Shown here: in pieces, positions 1 to 56,114 of the stretch
How the letters are laid out: each line of letters opens with the position of its first letter
Position numbering within the stretch: position 1 is the first letter of the stretch
Assembly (NCBI GenBank): GCA_017546585.1
Contig: JAFYWC010000133.1
Coordinates: 1-56,114 of the forward strand
Length of the DNA: 56,114 bases
From: Bacteroidales bacterium
Lineage (GTDB): Bacteria; Bacteroidota; Bacteroidia; Bacteroidales; UBA932
Direction: 5' to 3'
The notes under the pieces: generated by a model
Databases searched by the model: none
Seen by the model: only the letters and a program-made list of their open reading frames with translations
Told to the model about the DNA's origin: nothing
Program-made: the position numbers and the translations under genes

Positions 1-167
1 AAACTGACTGTCATCTCCGGCATTGATGTGCCTACGCCGATGATTGCCGCTCCGATGACAAAGTCGGACACTTTGTATTTCCTTGCGATGGACACTGCTC
101 CGGTAACCAGGTAGTCGGCTCCGAAGACAATGCCCACGAGGGAAACAATCAAAATTATGTATTCCAT
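1..167 (-). CDS. Ca2+/Na+ antiporter (CaCA family), N-terminal part only
   Basis: Only the first 55 codons lie in the window; the rest lies beyond position 1. The visible protein starts MEYIILIVSLVGIVFGAD and continues into VIGAAIIGVGTSMPE, the first alpha-repeat of the CaCA/YrbG family of inner-membrane cation exchangers, where the acidic residue after GTSMP takes part in ion binding. It closely matches the start of the complete exchanger at 51651-52604 (11 differences in the 55 residues), so the genome carries two copies. Its ATG shares one base with the stop of the upstream 148-residue gene (TAATG), which implies translational coupling. Family is certain; the ion exchanged in vivo is inferred. 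Confidence 0.9.
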   Translation of the reverse strand, partial: MEYIILIVSLVGIVFGADYLVTGAVSIARKYKVSDFVIGAAIIGVGTSMPEMTVS

Positions 168-613
168 TATTTTATCAGCTTGCCTACTTTAGAGATCTCG
201 TATTCATACATCTTAGAACAAGGCTGGTATGTATATGGAACATACTCGAACAATTGGATATATGCCTTGCCTGTGGCTTTGCTGTAATAGATGTCTAGTT
301 TGATTGCGTTGCCATTATTCTCTTTAGACAGGTCAACTGAGTCTGGTTTTGATGCGATAGCTGAAGATATGGCAGCATGCTCTGCCTGCTGGAAGTATCG
401 TTCTATTTTCTGGTACTTGGCGTTGGTCTCGATGTCCTTGTAGCCAGTCTTAAGTACAAGCGCAAGGATTGCTCCGGCGAAAATAAGGAAGAAGCCTGTA
501 ATGTTGACTGCATCGCTAGTCGGAACAGCGACAAGGATGCCGCCAAGGATGAGAAGTGAAATAAATATTACGATATCTTTGATTGAGTGAACTCTAGTAA
601 ATGTCTTTTCCAT
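167..613 (-). CDS. Small two-TM membrane protein coupled to exchanger (copy 1)
   Basis: A 148-residue protein of unknown function. Residues about 13-33 and 36-54 are hydrophobic and look like two membrane segments in a hairpin, followed by a soluble domain of about 95 residues containing AISSAIASKPDSVDL and KAYIQLFEYVPYTYQPCS. A clear paralogue lies at 52607-53053 with the same organisation and the same downstream partner, a CaCA exchanger. The gene's TAA overlaps the exchanger ATG. The conserved pairing suggests an accessory or regulatory role for the exchanger, but that is inference from context only. No named domain was recognised. Confidence 0.8.
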   Translation of the reverse strand: MEKTFTRVHSIKDIVIFISLLILGGILVAVPTSDAVNITGFFLIFAGAILALVLKTGYKDIETNAKYQKIERYFQQAEHAAISSAIASKPDSVDLSKENNGNAIKLDIYYSKATGKAYIQLFEYVPYTYQPCSKMYEYEISKVGKLIK

Positions 614-719
614 ATTGATTTATCATTTAATTGTTTAATAGTTTAAAAGCATAACGAAACAAGGCGATGTCTTCCAATTGCTTGAAAAACACCGCAGTAT
701 AAAACCCTCAAACTATGTT

Positions 720-1103
720 CTAAATGATAAGCCTACAGAGACTGACCAATTTATTGGCAGGCTCCATAAGTGTGGAATGGGTAATTAAAGACTTTTTCTG
801 AACGACGTACCTAAGGATGGAATTGATTGTCTTTCCCGACTTTACCACTTCGTGATTCTGCCTGTGACTGGTTTCGTGTCTGTTCGAATTGCTTTGCAGA
901 CGTGGAACAGTTACCGTTGAAACTTGACGTGGGATACAGATATCCGTCTTAGGAGATGTTATACTAACATCTAACGATGTTGTATAGGCACTAGTGTAGT
1001 CGTATTCCTGAACATCTTCATAAGCAAACAAATCAGCCTTGGCACCCATATGAAATGCCAAAGTGACTAGACTCAAGAGCAGATATTTCAGTAGACTTTT
1101 CAT
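720..1103 (-). CDS. Small secreted protein, function unknown
   Basis: About 127 residues. The N-terminus MKSLLKYLLLSLVTLAFHMG, followed by AKA, reads as a Sec signal peptide with cleavage near AKA. The mature part is rich in Ser/Thr and His/Arg and matches no family I recognise. An in-frame ATG at 1118 exists, but it falls inside a -7 promoter box at 1116-1123, so the ATG at 1103 is chosen. That leaves a leader of only a few bases. The gene stands between the exchanger pair and the RAYT element, both unrelated. Confidence 0.55.
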   Translation of the reverse strand: MKSLLKYLLLSLVTLAFHMGAKADLFAYEDVQEYDYTSAYTTSLDVSITSPKTDICIPRQVSTVTVPRLQSNSNRHETSHRQNHEVVKSGKTINSILRYVVQKKSLITHSTLMEPANKLVSLCRLII

Positions 1104-1115
1104 AATAATCGCCCG

Positions 1116-1144
1116 CAAAGGTAGAAAGTTTTACGAAAAGGCAA
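1116..1144 (-). promoter_or_regulatory. Bacteroidetes-type promoter for the small secreted protein
   Basis: On the minus strand, TACCTTTG (1123-1116) matches the -7 consensus TAnnTTTG, and TTGC (1144-1141) sits 17 bases upstream as a -33 element. This is one of the better two-part promoters in the window. Confidence 0.65.
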
Positions 1145-1290
1145 TTAGATAATTAAGGATTTCTATATACATAGTCAATCTGGGATTCACTGCTTTGCAA
1201 ATCGGCAGTCGCAACTGTCGATTTTGGATTTGGTAGAAACCGACCATTTGGGTCGGCTTCTTTGTTTTCCTATAGTCCCGCATTGCAACC
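1145..1290. other. Intergenic stretch with two imperfect hairpins
   Basis: No gene seen. One inverted repeat pairs 1201-1209 with 1214-1222 (one G:T pair) and is followed by TTTT. A second pairs CCGACC (1240-1245) with GGTCGG (1251-1256) and is followed by a T-rich run. They could be terminators on the plus strand or part of the adjoining REP region; neither role is shown. Confidence 0.4.
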
Positions 1291-1424
1291 ACGCGCACAA
1301 AAAGTGAGAATTTGTGCGCGTAGCGAGAAGAATTCGAGGAAACGCGCACAAAAACAGCGATTATGTGCTCAAAATTGGGAAATCTACGTTAAACAAGCAC
1401 GAAAACTGCGAATTTGTGCGCGTG
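1291..1424. repeat. Upstream REP-like palindromes (three copies)
   Basis: Three related units lie at 1291-1321, 1342-1370 and about 1395-1424. The first is a perfect 11-bp inverted repeat: ACGCGCACAAA at 1291-1301 and TTTGTGCGCGT at 1311-1321, with a 9-base loop. The second keeps the left arm and has a degenerate right arm; the third has a degenerate left arm and intact right arm TTTGTGCGCGT. All three run in the same direction (A-run in the left arm, GAATTTG before the right arm). They match the three units downstream of the transposase at 2527-2659, which marks them as REPs of this RAYT. Confidence 0.85.
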
Positions 1425-1549
1425 TTCAACTGCAATTCTCTATATTTGGTTCCGTAATGCGGCTATATTAAGATATGTATTAGCAAGCTCTGCAGGCCGG
1501 TCTGGCCGGGTCTCTGAAACCCTTTCTTGAAAGCGCATTTCAATAATCA

Positions 1550-1577
1550 CATTGTACAATGTCGAGAGAACCTCGAC
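1550..1577. promoter_or_regulatory. Two abutting perfect palindromes upstream of the RAYT gene
   Basis: CATTGTACAATG at 1550-1561 is a perfect 12-bp palindrome. The G at 1561 also begins a second inverted repeat, GTCGAG (1561-1566) and CTCGAC (1572-1577), with loop AGAAC. Both sit just before the ATG at 1594. They may be an operator or a translational hairpin, or a recognition structure of the transposase; the sequence does not decide between these. Confidence 0.45.
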
Positions 1578-1593
1578 CTTTAAACCTATTGAA

Positions 1594-2526
1594 ATGAATG
1601 ACAGAGCATCTTTTTATGACATTGAAAACATATGTCTACATTACTACAACAAACTAGGACGTACCTTCCACCTTTGTACTCCGGAAAATCATCCGATAGT
1701 ATTCCGTAGCACCGAGGAGTTCAAGCGAGGTATGAATATCATCGGCATCATCGCAAAGGGATATCCCAAGGTGAAGATCCTGACGTTTGAACTGATGAGC
1801 AACCACTTGCACATAGTCATCGCAGGAGAACCCGAAGACATACTGGAGTTCTTCGACTGCCTGAAGAAACAGTTGAGCAGATGCCTATACCAAGATGGAT
1901 CCCGCCCCGACCTCAATGGCTTCACACCTTTCCTGCACGAGATAACCTCACTCGAGAATTTGAGAAACGCCATCGCCTATGCAAACAGGAACGGGTCAGT
2001 GATTGACAGACACGTTTGTCCATACACCTATCCTTGGGGATCCAACAGGTACTTTTTCAATCCCGAAGCGACTTCCAGATACGAGCAGACAAAGCGTAAG
2101 GCGACAGTTCGGGAACTGAGGGCAATGACAATCAGCCGCAAATATGACAGCTTCACTGACGCATACCTTGTCGACGACTACGTGTGTCCGCTTTCATTCT
2201 GCATTATCCCTGAAGCGGAGATGCTGTTCCGCGACGCAAGGCACTACTTCACTAAGATATCCAAACACATCGAAAGTTATGATGAAATCGCCAAAATGAT
2301 AGGTGAGCAAATATACTATACAGATGATGACCTGTTCTCAATAGTCTGTTCATTGGCGTCGAAGAAATACGACTGCAAAGTGCCGTCTCAGTTACAGAAG
2401 AATGAGAAAATGGAGTTGGCCATAATCCTGCACAGAGAGTACAACGCTGGCGTCAAGCAGATTCAGCGTATGTTGAAAATCGACGCGGCCATTCTCACTG
2501 CTCTGTTCGGCAGTAACACTAAGTAA
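1594..2526 (+). CDS. REP-associated tyrosine transposase (RAYT, Y1/HUH family)
   Basis: A 310-residue protein (counting from ATG 1594; an in-frame TTG at 1552 would add 14 residues but runs through the palindromes). The HUH motif is in ELMSNHLHIVI (His71 and His73). The expected catalytic tyrosine is Tyr129 in NAIAYANRN, in the place of the YIHxNP-type motif of RAYTs. The C-terminal 180 residues probably carry the REP-binding part. RAYTs are single-strand DNA nucleases that cut at REP hairpins and are usually single-copy, domesticated enzymes. The stop codon directly abuts the first downstream REP, and three REPs lie on each side, a typical RAYT-REP arrangement. Confidence 0.85.
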   Translation: MNDRASFYDIENICLHYYNKLGRTFHLCTPENHPIVFRSTEEFKRGMNIIGIIAKGYPKVKILTFELMSNHLHIVIAGEPEDILEFFDCLKKQLSRCLYQDGSRPDLNGFTPFLHEITSLENLRNAIAYANRNGSVIDRHVCPYTYPWGSNRYFFNPEATSRYEQTKRKATVRELRAMTISRKYDSFTDAYLVDDYVCPLSFCIIPEAEMLFRDARHYFTKISKHIESYDEIAKMIGEQIYYTDDDLFSIVCSLASKKYDCKVPSQLQKNEKMELAIILHREYNAGVKQIQRMLKIDAAILTALFGSNTK

Positions 2527-2659
2527 ACGCGCACAAAAACACAGAATCTGTGCGCAAAACCACTTAAACCACCACAAACGCGCACAAAAAGTGCAATTTT
2601 GTGCGCAAGACCGAAGAAATCACCACAAAAACGCACAAAAACGCCGGATTTGTGCGCGG
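2527..2659. repeat. Downstream REP-like palindromes (three copies)
   Basis: Units at 2527-2555, 2578-2606 and 2631-2659. Each has a left arm of ACGCGCACAAAAA type and right arm TTTGTGCGC or TCTGTGCGC. The first starts on the base after the RAYT stop codon. The repeat spacing of about 51 bases matches the 51-base spacing of the first two upstream units (1291 to 1342). Confidence 0.85.
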
Positions 2660-2901
2660 TAAAGTGCCATAGCGCGACCGTGAAGGGTCAAAGGCGACCA
2701 AAAGAGGCGGAATAAGACCAGGAAGGAGTCAGGGAGGCGGCTGGCAGGAGCTGAAAAGGAGAAGGTGGGGGCAAAAAGAAAAAGTGAGGGGTGAGGGGGA
2801 TATCTTATGGCAAAATGTTATATTTGTAACGCTGACTTGGGGCAAGAGAACAGAGGAGAAGGGGAATGACAGCGGACAATGAAACCACAAAACACTGAAA
2901 T
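2660..2901. other. Intergenic purine-rich stretch with a -7 box
   Basis: No gene. About 2690-2805 is strongly purine-rich (G and A) on the plus strand. TATATTTG at 2819-2826 fits the Bacteroidetes -7 box and would start transcription about 70 bases before the nitroreductase gene. No clear -33 element was found. Confidence 0.5.
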
Positions 2902-3528
2902 ATGAAAAGGTTATGGATTATCGGGGCGGGAGTTTGCCTGATGTTGGCGGCGGCCTGCTCACAGACGACAAAGCAGGGACAGGATGAGAACACCAACGCT
3001 GTGATCGAGACGATTATGTCAAGAAGGAGCATCCGCAAGTACAAACAGGTGCCGGTGGGCAGGGACACGCTTGATGTGATCCTCGAGTGCGGAATCAATG
3101 CGCCGAACGGACAGAACAAGCAGTCTTGGGAAGTCCGTGTCGTGGACAGTCCGGAGCTGATGGCCGAGATGCAGGAGGCCATTGCGAAAGGACATCCGGA
3201 CATTCCACCTCAGTTCGCAAAGGGATGCTTCAGAGATGCGCCTGTGATGGTCTTCATCGCACGTGACCCTTCATATGATTTCTCGGCATACGACTGCGGT
3301 CTGCTTGCAGAAAACATTATGCTTTCAGCCTGGTCGATGGGAGTCGGATCGATCTGCCTCGGAAGTCCGGTGAGATTTCTCCAGGACAACGATGCGTGCA
3401 AACCGTACATTGAGAAGCTGGAGTTCAGCGAAGGGTATGAATTGTGCTTGTGTATCGGTCTCGGCTACGCAGATGAAGCACCGGATGCAAAACCGCGCAA
3501 CAAAGAGAAAATCAAATACATAGAATAA
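2902..3528 (+). CDS. Nitroreductase-family lipoprotein
   Basis: A 208-residue protein with a lipoprotein signal: hydrophobic segment then LAAACSQ, lipid-bearing Cys at about residue 19. The body is a nitroreductase/FMN-dependent oxidoreductase fold: IMSRRSIRKYKQVPV near residue 40 is the FMN-binding N-terminal motif of the family, APNGQNKQSW follows, and GVGSICLGSP belongs to the C-terminal FMN-binding half. The family reduces nitroaromatics, quinones or enones with NAD(P)H. A membrane-anchored, exported form is unusual because FMN and NAD(P)H are cytoplasmic, though such proteins recur in Bacteroidetes. Eight bases separate it from the next gene, so they are probably co-transcribed. Confidence 0.85.
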   Translation: MKRLWIIGAGVCLMLAAACSQTTKQGQDENTNAVIETIMSRRSIRKYKQVPVGRDTLDVILECGINAPNGQNKQSWEVRVVDSPELMAEMQEAIAKGHPDIPPQFAKGCFRDAPVMVFIARDPSYDFSAYDCGLLAENIMLSAWSMGVGSICLGSPVRFLQDNDACKPYIEKLEFSEGYELCLCIGLGYADEAPDAKPRNKEKIKYIE

Positions 3529-3536
3529 CAAACATT

Positions 3537-4340
3537 ATGAACTATCTACTTATTCTTCTGGCAGTTTCACTTGCCGTTTCAGGATTGGGATGGATCTATT
3601 TCATCTACTTCTTCAGCATCGGTTACGGATTCGGAATCTCTGCTCTTGCAGTCACAATGGCCGTGCTTTTCCGTGACGTACTTACAGTTCCTACTGCGCT
3701 TCTCTGCGTTGTGATGTTCGTATTCGGATGCCGTCTCGGACTCTATCTCCTCACCCGTGAGAAGAGGTCTCCGGAATACAAGAAGATTCTTTACGGACCG
3801 GATGCGGCAAAGAAGAAACCGCTTTTCGTGGTGATCACAGTGTGGATCTTCTGCGCACTCCTTTATGTAGGCCAGGTGAGCCCGGTTGCATTCTATCTCG
3901 CAAACAAGGCTCAGGGCGCACCGGTAAGCGACATCCTCCCTTGGTGCGGAGCTGCATTGATGGCACTGGGAGTCGTTCTCGAGAGCGTTGCTGACGCACA
4001 GAAGAAGGCCGCAAAGAAGATCAACAAGCACAGATTCGTAGACACAGGTGTGTACAAGCTCGTACGCTGTCCTAACTACCTCGGAGAGCTCGTGATCTGG
4101 ACAGGTGCATTCATCGTCTGCTTCGGAGCCTGCTGCACAGTATGGCAGTGGATCGTCGCAGCTATCGGATATCTCGGAATCGTTTATGTGATGTTCAGCG
4201 GAGCACGCAGACTTGAGATCCGTCAGAACGGTGCATACGGTGCCGACCCTGAATATCAGGCTTACATCAAGAAGACACCTATCCTTCTTCCTTTCGTGCC
4301 TATCTACAGCGTAGAGAAGCACAAATGGCTGCAGGCATAG
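3537..4340 (+). CDS. DUF1295 / steroid 5-alpha-reductase-like membrane protein
   Basis: 267 residues with about six hydrophobic segments. The C-terminal half has the family motif: TGVYKLVRCPNYLGELVIWTG, then EIRQNGAYGADPEYQAYIKKTP near the end. This corresponds to the NADPH-binding C-terminal part of the DUF1295/isoprenylcysteine-methyltransferase/5-alpha-reductase superfamily. Substrate unknown. It follows the nitroreductase by 8 bases and ends at a strong bidirectional terminator, so the two form a short operon, possibly both redox enzymes acting at the inner membrane. Confidence 0.8.
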   Translation: MNYLLILLAVSLAVSGLGWIYFIYFFSIGYGFGISALAVTMAVLFRDVLTVPTALLCVVMFVFGCRLGLYLLTREKRSPEYKKILYGPDAAKKKPLFVVITVWIFCALLYVGQVSPVAFYLANKAQGAPVSDILPWCGAALMALGVVLESVADAQKKAAKKINKHRFVDTGVYKLVRCPNYLGELVIWTGAFIVCFGACCTVWQWIVAAIGYLGIVYVMFSGARRLEIRQNGAYGADPEYQAYIKKTPILLPFVPIYSVEKHKWLQA

Positions 4341-4359
4341 TCAGCAGGACATAGACAAA

Positions 4360-4399
4360 CAGAAAAGGGGATGACTCACATCGGTCATCCCCTTTTCTG
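4360..4399. terminator. Bidirectional terminator between convergent genes
   Basis: A perfect 16-bp stem, 4360-4375 pairing with 4384-4399, loop TCACATCG. The arms carry AGAAAAGGGG and CCCCTTTTCT, giving T-rich tails on both strands. It serves the DUF1295 gene on the plus strand and the SLC13 gene on the minus strand. Confidence 0.9.
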
Positions 4400-4400
4400 T

Positions 4401-6266
4401 TTAAAACGCGAAGAGAAGCGGAAGTACGAATACCATCACGATTCCCATAAGTATCTGGAGCGGAAGACCGATCTTCACGTAATCCATAAACGTGTACTGG
4501 CCAGCCGACATCACGAGTGCATTAGGCGGTGTCGAGAATGGCGATGCGAAGCACATACTTGCCGCCACAGTCACAGCAAACATAAACGGTACCGGACTCA
4601 CTCCGATCTGCATCGCACACTGGAGCGCGATAGGAGCCATAAGGACTGCTGTAACGGTGTTGCTGATGAAGATAGTCATCACTGATGTCGCAGCATAGAT
4701 GCCGGCGAGGAGGAGGCGCGGTCCGCTGCCTCCGAGCCCGGTGACGATGCCGTTTGAAATCATTTCCGAAACACCTGTCTTCTCGAGTGCGATCGACATC
4801 GGAAGCATAGCGGCAAAGAGCACTATGGTCTGCCAGTTGATGGTCTTGTATGCGGCCTCGACACTGCGGACGCAGCCTGTAATCACCATCATCACAGCAG
4901 CAAGAAGCACTGCAGTAACCGGAGCCACCGGAATGCTGTCCACAACCATCATCACGATCATTGCGATCATAATGGCTGCCGCCATCGGTGCCTTGAAGTC
5001 CAGGGTCACCTTCGCCGCAGCCTCAAGAGGCTCACCGAGTACGACCCAGTTGTTCGACTCGTTCTTCATTCTTGCGATATCTTTCCAAGCACCCTGCACG
5101 AGGAGAACGTCACCGTCCTGCATCTTCTGGGTACCGAGCTCGGCAAGGATGTACTCCTGTCTTCTTCTGATACCCAACACGTTGACACTGAACTTGCTGC
5201 GGAATCCAGCCTCGATGATGGTCCTGTTGATCATCGACGAAGTAGGCATTATGAGGATCTCCGCAACTCCGATATCGAAGAAGTCCATAGATGCGTTCGA
5301 AGAACTTCCCTCAACCTCGTCAGTGTGTCTGTCAAGAAGTCTTAAAGAGTAGTCCTCGGCGAACTTTGCGATATGGTCTGGGTCACCTGAAAGATAAAGC
5401 ACATCTCCCTGGCCGAGCACAAGGTCCGGAGAGGCAAGCTGCTGACTCACAGATCGTACGAAACGGTTAGGACCGGTACTGCGACGGAGCTCGAGCACAT
5501 TGATGCCGTACTCTCTGTAGATGTCAAGATCCACGACTGTCTTTCCTATCACCTTAGACTTGCCGTTCTGCACGTGTACTCTGAAGAGGTTCTCTGTCAC
5601 ACCGTACTCGTTCACGAGTTCCTTGAGGGACTTGCCTGACTTCTTGCTGTCCTTCGCCTTATCCTTCTTGGTGAGCATCTTGGTGGTCGGAAGCAGATAA
5701 AGGATGCCGACGAGAAGAGTCACCAGACCGACAGGAAGGAATGAGAAGAAGCCCAGTGGAGCGAAGCCCGCACCTTCGAGGGTGTCGCTGACGATAAGGT
5801 TGGGCGGAGTACCGATGAGTGTCATCATACCTCCCATACTGCTGGCGAAGGCCAGAGGCATAAGCAGACGGCGTGGCGATGTGCCTGCCGCAGCCGCCAT
5901 ACTGACCACGATCGGAAGCATAAGGGCAACCGTACCTGTGTTGCTCACGAACATTCCGATGGCAGATGTGACGATCATCACAAGGAGGAAAAGTCTGAGT
6001 TCGCTGTTTCCTGCAAGGGTCATAACCTTGCTTCCGATCATCTTCGCAAGACCAGTCTGGAAGATTCCGCCTCCTACGATGAAGAGGCCGATCATCATAA
6101 TGACGGTCGTATTGGAGAATCCGGAAAGGCCTTCCGCAGGTGTCAGGATCTGACACAGAAGGAGGGCCAGGAGGGCGCATATGGCCACCAGGTCAGAGCG
6201 CACTTTGCCGCTGACGAAAAGGATGGCCGAAATCAAAAGTATTATAAGTGTCGCTATCATAGGCAT
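4401..6266 (-). CDS. SLC13-family permease with two TrkA-C (RCK_C) domains
   Basis: 621 residues from the ATG at 6266. An upstream in-frame ATG at 6284 lies inside the -7 box 6282-6289 and is rejected. Two blocks of membrane segments flank a soluble middle of about 200 residues that contains two RCK_C-type repeats (around VYREYGINVLELRRS-like and FSVNVLGIRRR segments). Transport motifs FVSNTGTVALMLPI and FISNTVTAVLMAPIAL are the paired SNT signatures of the divalent anion:Na+ symporter (DASS) family. Members move sulfate, phosphate or dicarboxylates; the substrate here cannot be told. Transcribed alone, divergent from the metX operon. Confidence 0.85.
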   Translation of the reverse strand: MPMIATLIILLISAILFVSGKVRSDLVAICALLALLLCQILTPAEGLSGFSNTTVIMMIGLFIVGGGIFQTGLAKMIGSKVMTLAGNSELRLFLLVMIVTSAIGMFVSNTGTVALMLPIVVSMAAAAGTSPRRLLMPLAFASSMGGMMTLIGTPPNLIVSDTLEGAGFAPLGFFSFLPVGLVTLLVGILYLLPTTKMLTKKDKAKDSKKSGKSLKELVNEYGVTENLFRVHVQNGKSKVIGKTVVDLDIYREYGINVLELRRSTGPNRFVRSVSQQLASPDLVLGQGDVLYLSGDPDHIAKFAEDYSLRLLDRHTDEVEGSSSNASMDFFDIGVAEILIMPTSSMINRTIIEAGFRSKFSVNVLGIRRRQEYILAELGTQKMQDGDVLLVQGAWKDIARMKNESNNWVVLGEPLEAAAKVTLDFKAPMAAAIMIAMIVMMVVDSIPVAPVTAVLLAAVMMVITGCVRSVEAAYKTINWQTIVLFAAMLPMSIALEKTGVSEMISNGIVTGLGGSGPRLLLAGIYAATSVMTIFISNTVTAVLMAPIALQCAMQIGVSPVPFMFAVTVAASMCFASPFSTPPNALVMSAGQYTFMDYVKIGLPLQILMGIVMVFVLPLLFAF

Positions 6267-6281
6267 TTTAAATTGGGGCCG

Positions 6282-6289
6282 CAAATTTA
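6282..6289 (-). promoter_or_regulatory. -7 promoter box of the SLC13 gene
   Basis: TAAATTTG on the minus strand fits TAnnTTTG and lies 15 bases before the chosen ATG. No good -33 element is visible. Confidence 0.55.
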
Positions 6290-6406
6290 GTCATTTACAT
6301 CTTTCATTCCTATTCTTGAAGACGATATGGCGAAAAATTGTCAAAAAGATGCAGTTTCCGCTGATTTTCCGAGGTTTTCGCAGTTCAAGATACGGGGAAA
6401 TTAATG

Positions 6407-6414
6407 TATCTTTG
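6407..6414 (+). promoter_or_regulatory. -7 promoter box of the metX operon
   Basis: TATCTTTG fits TAnnTTTG and starts transcription close to 6420, about 20 bases before the metX ATG at 6440. The short leader leaves no room for a SAM riboswitch. Confidence 0.6.
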
Positions 6415-6439
6415 TATGTTTTTGCGAAAGAAAAATCCT

Positions 6440-7462
6440 ATGATCAGATGCGAATATATACACGAAGGGAGTTTTGAGTTTGAGGCGGGCGGAAGCGTCT
6501 GCGGATTGAAGGTGGTATACCACCGCTCTGACCGCAACTGGCAGAGCGGCGACGACCGCAAGGTCGTGTGGATCTGCCACGCTCTTACAGCAAACTCGGA
6601 CGCCGAAGACTGGTGGCCGGAACTCGTGGGTCCGGGCAAGCTTTTCGACACTGAAAAGTACTTTGTGGTATGTGCCAATATGCTCGGTTCTGCCTACGGA
6701 TCGTCAGGTCCGTCAAGCACAAACCCTGCCACCGGCAAGCCGTACTACTTCGACTTCCCGATGATCACAGTACGCGACATCGTGCGTGCAAACGACCTTG
6801 TCCGCAGACACCTCGGCATAGAGCACATCGACCTTATGGTCGGAGGTTCGATCGGAGGATTCCAGTCGGTGGAGTGGTCGATTATGGAACCGGAAGCCAT
6901 CAGAAAAGCCATCTACATCGCCTGCGGATCAAGAGTCACTCCTTGGCTCACCGCATACAACGAGTCTATGCGCCTGGCGCTTGAGACCGACCCTACCTTC
7001 CGCGAATGCGCAAGCCTCAAGGGAGGCGAGACCGGCCTCAGATGCGCAAGAAGCATCGCCCTTATCTCATATAGAAGCTACGAGGGCTACAATGCCACAC
7101 AGTGGGAGAAGGACGAGGACTGTATGTTCGCTGACAGAGCAGGCTCATACCAGAGATACCAGGGCAAGAAGCTCTCAGACCGCTTCGATGCATATTCATA
7201 CTACTATCTCTGCGGATCGGTGGACAGCAACAATGTCGGCAGAGGACGCGGCGGAGTGGAGAAGGCCCTCGGCAGTATAAAGGCCGAATGCACAGTCATA
7301 GGCATCGACAGCGACAGACTATTCCCTGTGGAGGAGCAGAAGTTCATCGCTTCGTGCATCCCTGGAGCGGTCTATCACGAAATCACATCGAAGTTCGGTC
7401 ACGACGGATTCCTCCTCGAGAACGACCAGCTCACCAGAATCATTGAACCATTATTGCCATAA
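6440..7462 (+). CDS. metX: Homoserine O-acetyltransferase
   Basis: 340 residues, alpha/beta hydrolase. The nucleophile Ser137 is in MVGGSIGGFQ; Asp292 in GIDSDRLFP and His321 in FGHDGF complete the triad. CHALTANSDAEDWW and SAYGSSGPSSTNPATG are typical MetX segments. It transfers acetyl (or succinyl) from CoA to L-homoserine, the first committed step to methionine. The ATG at 6440 is preferred over 6404 and 6416 because those lie in or directly beside the -7 box and add residues not seen in the family. First gene of an operon with aspartokinase-homoserine dehydrogenase (12 bases downstream) and metY. Confidence 0.93.
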   Translation: MIRCEYIHEGSFEFEAGGSVCGLKVVYHRSDRNWQSGDDRKVVWICHALTANSDAEDWWPELVGPGKLFDTEKYFVVCANMLGSAYGSSGPSSTNPATGKPYYFDFPMITVRDIVRANDLVRRHLGIEHIDLMVGGSIGGFQSVEWSIMEPEAIRKAIYIACGSRVTPWLTAYNESMRLALETDPTFRECASLKGGETGLRCARSIALISYRSYEGYNATQWEKDEDCMFADRAGSYQRYQGKKLSDRFDAYSYYYLCGSVDSNNVGRGRGGVEKALGSIKAECTVIGIDSDRLFPVEEQKFIASCIPGAVYHEITSKFGHDGFLLENDQLTRIIEPLLP

Positions 7463-7474
7463 AACGAACTATAT

Positions 7475-9937
7475 ATGCAAGTATTGAAATTTGGCGGATC
7501 GTCAGTGGCGAACGCACAGAATATGTCAAAAGTCGTGGACATCGTAGCAAATGCGGTGGACCGTGACAGAACCATCCTTGTATCATCGGCAATCAGCGGA
7601 TGTACAGACACGCTGATCAAGATCGGCACACTGGCATCGCAGCGCGACGAAAGCTACAAGCAGCTGATCGACGAACTTCAGGAAAGACACCACATCATCA
7701 TCAAGGACTTCCTGCCTCTCGAGAAGCAGGACGAGTCTCTGGAGGTGTGCGACTCTCTCTTCGATTCGCTCAGAAGCATCGCCCAGGGAGTGTTCCTCCT
7801 CGGCGAGCTCTCCCCTGCCAGCCTTGACGCCATCCAGGGATTCGGCGAGCTCTGGTCTACAAAGATCCTCGCCACCAAGCTTGCCTCGATCGGCATCGCC
7901 ACCAAGTGGATCGACTCCCGTCAGATCGTGCGCACCTTCGCGAAGGGCGACAAGAACATCGTGGACATCCAGAAGACCTACGCCCGCGTGAACGAGATGG
8001 TGGAGAAGAACCCGATCACACAGCTCTTCGTCCTTCCTGGCTTCATCGCTTCGGACAAGCAGGGCCGCACTACGACTCTCGGCCGCGGCGGTTCCGACTA
8101 CACAGCTTCGCTGTATGCGGTAGGATGCAAGGCACGCAACCTCGAGATCTGGACTGACGTACCGGGTATGATGACCTCCAACCCCAAGGTGGTCCCTACT
8201 GCCCGCACAATCAGCAACATTTCATACAAGGCAGCCCTCGAACTTTCACACTTCGGTGCGAAAGTGATCTATCCGCCTACAATCCAGCCTGTTGTGGCAG
8301 AGGGTATTCCTATCTACGTAAAGAACACATTCGATCCTTCCGCATACGGCACTCTCATCGAGAAGAACCCGCCACGCAGCAAGGATGCAGTGATCGGAAT
8401 CTCGAATTCCGACAATATCGCCCTCCTTTCGCTCGAAGGCAGCGGAATGGTCGGCATCCCTGGCTTCTCGAGCCGTCTGTTCGAGACTCTCAGCCAGAAC
8501 GACATCAACATCATCCTCATCACCCAGGCGTCATCAGTGCACACAATGTGTATCGCGGTATCTGAAAAGGATGCTGAGAAGGCACGCGAGGCCGCTGACA
8601 GATGCTTCGCATATGAGATCTCTCTCGGCAAGCTCAACCCTCTCAAGGTGGAGAAGGGCTTCTCCATCGTCTGCCTCGTGGGTGACGACGTGTTGAACCA
8701 GAGCGGTTCGACCGGACGTATGCTTGCGGCCCTCGGACGCAACAGCATTCCGGTGAGAGCGACTGCACAGGGTTCGTCAGAAAAGAACATCTCCGTGATC
8801 ATCTCATCTGCTGACACAGATGCGGCGATCCGCACAATCCATAACGAGTTCTTCGACAGAAAGAGCGGTAAGGATATCCATCTCTTCATCGCAGGTTACG
8901 GTGTAGTAGGAAAGGCGCTCGTTGACATCATCGCCAAGAACAGGGACAAGATCGAGGCCCGCACAGGTAGAAGACTCCACGTATGCGGTCTCTCGAACAG
9001 CCGCAAGTTCGTCATCGACAAGAACGGCCTTGCTCTCGAGAACATCGAGGCTCTCCTCGCATCCGGCGAGAACTCTGCAGACGAGGCATACTTCACTCAG
9101 CTGGCGACACTCACAATGGAGAATTCGGTGTTCGTGGACTGTACAGCATCAGCTGACATCGCGTTCAAGTATATGAACCTCTTCAAGAGAGGCTACTCTG
9201 TGGTTGCCTGCAACAAGATCACATTCTCAGCACCATACAAGCACTATGCTGCCCTCAAGGAGGCTGCGATCGAGATCGGAGCGACACTCCGCTACGAGAC
9301 CACTGTAGGAGCTGCGCTTCCTATCCTCGAGTCGATTTCACGCAGCGTACACAGCGGCGACGAGATCGTGCGCATCGAGGCCGTGCTCAGCGGTACTCTC
9401 AACTACATCTTCAGCAACTATGCAGGAGGCGAAGGCGGTACATTCGCAGAAGTGGTGAAGAGAGCGCAGGATGCAGGCTACACCGAGCCGGATCCACGTC
9501 TCGACCTCAGCGGACGCGATGTGCTCCGCAAGCTGCTCATCCTCTCACGTGAGGCTGGCGTGGGCATCGACGAGAAGGATGTGGACATTTCCGCACTTCT
9601 TCCGGAGGAGTTCTTCGAGGGAGATGTGAACGCATTCTATGCGAAGCTTGCAGAGAACGAGGAGATGTTTGCGGCAAGATACAACGAGGCTGCATCGAAG
9701 GGTCTCAGACAGAGATTCGTCGCTTCGCTTGTTAAGGACGCCGAGTCACCTCTCGGTTACCGCGCACGCATCGGCCTTGAGTCAATCGACTCTGCCCATC
9801 CGCTCTACAACCTTTGCGGAACAGACAACGCTGCATTGATTCAGACAGACTTCTACCCTTCACCGCTCGTGATTCAGGGAGCAGGAGCAGGAGCTTATCA
9901 GACAGCGTCAGGTGTATTGAATGACATTGTAATGTAA
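7475..9937 (+). CDS. thrA: Bifunctional aspartokinase / homoserine dehydrogenase
   Basis: 820 residues. Residues 1-295 are the aspartokinase with VLKFGGSSV at the start and TLGRGGSDYT near 205. Residues about 310-455 are two ACT domains for amino-acid feedback. From 468 on is homoserine dehydrogenase, opening with the nucleotide-binding IAGYGVVGKAL. Together they catalyse the first and third steps from aspartate to homoserine; Asd at 11770 supplies the middle step. The same fusion is called ThrA or MetL; which amino acid inhibits it cannot be read here. Sits between metX and metY, so its main role in this operon is likely homoserine for methionine. Confidence 0.93.
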   Translation: MQVLKFGGSSVANAQNMSKVVDIVANAVDRDRTILVSSAISGCTDTLIKIGTLASQRDESYKQLIDELQERHHIIIKDFLPLEKQDESLEVCDSLFDSLRSIAQGVFLLGELSPASLDAIQGFGELWSTKILATKLASIGIATKWIDSRQIVRTFAKGDKNIVDIQKTYARVNEMVEKNPITQLFVLPGFIASDKQGRTTTLGRGGSDYTASLYAVGCKARNLEIWTDVPGMMTSNPKVVPTARTISNISYKAALELSHFGAKVIYPPTIQPVVAEGIPIYVKNTFDPSAYGTLIEKNPPRSKDAVIGISNSDNIALLSLEGSGMVGIPGFSSRLFETLSQNDINIILITQASSVHTMCIAVSEKDAEKAREAADRCFAYEISLGKLNPLKVEKGFSIVCLVGDDVLNQSGSTGRMLAALGRNSIPVRATAQGSSEKNISVIISSADTDAAIRTIHNEFFDRKSGKDIHLFIAGYGVVGKALVDIIAKNRDKIEARTGRRLHVCGLSNSRKFVIDKNGLALENIEALLASGENSADEAYFTQLATLTMENSVFVDCTASADIAFKYMNLFKRGYSVVACNKITFSAPYKHYAALKEAAIEIGATLRYETTVGAALPILESISRSVHSGDEIVRIEAVLSGTLNYIFSNYAGGEGGTFAEVVKRAQDAGYTEPDPRLDLSGRDVLRKLLILSREAGVGIDEKDVDISALLPEEFFEGDVNAFYAKLAENEEMFAARYNEAASKGLRQRFVASLVKDAESPLGYRARIGLESIDSAHPLYNLCGTDNAALIQTDFYPSPLVIQGAGAGAYQTASGVLNDIVM

Positions 9938-9939
9938 TT

Positions 9940-11217
9940 ATGGAAAAGAAGAATTATAGATTTGAGACTTTGCAGGTAAGAGCGGGACAGGAGATCGATC
10001 CTGTTTCGAAGGGTACTGCGGTACCTATCTACCAGAGCACAGCATATACATTCGACAGTATGGAATACGGCGCAGAGCTCTTTGAGCTCAAGCGTCCGGG
10101 CAACATATATACACGTATCACAAACACTACCACTGATGTGTTCGAGAAGAGAATGGCGGCACTCGAAGGCGGTGTTGCGGCTTGCGCAACTGCTTCGGGA
10201 CAGTCTGCAGTATTCCTCTCGATAACCAACATCTGCGGTCCCGGCGACAACATCGTGGCCCAGCCGTTCCTCTACGGAGGCACATTCACAATGTTCGCCA
10301 TCACACTCCGTGATATGGGCATCGAGGTGCGCTTCGCAAAGAGCGACAACGTAGCTGACCTCGAAGCACTCGTGGACGACCGCACAAAGGCTATCTTCCT
10401 CGAGAACATCGGAAACCCTGCATTCAACATTCCTGACTATGAGCCTATCGTAGAGATGGCACGTCGCAGGGGTGTGTGCGTTATGGTGGACAACACCTTC
10501 GGTATGGGAGGTTACCTCTTCCGTCCGTTCGAGTGGGGATGCAACGTATCGGTGCATTCTGCGACAAAGTGGATCTGCGGACACGGAACAGCGCTCGGCG
10601 GTGTGGTAGTGGACGGCGGCAACTTCGACTGGACACCTGAGAAGTATCCGCTTCTTGCTGCCCCATCGGAGAGTTATCACGGCCTTGTGTACAAGGATGT
10701 GTTCGGTCCGGCTGCGTTCGCTGGACGCGTACGCGTGGACGGCCTCCGCAACATCGGTCCGGCACCGTCTCCGTTCAACTCGTTCCTTATGCTCCAGGGC
10801 CTTGAGACACTGTCGCTGAGAGCAGAGCGTTGCTGCGCGAACACTCTTGCTGTGGCAGAGTTCCTTGAGGGACACCCTGCAGTGGAGAGCGTGAACTACC
10901 CTGGCCTCAAGAGCAGCCCATATCACGAGCTTGCGTGCAAGTATCTGAAGAACGGCTTCGGCGGAGTGCTCACATTCCGTGTGAAGGGAGGTTTCGAGGC
11001 TGCAGCAGAGCTGGTGACAAAGCTTGAACTCATCCTTCACGTCGGCAGTGTGGGAGATGCGAAGTCACTCATCGTGCATCCGGCATCGACCACCCATTCT
11101 CAGCTCAGTCCTGAGGAGCAGGTGGCGGCAGGAGTATACCCTAATATGCTCCGCCTCAGCGTCGGCATCGAGAACGTAGACGACCTCATCGCCGACCTCG
11201 CCGCCGCACTGGGATAA
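9940..11217 (+). CDS. metY: O-acetylhomoserine aminocarboxypropyltransferase
   Basis: 425 residues, Cys/Met metabolism PLP enzyme family. The PLP lysine is Lys210 in SVHSATKWICGHGTALGG, the pattern of O-acetylhomoserine sulfhydrylases. The N-terminus FETLQVRAGQE and the C-terminal VHPASTTHSQLSPEEQ are also typical. It makes homocysteine directly from O-acetylhomoserine and sulfide (or methanethiol to methionine). The ATG follows the upstream stop after two bases, so translation is coupled. It matches MetX upstream, which supplies its acetylated substrate. Confidence 0.93.
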   Translation: MEKKNYRFETLQVRAGQEIDPVSKGTAVPIYQSTAYTFDSMEYGAELFELKRPGNIYTRITNTTTDVFEKRMAALEGGVAACATASGQSAVFLSITNICGPGDNIVAQPFLYGGTFTMFAITLRDMGIEVRFAKSDNVADLEALVDDRTKAIFLENIGNPAFNIPDYEPIVEMARRRGVCVMVDNTFGMGGYLFRPFEWGCNVSVHSATKWICGHGTALGGVVVDGGNFDWTPEKYPLLAAPSESYHGLVYKDVFGPAAFAGRVRVDGLRNIGPAPSPFNSFLMLQGLETLSLRAERCCANTLAVAEFLEGHPAVESVNYPGLKSSPYHELACKYLKNGFGGVLTFRVKGGFEAAAELVTKLELILHVGSVGDAKSLIVHPASTTHSQLSPEEQVAAGVYPNMLRLSVGIENVDDLIADLAAALG

Positions 11218-11230
11218 AGTTCACAAACAT

Positions 11231-11290
11231 TTCGAGCCCTTTATTGTCATTTCAAACCCTTTATTGTCATTTCAAACCCTTTATTGTCAT
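11231..11290. repeat. Three tandem 20-bp units at the left end of the GIY-YIG element
   Basis: Three head-to-tail copies of TTCAAACCCTTTATTGTCAT (the first reads TTCGAGCCC). Each unit ends with the same TTGTCAT that begins the 35-bp terminal repeat at 11287. This looks like stepwise growth outward from the element's end. Confidence 0.85.
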
Positions 11291-11321
11291 TTCGAGCGCC
11301 CGCAGGGCGTCGAGAAATCTA
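11287..11321. repeat. Left 35-bp inverted terminal repeat
   Basis: Begins TCATTTCGAGCG and ends GTCGAGAAATCTA. It is the inverted partner of 11624-11658. The middle forms its own hairpin (GCGCCC, GCA, GGGCGT). Confidence 0.85.
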
Positions 11322-11332
11322 AAACATCAAAT

Positions 11333-11626
11333 ATGTATAACAAATACTACATATATGTAATGTCCAGTCAAAATGACAATACGTTATACATTGGTGTCAC
11401 AAACGACCTTGAACGAAGGGTAAAAGAACACAAACGTGGAGAAATACCAGGTTTTACACAAAGATATCATTGTTGTAAACTAGTATATTTCGAAGAGTAC
11501 TCTGACATTAATCAAGCAATAGAAAGGGAAAAGAAACTCAAGAAATGGAGAAGAGAGAAGAAAGATTGGTTAATTAAAACTAAAAATCCAGAACTTGTTG
11601 ATTTGGCTGCAGATTTAGTTATATAG
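11333..11626 (+). CDS. Single-domain GIY-YIG nuclease (URI-type)
   Basis: 97 residues from the ATG at 11333. KYYIYVM followed by NTLYIGVTNDLERRV is the GIY-YIG signature with the catalytic arginine; EEYSDINQAIEREKKLKKWR carries the conserved glutamate region. It is of UvrC/URI single-domain type, without a DNA-binding domain. The stop codon TAG (11624-11626) is the first three bases of the right terminal repeat, so gene and repeat are physically fused. An in-frame upstream ATG (11264) would start inside the tandem repeats and is rejected. Likely the nuclease that mobilises or maintains its flanking repeats; this is inference. Confidence 0.88.
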   Translation: MYNKYYIYVMSSQNDNTLYIGVTNDLERRVKEHKRGEIPGFTQRYHCCKLVYFEEYSDINQAIEREKKLKKWRREKKDWLIKTKNPELVDLAADLVI

Positions 11627-11658
11627 ATTTCTCGACTCGCTTCGCTCGCTCGAAATGA
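11624..11658. repeat. Right 35-bp inverted terminal repeat
   Basis: Begins TAGATTTCTCGACTCG and ends CTCGAAATGA; inverted match to 11287-11321, with the best agreement in the outer 12 bases of each end. The inner CGCTTCGCTCG part can pair with itself. Confidence 0.85.
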
Positions 11659-11742
11659 CAGAACAACAACTCCCGAAATGACAGAACAACAACTCTCGAA
11701 ATGACAGAACAACAACTCCCGAAATGACAGAATAACAACAAT
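11651..11742. repeat. Four tandem 23-bp units at the right end of the GIY-YIG element
   Basis: Units start at 11651, 11674, 11697 and 11720, each beginning CGAAATGACAGAA and followed by an AACAAC spacer. Each repeats the end of the terminal repeat (CGAAATGACA), mirroring the left array. Confidence 0.85.
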
Positions 11743-11769
11743 AGAACAAACGAATTAACATACGAAAAT

Positions 11770-12777
11770 ATGAAAGTAGCTGTAGTAGGTGCCACAGGAT
11801 TGGTTGGCACAAGAATGCTGGAAGTTCTTGCAGAGAGAAACTTCCCAGTGACCGAGCTCATCCCTGTAGCATCGGCAAAGTCCATCGGACGCAAGATCAC
11901 ATTCCAGGGCAAGGAGTGGACTGTTGTAAGCGCAGAAGACGCTATCGCAGCACGTCCTGACCTCGCACTCTTCTCTGCAGGCGGAAGCACATCAGCTGAG
12001 CTCGCACCTAAATTTGCAGAAGTAGGCACACGCGTGGTGGACAACTCATCACAGTGGAGAATGGACCCCACAAAGAAACTCGTTGTTCCTGAGGTGAACG
12101 GCGACGTTATCGAGGAGTCCGACTACATCATCGCAAACCCTAACTGCTCGACAATCCAGATGCTCCTTCCGCTCTGGCCTCTTCACAAGGCATACACAAT
12201 CAAGCGTATCGTAGTATCTACATATCAGTCAGTGACCGGAACAGGCTACAAGGCTATGGACCAGATGACTGCAGAGCGTGCAGGCGGAGTATGGGGCGAA
12301 TACCCTGCAGTATACCCTCATCCGATCGACCAGAACATCCTTCCTCACATCGATTCTTTCCTTGAGACAGGCTACACCAAGGAGGAGATGAAGATGGTGA
12401 ACGAGACACACAAGATCTTCGCAGACGACACAATCGGCGTATCTCCTACGACTGTCCGCGTTCCTGTACAGGGCGGCCACTCCGAGTCTATCAATCTTGA
12501 GTTCGAGAAGGACTTCACTCTTGAGGATGTCCGCAAGATGATGGAGGAGATGCCTGGCGTGACCCTCCAGGATGATCCGACAAACTGCGTATATCCTATG
12601 CCTCTCTACGCTTGGGGCAAGAACGACGTGTTCGTAGGACGCTTCCGTCGCGACCCATCTGTGAAGTACGGCCTCAACTTCTGGTGCGTAGCTGACAACC
12701 TCCGCAAGGGAGCAGCGACAAACGCAGTCCAGATCGCTGAAAAGCTTATCGAGAAGGGCTTCTTGCCAAAGGAGTAG
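11770..12777 (+). CDS. asd: Aspartate-semialdehyde dehydrogenase
   Basis: 335 residues, full length. Starts MKVAVVGATGLVG (NADP-binding loop). The catalytic Cys126 is in IIANPNCSTIQM, and the substrate-binding segment VPVQGGHSESIN is present. It reduces aspartyl phosphate to the semialdehyde, between the two activities of the fused enzyme at 7475. No Bacteroidetes -7 box is visible just upstream, so expression may depend on read-through from the met operon across the GIY-YIG element, or on a promoter not recognised. Confidence 0.93.
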   Translation: MKVAVVGATGLVGTRMLEVLAERNFPVTELIPVASAKSIGRKITFQGKEWTVVSAEDAIAARPDLALFSAGGSTSAELAPKFAEVGTRVVDNSSQWRMDPTKKLVVPEVNGDVIEESDYIIANPNCSTIQMLLPLWPLHKAYTIKRIVVSTYQSVTGTGYKAMDQMTAERAGGVWGEYPAVYPHPIDQNILPHIDSFLETGYTKEEMKMVNETHKIFADDTIGVSPTTVRVPVQGGHSESINLEFEKDFTLEDVRKMMEEMPGVTLQDDPTNCVYPMPLYAWGKNDVFVGRFRRDPSVKYGLNFWCVADNLRKGAATNAVQIAEKLIEKGFLPKE

Positions 12778-12819
12778 CAGCCTGGCGGCCAAGCTACTCA
12801 CAATCAACAATATACAGAA

Positions 12820-12855
12820 ACCGCGTGCTCCCTTTTGGGAGCACGCGGTTTTTAT
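12820..12855. terminator. Terminator between asd and the tyrosine phosphatase gene
   Basis: ACCGCGTGCTCCC, loop TTTT, GGGAGCACGCGGT followed by TTTT. The 13-bp perfect GC-rich stem with T tail serves asd on the plus strand and may also act on the minus strand. Confidence 0.9.
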
Positions 12856-12891
12856 ATTTAACTGTAAATCAGCTGGTTAAGCGCCAGGCGA

Positions 12892-14193
12892 TTACTCAGC
12901 TGGAGTAAGGTCGGCGTAAGGCTCTGTAAGCATAAGCTCACGGTAAGCGTCGATATCCGCCTGTGAGATTCCGATGTCGAGGAGATACTTCTCGATACGT
13001 ACTGAGAACGGAGTATAGTCTGGAGAGTTCTTGTCATCGTTGAACTCATAAGTTCCGTTAGGATACTTACCTGCCCAGATGTACTCTGCAGCCGGCTTGT
13101 AAGCCCAAGTTGTGCGGAGGTTCTGGAAAGTCTTGTAAGTCTCAGATGACGCGATAGACCAACCTCTTGGTGAGAAGTAAGTCACCTCGTACTCCTTAGA
13201 GATGTCACCCTCAACAACGTCGAGGAGACCAAGGATAAGCATACCGAGTGTACCTGTACGGTCACGACCGAGTGAGCAGTGGTAAACAACCGGCTTGTCA
13301 GCCTTCACACAGTCGATGATGAACTGCATACACTGACGAGTCTTGTCACCCTTCTCAGCCTTGAGCATAGAGTCTCCACCTGTCTCGATGAGAGGTGCGC
13401 AGAAATCCATACCGTCGATAGCTGGAGCGTCGAGAACGTCGCTTGTGTTACGGAGGTCGAGCTGAGCCTTGATACCCTCAGCGATCATAGCCTTCTTGCC
13501 GCTGTTAGCCATTGTACTGCTCTCCCAACGTCCTGTACGGTAGATCTTGTGGTACTTGACCATCTTACCGTCGTAAGTAAGCCAGCCACCCATATCACGA
13601 CCGTTACGTACGCGAGTCTTGAAGAATACCTGACGGATGTGTCCGTATGTGCTGAAGTTACCCTCTGTCATCACTGTACCGTTGTCGATTGAAGACACCT
13701 TGTAAGTGTAGTGTACGTTAGGAGTAAGGTTGTTGATAGTCACATAGTACTCACCTGCAGAGATGTCCTGTGTCATTGACCAGCCTGTCTCCTGCTCAGC
13801 AAGCTCGAGTCTGAGTTTGCCCTCTGCCTCGTTAGCCTCCCATCTGAGAGTGTACTCGCTTGACTTGTCATTGTTTACTGACTCACCCTCTGCGAGCTGT
13901 CCGTTGTAACCACCGTGGTAGTCGAGAACAACTGAGTATGAGTAATCACGGTCTGGATAAGTAACGTTCTTGACGAACTCCTCAGCATAGTGGTTAGGAG
14001 CGAGAACGCAGTCGCCGCTCTTGATCTCAGGAGCAAGCACCACCTCAGGCTCTGGATCTGGTGTTGGAGTTACAGGAGTATCAACCGGTGGGTCCGGAGT
14101 CGGGTCGTCCTGTGGTGTATCAGGCTTCTGACAGCCGATCATCATTGCCGGAACAATAAGTCCGAGCAAAAGATAACGTAAATTCATTTTCAT
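12892..14193 (-). CDS. Secreted tyrosine-phosphatase-like lipoprotein
   Basis: 433 residues. Lipoprotein signal with lipobox MIGC (Cys21), then a Pro/Asp-rich linker (about 24-50), a beta-rich fibronectin-like stretch (about 55-185), then a Y_phosphatase3-type domain. The P-loop CX5R is in VVYHCSLGRDRTGT (Cys306, Arg312); RNGRDMGGW and KAQLDLRNTSD are further family motifs. Enzymes of this family hydrolyse phosphotyrosine, phosphoinositides or sugar phosphates. Surface or periplasmic location and membership of a sugar-utilisation operon make a small-molecule or glycan phosphate a reasonable substrate, but this is inference. Last gene of the operon that starts at glmM. Confidence 0.85.
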   Translation of the reverse strand: MKMNLRYLLLGLIVPAMMIGCQKPDTPQDDPTPDPPVDTPVTPTPDPEPEVVLAPEIKSGDCVLAPNHYAEEFVKNVTYPDRDYSYSVVLDYHGGYNGQLAEGESVNNDKSSEYTLRWEANEAEGKLRLELAEQETGWSMTQDISAGEYYVTINNLTPNVHYTYKVSSIDNGTVMTEGNFSTYGHIRQVFFKTRVRNGRDMGGWLTYDGKMVKYHKIYRTGRWESSTMANSGKKAMIAEGIKAQLDLRNTSDVLDAPAIDGMDFCAPLIETGGDSMLKAEKGDKTRQCMQFIIDCVKADKPVVYHCSLGRDRTGTLGMLILGLLDVVEGDISKEYEVTYFSPRGWSIASSETYKTFQNLRTTWAYKPAAEYIWAGKYPNGTYEFNDDKNSPDYTPFSVRIEKYLLDIGISQADIDAYRELMLTEPYADLTPAE

Positions 14194-14214
14194 TGATAGT
14201 ATTGTTTATTGTAT

Positions 14215-14290
14215 TAGATTTCTCCACTCCCTACGGTCGGTCGAAATGACAATGTAGGGACGAAATGACAGTATAAAGTCGAAATGACAG
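14215..14290. repeat. Orphan GIY-YIG-type repeat with iterated end
   Basis: 14215-14249 matches the right terminal repeat of the GIY-YIG element (TAGATTTCTC at one end, TCGAAATGA at the other, 35 bases). CGAAATGACA then recurs at 14242, 14261 and 14280, 19 bases apart with unrelated spacers. No nuclease gene is attached. It fills the gap between two lipoprotein genes. Confidence 0.8.
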
Positions 14291-14297
14291 AACTGCA

Positions 14298-15038
14298 TTA
14301 CGGAAGAGTGATTGTAAGCATTGGCTCGAGCTCGCCTGCCTCTTTCTGTGCGAAAGTCTTGCAAGGAAGCTGGCCGATGCAAGACCAGTTGAGGTCATAC
14401 TGATACATACCCATAGTGAACTGAGTAGCACCGCTGATGCCGTAAGCGTCGAGAACTAACTCGCGGAGGATAGAAGCCTCGAATGCCCAAGTGCCGTTCT
14501 TGTAAGGAGCCGGAACGCTTGAAAGCACTGCCATACCTGAAGCAAGAACCTTCTCTGTACCTGAATCTGTATAGTGGTAGAAGTTAGGATCCCAAGCCTT
14601 GGCTGCACCCTGAACTGTGCCGTCTTCTGTCTCGATCTCCTCGAATACGCTGCCCTCAGCCTTTGCCTCGTAACCTGCACCGCTCCACTTGGAGTTGTTT
14701 CCTGTTGAAGGATCGTTGTCAAGGTCGAAGTAAGGAACGAACACGAGAGTCTCCTCTGGGATGAACTCGCAGAAGATGTGGATGAACTCCTCGTCAGCAT
14801 ATACCTTGAAAGTCTTGAACTGCTCGTAAAGGACATCGTCAGCAGGGCAAGTCGCCACTACAACACCCTCAAGAGCTTCCCAGTCAGAATAGTCACCGTC
14901 ACACTGGATCGCTGCATTAGACTCGATCTCCGGTTCATCAGAACCGCCATTGTTGTTTCCGCCTTCATTTCCGTTCTTCTCGCAAGCAGAGAACGCGATC
15001 ATAGCAGCCGCAGCTGCAAAAGCCATTAGTTTTTTCAT
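14298..15038 (-). CDS. Surface glycan-binding lipoprotein (CBM9-like), copy 2
   Basis: 246 residues with lipobox FSAC (Cys19) and a Gly/Asn-rich linker, then IQCDGDYSDWEAL, the DGxxxDW opening of CBM9-like sugar-binding domains, and a beta-sandwich body (KVYADEEFIHIFCEF). The last 20 residues include FTMGMYQYD and EPMLTITLP. It is a paralogue of the lipoprotein at 32918-33670, which sits next to SusD. No catalytic motif is seen. Probably binds sugars at the surface. In the glmM-galE operon, upstream of the phosphatase. Confidence 0.7.
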   Translation of the reverse strand: MKKLMAFAAAAAMIAFSACEKNGNEGGNNNGGSDEPEIESNAAIQCDGDYSDWEALEGVVVATCPADDVLYEQFKTFKVYADEEFIHIFCEFIPEETLVFVPYFDLDNDPSTGNNSKWSGAGYEAKAEGSVFEEIETEDGTVQGAAKAWDPNFYHYTDSGTEKVLASGMAVLSSVPAPYKNGTWAFEASILRELVLDAYGISGATQFTMGMYQYDLNWSCIGQLPCKTFAQKEAGELEPMLTITLP

Positions 15039-15050
15039 TGTTATCTTTGG

Positions 15051-16094
15051 TTATTTGTTGTTTTCAGCAAGATATTTCTCCCACGCCCAAGCAGATGCGA
15101 GAGTCTCCTCTACTGTGCGCTCCGCCTTCCAGCCGAGCTCCTCGTTTGCGAATGTAGGGTCAGCCCAAAGAGCCATCACATCACCCTCACGTCTTGGAAC
15201 GAACTTGTAGTTGAGCTTCACGCCGCTCACCTTCTCGAACTTGGTCACCAGCTCATATACTGAAACCGGACGGCCTGTTCCCACGTTGAAGATCTCGTAA
15301 CCCTTCTTCATTCTGCCGCCGAACATTCTTGCGACAGCCGCTACGTGTGCCTTTGCAAGGTCAGTCACGTCGATGAAGTCGCGGAGGCAGGTACCGTCCT
15401 CTGTAGGATAGTCGTTGCCGAAGATGCTGAGGCACTCTCTCTTGCCGATGGCAGTCTGAGTGATGTATGGAACGAGGTTGTTAGGAACACCTCTTGGAAG
15501 TTCTCCGATGAGTGCTGAAGGATGTGCTCCGATAGGGTTGAAGTATCTGAGAGCGATACCCTTGATAACTGCGTCCTGAGTAGAGGTAGCATATACTACG
15601 TCACGAAGGATATCCTCGCACATTGTCTTTGTGTTTCCATATGGAGACATCGCAGGCATACGTGGAGTCTCCTCAGTTACAGGAAGCACCTTCGACTCAC
15701 CGTAAACAGTTGCAGAAGAAGAGAAGAGAACGTTGCAGCCGCCGTGCTGCTTAGCCACCTCAAGGATGTTGAGGAAAGACACGAGGTTGTTGCTGTAATA
15801 CTTGATAGGCTCAGATACAGACTCACCTACTGCCTTGAAGGCAGCGAAGTGGATAACTGCATCGATCTGGTGCTCAGAGAACACCTTGTCGACTGAAGCA
15901 TAGTCGCAGCAGTCGATCTGATAGAACGGGATATCCTCCCTGCCTGTGATCTTCTTTACACCCTCGAAGCCGCTGATGTCGCAGTTTGACATATTGTCCG
16001 CCACAACAACATCATAACCGGCTGCGATGAGTTCGACAGTCACGTGGCTGCCGATATATCCGGCACCGCCGGAAACCAATACTTTCTTTGCCAT
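15051..16094 (-). CDS. galE: UDP-glucose/UDP-GlcNAc 4-epimerase
   Basis: 347 residues, short-chain dehydrogenase fold. VLVSGGAGYIGSHV binds NAD; the catalytic pair is Tyr152 and Lys156 in SPYGNTK, with SSSATVYGES before it. It interconverts UDP-glucose with UDP-galactose and, in many homologues, UDP-GlcNAc with UDP-GalNAc. Placed 12 bases after the sugar nucleotidyltransferase, with glmM upstream. In the lacto-/galacto-N-biose pathway of bifidobacteria an epimerase works with a NahK-type kinase and a uridylyltransferase; all three kinds of gene occur in this window. Confidence 0.92.
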   Translation of the reverse strand: MAKKVLVSGGAGYIGSHVTVELIAAGYDVVVADNMSNCDISGFEGVKKITGREDIPFYQIDCCDYASVDKVFSEHQIDAVIHFAAFKAVGESVSEPIKYYSNNLVSFLNILEVAKQHGGCNVLFSSSATVYGESKVLPVTEETPRMPAMSPYGNTKTMCEDILRDVVYATSTQDAVIKGIALRYFNPIGAHPSALIGELPRGVPNNLVPYITQTAIGKRECLSIFGNDYPTEDGTCLRDFIDVTDLAKAHVAAVARMFGGRMKKGYEIFNVGTGRPVSVYELVTKFEKVSGVKLNYKFVPRREGDVMALWADPTFANEELGWKAERTVEETLASAWAWEKYLAENNK

Positions 16095-16106
16095 AGTCTA
16101 CAGATC

Positions 16107-17036
16107 TTAATAAAGTGGTGTAGGATAAATACCCTGGTCAGCGAACTCCTGGAACTTTGCCACTACGCCTGGACGGTCCTCCTGGAAGGTAACGCCGAAC
16201 CAGCGTGAAGTAGTCTGGAGCATCTGGCATCTGCCCTCACCGCTCTTGATGAAGCTGTCGATTACAAATGGGATGTAGAACTCTGACTTGAGTTCAGTGC
16301 TTCTCTCTGCAAGGAATGTCTTGAAGATTTCCTCGCTCTTCTCGAAATAGTCAGGAGTGAAGCCCCACATATTCATCGAGCAGAGTGCCTTTGGCTCAAG
16401 AGCGACGTGTTCGCCTGTTGTGCTGTTATCGCCATAGATGACACCATCCTCAGCCTTGGCGATCTTATGGTGCTCGACTACGCTTGTCACAAATCCTGCC
16501 TCATCAGCAGCTCCCACACCGCGTGAAACTGAACCAGACTCGGAAAGAGTGTTCTCGAGCTCGAAGCCTACGAGAGCATACTCGCCTGTAGTGTTCTCGT
16601 GGTTCTTGAGCCACTCACCAAGAACCTTGAAAGAATCCTTTCCATAGTAGTCGTCACCGTTGATGACTGCGAAAGGCTCCTTGATAGCGTCCTTAGCCAT
16701 AAGGATAGCGTGTGCAGTTCCCCAAGGCTTCTCTCTTTCAGGGCTCACCTCGAATCCAGCAGGAATCTTGTGAAGCTCCTGGCATACGAAGTCGAACTCG
16801 AGCGGAGTGCCGTCGATGCACTTCATATTGCCATACTTCTCATATACGGCCTTCTTCATATCCTCAAGGAAGTACTCGCGAACGATGTAGACAACCTTTC
16901 CGAAGCCGGCCTGGATTGCATCATAGATTGAATAGTCGATGATTGTCTCGCCTGAAGGGCCGAGTGTATCGAGCTGCTTGAGTCCGCCGTAGCGGCTTCC
17001 CATACCTGCAGCAAGAACTAAAAGTGTAGGTTTCAT
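16107..17036 (-). CDS. Sugar-phosphate nucleotidyltransferase
   Basis: 309 residues starting at the ATG at 17036, one base after the glmM stop. LVLAAGMGSRYGGLKQL is the nucleotide-binding signature of the nucleotidyltransferase family; KPWGTAHAIL and VINGDDYYGK are the substrate and metal segments. A longer reading to 17117 would overlap glmM and adds no family residues. It presumably couples a sugar-1-phosphate to UTP. The neighbours (galE, glmM) and the NahK-like kinase at 47063 point to GalNAc-1-P or GlcNAc-1-P as substrate; this is inference. Confidence 0.85.
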   Translation of the reverse strand: MKPTLLVLAAGMGSRYGGLKQLDTLGPSGETIIDYSIYDAIQAGFGKVVYIVREYFLEDMKKAVYEKYGNMKCIDGTPLEFDFVCQELHKIPAGFEVSPEREKPWGTAHAILMAKDAIKEPFAVINGDDYYGKDSFKVLGEWLKNHENTTGEYALVGFELENTLSESGSVSRGVGAADEAGFVTSVVEHHKIAKAEDGVIYGDNSTTGEHVALEPKALCSMNMWGFTPDYFEKSEEIFKTFLAERSTELKSEFYIPFVIDSFIKSGEGRCQMLQTTSRWFGVTFQEDRPGVVAKFQEFADQGIYPTPLY

Positions 17037-17037
17037 A

Positions 17038-18489
17038 TTATCCGATGATTTTATTTGCAATATCAATAATCTGCTGAGCGAGAGCATCCGCTGCCTCGGC
17101 AGTAGCTGCCTCAGCATAGATACGAATGATAGGCTCTGTGTTTGAACGACGGAGGTGAACCCACTCCTTCTTAGCCTCGAATGAGATCTTCACTCCGTCG
17201 ATAGTGTTGATGTCTTCAGCTGCATATACTGACTTCACCTCCTCGAGGATCTTGTCGATGAGAGCGCTATCAGAGAGCTCAATCTTGTTCTTTGCGATCA
17301 CATACTCAGGATATGTAGCACGAAGCTCAGACACCTTCATCTTCTTGTATGCGAGGTTTGTGAGGAAGAGAGCTACGCCGACCATAGCGTCACGACCGTA
17401 GTGGAGTGCAGGATAGATCACACCGCCGTTACCCTCACCGCCGATAAGGGCACCAGCCTCACGCATCTTTGTAGTAACGTTAACCTCACCTACAGCTGCA
17501 GTGCAATACTCACCGCCGTACTGCTCAGTAACGTCGCGAAGAGCGCGTGATGAAGAGAGGTTTGAAGATGTCACCATCTGATATGGAGCAGCAACCTCCT
17601 CGATAGACTTGCCAGTCTCGAGAGCATCGTTATAGATTCTTGAAAGGAGATAGTCAGCAACGCTCACGAGAGTATACTCCTCGCCGAACGGCTTTCCGTC
17701 CTCGCAGATGAGAGCAAGACGGTCAACGTCAGGATCGACAGAGATACCGAAGTCAGCACCGTTTGCAACTACAGCCTCGCTGAGCTCTACAAGGTTAGAA
17801 GGAAGCGGCTCAGGATTGTGAGCGAACTCGCCTGTAGGATCGCAGTTCACGCATACGCACTCGACACCCATACGCTCGAGAAGGCGTGGCATAATGATAC
17901 CGCCGACAGAGTTCACAGCATCAAGGGCAACCTTGAAACCTGCAGCACGTACAGCCTCAACGTCCACTGTAGGAAGCGCGAGAACCGCATCAAGGTGTGC
18001 GTCTGTAAAGTCCTTCTCCTCGATCACGCCGAGGTCGTCTACCTGTGCGAAATTGAAGTCCTCCGCCTCTGCGCAAGCGAGAACGGCAGCACCTTCAGCC
18101 GCATTAAGGAACTCGCCCTTCTCGTTGAGAAGCTTGAGGGCGTTCCACTGCTTAGGGTTATGTGAAGCTGTGAGGATGATACCTCCGTCTGCCTCTTCGA
18201 ATACAACTGCCATCTCTGTAGTAGGAGTAGAGCAAAGGCCTGCCTTCACTACATCCACTCCGCAAGCGATGAGGGTACCGCATACGAGCTGTTCCACCAT
18301 ATCGCCGGAAAGACGTGCGTCCTTACCTACAACGACCTTGTAGCGCTCTCCCGCAGGCTTTGGTCTGCGCTCGCGCATCTTCTCACAGTATGCATAGCTG
18401 AACTTTACGATATCAAGTGGCGAGAGTCCTTCGCCCGGTGCTCCGCCGATTGTTCCGCGGATGCCTGAAATTGACTTAATGAGTGTCAT
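17038..18489 (-). CDS. glmM: Phosphoglucosamine mutase / phosphohexomutase
   Basis: 483 residues, alpha-D-phosphohexomutase family. The active-site serine is Ser109 in ILTASHNPKQWNALKL; the metal loop is SVDPDVDRLAL; the sugar-binding GEGNGG segment and C-terminal phosphate-binding RRSNTEPIIRIY are present. The N-terminus SISGIRGTIGG fits the Bacteroidetes GlmM type. It interconverts hexosamine-6-P and hexosamine-1-P, the link between the GalNAc/GlcNAc sugar-1-P arm and central amino-sugar metabolism. First gene after its own -7 box, followed by nucleotidyltransferase and galE. Confidence 0.88.
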   Translation of the reverse strand: MTLIKSISGIRGTIGGAPGEGLSPLDIVKFSYAYCEKMRERRPKPAGERYKVVVGKDARLSGDMVEQLVCGTLIACGVDVVKAGLCSTPTTEMAVVFEEADGGIILTASHNPKQWNALKLLNEKGEFLNAAEGAAVLACAEAEDFNFAQVDDLGVIEEKDFTDAHLDAVLALPTVDVEAVRAAGFKVALDAVNSVGGIIMPRLLERMGVECVCVNCDPTGEFAHNPEPLPSNLVELSEAVVANGADFGISVDPDVDRLALICEDGKPFGEEYTLVSVADYLLSRIYNDALETGKSIEEVAAPYQMVTSSNLSSSRALRDVTEQYGGEYCTAAVGEVNVTTKMREAGALIGGEGNGGVIYPALHYGRDAMVGVALFLTNLAYKKMKVSELRATYPEYVIAKNKIELSDSALIDKILEEVKSVYAAEDINTIDGVKISFEAKKEWVHLRRSNTEPIIRIYAEAATAEAADALAQQIIDIANKIIG

Positions 18490-18512
18490 CTTATGGTTAT
18501 GTTTAGATTATA

Positions 18513-18520
18513 CAAAAGTA
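18513..18520 (-). promoter_or_regulatory. -7 promoter box upstream of glmM
   Basis: TACTTTTG on the minus strand fits TAnnTTTG and is 23 bases before the glmM ATG. It would give glmM, nucleotidyltransferase, galE and the next two genes a promoter independent of the large upstream cluster. Confidence 0.55.
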
Positions 18521-18541
18521 CCTATTTTTCCTGAATTTGTG

Positions 18542-19975
18542 TTATTTAATTCTCTCTTTGAAGAACTTTGACTGCTTTGTCGACCAGCCTGACGGATATG
18601 AGTGTCCCATCTTAGGATCAATGATCATTTCCTTGTCCTCGGTATTGAGGTTGTTGAAGGCCGCGAAGTTGGTATGAGGAGGGCAGGTGCCGTCCTGAAG
18701 ACCGCTGCTGGCGAGCACTGCGCAAGAGATCTTTGTCGCAAGATTCTTGGTGTCATAGTACGAAAGGAATGCATACATCTCCTCGTTGGTCATCGATCCC
18801 TGGTTGTCCTTCGCCACGTTTCCCGGCCACGACACGATGTCGAAATAGTCAGGATAGTCGCCGAGGAAAGCCACGTTGCAGGCGATAGCCGTAAACGGAT
18901 AGTCGCTGAGAGCTGCGCAGGCATACGAAAGCGCACCGCCCTGGCTCGAGCCCTCCGCAAAGAGGTTGGTCATATCGCATACGGAGCGTGATGCCATAAA
19001 GCGCACCGCCTGCACGCAGTCAAGGAAAGCGCCACGGTAGTAGAAGCCGTCCTTGTCTCCGAAGTTGAAGCCGAACCAGTTGTATTTGTCCTTAGGATTG
19101 AGGATCGAAGCATACTCGCAAGGGTCTGCGGCAGTCCACTCGCCGTGCTCTGCGATCCAGGTATCCTTCTTCTCATAGGCAGCCGCGCGGTTGTTGTGAT
19201 ACTGGCCGCGGGTAGAAAGGTAGAATTCCGCATAGTCGCCGTTTCCGCCTGAAGGCACGGTCACGCTTCCGCCACGGTCATCCCAGCCGAAGAAGTGCAT
19301 AATCACCGGATGCTTTCCTCCGTCCTGAGGCTCCACATAGAAGCCGCGCACGATCACAGGTTCTCCGTCCGGGCTGTTCGGAGCCGACTGCATCTCCACA
19401 AGATAAACCTTGGCGCTTGCACTGCTCTGAGGAGTAACCTCAAGAAGAGTGACTGTCTCACCCTCCACAAGCACAGGAAGGCTGTTCTTCGCATTTGCCC
19501 AGTACTCGTCGAAATCCGCCTGCATATCAGGAGCAGACACCACGTCATATGGAGAGATACCGAATGTGAAGTTGCTCGGAGTCTTCTTGTTGACCATACA
19601 CTTGGCCTTGTAGAAACCAGGCGCAAGGTCCTTTGTTGTGGTCACATTGATATTCTTCTTTCCCTTTGCAGGAATCTCGTCGGTGAACTCGATCACCTCT
19701 ACAGCCTCGCCCTTGTCGGTCGAGATGGTCACCTTCACAGCAGCCTCCATAGCGACAGCGTTGATGTTCTCAGCCTCGATGACGATCTCCGGTCTTGCAT
19801 CCCATACCCAGTTGTTGATTACAGGTACATTCAGCTTGAGGAGTTCAAGCTTTTCCGGTTCCTGCTGTTCCGGTTCCTTGTTGTCCGGTTCAGGTGTCAC
19901 CGGTTCTGTGCAGCCGATGAAAGTCATTGCGACAAGCGCAACGGCAGAAAGGAAAACGAATGGATTCTTCTTCAT
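18542..19975 (-). CDS. CE7-type acetyl esterase lipoprotein
   Basis: 477 residues. Lipobox FIGC (Cys22) with a Glu/Pro-rich linker, a beta-rich N-terminal part to about 140, then a cephalosporin-C deacetylase/acetylxylan esterase (CE7) domain: STRGQYH near 255, nucleophile Ser344 in EGSSQGGAL, Asp428 in ASSGLQDGTCPP and His458 in MGHSYPSG. CE7 enzymes remove O-acetyl groups from sugars. Context in a utilisation locus suggests de-acetylation of the imported or surface-held glycan. Eight bases from the alkaline phosphatase gene. Confidence 0.88.
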   Translation of the reverse strand: MKKNPFVFLSAVALVAMTFIGCTEPVTPEPDNKEPEQQEPEKLELLKLNVPVINNWVWDARPEIVIEAENINAVAMEAAVKVTISTDKGEAVEVIEFTDEIPAKGKKNINVTTTKDLAPGFYKAKCMVNKKTPSNFTFGISPYDVVSAPDMQADFDEYWANAKNSLPVLVEGETVTLLEVTPQSSASAKVYLVEMQSAPNSPDGEPVIVRGFYVEPQDGGKHPVIMHFFGWDDRGGSVTVPSGGNGDYAEFYLSTRGQYHNNRAAAYEKKDTWIAEHGEWTAADPCEYASILNPKDKYNWFGFNFGDKDGFYYRGAFLDCVQAVRFMASRSVCDMTNLFAEGSSQGGALSYACAALSDYPFTAIACNVAFLGDYPDYFDIVSWPGNVAKDNQGSMTNEEMYAFLSYYDTKNLATKISCAVLASSGLQDGTCPPHTNFAAFNNLNTEDKEMIIDPKMGHSYPSGWSTKQSKFFKERIK

Positions 19976-19983
19976 TTCTATGT

Positions 19984-21153
19984 CTATTTAATAAGTTTCC
20001 TGATCATCTGCGAAAGCTCAGCATTCTCATAGATGCCGACAAACTGCTCTGCGCAAGGTCCCCATGCATATACAGGAAGAGCCACGCCGTTATGGCCTGT
20101 ATTTGAGAAGTTCACAGCAACGCTTTGCTCCTTGACATTGCCACCCTGAAGAGTCATCGCTCCTGTAGAGTGGTCTGCAGTCACGATCACGAGGGTCTCA
20201 CCGTCCTTTGCCGCCCACTCGAGAACAGCACCGACTGTACGGTCGAAATCAAGGATTTCCTCAACCGCGTAACCAACTTTATTTGCATGGCACCAATCAT
20301 CGATGCACGAGCCTTCCACCATCAGGAAGAAGCCGTTCTTGTTGTCAAGAATCTCAAGAGCTTTTACTACAGAAGCCTGATGCGCACCATTACGGTCAAG
20401 GGCAGCAGGAAGCTCCATATATGAAGTAAGAGCAATCACGGGACCATTCTGTACAGCATTTAGTTCCTCTACAGTCTTCACGAAAGTGTAGCCCTTTGCC
20501 TCAACCTCAGCAGTAAGGTCACGTCCGTCAGGACGATTCTCCCACCATCTGAGACCGCCTCCGAAAAGGAAGTCGAGCTTGCTGTCGACAAATTGTGCGG
20601 TGATATTATATAGGCTGTCGCGGTGAGGCGCGTGTGTCGAGAACACAGCCGGAGTGGCGTCGCAGATGCGGCATACCACTGATGTACCGGTCTTCTTGCC
20701 CTTTGACTTCGCATACTCTGAGAGAGTCTCGAGCGGCTGACCGTCAGGGGAAGTCGCGATCATACCGTTATTGGTCTTTGAACCGGTAGCGAGAGCAGTA
20801 CCTGCTGCTGCAGAGTCAGTCACGAGCTTGCTTGCAGAATAGGTCCACTGAAGGCCGACATAAGGGAAGTTGTCGGTAATGTTCAAGTGACGGTTGTTGA
20901 CAACCCAGGCAGTACTGAGCTGCTCAAGGCCCATTCCGTCACCGATCATAAAAATGATGTTTTTCACCTTCTTGCCCTTGGGCATAGCGACGGATACAGG
21001 CTCATAGGTCTGGATAGCCGTATAAAGGTCGTCATTCTCAAAATTGTTCACGGCATAGCGTGACTTGTCCCTCGAATCCGGATCCGGATTCTGCGCATAC
21101 GCCGACACGAAACCGCCGACCAGCAGCGCTGCTGCAAATAATATTCTTTTCAT
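19984..21153 (-). CDS. Alkaline phosphatase (PhoA family), secreted
   Basis: 389 residues. Signal peptide with likely cleavage after AYA (residue 20). NIIFMIGDGMG holds metal ligand Asp72; the nucleophile is Ser114 in VTDSAAAGTALATGSKT; GSCIDDWCHANK and VTADHSTGAM supply further metal ligands. Periplasmic phosphomonoesterase. Located among glycan genes rather than phosphate-uptake genes, and between CE7 esterase and the small lipoprotein with 8-10 base gaps, so it probably removes phosphate groups from the glycan or its fragments; the physical data for this are lacking. Confidence 0.9.
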   Translation of the reverse strand: MKRILFAAALLVGGFVSAYAQNPDPDSRDKSRYAVNNFENDDLYTAIQTYEPVSVAMPKGKKVKNIIFMIGDGMGLEQLSTAWVVNNRHLNITDNFPYVGLQWTYSASKLVTDSAAAGTALATGSKTNNGMIATSPDGQPLETLSEYAKSKGKKTGTSVVCRICDATPAVFSTHAPHRDSLYNITAQFVDSKLDFLFGGGLRWWENRPDGRDLTAEVEAKGYTFVKTVEELNAVQNGPVIALTSYMELPAALDRNGAHQASVVKALEILDNKNGFFLMVEGSCIDDWCHANKVGYAVEEILDFDRTVGAVLEWAAKDGETLVIVTADHSTGAMTLQGGNVKEQSVAVNFSNTGHNGVALPVYAWGPCAEQFVGIYENAELSQMIRKLIK

Positions 21154-21163
21154 TTTGTTTGTA

Positions 21164-21751
21164 TTATTTGTTATCTCCTGTTCTTGCTGTCATACATCGT
21201 CCGAACGCATTCTCTATCGTAACTTCAATCGCAGGACGAACTGCACAATCATTCGGATAGACAAGATCCAGACTTACAGAATCACCAGGGTAAGGATAAG
21301 TATAGTAATCTGCAAGCATTATTGACCCGTAGTCCACATCACCTAAAGGAATTTCCACAATTTCTTTATGATACCAAAATCTGACTTTAAGGATATCATT
21401 GAGTGACGAACCTGCCGGATGATCCACATCAAAGTTGTCAAGAGTTACCACAGATATAGACGTAATCCTCCAGTCCATAGCACTTAAAGACATATATTGG
21501 TTCTTTGCTGGAGGCAATTGCTTTATATTAAAAAACAATGAGGTATCAGCATCCGCATAAAACGTCCTGCTTTCTGCATCTGAAGTCTGGTCATATTCAT
21601 ACACAGGATATATAGACGACCCCTGTATATAAATATCTGTTACCTGACAGATATTATCATAGGTAATTTCAACATACTCATTTTTCCTCTCACACGACAG
21701 CATCACCAACATAATAGAGACAAAGAGGAGAACATCAGTTTTCAATCTCAT
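21164..21751 (-). CDS. Small lipoprotein, possibly DUF5034
   Basis: 195 residues. Lipobox VMLSC (Cys20), then a beta-rich domain (LDNFDVDHPAGSSLNDIL, LADYYTYPYPGDS) ending FGRCMTARTGDNK. It resembles the Bacteroidetes DUF5034 lipoproteins, but I am not sure of the assignment. It is more AT-rich than its neighbours. Placed 13 bases after the DUF5106 gene and 10 before alkaline phosphatase, so it shares their transcript. No function can be given. Confidence 0.6.
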   Translation of the reverse strand: MRLKTDVLLFVSIMLVMLSCERKNEYVEITYDNICQVTDIYIQGSSIYPVYEYDQTSDAESRTFYADADTSLFFNIKQLPPAKNQYMSLSAMDWRITSISVVTLDNFDVDHPAGSSLNDILKVRFWYHKEIVEIPLGDVDYGSIMLADYYTYPYPGDSVSLDLVYPNDCAVRPAIEVTIENAFGRCMTARTGDNK

Positions 21752-21764
21752 AAATTTACTATAA

Positions 21765-22574
21765 TTAATACGTTACACGATGCTCATCATACGATTTTTC
21801 AATAAGCCAATCAGCGGATATCTGGAAACGGAACGGAAGGAGGGTGGTGTCATACAGCCCTTCTTCGAGAGCGTGCATAGACACAGTGACCAAGGTCCAC
21901 TGCTGAAGGACCTCCTCCGGAAGCTGACGGCGGATGTTGGCAAGATGGTAGTCCCACGCATTCACCAGCACAGCAACGAGCTTTACGTCCGGATTCTCTT
22001 TTACATTTTCAGACAAAGCCTGAAGGCAGGACGGGCAGTCTGCGTCCACAAAAAGCAGAAGCGTATGTTCGCCCTTGAAGTCAGAAAGCATCATCTCCTC
22101 ACCGGAATCACTCCTCACGGAAAGTTCCTGCGGAGCCATACCGGCACGGTTCACGTCCATACACTTCCTCATCAGCGCAAGGTGTTCCATCTGTGAACCG
22201 TCATCTATGACTTTATCTTCAAGCACCTTGTCCAGCCACGCAACGAAGAGGTCATCGTTACGGTAAGGCGATTCCTTGGCGTGAAGGAACGGCTCGAACC
22301 AGCTTGACCATACCATATATGCCACCACATTCTGCGATGCCGAATCGAGGAACTTTGTCATCTCCGCTACGGCTGTCTCGTAAGGCACCTGAGAGAGAAG
22401 GTCGATGAATCCGTCGAACTTATCCTCAGCGGCATCGATATCCTCAAATGCATCCAAAGTGGTGAAATCGTGTCCGTTCCAATATGCGGAAAGTTCCTGT
22501 GCCTTTTTTTCAGCACAGGAACATCCGGCGGCCAGGACCGCGGCCATCCATAATAACCAAAGTCTGAACTTCAT
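21765..22574 (-). CDS. DUF5106 / thioredoxin-like lipoprotein
   Basis: 269 residues. Lipobox LAAGC (Cys18). Residues about 30-150 look like the helical DUF5106 domain; the C-terminal part is a thioredoxin fold with the redox motif CPSC in LFVDADCPSCLQAL. It probably keeps or rearranges disulfides in the cell envelope, perhaps in the Cys-containing secreted enzymes next to it; that link is inference. Its ATG overlaps by one base the stop of the upstream divergent DUF4832 gene. Confidence 0.75.
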   Translation of the reverse strand: MKFRLWLLWMAAVLAAGCSCAEKKAQELSAYWNGHDFTTLDAFEDIDAAEDKFDGFIDLLSQVPYETAVAEMTKFLDSASQNVVAYMVWSSWFEPFLHAKESPYRNDDLFVAWLDKVLEDKVIDDGSQMEHLALMRKCMDVNRAGMAPQELSVRSDSGEEMMLSDFKGEHTLLLFVDADCPSCLQALSENVKENPDVKLVAVLVNAWDYHLANIRRQLPEEVLQQWTLVTVSMHALEEGLYDTTLLPFRFQISADWLIEKSYDEHRVTY

Positions 22575-23860
22575 TACTCTATATCAGCTTTGTATTCTAT
22601 CTTCTGTCCAGGAACGAGGTGGTCACACTCGATCTGAGGCACAGCCTCCGCTGAAACACCATTGCCCTGGATCCTGATCCACTGCTCTTCTCCCGGCATA
22701 AGTTTCTTGAGAGAGTACTCACCCTTTACGCCGCCTACAGACACATATGCATCCCTGTAGATCGGAGCCACTCCGATATTTGCGATAAGCACTGCCGCCT
22801 CGTTACCCTTCACACGGAAGTCCTTGATCTCGAACTTGTATCCCATCGACATCGAAGCCTCCTTGATTCTATCCATTGTCTGGTAGCTTGGCTGGTCGTT
22901 TCCGAGGATGTATGTCATATGATATTCCTCAACCTGGCTCTCAAATGTGCGTCCGTACATTCCCTCTACGTCAAGACAGTGCTTCTGGTCGTAGCTTGAG
23001 TAGTAGCTGAACTCACCTCCGCGTGGAGCGATCTTATAGCGGTCCTCACCGAAGAACATCCAGCATTCGCGGTTGTACTCGTGGTGTGTCTCGTGCATAA
23101 ACGAGTCATCGAAGTTTCCGAAAGGAATGTCAAGAAGTTCCTTCTTTGCCTTGAGCGGAGAGTAGAAGCTGTCGGCAGCATCGATAGAGATGCTCCAGGT
23201 AGTCTCCTGGAAATAGTTCTGCATCGCCTTGAAGAAAGTCTCCTGGAACTCCTTTGAAGGGAAGGTCCTGCCGATCTTGCAAGGTCCGTCGTAGATGTGG
23301 TACTCTGCCCAGAGACCGAAACCGGTCTGCACGAATGCAAGACGAGGGTCCTTGTCATAGCGCTCGGCGAACTTCTGGTGGAACTCGAGATGGAATCTCT
23401 GGAGTTCCTCGCAGCGCCAGTCAGGGAAATATGTAGTTCTTCCCTCGCTCTGACCCTTCATCTCCTCGTATCCCGGCCATTCCTTGATATAGTCAGGAAC
23501 CGCACACTCCTTACCTACATAAGTGTAGCGGAAACGGACCACAACCTGGTGACCGCGTGAAGCAGCCTGCTCAAGAAGGTTGTCCATCGGAGTCCAGTCA
23601 TATACGCCCTGTCCCTTGCATACGTCGTTATAAAGCATATAAGAGTACTCAAGCTGAACCTTGTCAGTATTGACCTTGCTGTGGGTGTTCCAAAGAACAA
23701 TTCCGGTCATCGGCTGTACGTTCTTGATCTCGCTCTTAAGCACCACGCGCTCGAAATCAGCGTACTCAGCACCTGACTGATTCTCATTGCCCTCCTGATT
23801 CGTTGCCGGAGTGCAGGCAAATGCAGCGAAAAGCGCTGCGACATACAATATCTTTTTCAT
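22574..23860 (-). CDS. Divergent DUF4832-like lipoprotein, putative glycosidase
   Basis: 428 residues; lipobox AFAC (Cys16). TIM-barrel-like, with YDWTPMDNLLEQAASRGHQVVVRFRYTY early in the barrel. It shares with the four genes at 26454-32849 two glutamates in similar settings: Glu186 in GFGLWAEYH and Glu283 in RGGEFSYY, 97 residues apart. The C-terminal 100 residues are a beta-sandwich (GYKFEIKDFRVKGNEA). In clan GH-A enzymes such a pair serves as acid/base and nucleophile. No known CAZy family was recognised; activity is inferred only. Confidence 0.7.
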   Translation of the reverse strand: MKKILYVAALFAAFACTPATNQEGNENQSGAEYADFERVVLKSEIKNVQPMTGIVLWNTHSKVNTDKVQLEYSYMLYNDVCKGQGVYDWTPMDNLLEQAASRGHQVVVRFRYTYVGKECAVPDYIKEWPGYEEMKGQSEGRTTYFPDWRCEELQRFHLEFHQKFAERYDKDPRLAFVQTGFGLWAEYHIYDGPCKIGRTFPSKEFQETFFKAMQNYFQETTWSISIDAADSFYSPLKAKKELLDIPFGNFDDSFMHETHHEYNRECWMFFGEDRYKIAPRGGEFSYYSSYDQKHCLDVEGMYGRTFESQVEEYHMTYILGNDQPSYQTMDRIKEASMSMGYKFEIKDFRVKGNEAAVLIANIGVAPIYRDAYVSVGGVKGEYSLKKLMPGEEQWIRIQGNGVSAEAVPQIECDHLVPGQKIEYKADIE

Positions 23861-23870
23861 AATGGTTCAA

Positions 23871-23939
23871 TAGATTTCTCCACTCACTTCGTTCGGTCGT
23901 AATCGGCTTGCCGCTTGAGCGACAGCGAAAGAAATGACA
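23871..23939. repeat. Orphan GIY-YIG-type repeat with 32-base insertion
   Basis: Begins TAGATTTCTCCACTC and ends AAATGACA, as in the other copies, but 23900-23931 inserts 32 bases containing the small palindrome CGCTTGAGCG between the core and the AAATGACA end. It fills most of the 85-base gap between two genes. Confidence 0.7.
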
Positions 23940-23945
23940 ATGGAC

Positions 23946-26450
23946 TTAGAATGTGAATTCAACCTTGAAGAGGGCTGATGAATCTGAGTCGTCCGCTACC
24001 CATACGCAGTTGTTTGCATAGTCAAGACATACAGACTCGCAGTTGCCGGCGAAGTTTGTCTTGTATGTAGCGAGGTGCTGGGTTGCATCACCGTTAAGGA
24101 GGTAGATAGACTGAGACTCAGAGTCGATGATCCAGATCTGATCCTTTACAGGGTCGTAGCTGATGTCAGCGATCTCCTGGCAGCCGATGGCTACAGTCTT
24201 TAGGCTCTTCTTCCATACAACAGTTCCATCGAGAGTATAAGCCCAAAGGTTCGCACCTGTCTGAGCGCCCACGAGAAGCATATTGTCCTTGTACCAAGCG
24301 ATACCCTCTACACCGCTGTTGCCATAGTTTGCAGCTTCCTCAACACGGAAGATCTCGACAGCCTTCTTGTACTCCGGCGCCTTCACAACACCTACCCAGT
24401 TGCTCTCGCAGCCCATATAGAGGTCTCCTGATACAGGGTCGATAGTGATTGCCTCCATATCGAGAGACTGCTTGAACTGCTGCTCAACCTTGCCGTCATA
24501 GCTGATCTTTACAAGAACACCCTGGTCGCCGACACCCCAAAGATGCTTGCTGTCCTGACTGATGCAAAGTCCTGAAAGCTCAGTTACATCAACAGAGTAT
24601 TTAGTGTACTTGCCCTTCACCGGAGTACCTGGGAGGTTCTCGAATGGGAATGACTCCTCAGTCACACAACGGACTGCGAAACCGTTTGCCTTTGGCTTGG
24701 TGCCGTTACCGTATGAAGGGTTGCCTGTATCGTTATAGATACGGAAGTTGTATCCATCTGTCGCCGAATCCGACTCGCGGCAGCACCATACACGTGTACC
24801 TGTACCATACTGGGCGTATTCACCGTTTGTAGTGATATAACCGCCGAGAGGATATACTGTCTCAGGATTACCTACTGTAAACATATGTGCAGAAGCATCA
24901 TATGACCAACCTGGAGCGTCCCAAGGATAGTTCGAATAGAGGATGTGCTCTGAACGGTAAGGCACTCTGTATCCTGGAGGGCACGGATCGTACATTGTCT
25001 TTGTGCTTCCCCACATATCAAGAGTCTTCACCTCGTTCCAGTTTGCATCTGTAGCGTTTGCGAACGCTGTAGGGTTCTTTGTTGTCTTGGCGATAGACAT
25101 CTGACCGCCGAAAAGGGTCATTTCCTGACCTGCAACTGCAGCAGGCTCGCCTGTAGTATAGTCACCGACACCTACGAACGGGTCTTTACGGCCCCACTGG
25201 TAGAAGAGACCGTTGGCCTTCGGAGATGTTCCGTCCACGTCAGCATCCACGAGGGCGCCGAGGTTACGGCTCATACTCTTGCGTCTTGAAAGACCGTAGA
25301 GGTCCTCGCAGATAGCAGTCTCCGGCATCCAGATATGCCAGCTCCACATAATCGCACCCATATCATTTCTTACGGCGATTACAGCATTTCCCGGATGGTA
25401 ACCCTCTGTCACCTGGAAGTAAACATTGTCCTTCTCGAAGTCTACGGCAGCGATGACGCTGTTAGGAGTCACCTCCTCGGTTGTTCCCCAAGACTCCCAA
25501 AGAATCTCTGCAGAACCGATTGAAGAAAGTGCAGTAGCGCTATTACCCTTTACAGCCTTGAATGTATATACGCCCGGCTCGGTAACAATGTAGCAGTTTG
25601 CAGTCTGTACCGCACCGAGGTTGACAGCACCTGCGGTAGGGATCGCGGACACGTGGCTGTCAGCCGACTGACTGAAGTCGGTAAGCTTTGAAGTGATGTC
25701 ACCGAAATCGATGAACTCGCTGCGCTTGATCTCGAGCTTGTCCTCGATATAGTAGCTCTTTACAGCGTTGCCACCCTTGTAGAATACGAGGTGGAATCCG
25801 TCTGCGAGAACAGGCTGGTCAGGGAAGCAGATGTGGTTGAGGGTAGCGCCGTCAGCCACAACAGTGCCGGTCACTACAGTCTGTGCAGTACCTCTGCTGT
25901 TCGCATATATCTTTGCGTTGCTGTTGACCTTGCAGCCCAGCGAAGAAAGTGATACAGTCTCGTCGTTGTTTCCACGAAGCTCATATGAATCCACGTCTGC
26001 AGACACTGTGAATGCAACTCCTCCGACAAGAGACTCAAGGACGAAAGTCTTGCCCTTGTCATAACCTGTAAGGAGCATCGCATTTGTAGTGTTGAACGTA
26101 TTCTGATCCTTGGAAGCATTGCTTACCGCCTCTGCCGGATATGCGAGATAGTACTTCGACTTCACGCCTGTCTGAGTGTAAGGCTCGATGTTGCCTACAG
26201 ACACATAGCAGGTCTTTCCGTCCTCTGAAATGTCAGCAGGTGTCAATGTGACTGTCACCTGGTCTGTCGAAGACGCTCCGTGGATGAGGACCTGGTCGCC
26301 CGGAACCCAAGCTTCCTTACCGTTCACGTAAGCTGCCGGGAGTTCACAAGAATACTTTTCGCCGTTGTCCTGGCCTGGCTCAGGACCTACTGGCTTTTCG
26401 CACGATGCGAACAAGGCGCATACGATTGCAATGCTGAAAATTCGTTTCAT
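23946..26450 (-). CDS. Lipoprotein: fimbrillin-like, FISUMP and SdiA-regulated-type propeller domains
   Basis: 834 residues, lipobox FASC (Cys17). Residues about 30-255 are fimbrillin-like (AWVPGDQVLIHGASS, GGVAFTVSADVDSYELRG) and closely parallel the N-terminal domain of the next upstream gene. Residues about 275-600 include a FISUMP-type module with MYDPCPPGYRVP (487-497). From about 615 the protein turns into a beta-propeller of SdiA-regulated/esterase-like type (ELSGLCISQDSKHLWGVGDQ, DMEAITIDPVSGDLYMG). Likely a surface binding or adhesion protein; no enzymatic residues were identified. Three bases from the upstream gene. Confidence 0.75.
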   Translation of the reverse strand: MKRIFSIAIVCALFASCEKPVGPEPGQDNGEKYSCELPAAYVNGKEAWVPGDQVLIHGASSTDQVTVTLTPADISEDGKTCYVSVGNIEPYTQTGVKSKYYLAYPAEAVSNASKDQNTFNTTNAMLLTGYDKGKTFVLESLVGGVAFTVSADVDSYELRGNNDETVSLSSLGCKVNSNAKIYANSRGTAQTVVTGTVVADGATLNHICFPDQPVLADGFHLVFYKGGNAVKSYYIEDKLEIKRSEFIDFGDITSKLTDFSQSADSHVSAIPTAGAVNLGAVQTANCYIVTEPGVYTFKAVKGNSATALSSIGSAEILWESWGTTEEVTPNSVIAAVDFEKDNVYFQVTEGYHPGNAVIAVRNDMGAIMWSWHIWMPETAICEDLYGLSRRKSMSRNLGALVDADVDGTSPKANGLFYQWGRKDPFVGVGDYTTGEPAAVAGQEMTLFGGQMSIAKTTKNPTAFANATDANWNEVKTLDMWGSTKTMYDPCPPGYRVPYRSEHILYSNYPWDAPGWSYDASAHMFTVGNPETVYPLGGYITTNGEYAQYGTGTRVWCCRESDSATDGYNFRIYNDTGNPSYGNGTKPKANGFAVRCVTEESFPFENLPGTPVKGKYTKYSVDVTELSGLCISQDSKHLWGVGDQGVLVKISYDGKVEQQFKQSLDMEAITIDPVSGDLYMGCESNWVGVVKAPEYKKAVEIFRVEEAANYGNSGVEGIAWYKDNMLLVGAQTGANLWAYTLDGTVVWKKSLKTVAIGCQEIADISYDPVKDQIWIIDSESQSIYLLNGDATQHLATYKTNFAGNCESVCLDYANNCVWVADDSDSSALFKVEFTF

Positions 26451-26453
26451 ATA

Positions 26454-28589
26454 TTACAGATTAAATTCAAATATCTTGTTGTAGCCATAAGTGTCGTTCC
26501 AGATACCGTCGTTTGCAAGGCGGATAGAGAAACGAGGATTGTCGTGGAGGGTCGGCTTAGGGTCAGGAAGATTGAGGTAAAGAGTACACTTTCCTGATGC
26601 GTCTGACGGAATCTTCACGACCTTGTCGATGTTGACTGTCCTTCCTGCGAACCAGTAACGAGGGTCTACGTCATTGAACTCGTAGACTGTCTTCTTTCCT
26701 TTGCCGTCGATGAGGACAAGCTCGAAGCCGCGGCCGTTCATCGGAGCGGCGAAGCCGGAGTTCTTTATCTGAAGGACTACATTGAGGTCCTCTCCTGCTG
26801 CAGGTGTAGAATGGTATGCGTCAGCGAATGAGAGTCTGTAGCCGAGACGACGCTCGATCTCATCCCAGCAGCCTCCGTTCTTCCATACATTGTGCACATT
26901 GCGGTTGTACTCGATGTTGAGGTATGTCCAGTGGTAATCCTCGCAGTCTCTGAGGGAAACCTCACATTCGCAGTGAGATGACACCGCGCAGGTCTCTCCA
27001 CCCATAAGGGTGTATCTCGTATCCCTCTTCCAGTACTCGCGGGTAGCCTCGCCGTCGAATGTACCCTGGTCTGACGAAGACGCACCGAAACAGTCGTTGA
27101 AGCCGCTGATACGTGCCTTCGGCGACTCGTTGTATGCTGTTGCAAGGGTCAGGGTGTCGCGGTAGCCGCTTGCATACATATTTCTCTTGAACATAGGGGT
27201 ACGCAAGCCGATAGAGCGATCCTTCGGAAGAGCCTCGAGCATAGCGTCAGTCACCTGCTTGCGGAGAACGTGATCCTCCGGTGTGCTTGGAGTGAACTCG
27301 AAATTCTCGGTGTAATACCACTCGCCCCATACGCCGACGAAGCCCGCCTGGAGACACATAATGACATCGCTGTACTCCTGAAGGATAGGCGTGATGTCCT
27401 TGATGTGCTGCTGAACTACCTCAGGAGTAGGATCCCAAGGTTTCTCGTTCTCGCTGTCGGAGTATGCGAAACGCATAATACACTTCGCTCCGTTCTCTCT
27501 GAGGACCTGCATATTGTTTCTGACCATCTGGAGGAAGCCCTCTGAGATGGCGCCGTTCATATATTTCTTAGGATAGAAGCCGAGGTAGCAGATGGTTCTG
27601 TTCTGAAGTCTGTTCGACTCGATCTTGCTCGCTGTAAGAAGCGACGCGTTGTCAGACTTGAAACTCTGTGTGAAGTAGAATCCCCTCTCCGGATTAGGGA
27701 AGAGGGCATCTGTCTCTGTGAAGGAAATGTGGGTAAGGTGGCTGTAGTCAGGAAGCACCTCAGGATCGTGGATCGAATCGTCAACCACAACCTCATCTGT
27801 AAGCTGTGATGTGATGTCGCCGAGGTCGATGAAGCTGTCGCGTGGAATGTCGACCTCTCCCATCATATCAAGAACCTTGACACGCTTGCCGGCCTTACAC
27901 ATATACATCTTGAATCCGTCCTGGAAATAAGGCTGACGGAAAGGGAAATAAATCTTGTTGGCTGTAGCACCGTCAGCAACGATCTCACCAGAGATCTGAG
28001 TCTTCTCGCCTACCTGGTTCTGGCCAGGGACATTGATCTTGTCTGTGATGCGGCAAGACACCTGATCGTAGCCGAGGACTTCGTCGTATGTTCCTACGAG
28101 TTCGTATGAATCGTAGTCACCCTTTACGGTGAATACCATTCCTCCTACGATATACTTGAACACGATTTTCTTGTCTTCAGTATCGTAGCCGCTCATAAGG
28201 ACAGTGGCAGGATAAGTGCTGAATGTGTTCACCTCCTTGCACTCTCCCTCGTTCTTGACGAGGTCGGCAGGATATGCGGCCAGAAACTTTACTGTTGAGT
28301 TGGTACCCTTGTATCTCTTGAGTCCTTCAAGATTGACTGTACACAAAGTGTCGTCGATGATGTCCTTTTCTGTAAGAGTAAAGATCTTCTGGTTATCGGA
28401 ACTTCCTCCGTGAACAAGAATCTTGTCTCCCGGCACCCAGGCAGTCTTTCCGTGCTCCACTACAGGGAGCTGGCAGATATAGTCATACTCCGGGTTCACG
28501 CCTGGCTGCGGCTCAGGCTGCGGATGACGTTCGCAAGAGGCGAGGATTGCTGAAAGGCCCAAAAGGACAAGACCTAAAATTCTTTTCAT
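26454..28589 (-). CDS. DUF4832/DUF4874 lipoprotein with fimbrillin-like N-domain
   Basis: 711 residues from the ATG at 28589, where the signal MKRILGLVLLGLSAILASC (Cys19) begins; an in-frame upstream reading to 28664 is rejected. Residues 30-265 are the fimbrillin-like module shared with 23946-26450. From 285 the protein is DUF4874/DUF4832: NPERGFY (299), the barrel with Glu423 in GVWGEWYY, and Glu532 in MGGETC, 109 residues apart. The C-terminal beta-domain ends IRLANDGIWNDTYGYNKIFEF. Probable glycosidase, substrate unknown. Confidence 0.8.
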   Translation of the reverse strand: MKRILGLVLLGLSAILASCERHPQPEPQPGVNPEYDYICQLPVVEHGKTAWVPGDKILVHGGSSDNQKIFTLTEKDIIDDTLCTVNLEGLKRYKGTNSTVKFLAAYPADLVKNEGECKEVNTFSTYPATVLMSGYDTEDKKIVFKYIVGGMVFTVKGDYDSYELVGTYDEVLGYDQVSCRITDKINVPGQNQVGEKTQISGEIVADGATANKIYFPFRQPYFQDGFKMYMCKAGKRVKVLDMMGEVDIPRDSFIDLGDITSQLTDEVVVDDSIHDPEVLPDYSHLTHISFTETDALFPNPERGFYFTQSFKSDNASLLTASKIESNRLQNRTICYLGFYPKKYMNGAISEGFLQMVRNNMQVLRENGAKCIMRFAYSDSENEKPWDPTPEVVQQHIKDITPILQEYSDVIMCLQAGFVGVWGEWYYTENFEFTPSTPEDHVLRKQVTDAMLEALPKDRSIGLRTPMFKRNMYASGYRDTLTLATAYNESPKARISGFNDCFGASSSDQGTFDGEATREYWKRDTRYTLMGGETCAVSSHCECEVSLRDCEDYHWTYLNIEYNRNVHNVWKNGGCWDEIERRLGYRLSFADAYHSTPAAGEDLNVVLQIKNSGFAAPMNGRGFELVLIDGKGKKTVYEFNDVDPRYWFAGRTVNIDKVVKIPSDASGKCTLYLNLPDPKPTLHDNPRFSIRLANDGIWNDTYGYNKIFEFNL

Positions 28590-28611
28590 AGTATCAGTGT
28601 TATTGTGGTTA

Positions 28612-30000
28612 TTATAGCTTAAGTTCAAGCAGTCTGTTGTATCCTGTCTTTTCGTCCCAGACATCGTCGTTTGCCAGTCTTATGGAGAAAAGAGGGTTGT
28701 TGCGGAGGCTGAACTCCGGATCGGGAAGATTCAGGTATATCGCGCAGTCGCCTGCCGCATCCTCCGGAATCTTTATTTCCCTGTCAATGGTTATCGTCTC
28801 GCCGGCGAACCAGTAGCGTGGGTCGACCCACTTCAGCTGGCTTATGGTCTTCTTGCCGTTGCCGTCCACAAACACCAGCTCTACGTCGCGGGGGTTCATA
28901 GGGGCTGCGAAGCCTGTGTTCTTCAGTTCAAGTATCAGTCTATAGTTTCTGCCCGGAACAGGATCCGGATCATAGTGAATGTCAGTCAGTGTTATTCTGT
29001 AGCCGAGACGCTTCTCGATCTCGTCGTAGCATCCGTGTTCTTTCCATCTGTTGGAAATGTTCACCGGACCGCTCATATAGGTCCAATGGTAGTCCTCACA
29101 ATCCTTGACGGATCTGTCGCAGAGGCAGTATTCCGAAATCTGGCAGGTCTCGCCTCCCATCATCAGATATCTTGACTCCTTCTTCCAGAACTCTCGCTCG
29201 GCATTCTTGGTGAAAGTCCCCATATCGGTAGCATCAGCACCGAAGCAGTCATTGTGACCGCAGATCCTGGAAAGGTCCGATCCGTTGTACGCTGTTTCCA
29301 ACGTCACAGAATCAGCATAGCTGTCAAGGAACATATTCATCTTGTACCTTCCCGTGCGGACCGCGATGGTGCGGTTCTTCGGCAGAGCATCAAGCAGGGC
29401 GACCATAACGTCTCTTCTTGACTCATAGTCTTCAGGAGTCTTCGGACTTGACATAAAGCCGTCAGTAAATGCCCACTCGCCCCATACACCGATGAATCCC
29501 GCCTGAAGGACCATTATCACGTCGCTGTTGCGCTGCAGCACAGGCTTCAGCTGCTCGATATGACGGTGTACCCACTCAGGCTGCGCATCCCAAGGATGAC
29601 CGGTCTCATACATATCGGTCTTGTATGCAAAGCGGAGCACGCATTTCACTCCTCCTTCCCTCAAGGCCCTCATATTTGCATCAATAAGATCCAAGAACTC
29701 CTGCGAAATATCCGACTCCATAAAGTCGGTCAGGTAGTAGCCTGTGTACAGGACCGTCCTTTTCTGCACTCTCTGCGCATTGAGGAAGGGTTTGCTCAAG
29801 ACCGCATCCGATGCCGACATCCAGTTTCTGCCCGCATCAAATCCCCTTTCAGGATTTGCAAAGGCCTTCTTAGATTCTTTAAAACCCTGGTGTGCTAGAC
29901 CAGGGTATCTTGTGCTCACTTCATAGTCAAGACCCTCGGGAGAGCATCCGACAAGAACACTCATCAAAGCGATGGCTATGAGATGAAATAAGTTTTTCAT
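28612..30000 (-). CDS. DUF4832/DUF4874 lipoprotein, putative glycosidase (copy C)
   Basis: 462 residues; lipobox LVGC (Cys19). NPERGF near 50; Glu175 in GVWGEWAF and Glu284 in MGGETC; C-terminal domain with GFAAPMNPRDVELVFVDGNG. It is the most divergent of the four tandem paralogues. Its start codon directly follows a 36-base REP-like hairpin that makes up the whole spacer from the gene upstream. Anchored in the envelope; activity inferred from the paired glutamates and context. Confidence 0.8.
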   Translation of the reverse strand: MKNLFHLIAIALMSVLVGCSPEGLDYEVSTRYPGLAHQGFKESKKAFANPERGFDAGRNWMSASDAVLSKPFLNAQRVQKRTVLYTGYYLTDFMESDISQEFLDLIDANMRALREGGVKCVLRFAYKTDMYETGHPWDAQPEWVHRHIEQLKPVLQRNSDVIMVLQAGFIGVWGEWAFTDGFMSSPKTPEDYESRRDVMVALLDALPKNRTIAVRTGRYKMNMFLDSYADSVTLETAYNGSDLSRICGHNDCFGADATDMGTFTKNAEREFWKKESRYLMMGGETCQISEYCLCDRSVKDCEDYHWTYMSGPVNISNRWKEHGCYDEIEKRLGYRITLTDIHYDPDPVPGRNYRLILELKNTGFAAPMNPRDVELVFVDGNGKKTISQLKWVDPRYWFAGETITIDREIKIPEDAAGDCAIYLNLPDPEFSLRNNPLFSIRLANDDVWDEKTGYNRLLELKL

Positions 30001-30036
30001 ACGTCATTGCGAGGCTCGAAGAGCCGTGGCAATCTT
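30001..30036. repeat. REP-like hairpin forming the whole intercistronic spacer
   Basis: On the minus strand it reads AGATTGCCACGGC, loop TTC within GGCTC/GAGCC, then CTCGCAATGACG. The outer ATTGC/GCAAT also pair. Ends AGATT and AATGAC match the ends of the GIY-YIG-type repeats, but the core differs, so it is a related subfamily. It lies exactly between the stop at 30037 and the ATG at 30000. Confidence 0.75.
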
Positions 30037-31452
30037 TTACAAAGTAAATTCAGCGATCTTGTTATATCCGGTCTTCGAATCCCATACATTGTCGTTCGCA
30101 AGGCGGACAGAGTAGAGAGGATTGTCGTGGATAGTCTTATACGGATCAGGAAGATTCAGATAAAGGACACACTTGCCGGATGCATCTGCCGGAAGCTTGA
30201 CAACCTTGTCGATGACGTTTGTCTCGTTTGCGAACCAATAGCGCGGATCCACATCCTTGAATGCATAAACGGTCTGCTTGCCGTTGCCGTCCACGAGGAT
30301 AAGTTCAACGTCACGCGGATTTGCAGGAGCAGCGAAGCCGGAGTTCTTGAGGCCGATTCTTACTCGGAAGTTCTCGCCTGCCGCAGGCTTCTTAGGAACT
30401 GCCACCTCAGTGAGTGAAAGTCTGTAGCCGAGACGACGCTTCACCTCGTCCATACATCCTTCTGATTCCCAACGGCTGAGGACATCAGCGTTGTAGCCAC
30501 GGTTAAGATATGTCCAATGATAGTCTTCGAGGTCCTTCAATGACTGCTTGCACTTGCAATAGTCTGAAATGCCGCAGGTCTCACCGCCCATAAGGGTGTA
30601 TCTGGTGTCCTTCTTCCAATATTCACGGCTCTTGCTGCCGTTGAAGGTACCGTAGTCGTCGGATGAAGCACCGAAGCAGTCATTGAATGCACAGATACGC
30701 GCCTTTGTCGAGCCGTCGTATGCAGTTTCAAGAGTCAACGTGTCTGTGTAGCTTTCCGCATACATATTCTTCTTGAACATAGGAGTGCGGAGAGCGACCT
30801 GACGGTCTGCAGGGATAGCATCAAGCATCGCATCGACAACGGCCTTGCGAAGCGAGTGCTGCTCCGGATTCTGCGGATTGAAATAGAAATTGTCTGTGTA
30901 ATATCCCTCGCCCCATACGCCGATGAAACCGGACTGGAAGCAGAGGATCACGTCGCTGTACTCCTGGATGATAGGTTTCAACTGCTCGATGTGACGTGCC
31001 ACCCACTCCGGAGTCGCGTCATAAGGCTTCTTGTCTGTGCTGTTTGTGTAAGCGAAACGGAGAAGGCACTTTGCTCCACCGTCACGGAGAGCCTGCATAT
31101 TCTTTCTGAAAAGCTCAAGATACTTCTCCGAGATATCCGACTTCACGAACTCTGTGAGATAGTGGCCTGTATAGAAAAGAGTCACATTGTTCGCTGTCCT
31201 CTCTGTCTGTACAGCGGACACTGTAAGAGGCGACGCTGTAGACTTGAGGCAGTCGAAATGCTTATAGAAACCACGCTCAGGGTTGGCGAAGATCGCGTCA
31301 GACTCCTTGTATGAAACAGAAGTCATCTGTGTATCCGGTACAAGTTCCTCAGGATTGCCCGGAACTTCAGGGCTCTGTGGGCCTTCTACAGGAGTGCAGG
31401 CAAGGAAAGACGCAAGCACGCCTACGAGAAGTATATTGGCTATCAGTTTCAT
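30037..31452 (-). CDS. DUF4832/DUF4874 lipoprotein, putative glycosidase (copy B)
   Basis: 471 residues; lipobox FLAC (Cys19) and a Pro/Glu linker. NPERGFYKH near 58; Glu182 in GVWGEGYY and Glu291 in MGGETC, 109 apart as in its paralogues. Central CAFNDCFGASSDDYGTF corresponds to the cysteine- and aspartate-rich loop kept in all four. C-terminal domain GFAAPANPRDVELILVDGNG. Separated from copy A by 8 bases. Confidence 0.8.
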   Translation of the reverse strand: MKLIANILLVGVLASFLACTPVEGPQSPEVPGNPEELVPDTQMTSVSYKESDAIFANPERGFYKHFDCLKSTASPLTVSAVQTERTANNVTLFYTGHYLTEFVKSDISEKYLELFRKNMQALRDGGAKCLLRFAYTNSTDKKPYDATPEWVARHIEQLKPIIQEYSDVILCFQSGFIGVWGEGYYTDNFYFNPQNPEQHSLRKAVVDAMLDAIPADRQVALRTPMFKKNMYAESYTDTLTLETAYDGSTKARICAFNDCFGASSDDYGTFNGSKSREYWKKDTRYTLMGGETCGISDYCKCKQSLKDLEDYHWTYLNRGYNADVLSRWESEGCMDEVKRRLGYRLSLTEVAVPKKPAAGENFRVRIGLKNSGFAAPANPRDVELILVDGNGKQTVYAFKDVDPRYWFANETNVIDKVVKLPADASGKCVLYLNLPDPYKTIHDNPLYSVRLANDNVWDSKTGYNKIAEFTL

Positions 31453-31460
31453 ATTCGTGG

Positions 31461-32849
31461 TTAAAGAGTGAATGTAGCGATCTTGTTGTAACCTGTCTCC
31501 TCATCCCATACGTCTTCGTTGGCAAGACGGATAGAGAAGCGAGGGTTGTCGTGGAGAGTCACCTTAGGGTCAGGAAGGTTGAGGTAGAGAGTGCACTCGC
31601 CTGAAGCATCTGCAGGGATCTTGATCATTCTGTCGAGAGTGATCGCCTCTCCTACGAACCAGTAGCGTGGATCCACATCCTTAAGCTCATATACAGTCTT
31701 CTTGCCGTTGCCGTCAACGAAAACAAGTTCTGCAGCGCGTGGGTTCACAGGAGCCGCGAAACCGGTGTTCTTGATCTTGAGTACAACATTGAAGTCCTCG
31801 CCTGCAACAGCCGCAGGAGTGTGGTAGATGTCAGAGATATGGAGTCTGTATCCGAGTCTACGCTCGATCTCATCCATACAGCCGTCATCTCTCCAACGCT
31901 TGAGAACCTGTCCGTTATATGCGCTGTTGAGGTATGTCCAGTGATACTCCTCCATATCCTTGAGAGACTGCTCGCACTTGCAGTAGCTTGAAAGCGCGCA
32001 GGTCTCGCCTCCCATAAAGGTGTATCTTGAATCCTTCTTCCAGAACTCACGGGTCTCCGCATTCTTGAATGTACCCTGGTCGTTTGCAGAGGCACCGAAG
32101 CAGTCGTTGAAGCCGCTGATACGTGCACGGTCGCTGCCGTTGTATGCTGTCTCTACTGTAAGAGTATCGGTGTAGCTGTCAGCGTACATCATTCTCTTGA
32201 ACATAGGAGTACGGAGAGATATTGTCCTGTCTTTTGGAAGGGCTGCGAGCATAGCGTCAGTCACCTGCTTGCGGAGAGCGTGCTCCTCCGGAGTGTCAGG
32301 GTTTGAAACGAAGTTCTGAGTGTAGTACCACTCGCCCCATACGCCCACGAAGCCGGCCTGGAATGTAAGGATCACGTCGCCATACTCCTGAAGGATAGGC
32401 TTGACGTCCTCGATGTGAGTGAGGACCACCTCGAGAGTAGGATCCCAAGGGTACTCGTTCTCACTATCTGAATATGCGAAACGAAGAACACACTTTGCAC
32501 CGTTGTCACGAAGGGTCTGCATATTTGTCCTGATGATCTGGAGGAACTCTTCGCCGATGTGGCCGTCCATATAATCCTTCGGATAATATCCGTTGTAGAA
32601 GATGGTTCTGTTGAGAGCTCTCTGTGACTCCACAGCCTTTGCTGAGATCAAAGCCTCTGACGAATTTGAATGGTAGTCCTTTACAGTGTAGAATCCGCGC
32701 TCAGGATTAGGGAATTTCGCATCAGTCTCGGAAAGCTCGATGTGAGTGAGACCAGGATACTCTGTCTTGTCCTGAGGATCATCGGTAGAAATGCACGAAA
32801 CTGCCAAAGCAATGCAGGCAGCCGATGTAAAGAAGTTCAATAATTTCAT
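31461..32849 (-). CDS. DUF4832/DUF4874 lipoprotein, putative glycosidase (copy A)
   Basis: 462 residues; lipobox AVSC (Cys19). NPERGFY at 48-54; Glu173 in GVWGEWYY and Glu282 in MGGETC; SGFNDCFGASANDQGTF between them. First of four tandem paralogues after the SusCD-binding-protein group, so probably translated at high level. All four are about 460-470 residues apart from the one with an added N-domain. The role in glycan cleavage is inferred. Confidence 0.8.
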   Translation of the reverse strand: MKLLNFFTSAACIALAVSCISTDDPQDKTEYPGLTHIELSETDAKFPNPERGFYTVKDYHSNSSEALISAKAVESQRALNRTIFYNGYYPKDYMDGHIGEEFLQIIRTNMQTLRDNGAKCVLRFAYSDSENEYPWDPTLEVVLTHIEDVKPILQEYGDVILTFQAGFVGVWGEWYYTQNFVSNPDTPEEHALRKQVTDAMLAALPKDRTISLRTPMFKRMMYADSYTDTLTVETAYNGSDRARISGFNDCFGASANDQGTFKNAETREFWKKDSRYTFMGGETCALSSYCKCEQSLKDMEEYHWTYLNSAYNGQVLKRWRDDGCMDEIERRLGYRLHISDIYHTPAAVAGEDFNVVLKIKNTGFAAPVNPRAAELVFVDGNGKKTVYELKDVDPRYWFVGEAITLDRMIKIPADASGECTLYLNLPDPKVTLHDNPRFSIRLANEDVWDEETGYNKIATFTL

Positions 32850-32873
32850 TGTGTCTAGTGTTATAATAGGACA

Positions 32874-32897
32874 TAGTGCCGCGGTCAGGCGGCACTA
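32874..32897 (-). other. Intercistronic hairpin after the binding lipoprotein gene
   Basis: Perfect 9-bp stem TAGTGCCGC and GCGGCACTA with a 6-base loop, in the 68-base gap between the binding lipoprotein and DUF4832 copy A. No T-run follows on the minus strand, so it resembles an RNA-stabilising or attenuating stem more than a full terminator. Confidence 0.5.
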
Positions 32898-32917
32898 CGT
32901 CAAGAGAAATTGCTTAA

Positions 32918-33670
32918 TTACTTTGCAACTGTAATTGCGAGCATAGGAGCTGCACCGTTAGCGTTGTCGTCAGCGGTAGCTGTGTTAGGAAGAACGCCAA
33001 CTGAGTTCCAATCCTGCTGGATATCGAAGCCGATTGTGAAGTTGTCAGAAAGCTCCATACCCTGAACCATCTCGATCATAATAGCGAGCTCATACTTGTT
33101 GCCGTTACCAGCACCTGAAGCGATTCCAGAACCCTCTGGAAGAACCTCACCGTAAGCCCACTCGATTGTGTCCTCAGCACCGTCGTAAGAGAAGAGACCT
33201 GGGTTGTAAGAGCAGAAAGCGCCGTCAGCGATAACTGCACCCTCGAGGAGCCAATCCTGACCACCCTGGCCGATCCACTGGTCGTTACCTGTAGCCTCGC
33301 TAGCATCCTGGTTGATGTAAACGTGGAAAGGAACCCAAGCGAGGTCAACGATCTCGTCCTCTGAGAACTCGAAGTACACGTTGATGTACATCTCGTCAGC
33401 GTAAACCTTTACCTTCTCGAGTGCAGTCCACTTAGCATCAGCGTTGCAAGTTGCAGTAACAGCTGATACGTTGTTCCAGTCTGCGAAGTCACCGTCGATA
33501 GTGATTGGAGACTCGTAGTCACCGCAAGTACAATCAGCCTCTGGCTCACCGCACTCAGGGCAAGTTACTACAGTGTTGTTACCGCCCTGTGGCTTCTCCT
33601 CCTTGTTACAAGCTGTGAAAGCGATTGCAACAGCAGCAAACATAGCTGCAAAAGTCATAAACTTTTTCAT
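32918..33670 (-). CDS. Surface glycan-binding lipoprotein (CBM9-like), copy 1
   Basis: 250 residues. Lipobox FTAC (Cys21). A short Cys cluster (CPECGEPEADCTCG, about 38-51) follows, which could bind metal. Then ITIDGDFADWNNV opens a CBM9-like sandwich (VKVYADEMYINVYFEF). Paralogue of 14298-15038. Immediately after SusD (64-base gap), the place where surface glycan-binding proteins of PULs are found, so that role is likely. Confidence 0.72.
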   Translation of the reverse strand: MKKFMTFAAMFAAVAIAFTACNKEEKPQGGNNTVVTCPECGEPEADCTCGDYESPITIDGDFADWNNVSAVTATCNADAKWTALEKVKVYADEMYINVYFEFSEDEIVDLAWVPFHVYINQDASEATGNDQWIGQGGQDWLLEGAVIADGAFCSYNPGLFSYDGAEDTIEWAYGEVLPEGSGIASGAGNGNKYELAIMIEMVQGMELSDNFTIGFDIQQDWNSVGVLPNTATADDNANGAAPMLAITVAK

Positions 33671-33734
33671 TGTTTTTTGGTTTTAATTTGGTTGGTAAAT
33701 AATAATTATGAATGGTTTTGTTTTAGTAATCCTA

Positions 33735-35480
33735 TTACTGCTTTCCGTTACCTGAAATACCGCTTACTGAAATCTCAGCGAATGGGATACAGTATGGGAA
33801 TCTCTTGTCCATCTGAGCCTTGTCAAGTTCCTCCCAAGGGTGAACACCAGCGTAACGACGGTCGAGAACCTTACCGTTTCTGAATACGTCGATTGCACGG
33901 TGACCCTCGAAGCAGAGCTCAAGACGACGCTCGTCGAGAACTACGTCAACAAGGTCAGCATACTCATTTGTATAATTGTCTGCAGTCCAAGTAGGGATAC
34001 CTGCACGCTCGCGGATCACGTTAGTGTACTTGAGAGCGTTAGTTACATCACCCTTGTGCGCATAAGCCTCAGCTGCGTTGAGAACGACTTCAGCCCAACG
34101 GATAACTGCCGGTGAAGAAAGCATAGGGTCGCCGTCCTGCCAAGAGAACTTAGACATTGTGTATGCCGGGTAAGTCTGACGGATACCCTTTGCAACACCT
34201 ACGTTAGGACGAACGTATACTCTTGTACCGCCCTCGAAACCGTCGTTGTCCTGAGCGTCAGTGTACATACCTGTGATGTAGTACTGAGTATAGCCGTTTA
34301 CTACCTTTGACTTAAGAGTGTAGCTCTTGCCGTCGAATGAGAGACTTGCAAGGTTCTCAGGATCCTCACCAAGCTTAACCTTACCTACGTTTGCATTTGC
34401 GCGGAAGTTGTTAGACTCGTCGATGATTGGCCAGTGAACCATCATAGTACCGTCATTTGTAAGGTCAAGCTGTCCGTAATAAGTCAGACGCTTGTCCTCT
34501 GGGTGACGCATAATGAGCTCGATAAGCGGATCAGACCAGTACATCTCACACCAACCTGTACCACCGATAGCATCGTTAGAGTAGTACATAGAAGCGAGCT
34601 GGCTCTTTGGAGAGTAGTCAGCACCCTCGTCGTCGTTATCCTTTGCGATGCACCAGAGAGTCTCCTTTGAAGTTCTTGTGTTAGGATAGTAAGTTGTGAT
34701 GTCGTCGAGCTTAGAAGATGCGTTGCCGCCGAAGAGCTCCTCAGCGAGAGCGATACACTTGTCATACTCACCCATATAGAGATAAACTCTTGTAAGGAGA
34801 CCTGCAGCGGCCTCGTAGCTTGCGTAACCTGCGTTGCCACGACGTGTGCCGGCCTTCATAAGCTCCATTGCGCGCTGGAGGTCAGATACGATCTGCTCGT
34901 ATACAGCACCTACAGTAGCACGCTCAGTTACAGAGCAGTCTGTAGAGTTGCGGATAACTACACCCGGCATATCAGGACGCTTCTCTGAACCATAGGTATA
35001 AGGAGTAGCGAATACGTTGCAGAGGTTGAGGTGAGCAACCGCACGGATGAAGTAATTCTCACCGAGGAGGTGGTCTGTAGCAACATCCACACCCTCTGGA
35101 ATCGACTCGATATTCGAGTTTGCACCGTAGATGATCTTATATGATGCGAACCAGAAATACTGGAGGTCGAGAGTCTGCGGGTTGTCACCGTAAACACAGT
35201 CCTCATAAAGAGGGTCAGTTGTACGACCTGAGAGACATACGTTGTCACCACGGAGCTCAGTCATCAGGAAGAGGATACGTGAATATGTATATCCACCGTA
35301 CATTCCGTCAGCGTAGTCAAGGTGCTGATAGAACATTGAGTAGTTTCCATCAGTTGTATAGACAGCTGCTCCCGGATTCTCTTTGAGCATCGATGAAGTC
35401 ATTGTGTCTGAACGGTAGAAGTCCATATTACAAGACACAAGGGCTGCAGCAGCTGCAATCATCATTAATATCTTTTTCAT
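33735..35480 (-). CDS. susD: SusD-family nutrient-binding outer-membrane lipoprotein
   Basis: 581 residues. Lipobox ALVSC (Cys17), NMDFYRSDTMTSS after it, and the alpha-helical TPR-type body with SusD C-terminal motifs (RWAEVVLNAAEAYAHKGD, VVLDERRLELCFEGHRAIDVFRNGK). SusD forms the lid on the SusC channel and binds the glycan. 24 bases after susC. Sequence does not tell the glycan; the neighbouring GH109 and GH36-like genes point to GalNAc/Gal. Confidence 0.95.
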   Translation of the reverse strand: MKKILMMIAAAAALVSCNMDFYRSDTMTSSMLKENPGAAVYTTDGNYSMFYQHLDYADGMYGGYTYSRILFLMTELRGDNVCLSGRTTDPLYEDCVYGDNPQTLDLQYFWFASYKIIYGANSNIESIPEGVDVATDHLLGENYFIRAVAHLNLCNVFATPYTYGSEKRPDMPGVVIRNSTDCSVTERATVGAVYEQIVSDLQRAMELMKAGTRRGNAGYASYEAAAGLLTRVYLYMGEYDKCIALAEELFGGNASSKLDDITTYYPNTRTSKETLWCIAKDNDDEGADYSPKSQLASMYYSNDAIGGTGWCEMYWSDPLIELIMRHPEDKRLTYYGQLDLTNDGTMMVHWPIIDESNNFRANANVGKVKLGEDPENLASLSFDGKSYTLKSKVVNGYTQYYITGMYTDAQDNDGFEGGTRVYVRPNVGVAKGIRQTYPAYTMSKFSWQDGDPMLSSPAVIRWAEVVLNAAEAYAHKGDVTNALKYTNVIRERAGIPTWTADNYTNEYADLVDVVLDERRLELCFEGHRAIDVFRNGKVLDRRYAGVHPWEELDKAQMDKRFPYCIPFAEISVSGISGNGKQ

Positions 35481-35504
35481 ATTGTGTTCTGTTCTGATCG
35501 GTTA

Positions 35505-38468
35505 TTAGAAAGTGATCTGGATACCACCGACTACTGACATAGGAACTGGGTAGTTAGTGTCGTATGTACCGTCCTCTGTATCGATCTCTGGGTCCATACC
35601 TGAGAACTTAGATACTGTCAGGAGGTTGTCGCCTGAAACATAAACCTTGAGGCCCTTCATATGTGCCTTCTTCATCCAAGCCTGTGGGAACTCGTAGCTG
35701 AGAGTAACGTTCTTGAGACGGAAGTAGCTGCCGTTCTCGAGGTAACGTGTAGAAAGCATATGAGCGTCGTTGTTACCGTTCATCTTTGGCTTAGGATGAG
35801 TTGCGATATCACCTGGCTGCTGCCAGCGTGTCCAACCGAGACCGTTGTTATGAGACATCATATTGTAGTCTGTATAAGCACCGTCCGAGTCCATAGATAC
35901 ACGTGCAGAGTTGTAGATCATATTGCCGTAGATGAAGTTACCTGTAGCAGAGAGAGTGATGCCCTTCCAGCTTACCATTGTGTTGAGACCTCCCTGGAAC
36001 TTAGGTGATGAAGTACCTGCATTCTGGAATGTAGCCTCTGAGTAAGTTGTAGTGATCTCCTTAGTACCGTCCTCGAGAACCTTCTCCCAAGTTGGGCTAC
36101 CTGTCTCTGGATCTACACCAGCCCAGATAGGCATATTCCAAGTGAAGATATCCTGGCCCTCTCTTACGATCTGGTTGCCCTGACGGAACTCGCCGTTTGG
36201 AAGGTGAACAACCTGGTTCTTGTTGAAGCCGATGTTGAAACCGAAGTTCCAGTACCAGTCCTTAGTATCGATGATGTCAGCGTCAACAGCAAGCTCGATA
36301 CCCTTGTTGTTTACAGTACCTACGTTGTCCATAAACTCGAAGAAACCGGTTGAAGGTGCGAGTGGAACTGCGAGGAGGAGGTTCTTGTTGTTGATGTTGT
36401 AGAGATCGAGAGTAACGTTGAGTCTGCCGAGGAGTTCAGCGTCGATACCGAAGCTTGTCATATAAGCCTCCTCCCAACCGAGGTTAGGGTTCTGCTGACG
36501 CATAAGGATGGCAGCTGTAACGTTCTGATACTGAGAAGTAAGGCTGTAGATATCCTGCCAGAGGAAGTTCTCGATGGCATCGTTACCTGTCTTACCGTAA
36601 CCTGCGCGAACCTTGAGGAGGTCAACTGCAGTTGCATTCTTCATCCAATCTTCCTTGTTTACGATCCAAGCTGCTGAAGCACCTGGGAAGTAACCGCCGC
36701 GAGCCTTAGGAGCGAAACGTGAAGTCTCGTCATAACGAACTGATGCTGATGCGATGTAACGTCCCTTGTAAGAGTACTGTGCCTGTGCGAGCCAAGCCCA
36801 AGAACGTGAACCGTAGTTGTAACCGCCTACTGCCTGAGCGATACCGTTGCTGAGAGAAGCCTGACCGTTAGGCATATCAGTAGCACTTGCGTTGAAGCTG
36901 CGGCTGAAGCCCTCACCGTACTCGATACCTACAACTCCGTTGATGCTGTGATCACCGAACTCCTTGTTAGCCTTGAGGAGGTTGGTTGTACCGAAGCCCC
37001 AACCACCGCCGTAGCTGTTCTCGATCTGTCCGTTAGGAATTGAAGGGAGAGTAGTACGTGGGTCATAGTATGCCTCTGTGAACCAGTTTGAAGAGTTGAA
37101 ACGGTTAACTGTCGAGAACATCAACCAGTCTGTAATGTTCCAGTTGATTGACAAGTCAGCCATAATGTCCTCAGACTCGCTCTTATAGTAGTTGTAAACC
37201 TCATTGTGGAGGAAGTTGTACTTGTCGTGTGAGTACCAAGTCTGGTCCTTGCGACCGTCACCACGGTCTGCGCTGCCGATGTGGATGATCTCGTTTGTAC
37301 GGTTTCCTTCTGCATCGTATACATATGGATCATCCCAAGGAAGTGCACGGTATGCACACTCGAGAGTTACATATGAAGAAGTATACTGGCTCTTTGCTCT
37401 GTCATAGTTGACACGGAGAGACATATTCACGTTCTTTGCGAGAGGAGCAGAGAGGTTGACACGAGCTGAGCTTCTCTTGTGGTTTGTGTTGATGAGAGTA
37501 CCGTCCTCATCATAGTGGCTGAGGGAAGCGAAGTAGTTAACGCGACCTGCCTTACCTGCTGCTGAAGCATAGTAGTCCTGAACAACACCGAGGTTGAAGG
37601 CTGCATCCATCCAGTTGAAGTCCTGCTCGAGGAGGGTCTTAGGGCGCTGGATGTTGAAGAGAGTCTTAGAGTAGATCTGCTTCTGGAGGTTGTAGAGCTC
37701 CTCAGAACCCATTGGAGAGAAACGGCCTGTAAGCGCCTTCTTGATACCGGCTGTAGCCTTGAGAGTTACAGTAGCCTCGTCAGTCTTTGCAGACTTTGTA
37801 GTAACGACGATGACACCGCCTGAAGCCGCAGCACCATAGAGAGCTGTTGCAGACGCATCCTTGAGGACTGTGAGAGTCTCGACGTCGTTAGGGTTGAATG
37901 AACCACCTGCAACACCGTCCACTACGTAAAGAGGACCTGAGCTTGCAGTGATCGAACCTGTACCACGGATACGGATCTTCGCACCGTCACCAGGCTGACC
38001 TGAAGCGTTTGTAACGAGGACACCGGCTGCCTTACCCTGGAGCATATTACCAAGGTCTGGAGAAGTCACGTCCTTGAGCTTTTCTGCGCTGATCGATACT
38101 ACTGAGCTTGAGAGCTCGTTCTTCTTCTGGCTTGTGTAACCGAGAACGACAACTTCTTCAAGCTGCTCAGAGTCAACAGTCATCTTTACATTGATAACAG
38201 AACGGCCGTTCACAGTCTCCACTACATCGAGATAACCGAGAGTGTTGAATGTGAGCGTTGCATTATCAGAAGCGGAAACAGCATAAGATCCGTTTGCATC
38301 AGTCATAACGCCACCGCCAGTGGAAACCATAACTGCAACACCAACGAGCGGCTGTCCATTGTCTGCGTCAACAACAACACCTGTTACGTTGTGCTGTGCA
38401 AACAGAGAAACTGAGAGCATCATAAAGAAAGATGCCAACAGTCCTTTGAGGTTAATGTTTGCTTTCAT
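35505..38468 (-). CDS. susC: SusC-family TonB-dependent transporter
   Basis: 987 residues. Signal peptide ending SLFA; carboxypeptidase-regulatory-like domain (VTGVVVDADNGQPLVGVAV, about 28-105); plug domain with EEVVVLGY, SGQPGDGAKIRIRGTGSI and LYGAAASGGVIVVTTK; then a beta-barrel ending VGGIQITF. No N-terminal signalling extension, so it is not coupled to an ECF sigma/anti-sigma pair. It imports oligosaccharides with SusD. Preceded by kbaZ with a 40-base gap and no clear -7 box. Confidence 0.95.
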   Translation of the reverse strand: MKANINLKGLLASFFMMLSVSLFAQHNVTGVVVDADNGQPLVGVAVMVSTGGGVMTDANGSYAVSASDNATLTFNTLGYLDVVETVNGRSVINVKMTVDSEQLEEVVVLGYTSQKKNELSSSVVSISAEKLKDVTSPDLGNMLQGKAAGVLVTNASGQPGDGAKIRIRGTGSITASSGPLYVVDGVAGGSFNPNDVETLTVLKDASATALYGAAASGGVIVVTTKSAKTDEATVTLKATAGIKKALTGRFSPMGSEELYNLQKQIYSKTLFNIQRPKTLLEQDFNWMDAAFNLGVVQDYYASAAGKAGRVNYFASLSHYDEDGTLINTNHKRSSARVNLSAPLAKNVNMSLRVNYDRAKSQYTSSYVTLECAYRALPWDDPYVYDAEGNRTNEIIHIGSADRGDGRKDQTWYSHDKYNFLHNEVYNYYKSESEDIMADLSINWNITDWLMFSTVNRFNSSNWFTEAYYDPRTTLPSIPNGQIENSYGGGWGFGTTNLLKANKEFGDHSINGVVGIEYGEGFSRSFNASATDMPNGQASLSNGIAQAVGGYNYGSRSWAWLAQAQYSYKGRYIASASVRYDETSRFAPKARGGYFPGASAAWIVNKEDWMKNATAVDLLKVRAGYGKTGNDAIENFLWQDIYSLTSQYQNVTAAILMRQQNPNLGWEEAYMTSFGIDAELLGRLNVTLDLYNINNKNLLLAVPLAPSTGFFEFMDNVGTVNNKGIELAVDADIIDTKDWYWNFGFNIGFNKNQVVHLPNGEFRQGNQIVREGQDIFTWNMPIWAGVDPETGSPTWEKVLEDGTKEITTTYSEATFQNAGTSSPKFQGGLNTMVSWKGITLSATGNFIYGNMIYNSARVSMDSDGAYTDYNMMSHNNGLGWTRWQQPGDIATHPKPKMNGNNDAHMLSTRYLENGSYFRLKNVTLSYEFPQAWMKKAHMKGLKVYVSGDNLLTVSKFSGMDPEIDTEDGTYDTNYPVPMSVVGGIQITF

Positions 38469-38508
38469 TGTTATTAAATTTAAGGTATAGTATTATAGTT
38501 TTTTCTTC

Positions 38509-39735
38509 TTAGAGAAGGTCGTTTACACCTACGAGGTTGAATGCCACGAAATACTTGTCCATATCGCGCTCGATGCGGCCGAGTACCACTTCCTCAGCAT
38601 CAACGCCAAGGCGCTGGAGGTTTCCGTAGAGCTGTGTTCTTGCCGCTACTGCCTCAGGATGCTGCCAGATATAACGGCAACCTGTACCTACGAGCCACTC
38701 GCGACGCTCTGCTGTAAGCTCAGGGAAGTCCTTGCCTGCCTCGTCCTCGTGGAGCCACTTGATCCAACGGCCGCTCTCGTAAACGAGCCTTTCGAGAGTT
38801 GCAGCCATATTCGAGAGAACCGCTACCTTGCCCTCAGCCTCGAATCTGCGCTCAAGTGCGTCGAGCTCCTTGAGAGCCTCGTACTCGCTGATTGTAAACT
38901 CAGGACCTACGTTTGCAGCACCCATTCCGCTGAGAGGATACTCCTCAGGGTTGCTTACGCCGTCTGTATAGTGTCCCTTGATCCAACTGCCGTGAGGGCG
39001 TACCTTCGCTGTGAGGTTTCTTGCAACCTCAGGATCGAAGATGGCTGTATCGAGGTCTGTTCCAACCTTTCCTACGATAAAGCAAGGCCATACGTGCGAG
39101 AGACCCACCTCTGCGAGACCGCTCTTGAGTTCTGTGAGGAATGTGTCGAATGTTGTCTCGTCAGCAAGACCGCCGTGAACCTCCTCAGTTCCTACCTCAT
39201 AAGAGATCTCAGGAAGGTTGTTTGCTGCGCGGAAGTCCTCAACGTGCTTGATGAGTTCAACTGTACGACGAACCACCACGTGGATGTCGATCACGTCACC
39301 CTTTGCTACATTGATGTCGACTGTAGGGTCAACGTGGATGAGGTCATAGCCTGCGAGGGCAGCATCCTCGAACGACTTCTTCACGCCGTTCATTGCGTCC
39401 TCTGTAGACCACTTCTCTACACGCTGCTTGTCCTTGAGCCAAGGTCCGCCGTGGTCGATGGCCACGATGCTGCAACCTGTGTAGTTTACTCTGTCAGCCT
39501 CGAACTGAAGCATCTTTGTGAACATAGACTGTGTCATTCCGGTGTATCCGCCGTCGCCGTCGATCTGGTTGAGAGTCGCAGCGAAGTAGATCGGAGCGTT
39601 GTTGCGCTTTGCCGCACGGAACGATGCACGGATCACAGAAAGTGAGTTAGGGCACACTGCGAAGATTGTGCGTGCTACGCCTGTCTCCTTTCTGAGCTCC
39701 TCAAGCCTGTTCAGAAGGTTTTCTGTCTTTGCCAT
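38509..39735 (-). CDS. kbaZ: Class II D-tagatose-bisphosphate aldolase, KbaZ/GatZ-type subunit
   Basis: 408 residues of the GatZ/KbaZ family, normally the non-catalytic partner of the class II aldolase KbaY/GatY. Motifs include AIDHGGPWLKDKQ, YDLIHVDPTVDIN and VRPHGSWIKGHYTDGV. No KbaY is in the window. The family has also been suggested to act by itself in some bacteria, so the gene may still be functional. Five bases after agaS, the isomerase that makes tagatose-6-phosphate. Confidence 0.85.
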   Translation of the reverse strand: MAKTENLLNRLEELRKETGVARTIFAVCPNSLSVIRASFRAAKRNNAPIYFAATLNQIDGDGGYTGMTQSMFTKMLQFEADRVNYTGCSIVAIDHGGPWLKDKQRVEKWSTEDAMNGVKKSFEDAALAGYDLIHVDPTVDINVAKGDVIDIHVVVRRTVELIKHVEDFRAANNLPEISYEVGTEEVHGGLADETTFDTFLTELKSGLAEVGLSHVWPCFIVGKVGTDLDTAIFDPEVARNLTAKVRPHGSWIKGHYTDGVSNPEEYPLSGMGAANVGPEFTISEYEALKELDALERRFEAEGKVAVLSNMAATLERLVYESGRWIKWLHEDEAGKDFPELTAERREWLVGTGCRYIWQHPEAVAARTQLYGNLQRLGVDAEEVVLGRIERDMDKYFVAFNLVGVNDLL

Positions 39736-39740
39736 ATCTG

Positions 39741-40865
39741 TTATTCGTAAATGATTACACCTTCAACAACTCGTGAAATGTTTCCTGATACCGAAGGGTT
39801 GTCAGGACTTCTCTTGAGATGGAGAGCCTTGTAGAATCCGAGAAGCTGGGCAACTACAACATAAGATACGCTCTTGTAGCATCTCTTCACCTCTGCAGGA
39901 GCACCGATCACTACATTGAGATCGAAGTAGTCAGCCTCGATAGAAGGAACTGACTGAGATACTGCAACGAATGCTGTAATGTCGTTGTTTGCCTTGATCT
40001 GGCGGATGAGGTCGTACTCGTAGCGCTGAGTGTCAGGCTCCTCTGAAAGGAGGTATACGAGGATCGAATCCGGGCTGATCACAGCCTTAGGACCGTGACG
40101 GAAGCCGAGGAACGAGTCGAATGCACACATAACTGTACCGTCAGTGAGCTCCTGGAGCTTGAGTCTTGACTCTTCTGCGACTCCCATAAGCTCGCCGCTT
40201 CCGAGGAACACTGCTCTTGTGAAGTCTCTGTCAGCGATGCCCTTGATTGCGTCTGTATACTTTTCCATTGCAGAAGCGGTAGCCGCAGCCACTGCCTCGA
40301 TCTGAGCCTTGTCAGCCTCGATGCTGTCGATGTTTGCGATCATAGCGCAAGCGAGATACATAGAAGAGTAGCTGCTTGTCATCGCAAGTGAAAGATCGTT
40401 TGTCTCAGGCGGAAGGAGGACGAGAAGAGTATTATCGCTTCCGTCAGCCATCTTTGCCATCTCACCGTTTGCGTTGCAAGTGATGTAGATGTGAGCTGCC
40501 TTTCCTGCTACCTTGTTCACGAGGTTGATTGCTCCTACACTCTCAGGAGAGTTGCCCGAACGGGCGAAAGAAACAAGGAGAACCTTGCTGTCCTTGTTGA
40601 AAAGCTGACCTGCCTCAGTGATGATGTCTGTAGTAGCGATAGCCTTCGCTCCTGAAAGCAGTGTACCTGCAAGGGTCCACTGGAGAGCATCACCGATATA
40701 TGCAGAAGTACCTGCACCGGTCAATACGATTTCATAACCCTGCGCAACATAGCCCTTTACAAAAGAAGCTATCTTCTCGCGCATATTATAAATAATGTCA
40801 TAAGTGTTGCGCCACATCTGCGGCTGCTGGAGGATCTCCTTCCAAGTGTGGAATTCTGTATACAT
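39741..40865 (-). CDS. agaS: SIS-domain galactosamine-6-phosphate deaminase/isomerase
   Basis: 374 residues with two SIS domains: IVLTGAGTSAYIGDAL and SFARSGNSPESVGAI in the first, AVFLGSGELMGVAEESRLKLQE in the second; FLGFRHGPKAVI is typical. AgaS family members turn galactosamine-6-P into tagatose-6-P with loss of ammonia. It is the first gene of the large minus-strand cluster, preceded by a -7 box and operator repeats. A GalNAc-6-P deacetylase to feed it was not found in the window. Confidence 0.88.
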   Translation of the reverse strand: MYTEFHTWKEILQQPQMWRNTYDIIYNMREKIASFVKGYVAQGYEIVLTGAGTSAYIGDALQWTLAGTLLSGAKAIATTDIITEAGQLFNKDSKVLLVSFARSGNSPESVGAINLVNKVAGKAAHIYITCNANGEMAKMADGSDNTLLVLLPPETNDLSLAMTSSYSSMYLACAMIANIDSIEADKAQIEAVAAATASAMEKYTDAIKGIADRDFTRAVFLGSGELMGVAEESRLKLQELTDGTVMCAFDSFLGFRHGPKAVISPDSILVYLLSEEPDTQRYEYDLIRQIKANNDITAFVAVSQSVPSIEADYFDLNVVIGAPAEVKRCYKSVSYVVVAQLLGFYKALHLKRSPDNPSVSGNISRVVEGVIIYE

Positions 40866-40911
40866 TTCGTTTATGATTGATTACGACGTAGTTTCAGTGT
40901 AGTTTATCACG

Positions 40912-40919
40912 CAAATATA
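40912..40919 (-). promoter_or_regulatory. -7 promoter box of the agaS cluster
   Basis: TATATTTG on the minus strand, about 47 bases before the agaS ATG. The operator-like repeat at 40939-40960 covers the expected -33 position, so a bound regulator would block the promoter. Confidence 0.65.
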
Positions 40920-40938
40920 TCACTTCCTAACTAATGTT

Positions 40939-40960
40939 TATCAAAACATTTCGAAGTTTT
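40939..40960. promoter_or_regulatory. Candidate DeoR-family operator at agaS
   Basis: TATCAAAACATTTCGAAG (40939-40956) matches 16 of 18 bases at 42420-42437 in front of the deoR gene. It can be read as two 10-bp-phased repeats, TCAAAACATT and TCGAAGTTTT, the kind of direct repeat DeoR-family proteins bind. Confidence 0.6.
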
Positions 40961-41060
40961 TAATGAGGAATTATTCCGAAATATGGGTAAATATGCACTA
41001 TACTACTATATATCAATTCATTATAGTACATTTAAGGCCTCGAAAATAATGTTTCATTAT

Positions 41061-41106
41061 GTTTCGAAACTTTACTTCAAAACGAAACATCAGGTTTCGA
41101 AACTAA
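41061..41106. promoter_or_regulatory. Operator-like repeats in front of the GNAT gene
   Basis: GTTTCGAAAC, a perfect palindrome, occurs at 41061-41070 and 41094-41103, with TCAAAACGAA between (41077-41086). The second copy lies in the -33 region of the promoter at 41117. The shared TCRAAAC core suggests the same regulator as at 40939 and 42412. Confidence 0.5.
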
Positions 41107-41116
41107 TAATATTTGC

Positions 41117-41124
41117 TATATTTG
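41117..41124 (+). promoter_or_regulatory. -7 promoter box of the GNAT gene
   Basis: TATATTTG ends four bases before the ATG at 41129. The transcript would therefore start at or next to the start codon, giving a leaderless mRNA, unless a downstream start is used. Confidence 0.55.
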
Positions 41125-41128
41125 CCGT

Positions 41129-41557
41129 ATGAAGACTTACATCATCGACACAATCGGGGAAAAGGAAGCCGTACGCATCGACGAACTCCTCCATATGCTC
41201 GACCCGAAGGCCCCTCAGACAGGCAGGAAAAGACTTGAAGAACTGACCGGAAACGGCAGGCTTATGCTGTTTGTCACAAAGCATAACGACACCCTCGCAG
41301 GTATGCTTACGCTCACATATTGCGACACCCTCGCCAGAAGGAAATACTGGATCGAAGATGTCATCGTCGATGAGGCGTTCAGAGGCCTGGGCATCGGCCG
41401 CGAGCTGGTGCAGGCGGCAGTCGCATATGTAAGGGAAAAAGAAGAGCTCCCTACCCTGTACCTGACGTCGAATCCGTCGAGGACAGCAGCAAGGAGCCTA
41501 TATCGTTCAGAAGGTTTCGAAGAATACGAAACCGGCGTCTTCCGTCTTAAGAAATAA
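41129..41557 (+). CDS. GNAT-family N-acetyltransferase
   Basis: 142 residues. YWIEDVIVDEAFRGLGIGRELVQAAV holds the acetyl-CoA-binding R/Q-x-x-G-x-G/A signature (RGLGIG); LYLTSNPSRTAARSLYRSEGF is the C-terminal part of the fold. Acetyl acceptor unknown. Ends two bases from the stop of the convergent deoR gene. It lies between agaS and deoR and shares operator-like repeats, so it may belong to the amino-sugar regulon. Confidence 0.85.
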   Translation: MKTYIIDTIGEKEAVRIDELLHMLDPKAPQTGRKRLEELTGNGRLMLFVTKHNDTLAGMLTLTYCDTLARRKYWIEDVIVDEAFRGLGIGRELVQAAVAYVREKEELPTLYLTSNPSRTAARSLYRSEGFEEYETGVFRLKK

Positions 41558-41559
41558 TC

Positions 41560-42357
41560 CTATTCACGGTCCGGCTTCACTGTTATCACTTCCAGATCCA
41601 TTGACTTGAGCTGGGAGCGGATCGACTTGTCCAGACCGTCGTCAGTCACGACCGCATCTATGTTCGAAAGGTCGGTGATGAAGGCGAAGGAGCGCTTGTT
41701 CACCTTGCTGGAATCGAACACTGTAATGACCTTTCTCGAACGCGAAATCATAATCTGGTTGATGTTCGCCTCCTCCACACTCGGAGTCGAGATGCCGTTC
41801 TCCACGCTGAAGGAATCCACACCGAGGAAAAGCTTGTCGCAGTAGAACATCTTGAGGTTAGACTCGGCGAGCGCTCCGACCACTGATTCGCTTGAGCTTC
41901 TGATGTTTCCGCCCAGAAGAATCACATTGAAACGCTTGTATGAAAGGACTTCCTGCGCCACGTTGAGGGCGTTGGTGAGGACTGTCAGATTCTTGAACTT
42001 ATGGAGGTTGCACGCCACCTGAAGTGCGGTCGTTCCGGAGTCGATGATGACGATGTCTCCGTCCTCGATCAGGTCGGCTGCAGCACGGCCGATAGCCTGC
42101 TTCTCGCGGTAGTGCGCAAGCTTCTTGAAACGTATGCTCATCTCATCTTCGTTGGTGCCAGTGTCATTGGTGATGGCACCGCCTCTGGTTCTCACCAGAA
42201 GATTCCTGTCCTTGAGGAGATTCAGGTCCTTCCTGATGGTGACCTCGGACACTCCGAAGTGCTTGCTGAGCTCTGTTACAGAGACATTGGAATTTTTCTT
42301 GAGGATCTGGAGAATCGCGCTTCTCCTTCCGCTGGACGACACTACTTTTCCTACCAT
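41560..42357 (-). CDS. DeoR/GlpR-family transcriptional regulator
   Basis: 265 residues from the ATG at 42357; the longer reading to 42387 runs into the -7 box. N-terminal winged helix (VTELSKHFGVSEVTIRKDLNLL, about 22-43) then RTRGGAI, and a DeoRC sugar-phosphate-sensing domain with DGDIVIIDSGTTALQVACNL and LTNALNVA. Family members repress sugar operons until a sugar phosphate binds. Between the agaS arm and the pfkB-GH operon, with operator-like repeats at both: the likely local switch. Tagatose or galactosamine phosphate would be a fitting effector, but this is inference. Confidence 0.9.
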   Translation of the reverse strand: MVGKVVSSSGRRSAILQILKKNSNVSVTELSKHFGVSEVTIRKDLNLLKDRNLLVRTRGGAITNDTGTNEDEMSIRFKKLAHYREKQAIGRAAADLIEDGDIVIIDSGTTALQVACNLHKFKNLTVLTNALNVAQEVLSYKRFNVILLGGNIRSSSESVVGALAESNLKMFYCDKLFLGVDSFSVENGISTPSVEEANINQIMISRSRKVITVFDSSKVNKRSFAFITDLSNIDAVVTDDGLDKSIRSQLKSMDLEVITVKPDRE

Positions 42358-42384
42358 AATTATGCAGTCATTGGTTAAGGCGTG

Positions 42385-42392
42385 CAAATATA
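42385..42392 (-). promoter_or_regulatory. -7 promoter box of the deoR gene
   Basis: TATATTTG on the minus strand, 28 bases before the ATG at 42357. The operator-like repeats at 42412-42441 begin about 20 bases upstream of it, so autoregulation is likely. Confidence 0.6.
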
Positions 42393-42411
42393 GGTTTTTT
42401 TATCCGTCATT

Positions 42412-42441
42412 TCAAAACATATCAAAACACTTCGAAACACA
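42412..42441. promoter_or_regulatory. Three phased 10-bp repeats, candidate DeoR operator
   Basis: TCAAAACATA, TCAAAACACT and TCGAAACACA follow one another without a gap (starts 42412, 42422, 42432). The exact 10-base period puts them on one face of the helix. Part matches the agaS operator at 40939. Confidence 0.65.
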
Positions 42442-42518
42442 TTTAAAAACGGGCCGATTTCGCCCTTAATACTCTGACTTATTGACAGATAATATCATTC
42501 AATCTATCAGCCCTCATC

Positions 42519-42556
42519 TTTCGAAGAAAATATTCTTCAAAAGAATCGAAAGTTTC
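42519..42556. promoter_or_regulatory. Operator-like repeats in front of the pfkB operon
   Basis: TCGAAGAAAA (42521), TCAAAAGAAT (42537) and TCGAAAGTTT (42546) carry a related TCRAAA core, and GAAGAA/TTCTTC forms a palindrome. They lie just upstream of, and overlap, the -33 region of the promoter at 42571. Weaker than the repeats at 42412. Confidence 0.4.
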
Positions 42557-42570
42557 ATAAAACAAACTGC

Positions 42571-42578
42571 TATATTTG
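42571..42578 (+). promoter_or_regulatory. -7 promoter box of the pfkB-GH36-GH109-nahK operon
   Basis: TATATTTG; the start site would be about 42585, some 33 bases before the pfkB ATG at 42618. Confidence 0.65.
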
Positions 42579-42617
42579 CGTGATTACACTTATAACTATA
42601 TAACCACATCTACTGAA

Positions 42618-43571
42618 ATGAGAAAATTCGACATCGCCGCAATCGGCGAACTCAACGTAGACATCATCCTCAACGGAATCGAGTCTGAACCAGAGATCGG
42701 CAAGGAGAAATTCGCGTCCGATATGATCGTTACATTGGGCAGCAGCACCGCAATCTTCGCGGCAAACGCAGCCTCTCTCGGAAGCAAGGTCTGCTTCGTG
42801 GGAATGACCGGAAACGATATGTTCGGCAACCTCGTGTCAGAGTCTCTTCAGGCAAAGGGTGTAGACACATCATACCTTATCCGCAACGACAAGACTGCTA
42901 CCGGAGCTACAATCTGTATGAGCTACGGCGAGGACAGAGCGAACCTGACATATCAGGGAGCGATGGACGTTATGGGATATGACGACATCGACCTCAGCGT
43001 ATTCGAAAACACAAAGCACATCCACCTTTCATCACTCTTTATGCAGAGCGCCCTTCTCAAGGACGTTCACAAGGTGCTTGCAAAGGCTGCCGAGAACGGT
43101 GTGACCGTATCGCTCGACACCCAGTGGGACCCTGTGGAGAAGTGGGAGATGGACTGGAAGAAGGTCCTTCCTCAGGTAACAGTGTTCCTTCCTAACGAGA
43201 AGGAGCTTATGGCACTTACCGGCACAGCCGACGTGGAGGAGGCGATCGCTGCCGTACAGCCTTACCTCGGAGGTGCAATGGTCGTGAAGATGGGTTCGAA
43301 GGGTTCTCTTCTCGTGAAGAAGGACGGTTCACGCAACTTCCTCGCATCATTCCTCAACAAGGAGGTGGTTGACGCGATCGGAGCAGGCGACAGCTTCAAC
43401 TCAGGCTTCATCAGCGCATTCGTCGCAGGTCATCCGCTCGAGGACTGCCAGCGCAACGGCAACCTCACAGGAGCGATCAACACTACTGCCGCAGGCGGAA
43501 CAGGCGCATTCACATCGCGCCAGGCTGCCGAGACAGTTGCAAAGGAGAAATTCAACGTAGAACTACTATAA
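42618..43571 (+). CDS. PfkB-family sugar kinase
   Basis: 317 residues from ATG 42618; the earlier in-frame ATG at 42576 lies in the -7 box. IAAIGELNVDIILNG opens the ribokinase fold; the catalytic base Asp258 is in DAIGAGDSFNSGF. Family members phosphorylate tagatose-6-P, fructose-6-P, ribose or other sugars. With AgaS and KbaZ in the same locus, tagatose-6-phosphate kinase is the best guess; a sugar kinase acting on released GalNAc is the main alternative. First gene of a four-gene operon, three bases before the GH36-like gene. Confidence 0.88.
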   Translation: MRKFDIAAIGELNVDIILNGIESEPEIGKEKFASDMIVTLGSSTAIFAANAASLGSKVCFVGMTGNDMFGNLVSESLQAKGVDTSYLIRNDKTATGATICMSYGEDRANLTYQGAMDVMGYDDIDLSVFENTKHIHLSSLFMQSALLKDVHKVLAKAAENGVTVSLDTQWDPVEKWEMDWKKVLPQVTVFLPNEKELMALTGTADVEEAIAAVQPYLGGAMVVKMGSKGSLLVKKDGSRNFLASFLNKEVVDAIGAGDSFNSGFISAFVAGHPLEDCQRNGNLTGAINTTAAGGTGAFTSRQAAETVAKEKFNVELL

Positions 43572-43574
43572 ATT

Positions 43575-45602
43575 ATGAGAGCTTTGTATCTTATCCCTGC
43601 TGCCCTTCTGCTTCTCAGCGGATGTATGGGCACAAAGATCGAGAGCGGCGACCTTACCCTCAAGATCGACGGCAAGATGCACTTCAAGGTGGAGTCTTCC
43701 GCTCCAGGTGCACAGGCATATTACAACGGGTATCAGGCTGCTGATGTTCTCGTGGCTGACGAGGCCGTGATCGAGGACTGGAAGGTCAGGAAGGTGACCA
43801 AGGCGGCCGACGAGAACGGTACCACCTACACAATCACAGGACAGTGGAAGAAGGACGGCTATGACATCGAGAAGATCCTCACTGTGAAGACAGTGAACGG
43901 CTTCGAGGGTATGGTGCTGACAAACAGCGAGTACATCAACCACTCTGACAAGGTCCTTACTGTAAAGGCTATGGAGTCAAACAAGCTCAGAGTCGCTTCT
44001 GAGGAGACTCTCTGGTCATTCCAGCCGACTTCGACAGCACGTCGCGACGACTGGATCCTTCCGGTGGAGGAGAGCTTCTACCAGAAGAACTATCTCGGTA
44101 TGAACAACACCGACTACGGCGGAGGTATCCCTATGGTGACTCTCTGGAGACGCGACGCGAACCTTTCAGTAGGTCTCGTGGAGCCTAACCTCAAGCTCGT
44201 TTCAATGCCGGTAAAGAAGGTCCGCTACGAGGACTACACAACTATGTCCCTTCTCCACGAGTTCGAGTATCCTGAGGAGATGGCACAGGGTGACACACTC
44301 CAGACCTGGAACCAGTTCATCTCTGTAGGCAAGGGCGACTTCTTCGCTCCTCTCAGCCAGTTCTCGAAGTATATGGAGGCATATGCAGGCTATGTTCCTC
44401 AGGCATCTGAGCCGGAGGCATTCGAGGCCGTATGGTGCGCTTGGGGATATGAGAGAACATTCACTGTGAACGAGGTTCTCGGTACACTCCCTAAGGTGAA
44501 GGAACTCGGATTCAAGTGGGTGGACGTGGACGACGGTTTCCAGATCGCAGAGGGTGACTGGGAGACCAACTCACGTTTCAACGGAACAAAGGATATGAGA
44601 CGCATCACAGATGCGATCCACTCATATGGCCTGAAGGCAAAGCTCTGGTGGGCTCCGCTTGCGGCTGACCCTGACACAAGAGCAGTGCACAACCATCCTG
44701 AGATGGTGCTTATGGACTACCAGGGTGCTCCTGAGTACATCACCTGGTGGGACAGTTGGTATCTTTCACCAGTGAACGATGCGACCCGCAAGTATACTGT
44801 CGACCTCGTTGACAGATTCATCGACGAGTGGGGCTTCGACGGCCTCAAGCTCGACGGCCAGCACCTCAACTGCTGTCTTCCTGACCACAACCCTCACAGC
44901 CACCTCGAGTATCCTGAGGAGGCGGTAGAGAACCTCCCTGAGTTCTTCGAGGACATCTTCAACAGAGCACGCGAGATCAAGCCTTATTCTGTGATCCAGA
45001 TCTGCCCTTGCGGTTGCGCTATGAACTTCTTCCTTACTCCGCATATGAACCAGGCTGTGGCATCAGACCCTACATCAAGCGCCCAGATCCGTATGAAGCG
45101 TAAGGTTTACGGAGCGATGGTTCCTGATATGGCATTCTACGCAGACCACATCGAGCTCAGCGACGACGAGAACGACTACGGTACTCAGATCGGTATCGGC
45201 GGTGTGATCGGTTCGAAGTTCACTTGGCCTAAGCCAAACCCTAACGTGAAGGGCGACGGCTACATCCTCACTCCTGAGAAGGAGGCTCTCCTCAAGAAGT
45301 GGGTTGCGATCTACAACGACAAGATGCTCTCAAGAGGCGAGTACCTCAACCTCTACGACATCCGTTTCGATCTTCCTGAGACTCACGTAATCGCTAAGGA
45401 CGGCGCAATGTACTATGCATTCTACGCTGAGGCTTGGAACGGCGAGCAGGTAGAGCTCAGAGGCCTTGAGAAGGGTGTAAGCTATGTGGTTACAGAGTAC
45501 ACTACAGAGGAGCAGAAGACTTACACTGTAGACGGTTCAAACCCTTACATCTACCCTACATTCGAGAGAGACTACCTCATCGAGGTGAGACCAGCAGAGT
45601 AA
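43575..45602 (+). CDS. GH36-like alpha-galactosidase/alpha-GalNAcase lipoprotein
   Basis: 675 residues, lipobox LLSGC (Cys17). An N-terminal beta-sandwich of about 270 residues precedes a TIM barrel with WVDVDDGFQIAEGDW (315-329), the nucleophile Asp427 in FDGLKLDGQHLN, and the probable acid/base Asp498 in AVASDPTSSAQIRMK. These positions follow GH36/GH27 (clan GH-D). The barrel holds CPCGCAMNFF before the acid/base. It would remove terminal alpha-linked Gal or GalNAc in the envelope. Next to GH109, so the two may act on blood-group-B and -A-like ends respectively; that pairing is inference. Confidence 0.82.
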   Translation: MRALYLIPAALLLLSGCMGTKIESGDLTLKIDGKMHFKVESSAPGAQAYYNGYQAADVLVADEAVIEDWKVRKVTKAADENGTTYTITGQWKKDGYDIEKILTVKTVNGFEGMVLTNSEYINHSDKVLTVKAMESNKLRVASEETLWSFQPTSTARRDDWILPVEESFYQKNYLGMNNTDYGGGIPMVTLWRRDANLSVGLVEPNLKLVSMPVKKVRYEDYTTMSLLHEFEYPEEMAQGDTLQTWNQFISVGKGDFFAPLSQFSKYMEAYAGYVPQASEPEAFEAVWCAWGYERTFTVNEVLGTLPKVKELGFKWVDVDDGFQIAEGDWETNSRFNGTKDMRRITDAIHSYGLKAKLWWAPLAADPDTRAVHNHPEMVLMDYQGAPEYITWWDSWYLSPVNDATRKYTVDLVDRFIDEWGFDGLKLDGQHLNCCLPDHNPHSHLEYPEEAVENLPEFFEDIFNRAREIKPYSVIQICPCGCAMNFFLTPHMNQAVASDPTSSAQIRMKRKVYGAMVPDMAFYADHIELSDDENDYGTQIGIGGVIGSKFTWPKPNPNVKGDGYILTPEKEALLKKWVAIYNDKMLSRGEYLNLYDIRFDLPETHVIAKDGAMYYAFYAEAWNGEQVELRGLEKGVSYVVTEYTTEEQKTYTVDGSNPYIYPTFERDYLIEVRPAE

Positions 45603-45635
45603 CATACTACGCAAATCAATAACACTTATAACGAT

Positions 45636-47060
45636 ATGAAAAAGATTTTTGGATTGATTATTGCTGCAGCGGCTGCATTGCTCTGCACAATGTCTTGCTG
45701 CAACTGCGGTGACGAGTATGGCTATGTCATCAAGAACGGAGTTGCTGTGTACAACACACCTGCACGTCCGGCTGACCAGGTGTCAATGATCGGCTTCGCT
45801 GTAGAGCCTATCGAGACTGTAAGAGTAGGTTTCATCGGCCTCGGCGACAGAGGTGACGGTGCTGTAAACCGCTTCACTTACATCGACGGAGTAGAGATCG
45901 TTGCTCTCTGCGACATCGAGGAGGACAGAGTAAACGATATGCAGAAGCTTCTCGCTGAGCGCGGAAAGCCTGCTGCTGACGCTTACTTCGGAAGCAGAGA
46001 CGCTTGGAAGGAGATGTGCCAGAGAGAGGACATCGACCTCGTTTACATCGTCACTGACTGGGAAATGCACACTCCTATGGCTGTTTACGCTATGGAGCAG
46101 GGCAAGCACGTTGCCATCGAGGTGCCTGCTACAACTTCTATCGCAGAGTGCTGGCAGCTCGTGAACACTGCAGAGAGAACTCAGCGTCACTGTATGATGC
46201 TTGAGAACTGTGTGTACGACTTCTTCGAGCTCACTACCCTCAATATGGCTCAGCAGGGTCTCTTCGGTGAGATCATCCACGCTGAGGGTGCTTACATCCA
46301 CAACCTCGATCCATATTGGAAGAACTACTACGAGGGCTGGAGATATCACTTCAACAAGAAGCATCGCGGTGACGTTTACCCTACACACGGCCTCGGCCCT
46401 GCTTGCCAGGTTCTCAACATCCACAGAGGTGACAAGATGAACACTCTCATCTCTATGGACACAAAGGCATTCAACGGTCTTAAGGTTGCTGAGCAGTTCG
46501 GCGAGACTGAGTATGCAAACGGTGACCACACCATCACTCTCATCCAGACTGAGAAGGGTAAGATCATCGAGATCCAGCACAACGTAGTTACTCCACGTCC
46601 TTACAACCGTATGTATCAGGTTGAGGGTACTGAGGGATTCGCAAACAAGTATCCTAACGAGGGCTACTCTATCCGCACTGAGGGCCGCAACTTTGACGAG
46701 CAGAAGGCAGTTGACGATCTTACAGGTTCAGCAAGCGACGGTGAGGCTTACCTCAGCAACGAGGTTCGCGACGCTCTTATGGAGCAGTACAAGCACCCTA
46801 TCGCACGCGACATCGAGGAGAAGGCTAAGCAGGTAGGCGGACACGGCGGTATGGACTTCATTATGGACTACCGTCTCATCTACTGCCTCCAGAACGGTCT
46901 TCCACTTGACCAGGACGTTTACGATGCTGCAGAGTGGTCTTGCCTCGGCGAGCTCACAAGAGTATCTATCGAGAACGGCAACATCCCTGTCGTAATGCCA
47001 GACTTCACACGTGGTGACTGGAACAAGCTTGACGGACTTACACTTGCAATCAAGAAATAA
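45636..47060 (+). CDS. GH109 alpha-N-acetylgalactosaminidase, lipoprotein
   Basis: 474 residues, Gfo/Idh/MocA fold. Signal with lipobox TMSC (Cys21) puts it in the envelope. NAD binding is at RVGFIGLGDRGDGAVNRF (63-80). KHVAIEVPATTS, VYPTHGLGPACQVLNIHRGD and QVGGHGGMDFIMDYRL are hallmark segments of GH109, which uses tightly bound NAD to cleave alpha-GalNAc by a redox-elimination route. GH109 includes the blood-group-A-cleaving enzymes. Downstream of the GH36-like gene and two bases before the NahK-like kinase, which can phosphorylate the released GalNAc. Confidence 0.9.
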   Translation: MKKIFGLIIAAAAALLCTMSCCNCGDEYGYVIKNGVAVYNTPARPADQVSMIGFAVEPIETVRVGFIGLGDRGDGAVNRFTYIDGVEIVALCDIEEDRVNDMQKLLAERGKPAADAYFGSRDAWKEMCQREDIDLVYIVTDWEMHTPMAVYAMEQGKHVAIEVPATTSIAECWQLVNTAERTQRHCMMLENCVYDFFELTTLNMAQQGLFGEIIHAEGAYIHNLDPYWKNYYEGWRYHFNKKHRGDVYPTHGLGPACQVLNIHRGDKMNTLISMDTKAFNGLKVAEQFGETEYANGDHTITLIQTEKGKIIEIQHNVVTPRPYNRMYQVEGTEGFANKYPNEGYSIRTEGRNFDEQKAVDDLTGSASDGEAYLSNEVRDALMEQYKHPIARDIEEKAKQVGGHGGMDFIMDYRLIYCLQNGLPLDQDVYDAAEWSCLGELTRVSIENGNIPVVMPDFTRGDWNKLDGLTLAIKK

Positions 47061-47062
47061 AG

Positions 47063-48133
47063 ATGAAAGAGAGACTTCTTAATATCGCCCTCCAGTTCGA
47101 CCTGGAGGGTGTTATCGCTGAAATCAAGCCGCTTGGCGAGGGTTTCATCAACGACACATTCGTAATCAAGACTGAGGGTGAGGCTCCTAACTACATCCTT
47201 CAGCGCAAGAACCACATCATCTTCCCTGACGTTCCGGGTATGATGGAGAACATCAAGGCTGTCACTGAGCACATCAAGGCTAAGGTTGCAGATCCTCTTC
47301 GCGAGACTCTCACAGTCGTTCCTGCAAAGGACGGCAAGCTTTATGTCCAGGACGGCGAGAACTACTGGGCTGTATGTCTCTTCATTCCTGACACAACTTC
47401 TCCGGTTCGTGCAGACACTCCTGAGCTTGCATACCAGGGCGGTCTCGGAACAGGTCGTTTCCAGGCTCTTCTCGCAGACTTCACACAGCCTCTCAACGAG
47501 ACTATCAAGGGCTTCCACAACATCCGCTGGAGATTCCAGCAGTGGGACGAGACTATCGCAGCTGACCCGGTAGGTCGCGTTGCAGAGCTCGCAGAGGAGA
47601 TCTCTTGGATCGAGTCCCGCAGAAAGGAGATGCTTGATTTCTGGTCACTCGTTGAGGACGGAACCATTCCAATGCACGTTACTCACAACGACACCAAGAT
47701 CAGCAACATCCTCTTCAACAAGGCAGACGGAAGTATGCTCTGTATGATCGACCTCGACACTGTTATGTCTTCTACTTCATTGAACGACTTCGGTGACGCT
47801 ATCCGTTCATACACCAACACCGGTGCTGAGGACGACAAGAACCTCGACAACGTAGAGATGAGTATGGAGATGTTCAAGGCTTATGCAGAGGGTTACCTCC
47901 ACGAGCAGAAGGCATCTATGGTTCAGAGCGAGCTTGACTGGCTTGCTTTCTCTGCAAGATATATCACTTTCGAGCAGGTACTCCGCTTCCTTATGGACTA
48001 CATCGACGGTGACAAGTACTACAAGACTGCTTACCCTGAGCACAATCTCGTGCGTACACACGCTCAGTACAAGCTCCTCCAGAGTATGGAGCGCCAGTAC
48101 GAGCAGATGTGCGAGGTTATCAAGAGCATCTAA
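47063..48133 (+). CDS. nahK: Aminoglycoside-phosphotransferase-fold kinase, NahK-like
   Basis: 356 residues. PLGEGFINDTFVIKTE is the glycine-rich loop; the catalytic Asp210 is in THNDTKISNILF and the metal Asp in MIDLDTVM (230-232). The family includes N-acetylhexosamine 1-kinase (NahK/LnpB) of the lacto-/galacto-N-biose pathway, which makes GalNAc-1-P and GlcNAc-1-P. Adjacent to GH109, a GalNAc-releasing enzyme, and with nucleotidyltransferase and galE elsewhere in the cluster. The family is clear; the 1-kinase activity is likely but not proven. Confidence 0.8.
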   Translation: MKERLLNIALQFDLEGVIAEIKPLGEGFINDTFVIKTEGEAPNYILQRKNHIIFPDVPGMMENIKAVTEHIKAKVADPLRETLTVVPAKDGKLYVQDGENYWAVCLFIPDTTSPVRADTPELAYQGGLGTGRFQALLADFTQPLNETIKGFHNIRWRFQQWDETIAADPVGRVAELAEEISWIESRRKEMLDFWSLVEDGTIPMHVTHNDTKISNILFNKADGSMLCMIDLDTVMSSTSLNDFGDAIRSYTNTGAEDDKNLDNVEMSMEMFKAYAEGYLHEQKASMVQSELDWLAFSARYITFEQVLRFLMDYIDGDKYYKTAYPEHNLVRTHAQYKLLQSMERQYEQMCEVIKSI

Positions 48134-48183
48134 TCGTTCCTCGTTCGCTGATGTCTGCGGACATCAAGCACGATATATACTGA

Positions 48184-48230
48184 AAACCGTGGCAGATCCG
48201 ACCTTCGAGGTGGGTATCTGCCACGGTTTT
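48184..48230. terminator. Bidirectional terminator after the NahK-like gene
   Basis: AAACCGTGGCAGAT pairs with ATCTGCCACGGTTT, the stem running on with some mismatches around a TTCG loop, and a T-run follows on the plus strand. It ends the pfkB operon and may also serve the convergent DUF456 gene. Confidence 0.85.
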
Positions 48231-48259
48231 GCTATGTTTCCGTAGACGATGTCTGCAGA

Positions 48260-48736
48260 TTAGAATGCGAAGATGATGATCTTCCACATAATGATGCAGG
48301 AGACGATGGTCTTGAGACCTGTTCCTGTGATGAAGCCGAGGAAGGAGCCGACAGCGGCTTTGAGGGCTTCGCCTGCTGACTTCTTGCCCCAGTAGAGTTC
48401 CGAGAGGAACGCTCCGAGGAAGGAGCCGAGGATCATTCCGACCGGAGTGAAGATGATGCCGAGTATGAGGCCGGCCATAGCGCCGCGTTCAGCGTAGCGG
48501 CTGCCGCCGGTGGCCTTGGTGAAGTACATCGGTACCAAGTAGTCGACGATCGACACTACGACCATAATGACGCCCCAGATGATCAATGCCTTGAGGGGCA
48601 TTTCTTCCGGTCCCCACAGATAAAGGAGCAAAAGACCGACCCAGCTGATCGGCGGACCAGGCAATCCCGGAAGAATGCTTCCGGTGATTCCTATCGCTCC
48701 CGCCAGTATCGCCAATATTATAATTACTGTTTCCAT
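48260..48736 (-). CDS. DUF456 membrane protein
   Basis: 158 residues, nearly all hydrophobic, with about four membrane segments. ITGSILPGLPGPPISW is the family's N-terminal motif, and GAMAGLILGIIFTPVGMILGSFLGAFLSEL is typical of DUF456. Function unknown. One base after the Xaa-Pro aminopeptidase gene, so it is its operon partner. Confidence 0.85.
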   Translation of the reverse strand: METVIIILAILAGAIGITGSILPGLPGPPISWVGLLLLYLWGPEEMPLKALIIWGVIMVVVSIVDYLVPMYFTKATGGSRYAERGAMAGLILGIIFTPVGMILGSFLGAFLSELYWGKKSAGEALKAAVGSFLGFITGTGLKTIVSCIIMWKIIIFAF

Positions 48737-48737
48737 A

Positions 48738-50165
48738 CTATTCCTGAGCCATAATGTCTTCGATGTCGGAAGAGAGGATCGGGAGGCGGTGAGGGCCGAG
48801 GCGACGGGCGCCGTCAGCGGTCACGAGGATGTCATCCTCGAGACGGATGCCTCCGAAGTCATAGTAGCCTGCCAGCTTCTCGTAATTCACGAATCCCTTG
48901 TCGGTACCCTCTCTCTTCCACTGCTCGATGAGCGCCGGAATGAAGTAGAGACCAGGCTCGTCAGTGATCACGTGACCAGGCTCGAGACGACGTGCCATTC
49001 TGAGGTTGCCAAGTCCGAGAAGCGGATGACGCTTCTGGTCCTCTGCATATCCTACATAGTTCTCCCCGAGATCCTCCATATCGTGCACATCCATACCCAT
49101 ATTGTGGCCAAGTCCGTGCGGCATAAAGAGGCCTGAGATTCCCAATGGAAGCATCTCGTCCACATCTCCGCGCACGAGATCCAATGCCTTGAGACCTTCA
49201 AGAAGGAAACGTGCTGTAGCATAGTGCACATCCCAATATGTAGTGCCAGGCTTGGTCAGGGCGAAAGCATTGTCGTTCGCCTGCTGCACGATGTCGTAGA
49301 TCTCACGCTGCTTTGTAGTGAACTTTCCGCTGCAAGGATATGTACGTGTGAAGTCCGAAGCGTAGTGTGTATTGCTCTCTGCACCTGCATCCACAACGAG
49401 CAGACGGCCCGGAGTGATGATCTGGTGGTGCGAGTGGTTGTGAAGAGTCTCTCCGTTCTGAGAAAGGATTGTAGTGAACGAAGGGCCCCATCCCTTTGAG
49501 TATGTCACGCCCTCCATACGGCCCACGATCTCCTGCTCCAGCACTCCCGGCTTACAGCCGCGACGTGCCTCCGTATGCATCCAGTAGCCGATCTCCGCAG
49601 CCTTGTCAAGCTCCTCGATCTCGCACTCCTCCTTGATCAGACGCATTGCCACAACCGACTTCACAAGCTCCTCTGAAGCACCGCCGGCAGCGACAGGTCC
49701 CACCTTGCGGACAGCCTCGCTATCGATGCCTGTGAGCTGGGAAAGCTTCATCTGGTTGTAGTATCTTGCAGGCGGGAGGAAGTGGACAGGACGTCCTGCA
49801 GCGACGGCAGCAGTCACAGCCTTATAGAAATCCGCCAACGGAGCTGTAGCGGCACAACCGATTGCAGCACCCTTTGAGGCCACTGTAGGCTGAGGACCCA
49901 TCCAGATGATGTCATCAATGTCCACATCATTTCCATAGAGGCACTCCTGAGCGCTGTCAAGGTCAAGAACAGCCGCAAACCAAGGCTCATCGATGCCCCA
50001 GTAATAGAGGAAGTTACTGTCCTGACGGAACTTATAGTCATTGCCGCGGTAGTTGGTCGCAGCATCCACATTGCCGAGGAACACAGCCACACCGTGCGCT
50101 CCCCTTGACGCCATCTGCTGAAGCAGACCGCGGCGTCTGTTTACATATACTTCTGACTGAAACAT
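48738..50165 (-). CDS. pepP: Xaa-Pro aminopeptidase (M24B)
   Basis: 475 residues, with an AMP_N domain (about 1-135) and a pita-bread catalytic domain. All five metal ligands are visible: Asp259 and Asp271 in VVDAGAESNTHYASDFTRTY, His354 in HGLGHNMGMD, Glu403 in VITDEPGLYF and Glu443 in IRLEDDILV. It removes the N-terminal residue before a proline in cytoplasmic peptides. No signal peptide. Twelve bases after the DUF4434 gene. Confidence 0.93.
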   Translation of the reverse strand: MFQSEVYVNRRRGLLQQMASRGAHGVAVFLGNVDAATNYRGNDYKFRQDSNFLYYWGIDEPWFAAVLDLDSAQECLYGNDVDIDDIIWMGPQPTVASKGAAIGCAATAPLADFYKAVTAAVAAGRPVHFLPPARYYNQMKLSQLTGIDSEAVRKVGPVAAGGASEELVKSVVAMRLIKEECEIEELDKAAEIGYWMHTEARRGCKPGVLEQEIVGRMEGVTYSKGWGPSFTTILSQNGETLHNHSHHQIITPGRLLVVDAGAESNTHYASDFTRTYPCSGKFTTKQREIYDIVQQANDNAFALTKPGTTYWDVHYATARFLLEGLKALDLVRGDVDEMLPLGISGLFMPHGLGHNMGMDVHDMEDLGENYVGYAEDQKRHPLLGLGNLRMARRLEPGHVITDEPGLYFIPALIEQWKREGTDKGFVNYEKLAGYYDFGGIRLEDDILVTADGARRLGPHRLPILSSDIEDIMAQE

Positions 50166-50177
50166 ATTGTTTTGCTT

Positions 50178-51575
50178 TTATTTTCCTGTTGTATAAATGT
50201 AGCTTTCATTCTCCACGGTAAACACGATCTTCATCTTATTGAGGCCCGAAGGTATCTCATTGAAGAATATGTGGTCCACGAAAGCATCGTGATTTGTGTT
50301 CTTCCACACCAAAGGCTCTACGGTCTCGATCAAAGTCCATTTGCGTCCCTTGGCATTTCCATAGAGCGACACCTTCACAGGAGGCACAATGCCTCTCTTG
50401 TTGTAATTCAGCATCGCCACTGTAAGCTGCTCGGCAACCGGCTCCAGCTCGATCTCGTATTTGCCGGCCTTGTATCTGGCCCAACCGCTGTCTGTCGCCT
50501 TCTCCACCGGTCCTGCATCCTCTGTGAAATACTCCTCCACCGACTTCCAGTGTGCATCTCCGCCAGTCCAGGCCATATAGTCCACATAGGCTTTTTCAGA
50601 CCAGTAAGGCTGACCCCAAGGATACTGAGATCCCGGTTTCTCGAACAATCCGCAGATGATGAACGATATGATCTTCTCCGCACCGCCTTCGGTCGCTGCG
50701 ACCATCTGGGAAAGCAGACGTGGGAACGGAGCCGGAATCAGAGCCGACTGACGATCGTTTGTACCATATTCCCAGGCAAAAGTCTCGCAGTTTGCCCACA
50801 TCTCTACACCGGTCTTGTCGTGGATCGCACGGAGTTTCTTCCAATTCTCACGAAGATTCACAAGCGGATACTTCTCACGGACACATCCGATCTCGTCCTG
50901 ATATGCGATGATGTCCACCTTGAGTCGTGAAAGTTGCTGCTCATAGCGTGGATCATCGAAATTCGAATTGAAGATTCCGTATGGGGAAATCATTATCTTA
51001 GCACCAGGAGTGAGTTCACGCGCACGTGCTGTGAGCGCATTGACGGCTTCTACAGCATAATCTGTAAGCACCGGACCAAGACAATCCTCCACAGGAAGGT
51101 ACCATCCGTAGAATGCAGGATGCTCTCCGTAAAGACCGGCAAGTTCCTCCATCATTTCGATCTGACGCGCCTTGATCTTAGGGTCGCGGAGATTGTCATC
51201 CTGGTCCTTGGCCCATCCGGTACTCATAAAGACCTTCATTCCCTGCTTGGCGGCCTCATCCATAATCGCATCCACGGGGCTCTGCCTCTCGGACGGATAA
51301 TGCCAGTCCATCAGTTTTGACGGGTAATAGGCCTTGCACTCATTTGCCACAGACATAAACACAAGATACTCCATACCCATCTCTTTCATCTCTACGATCT
51401 TTGCCGCCCACATCTGAGGGTCCGTCGCATCGATGCCGTCAGGATTTGTGTATTTATTGCGTACATCCTGGTATGGAAGGTTGATGAATGTGCCTGTAAT
51501 AGGAAGAGTCTTCTGAGCGAATGCGCCTGCGCCAGCCCAAAGAAGCATAACAACGGAAATCAGGAATTTTCTCAT
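50178..51575 (-). CDS. DUF4434 secreted protein, putative glycosidase
   Basis: 465 residues with signal peptide ending GAFAQ. The DUF4434 TIM barrel (about 25-330) starts ITGTFINLPYQDVRNKY and holds AFYGWYLPVEDCLG (Glu in the middle), VDIIAYQDEIGC and VEMWANCETFAWEYG; a beta-domain follows to the end. Members are thought to be glycosidases but no activity is known to me. It starts a three-gene operon with pepP and DUF456 from a -7 box at 51596. Whether it belongs to the nearby PUL is uncertain. Confidence 0.8.
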   Translation of the reverse strand: MRKFLISVVMLLWAGAGAFAQKTLPITGTFINLPYQDVRNKYTNPDGIDATDPQMWAAKIVEMKEMGMEYLVFMSVANECKAYYPSKLMDWHYPSERQSPVDAIMDEAAKQGMKVFMSTGWAKDQDDNLRDPKIKARQIEMMEELAGLYGEHPAFYGWYLPVEDCLGPVLTDYAVEAVNALTARARELTPGAKIMISPYGIFNSNFDDPRYEQQLSRLKVDIIAYQDEIGCVREKYPLVNLRENWKKLRAIHDKTGVEMWANCETFAWEYGTNDRQSALIPAPFPRLLSQMVAATEGGAEKIISFIICGLFEKPGSQYPWGQPYWSEKAYVDYMAWTGGDAHWKSVEEYFTEDAGPVEKATDSGWARYKAGKYEIELEPVAEQLTVAMLNYNKRGIVPPVKVSLYGNAKGRKWTLIETVEPLVWKNTNHDAFVDHIFFNEIPSGLNKMKIVFTVENESYIYTTGK

Positions 51576-51595
51576 ATCATATCGGTCAAATCACA

Positions 51596-51603
51596 CAAAT
51601 TTA
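51596..51603 (-). promoter_or_regulatory. -7 promoter box of the DUF4434 operon
   Basis: TAAATTTG on the minus strand, 20 bases before the ATG. No clear -33 element at the usual distance. Confidence 0.5.
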
Positions 51604-51650
51604 CTGAATAATTGCCAACTTTATCTGATATGAGATAAAAATATGTCCGG

Positions 51651-52604
51651 TTATGGAATCTGGTTAGCCAGCAGATACCAGGTATAGGCAACGAAGGAGA
51701 GGAGCATAAAGGCACCACCGAGCCTTCCTATCTTTCCGCTGAAGCCGAAGAGCAGAAGAAGGACGGCTGCAGCTATCATCACAACATAATCGGTAATCGC
51801 GATTCCTGTCGAAGTGAGGGGCATAACCTGCGCACTGATGCCGAGAATCAGGGTTATGTTGAAGATATTCGAGCCCACGATGTTGCCCAAAGCCAGCTGT
51901 GGATTCTTCTTCACCGCAGCGGCAACGGATGCGGCAAGTTCCGGGAGCGAAGTGCCGCAGGCGATGAGCGTAAGGGAGATGAAGGCGTCGTTCACGCCGA
52001 ATGACTTTGCTATGTGCACAGCATTGTCCACAAAGAGGTCACAGCTTGTGATCAAGAGAGCCAGTCCGCCAACAACCTTGAGCACAGCAAGCCACAAAGG
52101 GCTTTTATCTTCCGTTACAGGCTCGGTCTGTTCCGCGAGAGCAGAGTGTTTATCCCTGCGGAAAGAATACCACATATAGCCCGTAAAAACGGCCAGAAGG
52201 ATGACTCCGTCAGCTCTGCCTATGCGGGACGGAGTCCCGACGAAGAAATTGAAGGCTAAAATGGTGAGCAGGACAGACACTCCGATGCAGAGAGGGATCT
52301 CGAACTTCATATTCTGTCTGTCGATGGAGATAGGGAAGAAGATTGCCGTGATGCCCAGAATGCCTAGGATGTTGAAGATGTTCGAGCCCACAATGTTACC
52401 TATGGCCACATCTGCGTTGCCGTTCAGCGCACCGATGAAGCTTACCGTAAGTTCAGGCATTGATGTTCCGATTCCGACTATCGCTGCACCGATGACGAAG
52501 TCGGACACATTGAACTTCCTGGCTATGGACACTGCCCCGGCGACGAGGAAATCGGCGCCGAAGACAATGCCGGCCAATGACAGGAGCAGTATGACGTATT
52601 CCAT
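51651..52604 (-). CDS. Ca2+/Na+ antiporter (CaCA family, YrbG-like)
   Basis: 317 residues, about ten membrane segments in two inverted repeats. The alpha-repeat motifs are VGIGTSMPELTVSFIG with GNIVGSNIFNILGILG, and ACGTSLPELAASVAA with GNIVGSNIFNITLILG. It exchanges Ca2+ (or a related cation) for Na+ across the inner membrane. It follows its small partner at 52607 by two bases. The N-terminus nearly repeats that of the truncated exchanger at 1-167. Confidence 0.92.
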   Translation of the reverse strand: MEYVILLLSLAGIVFGADFLVAGAVSIARKFNVSDFVIGAAIVGIGTSMPELTVSFIGALNGNADVAIGNIVGSNIFNILGILGITAIFFPISIDRQNMKFEIPLCIGVSVLLTILAFNFFVGTPSRIGRADGVILLAVFTGYMWYSFRRDKHSALAEQTEPVTEDKSPLWLAVLKVVGGLALLITSCDLFVDNAVHIAKSFGVNDAFISLTLIACGTSLPELAASVAAAVKKNPQLALGNIVGSNIFNITLILGISAQVMPLTSTGIAITDYVVMIAAAVLLLLFGFSGKIGRLGGAFMLLSFVAYTWYLLANQIP

Positions 52605-52606
52605 TC

Positions 52607-53053
52607 TTATCTGATCAGTTTCTGTATCCTTTCCAAGTCATATTCATACACCTGGGAGCAAGGCTCGTAAGTGTGAGGCACATACTCAAAAAGCTGGAGA
52701 TATGCCTTGCCGGAAGCCTTGTTGTAGTAGACATCCAGTTTCAGCGCATTGCCCTTCTCGGCCTCTGCGAGGTCCACCGCCTCGGGCTTCGAGGCGATTG
52801 CCGAGTAAACGGCCGCGTGCATTGCCTGTTTGAAATAGAGTTCGGTCTTCGCATAGCGTTCTCCGGTCTGGGGGTCCTGGTAGTCCGACTTCAGGATGAA
52901 TGCGAGAATGAGTCCTGTGAGAATCAGGAAGAAGCCTGCGAGGTTCACACCGGCTGCGGTTGGCAGCATAATAAGCACCGAACCTCCGACAATTAGGGTA
53001 ACGAAAGCAAGTATGTCCTTGACGGAACGTACTCTGATGAATTCCTTTTCCAT
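52607..53053 (-). CDS. Small two-TM membrane protein coupled to exchanger (copy 2)
   Basis: 148 residues, the same length as its paralogue at 167-613 and alike throughout (SAIASKPEAVDL, KAYLQLFEYVPHTYEPCS, MEKEFIRVRSVKDI). Two hydrophobic segments near the N-terminus and a soluble C-terminal domain. Sits directly before an exchanger gene, as in copy 1. Function unknown. Confidence 0.8.
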   Translation of the reverse strand: MEKEFIRVRSVKDILAFVTLIVGGSVLIMLPTAAGVNLAGFFLILTGLILAFILKSDYQDPQTGERYAKTELYFKQAMHAAVYSAIASKPEAVDLAEAEKGNALKLDVYYNKASGKAYLQLFEYVPHTYEPCSQVYEYDLERIQKLIR

Positions 53054-53109
53054 ACAATAAGATTTAGCTGATGGTCGAATCCGGCTTGAACAAAATGCCT
53101 ACCAAAACG

Positions 53110-53144
53110 AAAAGCCCTCTCACATTTCTGTGAAAGGGCTTTTG
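53110..53144 (-). terminator. Terminator downstream of the tRNA gene
   Basis: GAAAAGCCCT and AGGGCTTTT close a hairpin with inner TCACA/TGTGA and loop TTTC; one unpaired base on each arm. On the minus strand the stem is followed by a T-rich end. Confidence 0.8.
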
Positions 53145-53145
53145 T

Positions 53146-53220
53146 GGTCCCTGCAGGGCATGATCCTGCGACCCCCTGATTATGAGTCAGGTGCTACTAA
53201 CCAACTGAGCTAAGGGACCA
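53146..53220 (-). tRNA. tRNA with anticodon CAT (Met, or Ile2)
   Basis: A 75-nt cloverleaf on the minus strand. GGTCCCT pairs with AGGGACC in the acceptor stem; the anticodon arm is CCTGA, CTCATAA, TCAGG; the T arm is GCAGG, ATCATGC, CCTGC. The D-arm is one base longer than usual (GCTCAGTTGGTTAGTAGC). The acceptor starts G:C, so it is not initiator tRNA; elongator Met is most likely, but an Ile2 tRNA (lysidine-modified CAT) is not excluded. No CCA is encoded. The T-loop starts ATC rather than TTC. Confidence 0.88.
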
Positions 53221-53239
53221 AACTTATTAAAGAACTAAA

Positions 53240-53285
53240 TTTGTATGGTGGTTCGGGATGGTTACCGAACCACTATACAAATATA
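53240..53285 (-). promoter_or_regulatory. -7 box and long hairpin between rpsJ and the tRNA
   Basis: TATATTTG (53285-53278, minus strand) fits the -7 box for the tRNA gene. A 17-bp stem with one G:T pair joins 53240-53256 to 53265-53281 (arms carry GTGGTTCGG and CCGAACCAC). It could end the rpsJ transcript or lie in the tRNA precursor's leader. Confidence 0.55.
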
Positions 53286-53306
53286 ATACTTTTTGAGTAA
53301 TCTCGA

Positions 53307-53615
53307 TTAGTTGAGCTTAATTTCAACCTCAACGCCGCTTGAAAGCTCAAGCTTCATAAGAGCATCTACAGTCTTAGGAGTTGCCTCGTAGATGTCGAGA
53401 AGACGGCGGAAAGAGTTGAGCTCGAACTGCTCGCGTGACTTCTTGTTTACGAAAGTCGAGCGGTTTACAGTGAAAATCTTCTTGTTTGTCGGAAGCGGAA
53501 TAGGACCGTTTACGCGAGCACCAGTAGCTGTCACTGTATCAACGATCTTCTTTGCTGACTTGTCAACAAGCATATGATCGAATGATTTGAGTTTAATTCT
53601 GATTATCTGGCTCAT
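53307..53615 (-). CDS. rpsJ: 30S ribosomal protein S10
   Basis: 102 residues, full length: [20 protein letters not shown] at the start, GPIPLPTNK in the middle, then [18 protein letters not shown]. Part of the small-subunit head; in many bacteria it also acts in antitermination with NusB. 29 bases after fusA. In most Bacteroidales rpsJ is followed by rplC, but here a tRNA gene follows. Confidence 0.97.
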
Positions 53616-53644
53616 ATCAAATTTCGTTGAATTCTGTTAAACAA

Positions 53645-55756
53645 TTATTCGTCATCATCAGCCTTGTAGCCGCTCTTCTCGATAACCTCCTTAGCGAGTC
53701 CTGCTGGAACCTCTGCATAGTGGTCAAATGACATTGTGCTGGTAGCACGTCCTGAAGAGATTGTACGAAGGATAGTAACGTAACCGAACTGCTCTGCGAG
53801 TGGAACGTATGCCTTAACGATACGTGCACCGATAGTTGAGTCCATTGCGTTGATCTGTCCACGACGACGGTTAAGGTCACCCACGATGTCTCCCATATAA
53901 TCCTCTGGAGTTACAACTTCGAGGCTCATAATAGGCTCGAGGAGAACTGGTCTAGCCTTAGGGCAAGCGTGACGGAACGCGAGACGTGCAGCGAGCTCGA
54001 ATGAGAGCTGGTCTGAGTCCACTGGGTGGAATGAACCATCCTTAAGAGTAACCTTGAGTGATGGAACCTCGTAACCTGCGAGTACACCGTTTGCCATTGC
54101 TGACTTGAAGCCCTTCTCTACAGATGGGATGAACTCCTTAGGAACGTTACCACCCTTCACCTCGTCAACGAACTGAAGTCCTGTTACGCCCTCATCTGCT
54201 GGTCCGATCTCAACGATGATATCAGCGAACTTACCACGACCACCGGTCTGCTTCTTGAACACCTCACGGTGCTGAACAGTCTGAGTGATAGCCTCTTTGT
54301 AGTTAACCTGAGGTGCACCCTGGTTGATGTCTACACCGAACTCACGACGGAGACGGTCAACGATGATGTCGAGGTGAAGCTCACCCATACCGCTGATGAC
54401 AGTCTGGCCAGTCTCGTGATCAGTCTTAACTGTGAATGTTGGGTCCTCCTCAGCGAGCTTAGCAAGCGCGATACCGAGCTTGTCAAGATCCTTCTGAGTC
54501 TTAGGCTCAACTGCAAGACCGATAACTGGATCTGGGAACTCCATAGACTCGAGAGTGATAGGGTTCTGCTCGAAGCAGATTGTATCTCCGGTGCGGAGAT
54601 CCTTGAAACCTACTGCTGCGCAGATATCACCTGCCTCAACGAACTCGATAGGGTTCTGCTTGTTTGAGTGCATCTGGAAGAGACGTGATACACGCTCCTT
54701 CTTGCCAGTACGTGTGTTGAGCACGTATGAACCGGCGTCGAGCTTTCCAGAGTATGCTCTCATAAATGCAAGACGACCTACGAATGGGTCTGTTGCAATC
54801 TTGAACACGAGGGCTGCGAATGGCTCCTTAACTGAAGACTCGCGGATCTCCTCGTCACCTGTGTTAGGATTTGTTCCCTTAACGGCACCCTTGTCGAGTG
54901 GAGAAGGGAGGTAACGCATTACTGCGTTGAGAAGGAACTGAACACCCTTGTTCTTGAATGATGAACCGCAGCAAGCAGGTACGATTGCCATATCGATAGT
55001 GGCAGCGCGGAGTGCAGCGATGAGCTCATCCTCAGTGATTGAATCTGGGTCCTCGAAGAACTTCTCCATAAGAGTCTCGTCATACTCGGCAGCAGCCTCA
55101 ACGAGCTTCTCTCTCCAAGCGGCAGCCTCGTCAACGTACTTCTCAGGAATCTCAGTTACCTGGTAGTTTACGAGCTCCTCTGAGTTGTGATCGTAGATCA
55201 TTGCCTTCATTGCAACGAGGTCAATGATACCGTCGAACTTATCCTCAGCTCCGATTGGAATACAGATTGGAACTGCGCGTGCACCGAGCTTCTCCTTCAT
55301 CTCGTCGATTACTGCGAAGAAGTCAGCACCTACACGGTCCATCTTGTTTACATAAGCGATCTTTGGAACGCCGTACTTGTCAGCCTGACGCCAAACTGTC
55401 TCAGACTGTGGCTGTACACGTCCTACCGCACAGAAGGTAGCAACTGTACCATCGAGTACTCGGAGTGAACGCTCAACCTCAACAGTGAAGTCAACGTGGC
55501 CCGGAGTATCGATAAGGTTGATCTGATACTGATTACCATTGTAGTTCCAGAATGCAGTAGTAGCTGCAGAAGTGATGGTGATACCACGCTCCTGCTCCTG
55601 AACCATCCAGTCCATTGTTGCGCCACCCTCGTGTACCTCACCGAGCTTATGAGTCTTACCGGTGTAGTAAAGGATACGCTCAGACGTTGTGGTCTTACCG
55701 GCATCGATGTGAGCCATGATACCGATATTTCTAGTGAATTTAAGATCTCTAGCCAT
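53645..55756 (-). CDS. fusA: Elongation factor G
   Basis: 703 residues. G1 in [18 protein letters not shown]3 DTPGHVDF, G4 NKMD. Domains II-V follow, with [12 protein letters not shown] in domain III and the [16 protein letters not shown] region of domain V. Ribosomal translocase. Between rpsG and rpsJ as in the str operon. No sign of it being a second, divergent EF-G. Confidence 0.97.
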
Positions 55757-55777
55757 TGTGCGTTACTGTTTTCTGGA

Positions 55778-56114
55778 TTAGAATCTGAAGTGTGCAAATG
55801 CCTTGTTAGCCTCTGCCATTCTGTGCATATCTTCCTTTCTCTTGAATGCTGCACCCTCGCAGTTATATGCTGCGATGATCTCAGCACAGAGCTTTTCTGC
55901 CATAGAGCGGCCAGAGCGCTTGCGGGCGAAGTTGATCATATTCTTCATAGAAAGTGAAATCTTCCTCTCTGGACGCACCTCCATTGGCACCTGGAAGTTA
56001 GCTCCACCGATACGACGTGACTTAACCTCAACCTGAGGAGTTACGTTCTCGAGGGCCTTCCTCCAAATATCTAGAGGAGCCTTGTCAGAATCTTTCATCT
56101 TCTCGCCTACCATG
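55778..56114 (-). CDS. rpsG: 30S ribosomal protein S7, C-terminal part
   Basis: The last 111 or so of about 158 residues; the N-terminus lies beyond the window end. [34 protein letters not shown] and [16 protein letters not shown] are S7 signatures. Start of translation is not in the window; the first Met seen (MVGEKM) is internal. Followed by fusA after 21 bases. Confidence 0.95.

Follow-up and report, generated by a model that had tools for sequence, protein, structure and literature searches.

We lean towards the view that the five DUF4832-type lipoproteins encoded in the window (the whole stretch of 56,114 nucleotides analysed here, from a Bacteroidales bacterium probably of animal-gut origin) are glycoside hydrolases of a single unnamed family (PF16173 plus PF16116), which together with the pathway encoded in the locus probably cut an alpha-linked GalNAc/GalN exopolysaccharide. 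Galactosamine-use genes adjoin the five proteins, and the bacterium may therefore feed on galactosamine-rich biofilm glue.

Five lipoproteins in a probable galactosamine-use locus

The five open reading frames lie where the sequence-only reading had placed them, all on the minus strand (Table 1), and a lipobox pattern is found in each, consistent with their predicted localisation as lipoproteins. Both DUF4874 (PF16173) and DUF4832 (PF16116) are well above the Pfam gathering score in lipoproteins 1-4. The fifth protein falls under that score for DUF4832 (18.4 versus 29.2 bits), but it is nonetheless kin to the canonical ones (hhalign 80%, E 1.4e-5) and its fold agrees. The frame of lipoprotein 4 opens at 28664 (26454-28664), with an internal Met at 28589; the latter is the likelier start because it precedes a signal peptide with a lipobox. 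The glutamate pair previously numbered 423/532 in this protein holds when counted from Met 28589, and becomes 448/557 in the full frame.

Table 1. Features of the locus, with the codons of the paired glutamates
Feature	Position	Strand	Match	Glutamate codons
AXE1-family esterase, same gene run	18542..19975	-	Pfam 3e-39	
Alkaline phosphatase, same gene run	19984..21153	-	Pfam 3.5e-68; cluster in 24/76 loci	
Divergent fifth DUF4832-like lipoprotein	22574..23860	-		Glu186 23303-23305; Glu283 23012-23014
Lipoprotein with SdiA-regulated-type propeller, within DUF4832 gene run	23946..26450	-	Pfam PF06977 1.8e-5	
DUF4874+DUF4832 lipoprotein 4, extra N-terminal module	26454..28589	-	Pfam 9.8e-40 and 1.1e-52	27321-27323; 26994-26996
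DUF4874+DUF4832 lipoprotein 3	28612..30000	-	Pfam 5e-38 and 1.6e-49	Glu175 29476-29478; Glu284 29149-29151
DUF4874+DUF4832 lipoprotein 2	30037..31452	-	Pfam 8.5e-42 and 1.3e-58	Glu182 30907-30909; Glu291 30580-30582
DUF4874+DUF4832 lipoprotein 1	31461..32849	-	Pfam 1.5e-39 and 8.6e-56	Glu173 32331-32333; Glu282 32004-32006
Lipoprotein at SusE position	32918..33670	-	No Pfam match; sequence cluster in 55/76 loci	
SusD	33735..35480	-	Pfam 8e-28	
SusC	35505..38468	-	TIGR04056 2.1e-213	
GatZ/KbaZ-like tagatose-bisphosphate aldolase subunit	38509..39735	-	Pfam 1.8e-33; under NCBIfam equivalog cut-offs	
AgaS-family sugar-phosphate deaminase/isomerase	39741..40865	-	TIGR02815 6.8e-107; 357.7 bits, under curated cut-off 529.2	
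AgaR-type DeoR regulator	41560..42357	-	NF040755 251.2 bits vs cut-off 260	
PfkB sugar kinase	42618..43571	+	Pfam 6e-50	
GH36 homologue of FpGalNase alpha-galactosaminidase, lipoprotein-type start	43575..45602	+	PDB 9awt E 3.1e-52	
GH109 alpha-N-acetylgalactosaminidase homologue	45636..47060	+	Pfam 5e-37; PDB 6t2b E 2.4e-85	
N-acetylhexosamine 1-kinase homologue	47063..48133	+	PDB 4wh1 E 6.3e-79	

From AgaS through AXE1 the intergenic gaps are -1 to 85 bases. SusC and SusD adjoin lipoproteins and glycosidases, as in a SusCD polysaccharide utilisation locus, and the Pfam, NCBIfam and PDB matches bear out the earlier suggestion of a SusCD and GalNAc/GalN catabolic locus beside the DUF4832 genes. 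In the GH36 homologue, Asp427, Cys479 and Asp498 align (by eye) with FpGalNase Asp463, Cys513 and Asp532. Across the genus, 37 genomes were compared, and the nine that have the DUF4832 cluster are exactly those with AgaS and FpGalNase-type GH36. Cultured relatives with a locus of this kind include Dysgonomonas sp. BGC7 (L086), where GH36 and GatY are present too, and Alkaliflexus imshenetskii (L100).

An invariant glutamate pair in a single barrel

All ten codons of the paired glutamates are GAG, and in the remaining four proteins the residue numbers are those first read from the sequence. Both glutamates are kept throughout the bacterial comparison set of 166 distinct proteins (119 of them canonical, 17 fifth-type and 30 further), so that the wide alignment proposed in the sequence-only reading finds neither lost, and they are likewise kept in ten of ten phage homologues. 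Lipoprotein 1 has 33 glutamates, of which only Glu173 and Glu282 are present in all 119 aligned canonical proteins, for which 1500 sampled pairs have a median identity of 42%; Asp249 is equally invariant in this alignment. We note that loci L056-L131 were fetched by a motif that contains the first glutamate, and conservation of that residue is therefore partly selected in them, while the second lies outside the motif. A set gathered by Pfam profile, independent of the motif, has both glutamates in every one of its 42 distinct non-window proteins, 12 of which overlap the set of 119. A spacing of exactly 109 residues, put forward earlier, does hold in the four tandem paralogues but fails as a family signature: it ranges from 101 to 132 in the 119 canonical proteins (109 in 40 of them) and is 97 in the fifth, and thus reflects shared descent rather than a rule.

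In AlphaFold models of a canonical protein and the fifth (mean pLDDT 96.4 and 86.7), DUF4874 and DUF4832 are modelled as the two halves of a single (beta/alpha)8 barrel, followed by a sandwich. The first glutamate sits in the loop that follows strand 4 of the barrel, past its DSSP end by nine residues (canonical) or eight (fifth), and the second either on strand 7 itself or at its end; in lipoprotein 1, Glu173 is model residue 154, after strand 141-145, and Glu282 is model residue 263, on strand 260-264. The glycosidase-type barrel anticipated by the sequence-only reading is thus what the models display.

Relation to known glycosidase families

Members of clan GH-A have an Asn immediately before the strand-4 glutamate, and act by a retaining mechanism with the two glutamates about 5.5 Angstrom apart. 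The modelled topology, a (beta/alpha)8 barrel with glutamates at strands 4 and 7, agrees with the comparison to this clan made earlier, but the Asn-Glu hallmark is absent (Gly172 in 119 of 119 canonical proteins, Ala185 in 17 of 17 fifth-type ones), and we reject the filing for this reason; the absent Asn separates the DUF4832 proteins from GH5 and the other families of the clan. Among the fold matches listed, the fifth protein is nearest to the beta-amylases (GH14), while GH5 and GH14 tie as nearest for the canonical protein.

Profile comparisons assign the proteins to none of the families tried. The first hhalign match to GH5 (68%) lay past the C-terminal end of the window protein, in a region that holds sorting-type tails in other members, and was discarded for this reason; GH5 sequences 290-520 residues long reached 11% and 43%, confined to short segments and with no meaningful match, and four GH42 sequences gave none. 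Searches of PDB sequences with the five proteins and their profiles likewise returned nothing meaningful. The GH14 profile PF01373 matches none of the five at E up to 0.01, and among 148 Bacteroidota genomes GH14 gave just short partial matches, in 4 of them; the window proteins differ from beta-amylases also in their C-terminal beta-sandwich and gene context.

The endo-galactosaminidases of GH114, GH135, GH166 and GH191 are TIM barrels that act on Pel or galactosaminogalactan, in which an Asp serves as nucleophile and a Glu as acid/base; GH114, GH166 and GH191 also have a strand-3 insertion (PMC12054363). They share with the DUF4832 proteins the barrel and the substrate we propose, but these have an invariant Glu/Glu pair, though Asp249 is invariant too. 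None of the four families appears by name among the fold matches listed, an absence that excludes none of them.

The sequence-only reading knew of no assigned activity for the family. This is overtaken by a 2025 report that SIR_1591, a DUF4832 protein of Streptococcus intermedius whose gene adjoins the pel operon, is an active glycoside hydrolase dispersing aggregates of Pel, a GalNAc-rich polymer (PMC12345266). By description, on which the comparison rests, SIR_1591 shares the DUF4832 label and a TIM barrel plus seven-strand domain; at 468 residues (construct numbering) it is predicted to be extracellular in a GalNAc-polymer context, as here. It is, however, the own enzyme of a Gram-positive biofilm-maker, whereas the proteins of the window are lipoproteins, arranged in tandem within a SusCD locus of catabolic type.

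Substrate, rival explanations and meaning

We propose that the substrate is an alpha-linked GalNAc/GalN exopolysaccharide of the Pel or galactosaminogalactan type, produced by other microbes; self-made Pel was set aside, PelG being above cut-off in none of 61 relatives (one weak match fell below it). The glutamate after strand 4 would likely serve as proton donor and the strand-7 glutamate as base or nucleophile, and by analogy with GH14 we favour an inverting, beta-amylase-like mechanism. The tandem copies may divide the labour among them, perhaps by linkage as the sequence-only reading suggested. Fragments would be imported via SusCD, monosaccharides freed by GH36 (alpha-GalN) and GH109 (alpha-GalNAc), and the sugars passed into glycolysis by the kinases, AgaS and the GatZ-like aldolase subunit, with AgaR in control.

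Alternatively, the polymer might be another one containing alpha-galactose or galactosamine (a bacterial capsule, LPS or alpha-galactan), differing between members of the family, which we regard as unlikely. For instance, a GH31 cluster occurs in 18 of 76 loci, of which five with full flanks lack GalNAc genes, and its member in locus L106 matches a GH31 alpha-galactosidase (PDB 8j53, E 1e-202); the alkaline phosphatase, which recurs in 24 of 76 loci, may point to a substrate that bears phosphate, and PMC6258164 places a DUF4832 gene inside a Klebsiella oxytoca exopolysaccharide cluster. In the window, however, GalN- and GalNAc-type genes dominate, and within the genus the DUF4832 cluster co-occurs with AgaS and GH36.

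It seems quite unlikely that the locus serves mucin or other host O-glycans, to which the sequence-only reading had pointed, with the proteins cutting host alpha-GalNAc glycans (Tn, core 1, blood group A). A close precedent is BT4240-50 of B. thetaiotaomicron, which shares SusCD and pairs GH109 with an APH-type GalNAc kinase for mucin GalNAc (PMC11992087); it also has an M60-like peptidase and GH2, while AgaS, GatZ and PfkB, all three present in the window, are not mentioned in the main text of that paper, which was not among the papers naming DUF4832 in our literature search. The sole tested DUF4832 protein acts on Pel (PMC12345266), and homologues adjoin Pel operons (PMC7112168). FpGalNase-type GH36 removes the deacetylated A antigen, and many relatives are gut or rumen MAGs, as a host glycan would lead one to expect, but mucin-trimming enzymes are few among the neighbours listed: at least one each of GH20, fucosidase, sulfatase and M64 peptidase among 80 large unlabelled same-strand neighbours, in a tally of 25 of 88 families that leaves further single cases possible. 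The family is moreover carried by phages, on ten IMG/VR contigs (tblastn of public phage records gave no DUF4832 match), and by genera that we take to be free-living or oral; homologues also adjoin phage tail genes.

Bacteroidota loci often contain surface glycan-binding proteins, and four or five copies adjoin SusCD here, but that some copies are non-catalytic binders retaining the barrel is very unlikely, given that pseudo-enzymes usually lose their catalytic acids and every copy keeps both glutamates with the surrounding invariant residues.

Returning to the exopolysaccharide, we speculate, rather more tentatively, that PF16173 plus PF16116 proteins are inverting alpha-galactosaminidases with a Glu/Glu pair and a new mechanism, with which gut and rumen Bacteroidota eat, and phages cut, the Pel or galactosaminogalactan matrix. 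In this bolder reading the barrel would be beta-amylase-like, the enzymes would form a further type alongside GH114, GH135, GH166 and GH191, and the phages would carry the same barrel next to tail genes.

No paper on such a locus was found in CC-licensed PMC text. If our explanation is true, two domains of unknown function would merge into a single enzyme family whose candidate catalytic residues are named, and gut and rumen bacteria would have a catabolic route for the cationic biofilm polymers Pel and galactosaminogalactan. Judged from sequence, the DUF4832 family may also offer candidate biofilm-dispersing enzymes, phage forms included.

Five lipoproteins and their conserved glutamates

The window, a single contig from a metagenome-assembled genome (MAG) of 2.49 Mb, holds all five DUF4832 matches detected in that genome. 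The sequence-only reading had described five DUF4832-type lipoproteins, which stands for the four tandem copies (canonical proteins), far above the Pfam cut-offs for DUF4874 and DUF4832; the fifth falls under the DUF4832 cut-off, yet is related, as indicated by profile comparison, alignment in register at both glutamates, and fold. All lie within a minus-strand run from AgaS to an AXE1 esterase with intergenic gaps of -1 to 85 bases.

That reading had also called a glutamate pair invariant, and a wide alignment bears this out, both residues being kept in 166 distinct bacterial proteins and 10 of 10 phage homologues. The overlapping bacterial sets comprise 119/119 canonical and 17/17 fifth-type proteins (GTDB loci and window; four weak matches left out), a Pfam-found set (30/30) and 17/17 further homologues (one shared with the Pfam-found set), some retaining only VGAWGE and LE of the motifs. 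The motif used to fetch GTDB loci includes the first glutamate, which is thus partly preselected there; its unbiased support comes from 42 distinct proteins that were retrieved by profile and lie outside the window, and the second glutamate was part of no search pattern. We consider it highly probable that these proteins are glycosidases with the pair as catalytic residues.

In the tree, the four canonical copies of the window fall into one clade of 13 rows (support 99). Three have counterparts in L057 or L058, two fetched GTDB loci, and therefore most of the tandem amplification predates these species; the 28612 copy groups only with near-identical L056. Because L056, a water-buffalo colon MAG, is the nearest fetched relative (95-99% identity over three of the proteins), a gut origin of the window bacterium is likely.

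Coordinates of the features discussed
Locus	Position	Feature
Window	18542	AXE1 esterase, end of run
Window	19984-21153	alkaline phosphatase; recurs in 24/76 DUF4832 loci
Window	22574	divergent fifth lipoprotein
Window	23946-26450	seems to share an N-terminal module with 26454-28589 (similar stretches around AWVPGD), then SdiA-regulated-type propeller, also in 12/80 neighbours at other loci
Window	26454-28589	canonical lipoprotein
Window	28612, 30037, 31461	canonical lipoproteins
Window	40865	AgaS, start of run
Window	50178-51575	DUF4434 protein (Pfam 4.7e-42), weak fucosidase-like match; possible uncharacterised barrel near locus
L107	1138-2244	Amidohydro_2 protein, candidate deacetylase; recurs in 11/76 loci, adjoins GH36 in L086 and L108
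L132	6675-9284	phage DUF4832 barrel; PHROG tail matches in both flanking genes
L134	7935-12059	phage DUF4832 barrel; baseplate gene upstream
L141	5112-9281	phage DUF4832 barrel; portal match in next large ORF
L139		phage terminase and portal genes
L135		phage virion structural gene
L136		phage DNA polymerase gene

Galactosamine genes and the candidate substrate

Upstream and divergent genes encode an AgaR-type regulator, a PfkB kinase, a GH36 protein, GH109 and an N-acetylhexosamine 1-kinase. Residues 75-669 of the GH36 protein align with FpGalNase, a blood-group galactosaminidase (E 3.1e-52); matched by eye on the alignment, it retains counterparts of Asp463, Cys513 and Asp532, at which alanine mutants of FpGalNase are nearly inactive (PMC11762096), but not of Tyr464. 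8x1b, an entry named only alpha-galactosidase, scores equally well against the window GH36. The locus thus probably encodes exo-acting enzymes for alpha-GalN as well as alpha-GalNAc, which are the two sugars that make up Pel (PMC9135694). An exopolysaccharide of these sugars, of the Pel or galactosaminogalactan type, is on balance the substrate we favour.

DUF4832 genes adjoin pel clusters (PMC7112168), and the expressed Streptococcus intermedius DUF4832 protein SIR_1591 disperses Pel-dependent aggregates comparably to PelAh; the available portion of that paper assigns it neither catalytic residues nor a family (PMC12345266). Four endo-galactosaminidase families are named in PMC12054363, their active-site residues being Asp and Glu. 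Within CC-licensed PMC text, we found DUF4832 named in four papers, DUF4874 in one and their Pfam accessions in none. Besides the alkaline phosphatase that recurs at DUF4832 loci, the S. intermedius pel operon encodes CotH-like and polyphosphate-polymerase proteins (PMC12345266), and the polymer may carry phosphate.

A survey of 37 genomes from the genus detected AgaS in nine and window-type GH36 in the same nine, which are precisely those with canonical copies (>160 bits, plus a weak match of fifth-type size; Fisher p 8e-9, which ignores kinship and MAG incompleteness). Counting G406 and G423, genomes with only more divergent DUF4832, weakens this to 4e-7. AgaS and DUF4832 share a contig in eight of these genomes, G410 being the exception. 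Across 395 Bacteroidota genomes, AgaS occurs in 5/18 with DUF4832 versus 15/377 without (p 0.0011), each of the five having both on one contig, 2.4 to 32 kb apart. No AgaS match in either survey reached the curated TIGR02815 cut-off. Neighbours at 76 GTDB loci (flanks up to 10 kb) were SusC (56), SusD (55), AgaR (21), AgaS (18), GH31 (18), GatZ (15), GH36 (13) and GH109 (4). One Bacteroidales-type SusCD/DUF4832 locus (L061) lies on a contig binned as Leptolinea (Chloroflexota), possibly a binning error.

Alternatively, the substrate might be another alpha-galactose or galactosamine polymer. Five full-flank loci (Dysgonomonas, Bacteroides congonensis, Capnocytophaga) pair DUF4832 with a GH31 cluster, whose tested member is an alpha-galactosidase homologue, and have no GalNAc gene; they therefore count against a single substrate for DUF4832. 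A second locus type, found in Bacteroides, Dysgonomonas and Capnocytophaga (L078, L085, L095, L106, L120), comprises SusCD, DUF5017, a hybrid two-component regulator, GH31 and one DUF4832 protein. As for a mucin or host O-glycan locus, a scan of 80/82 large unlabelled neighbours identified a single representative each of GH20, fucosidase, sulfatase and M64 peptidase near DUF4832 among the best 25 of 88 families, beyond which further single cases are possible.

Phage homologues

The family is also present on ten IMG/VR phage contigs. Neighbour genes tested in two of them (L133, L138) gave no match; those matched in others are tabulated. The DUF4832 ORFs of L132, L134 and L141 span 869-1389 residues, and the top match in a viral structure library was a DUF4832 protein labelled Ackermannviridae. 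This match and the structural-gene neighbours fit a depolymerase role for phage DUF4832, and the barrels of these three contigs are likely tail depolymerases.
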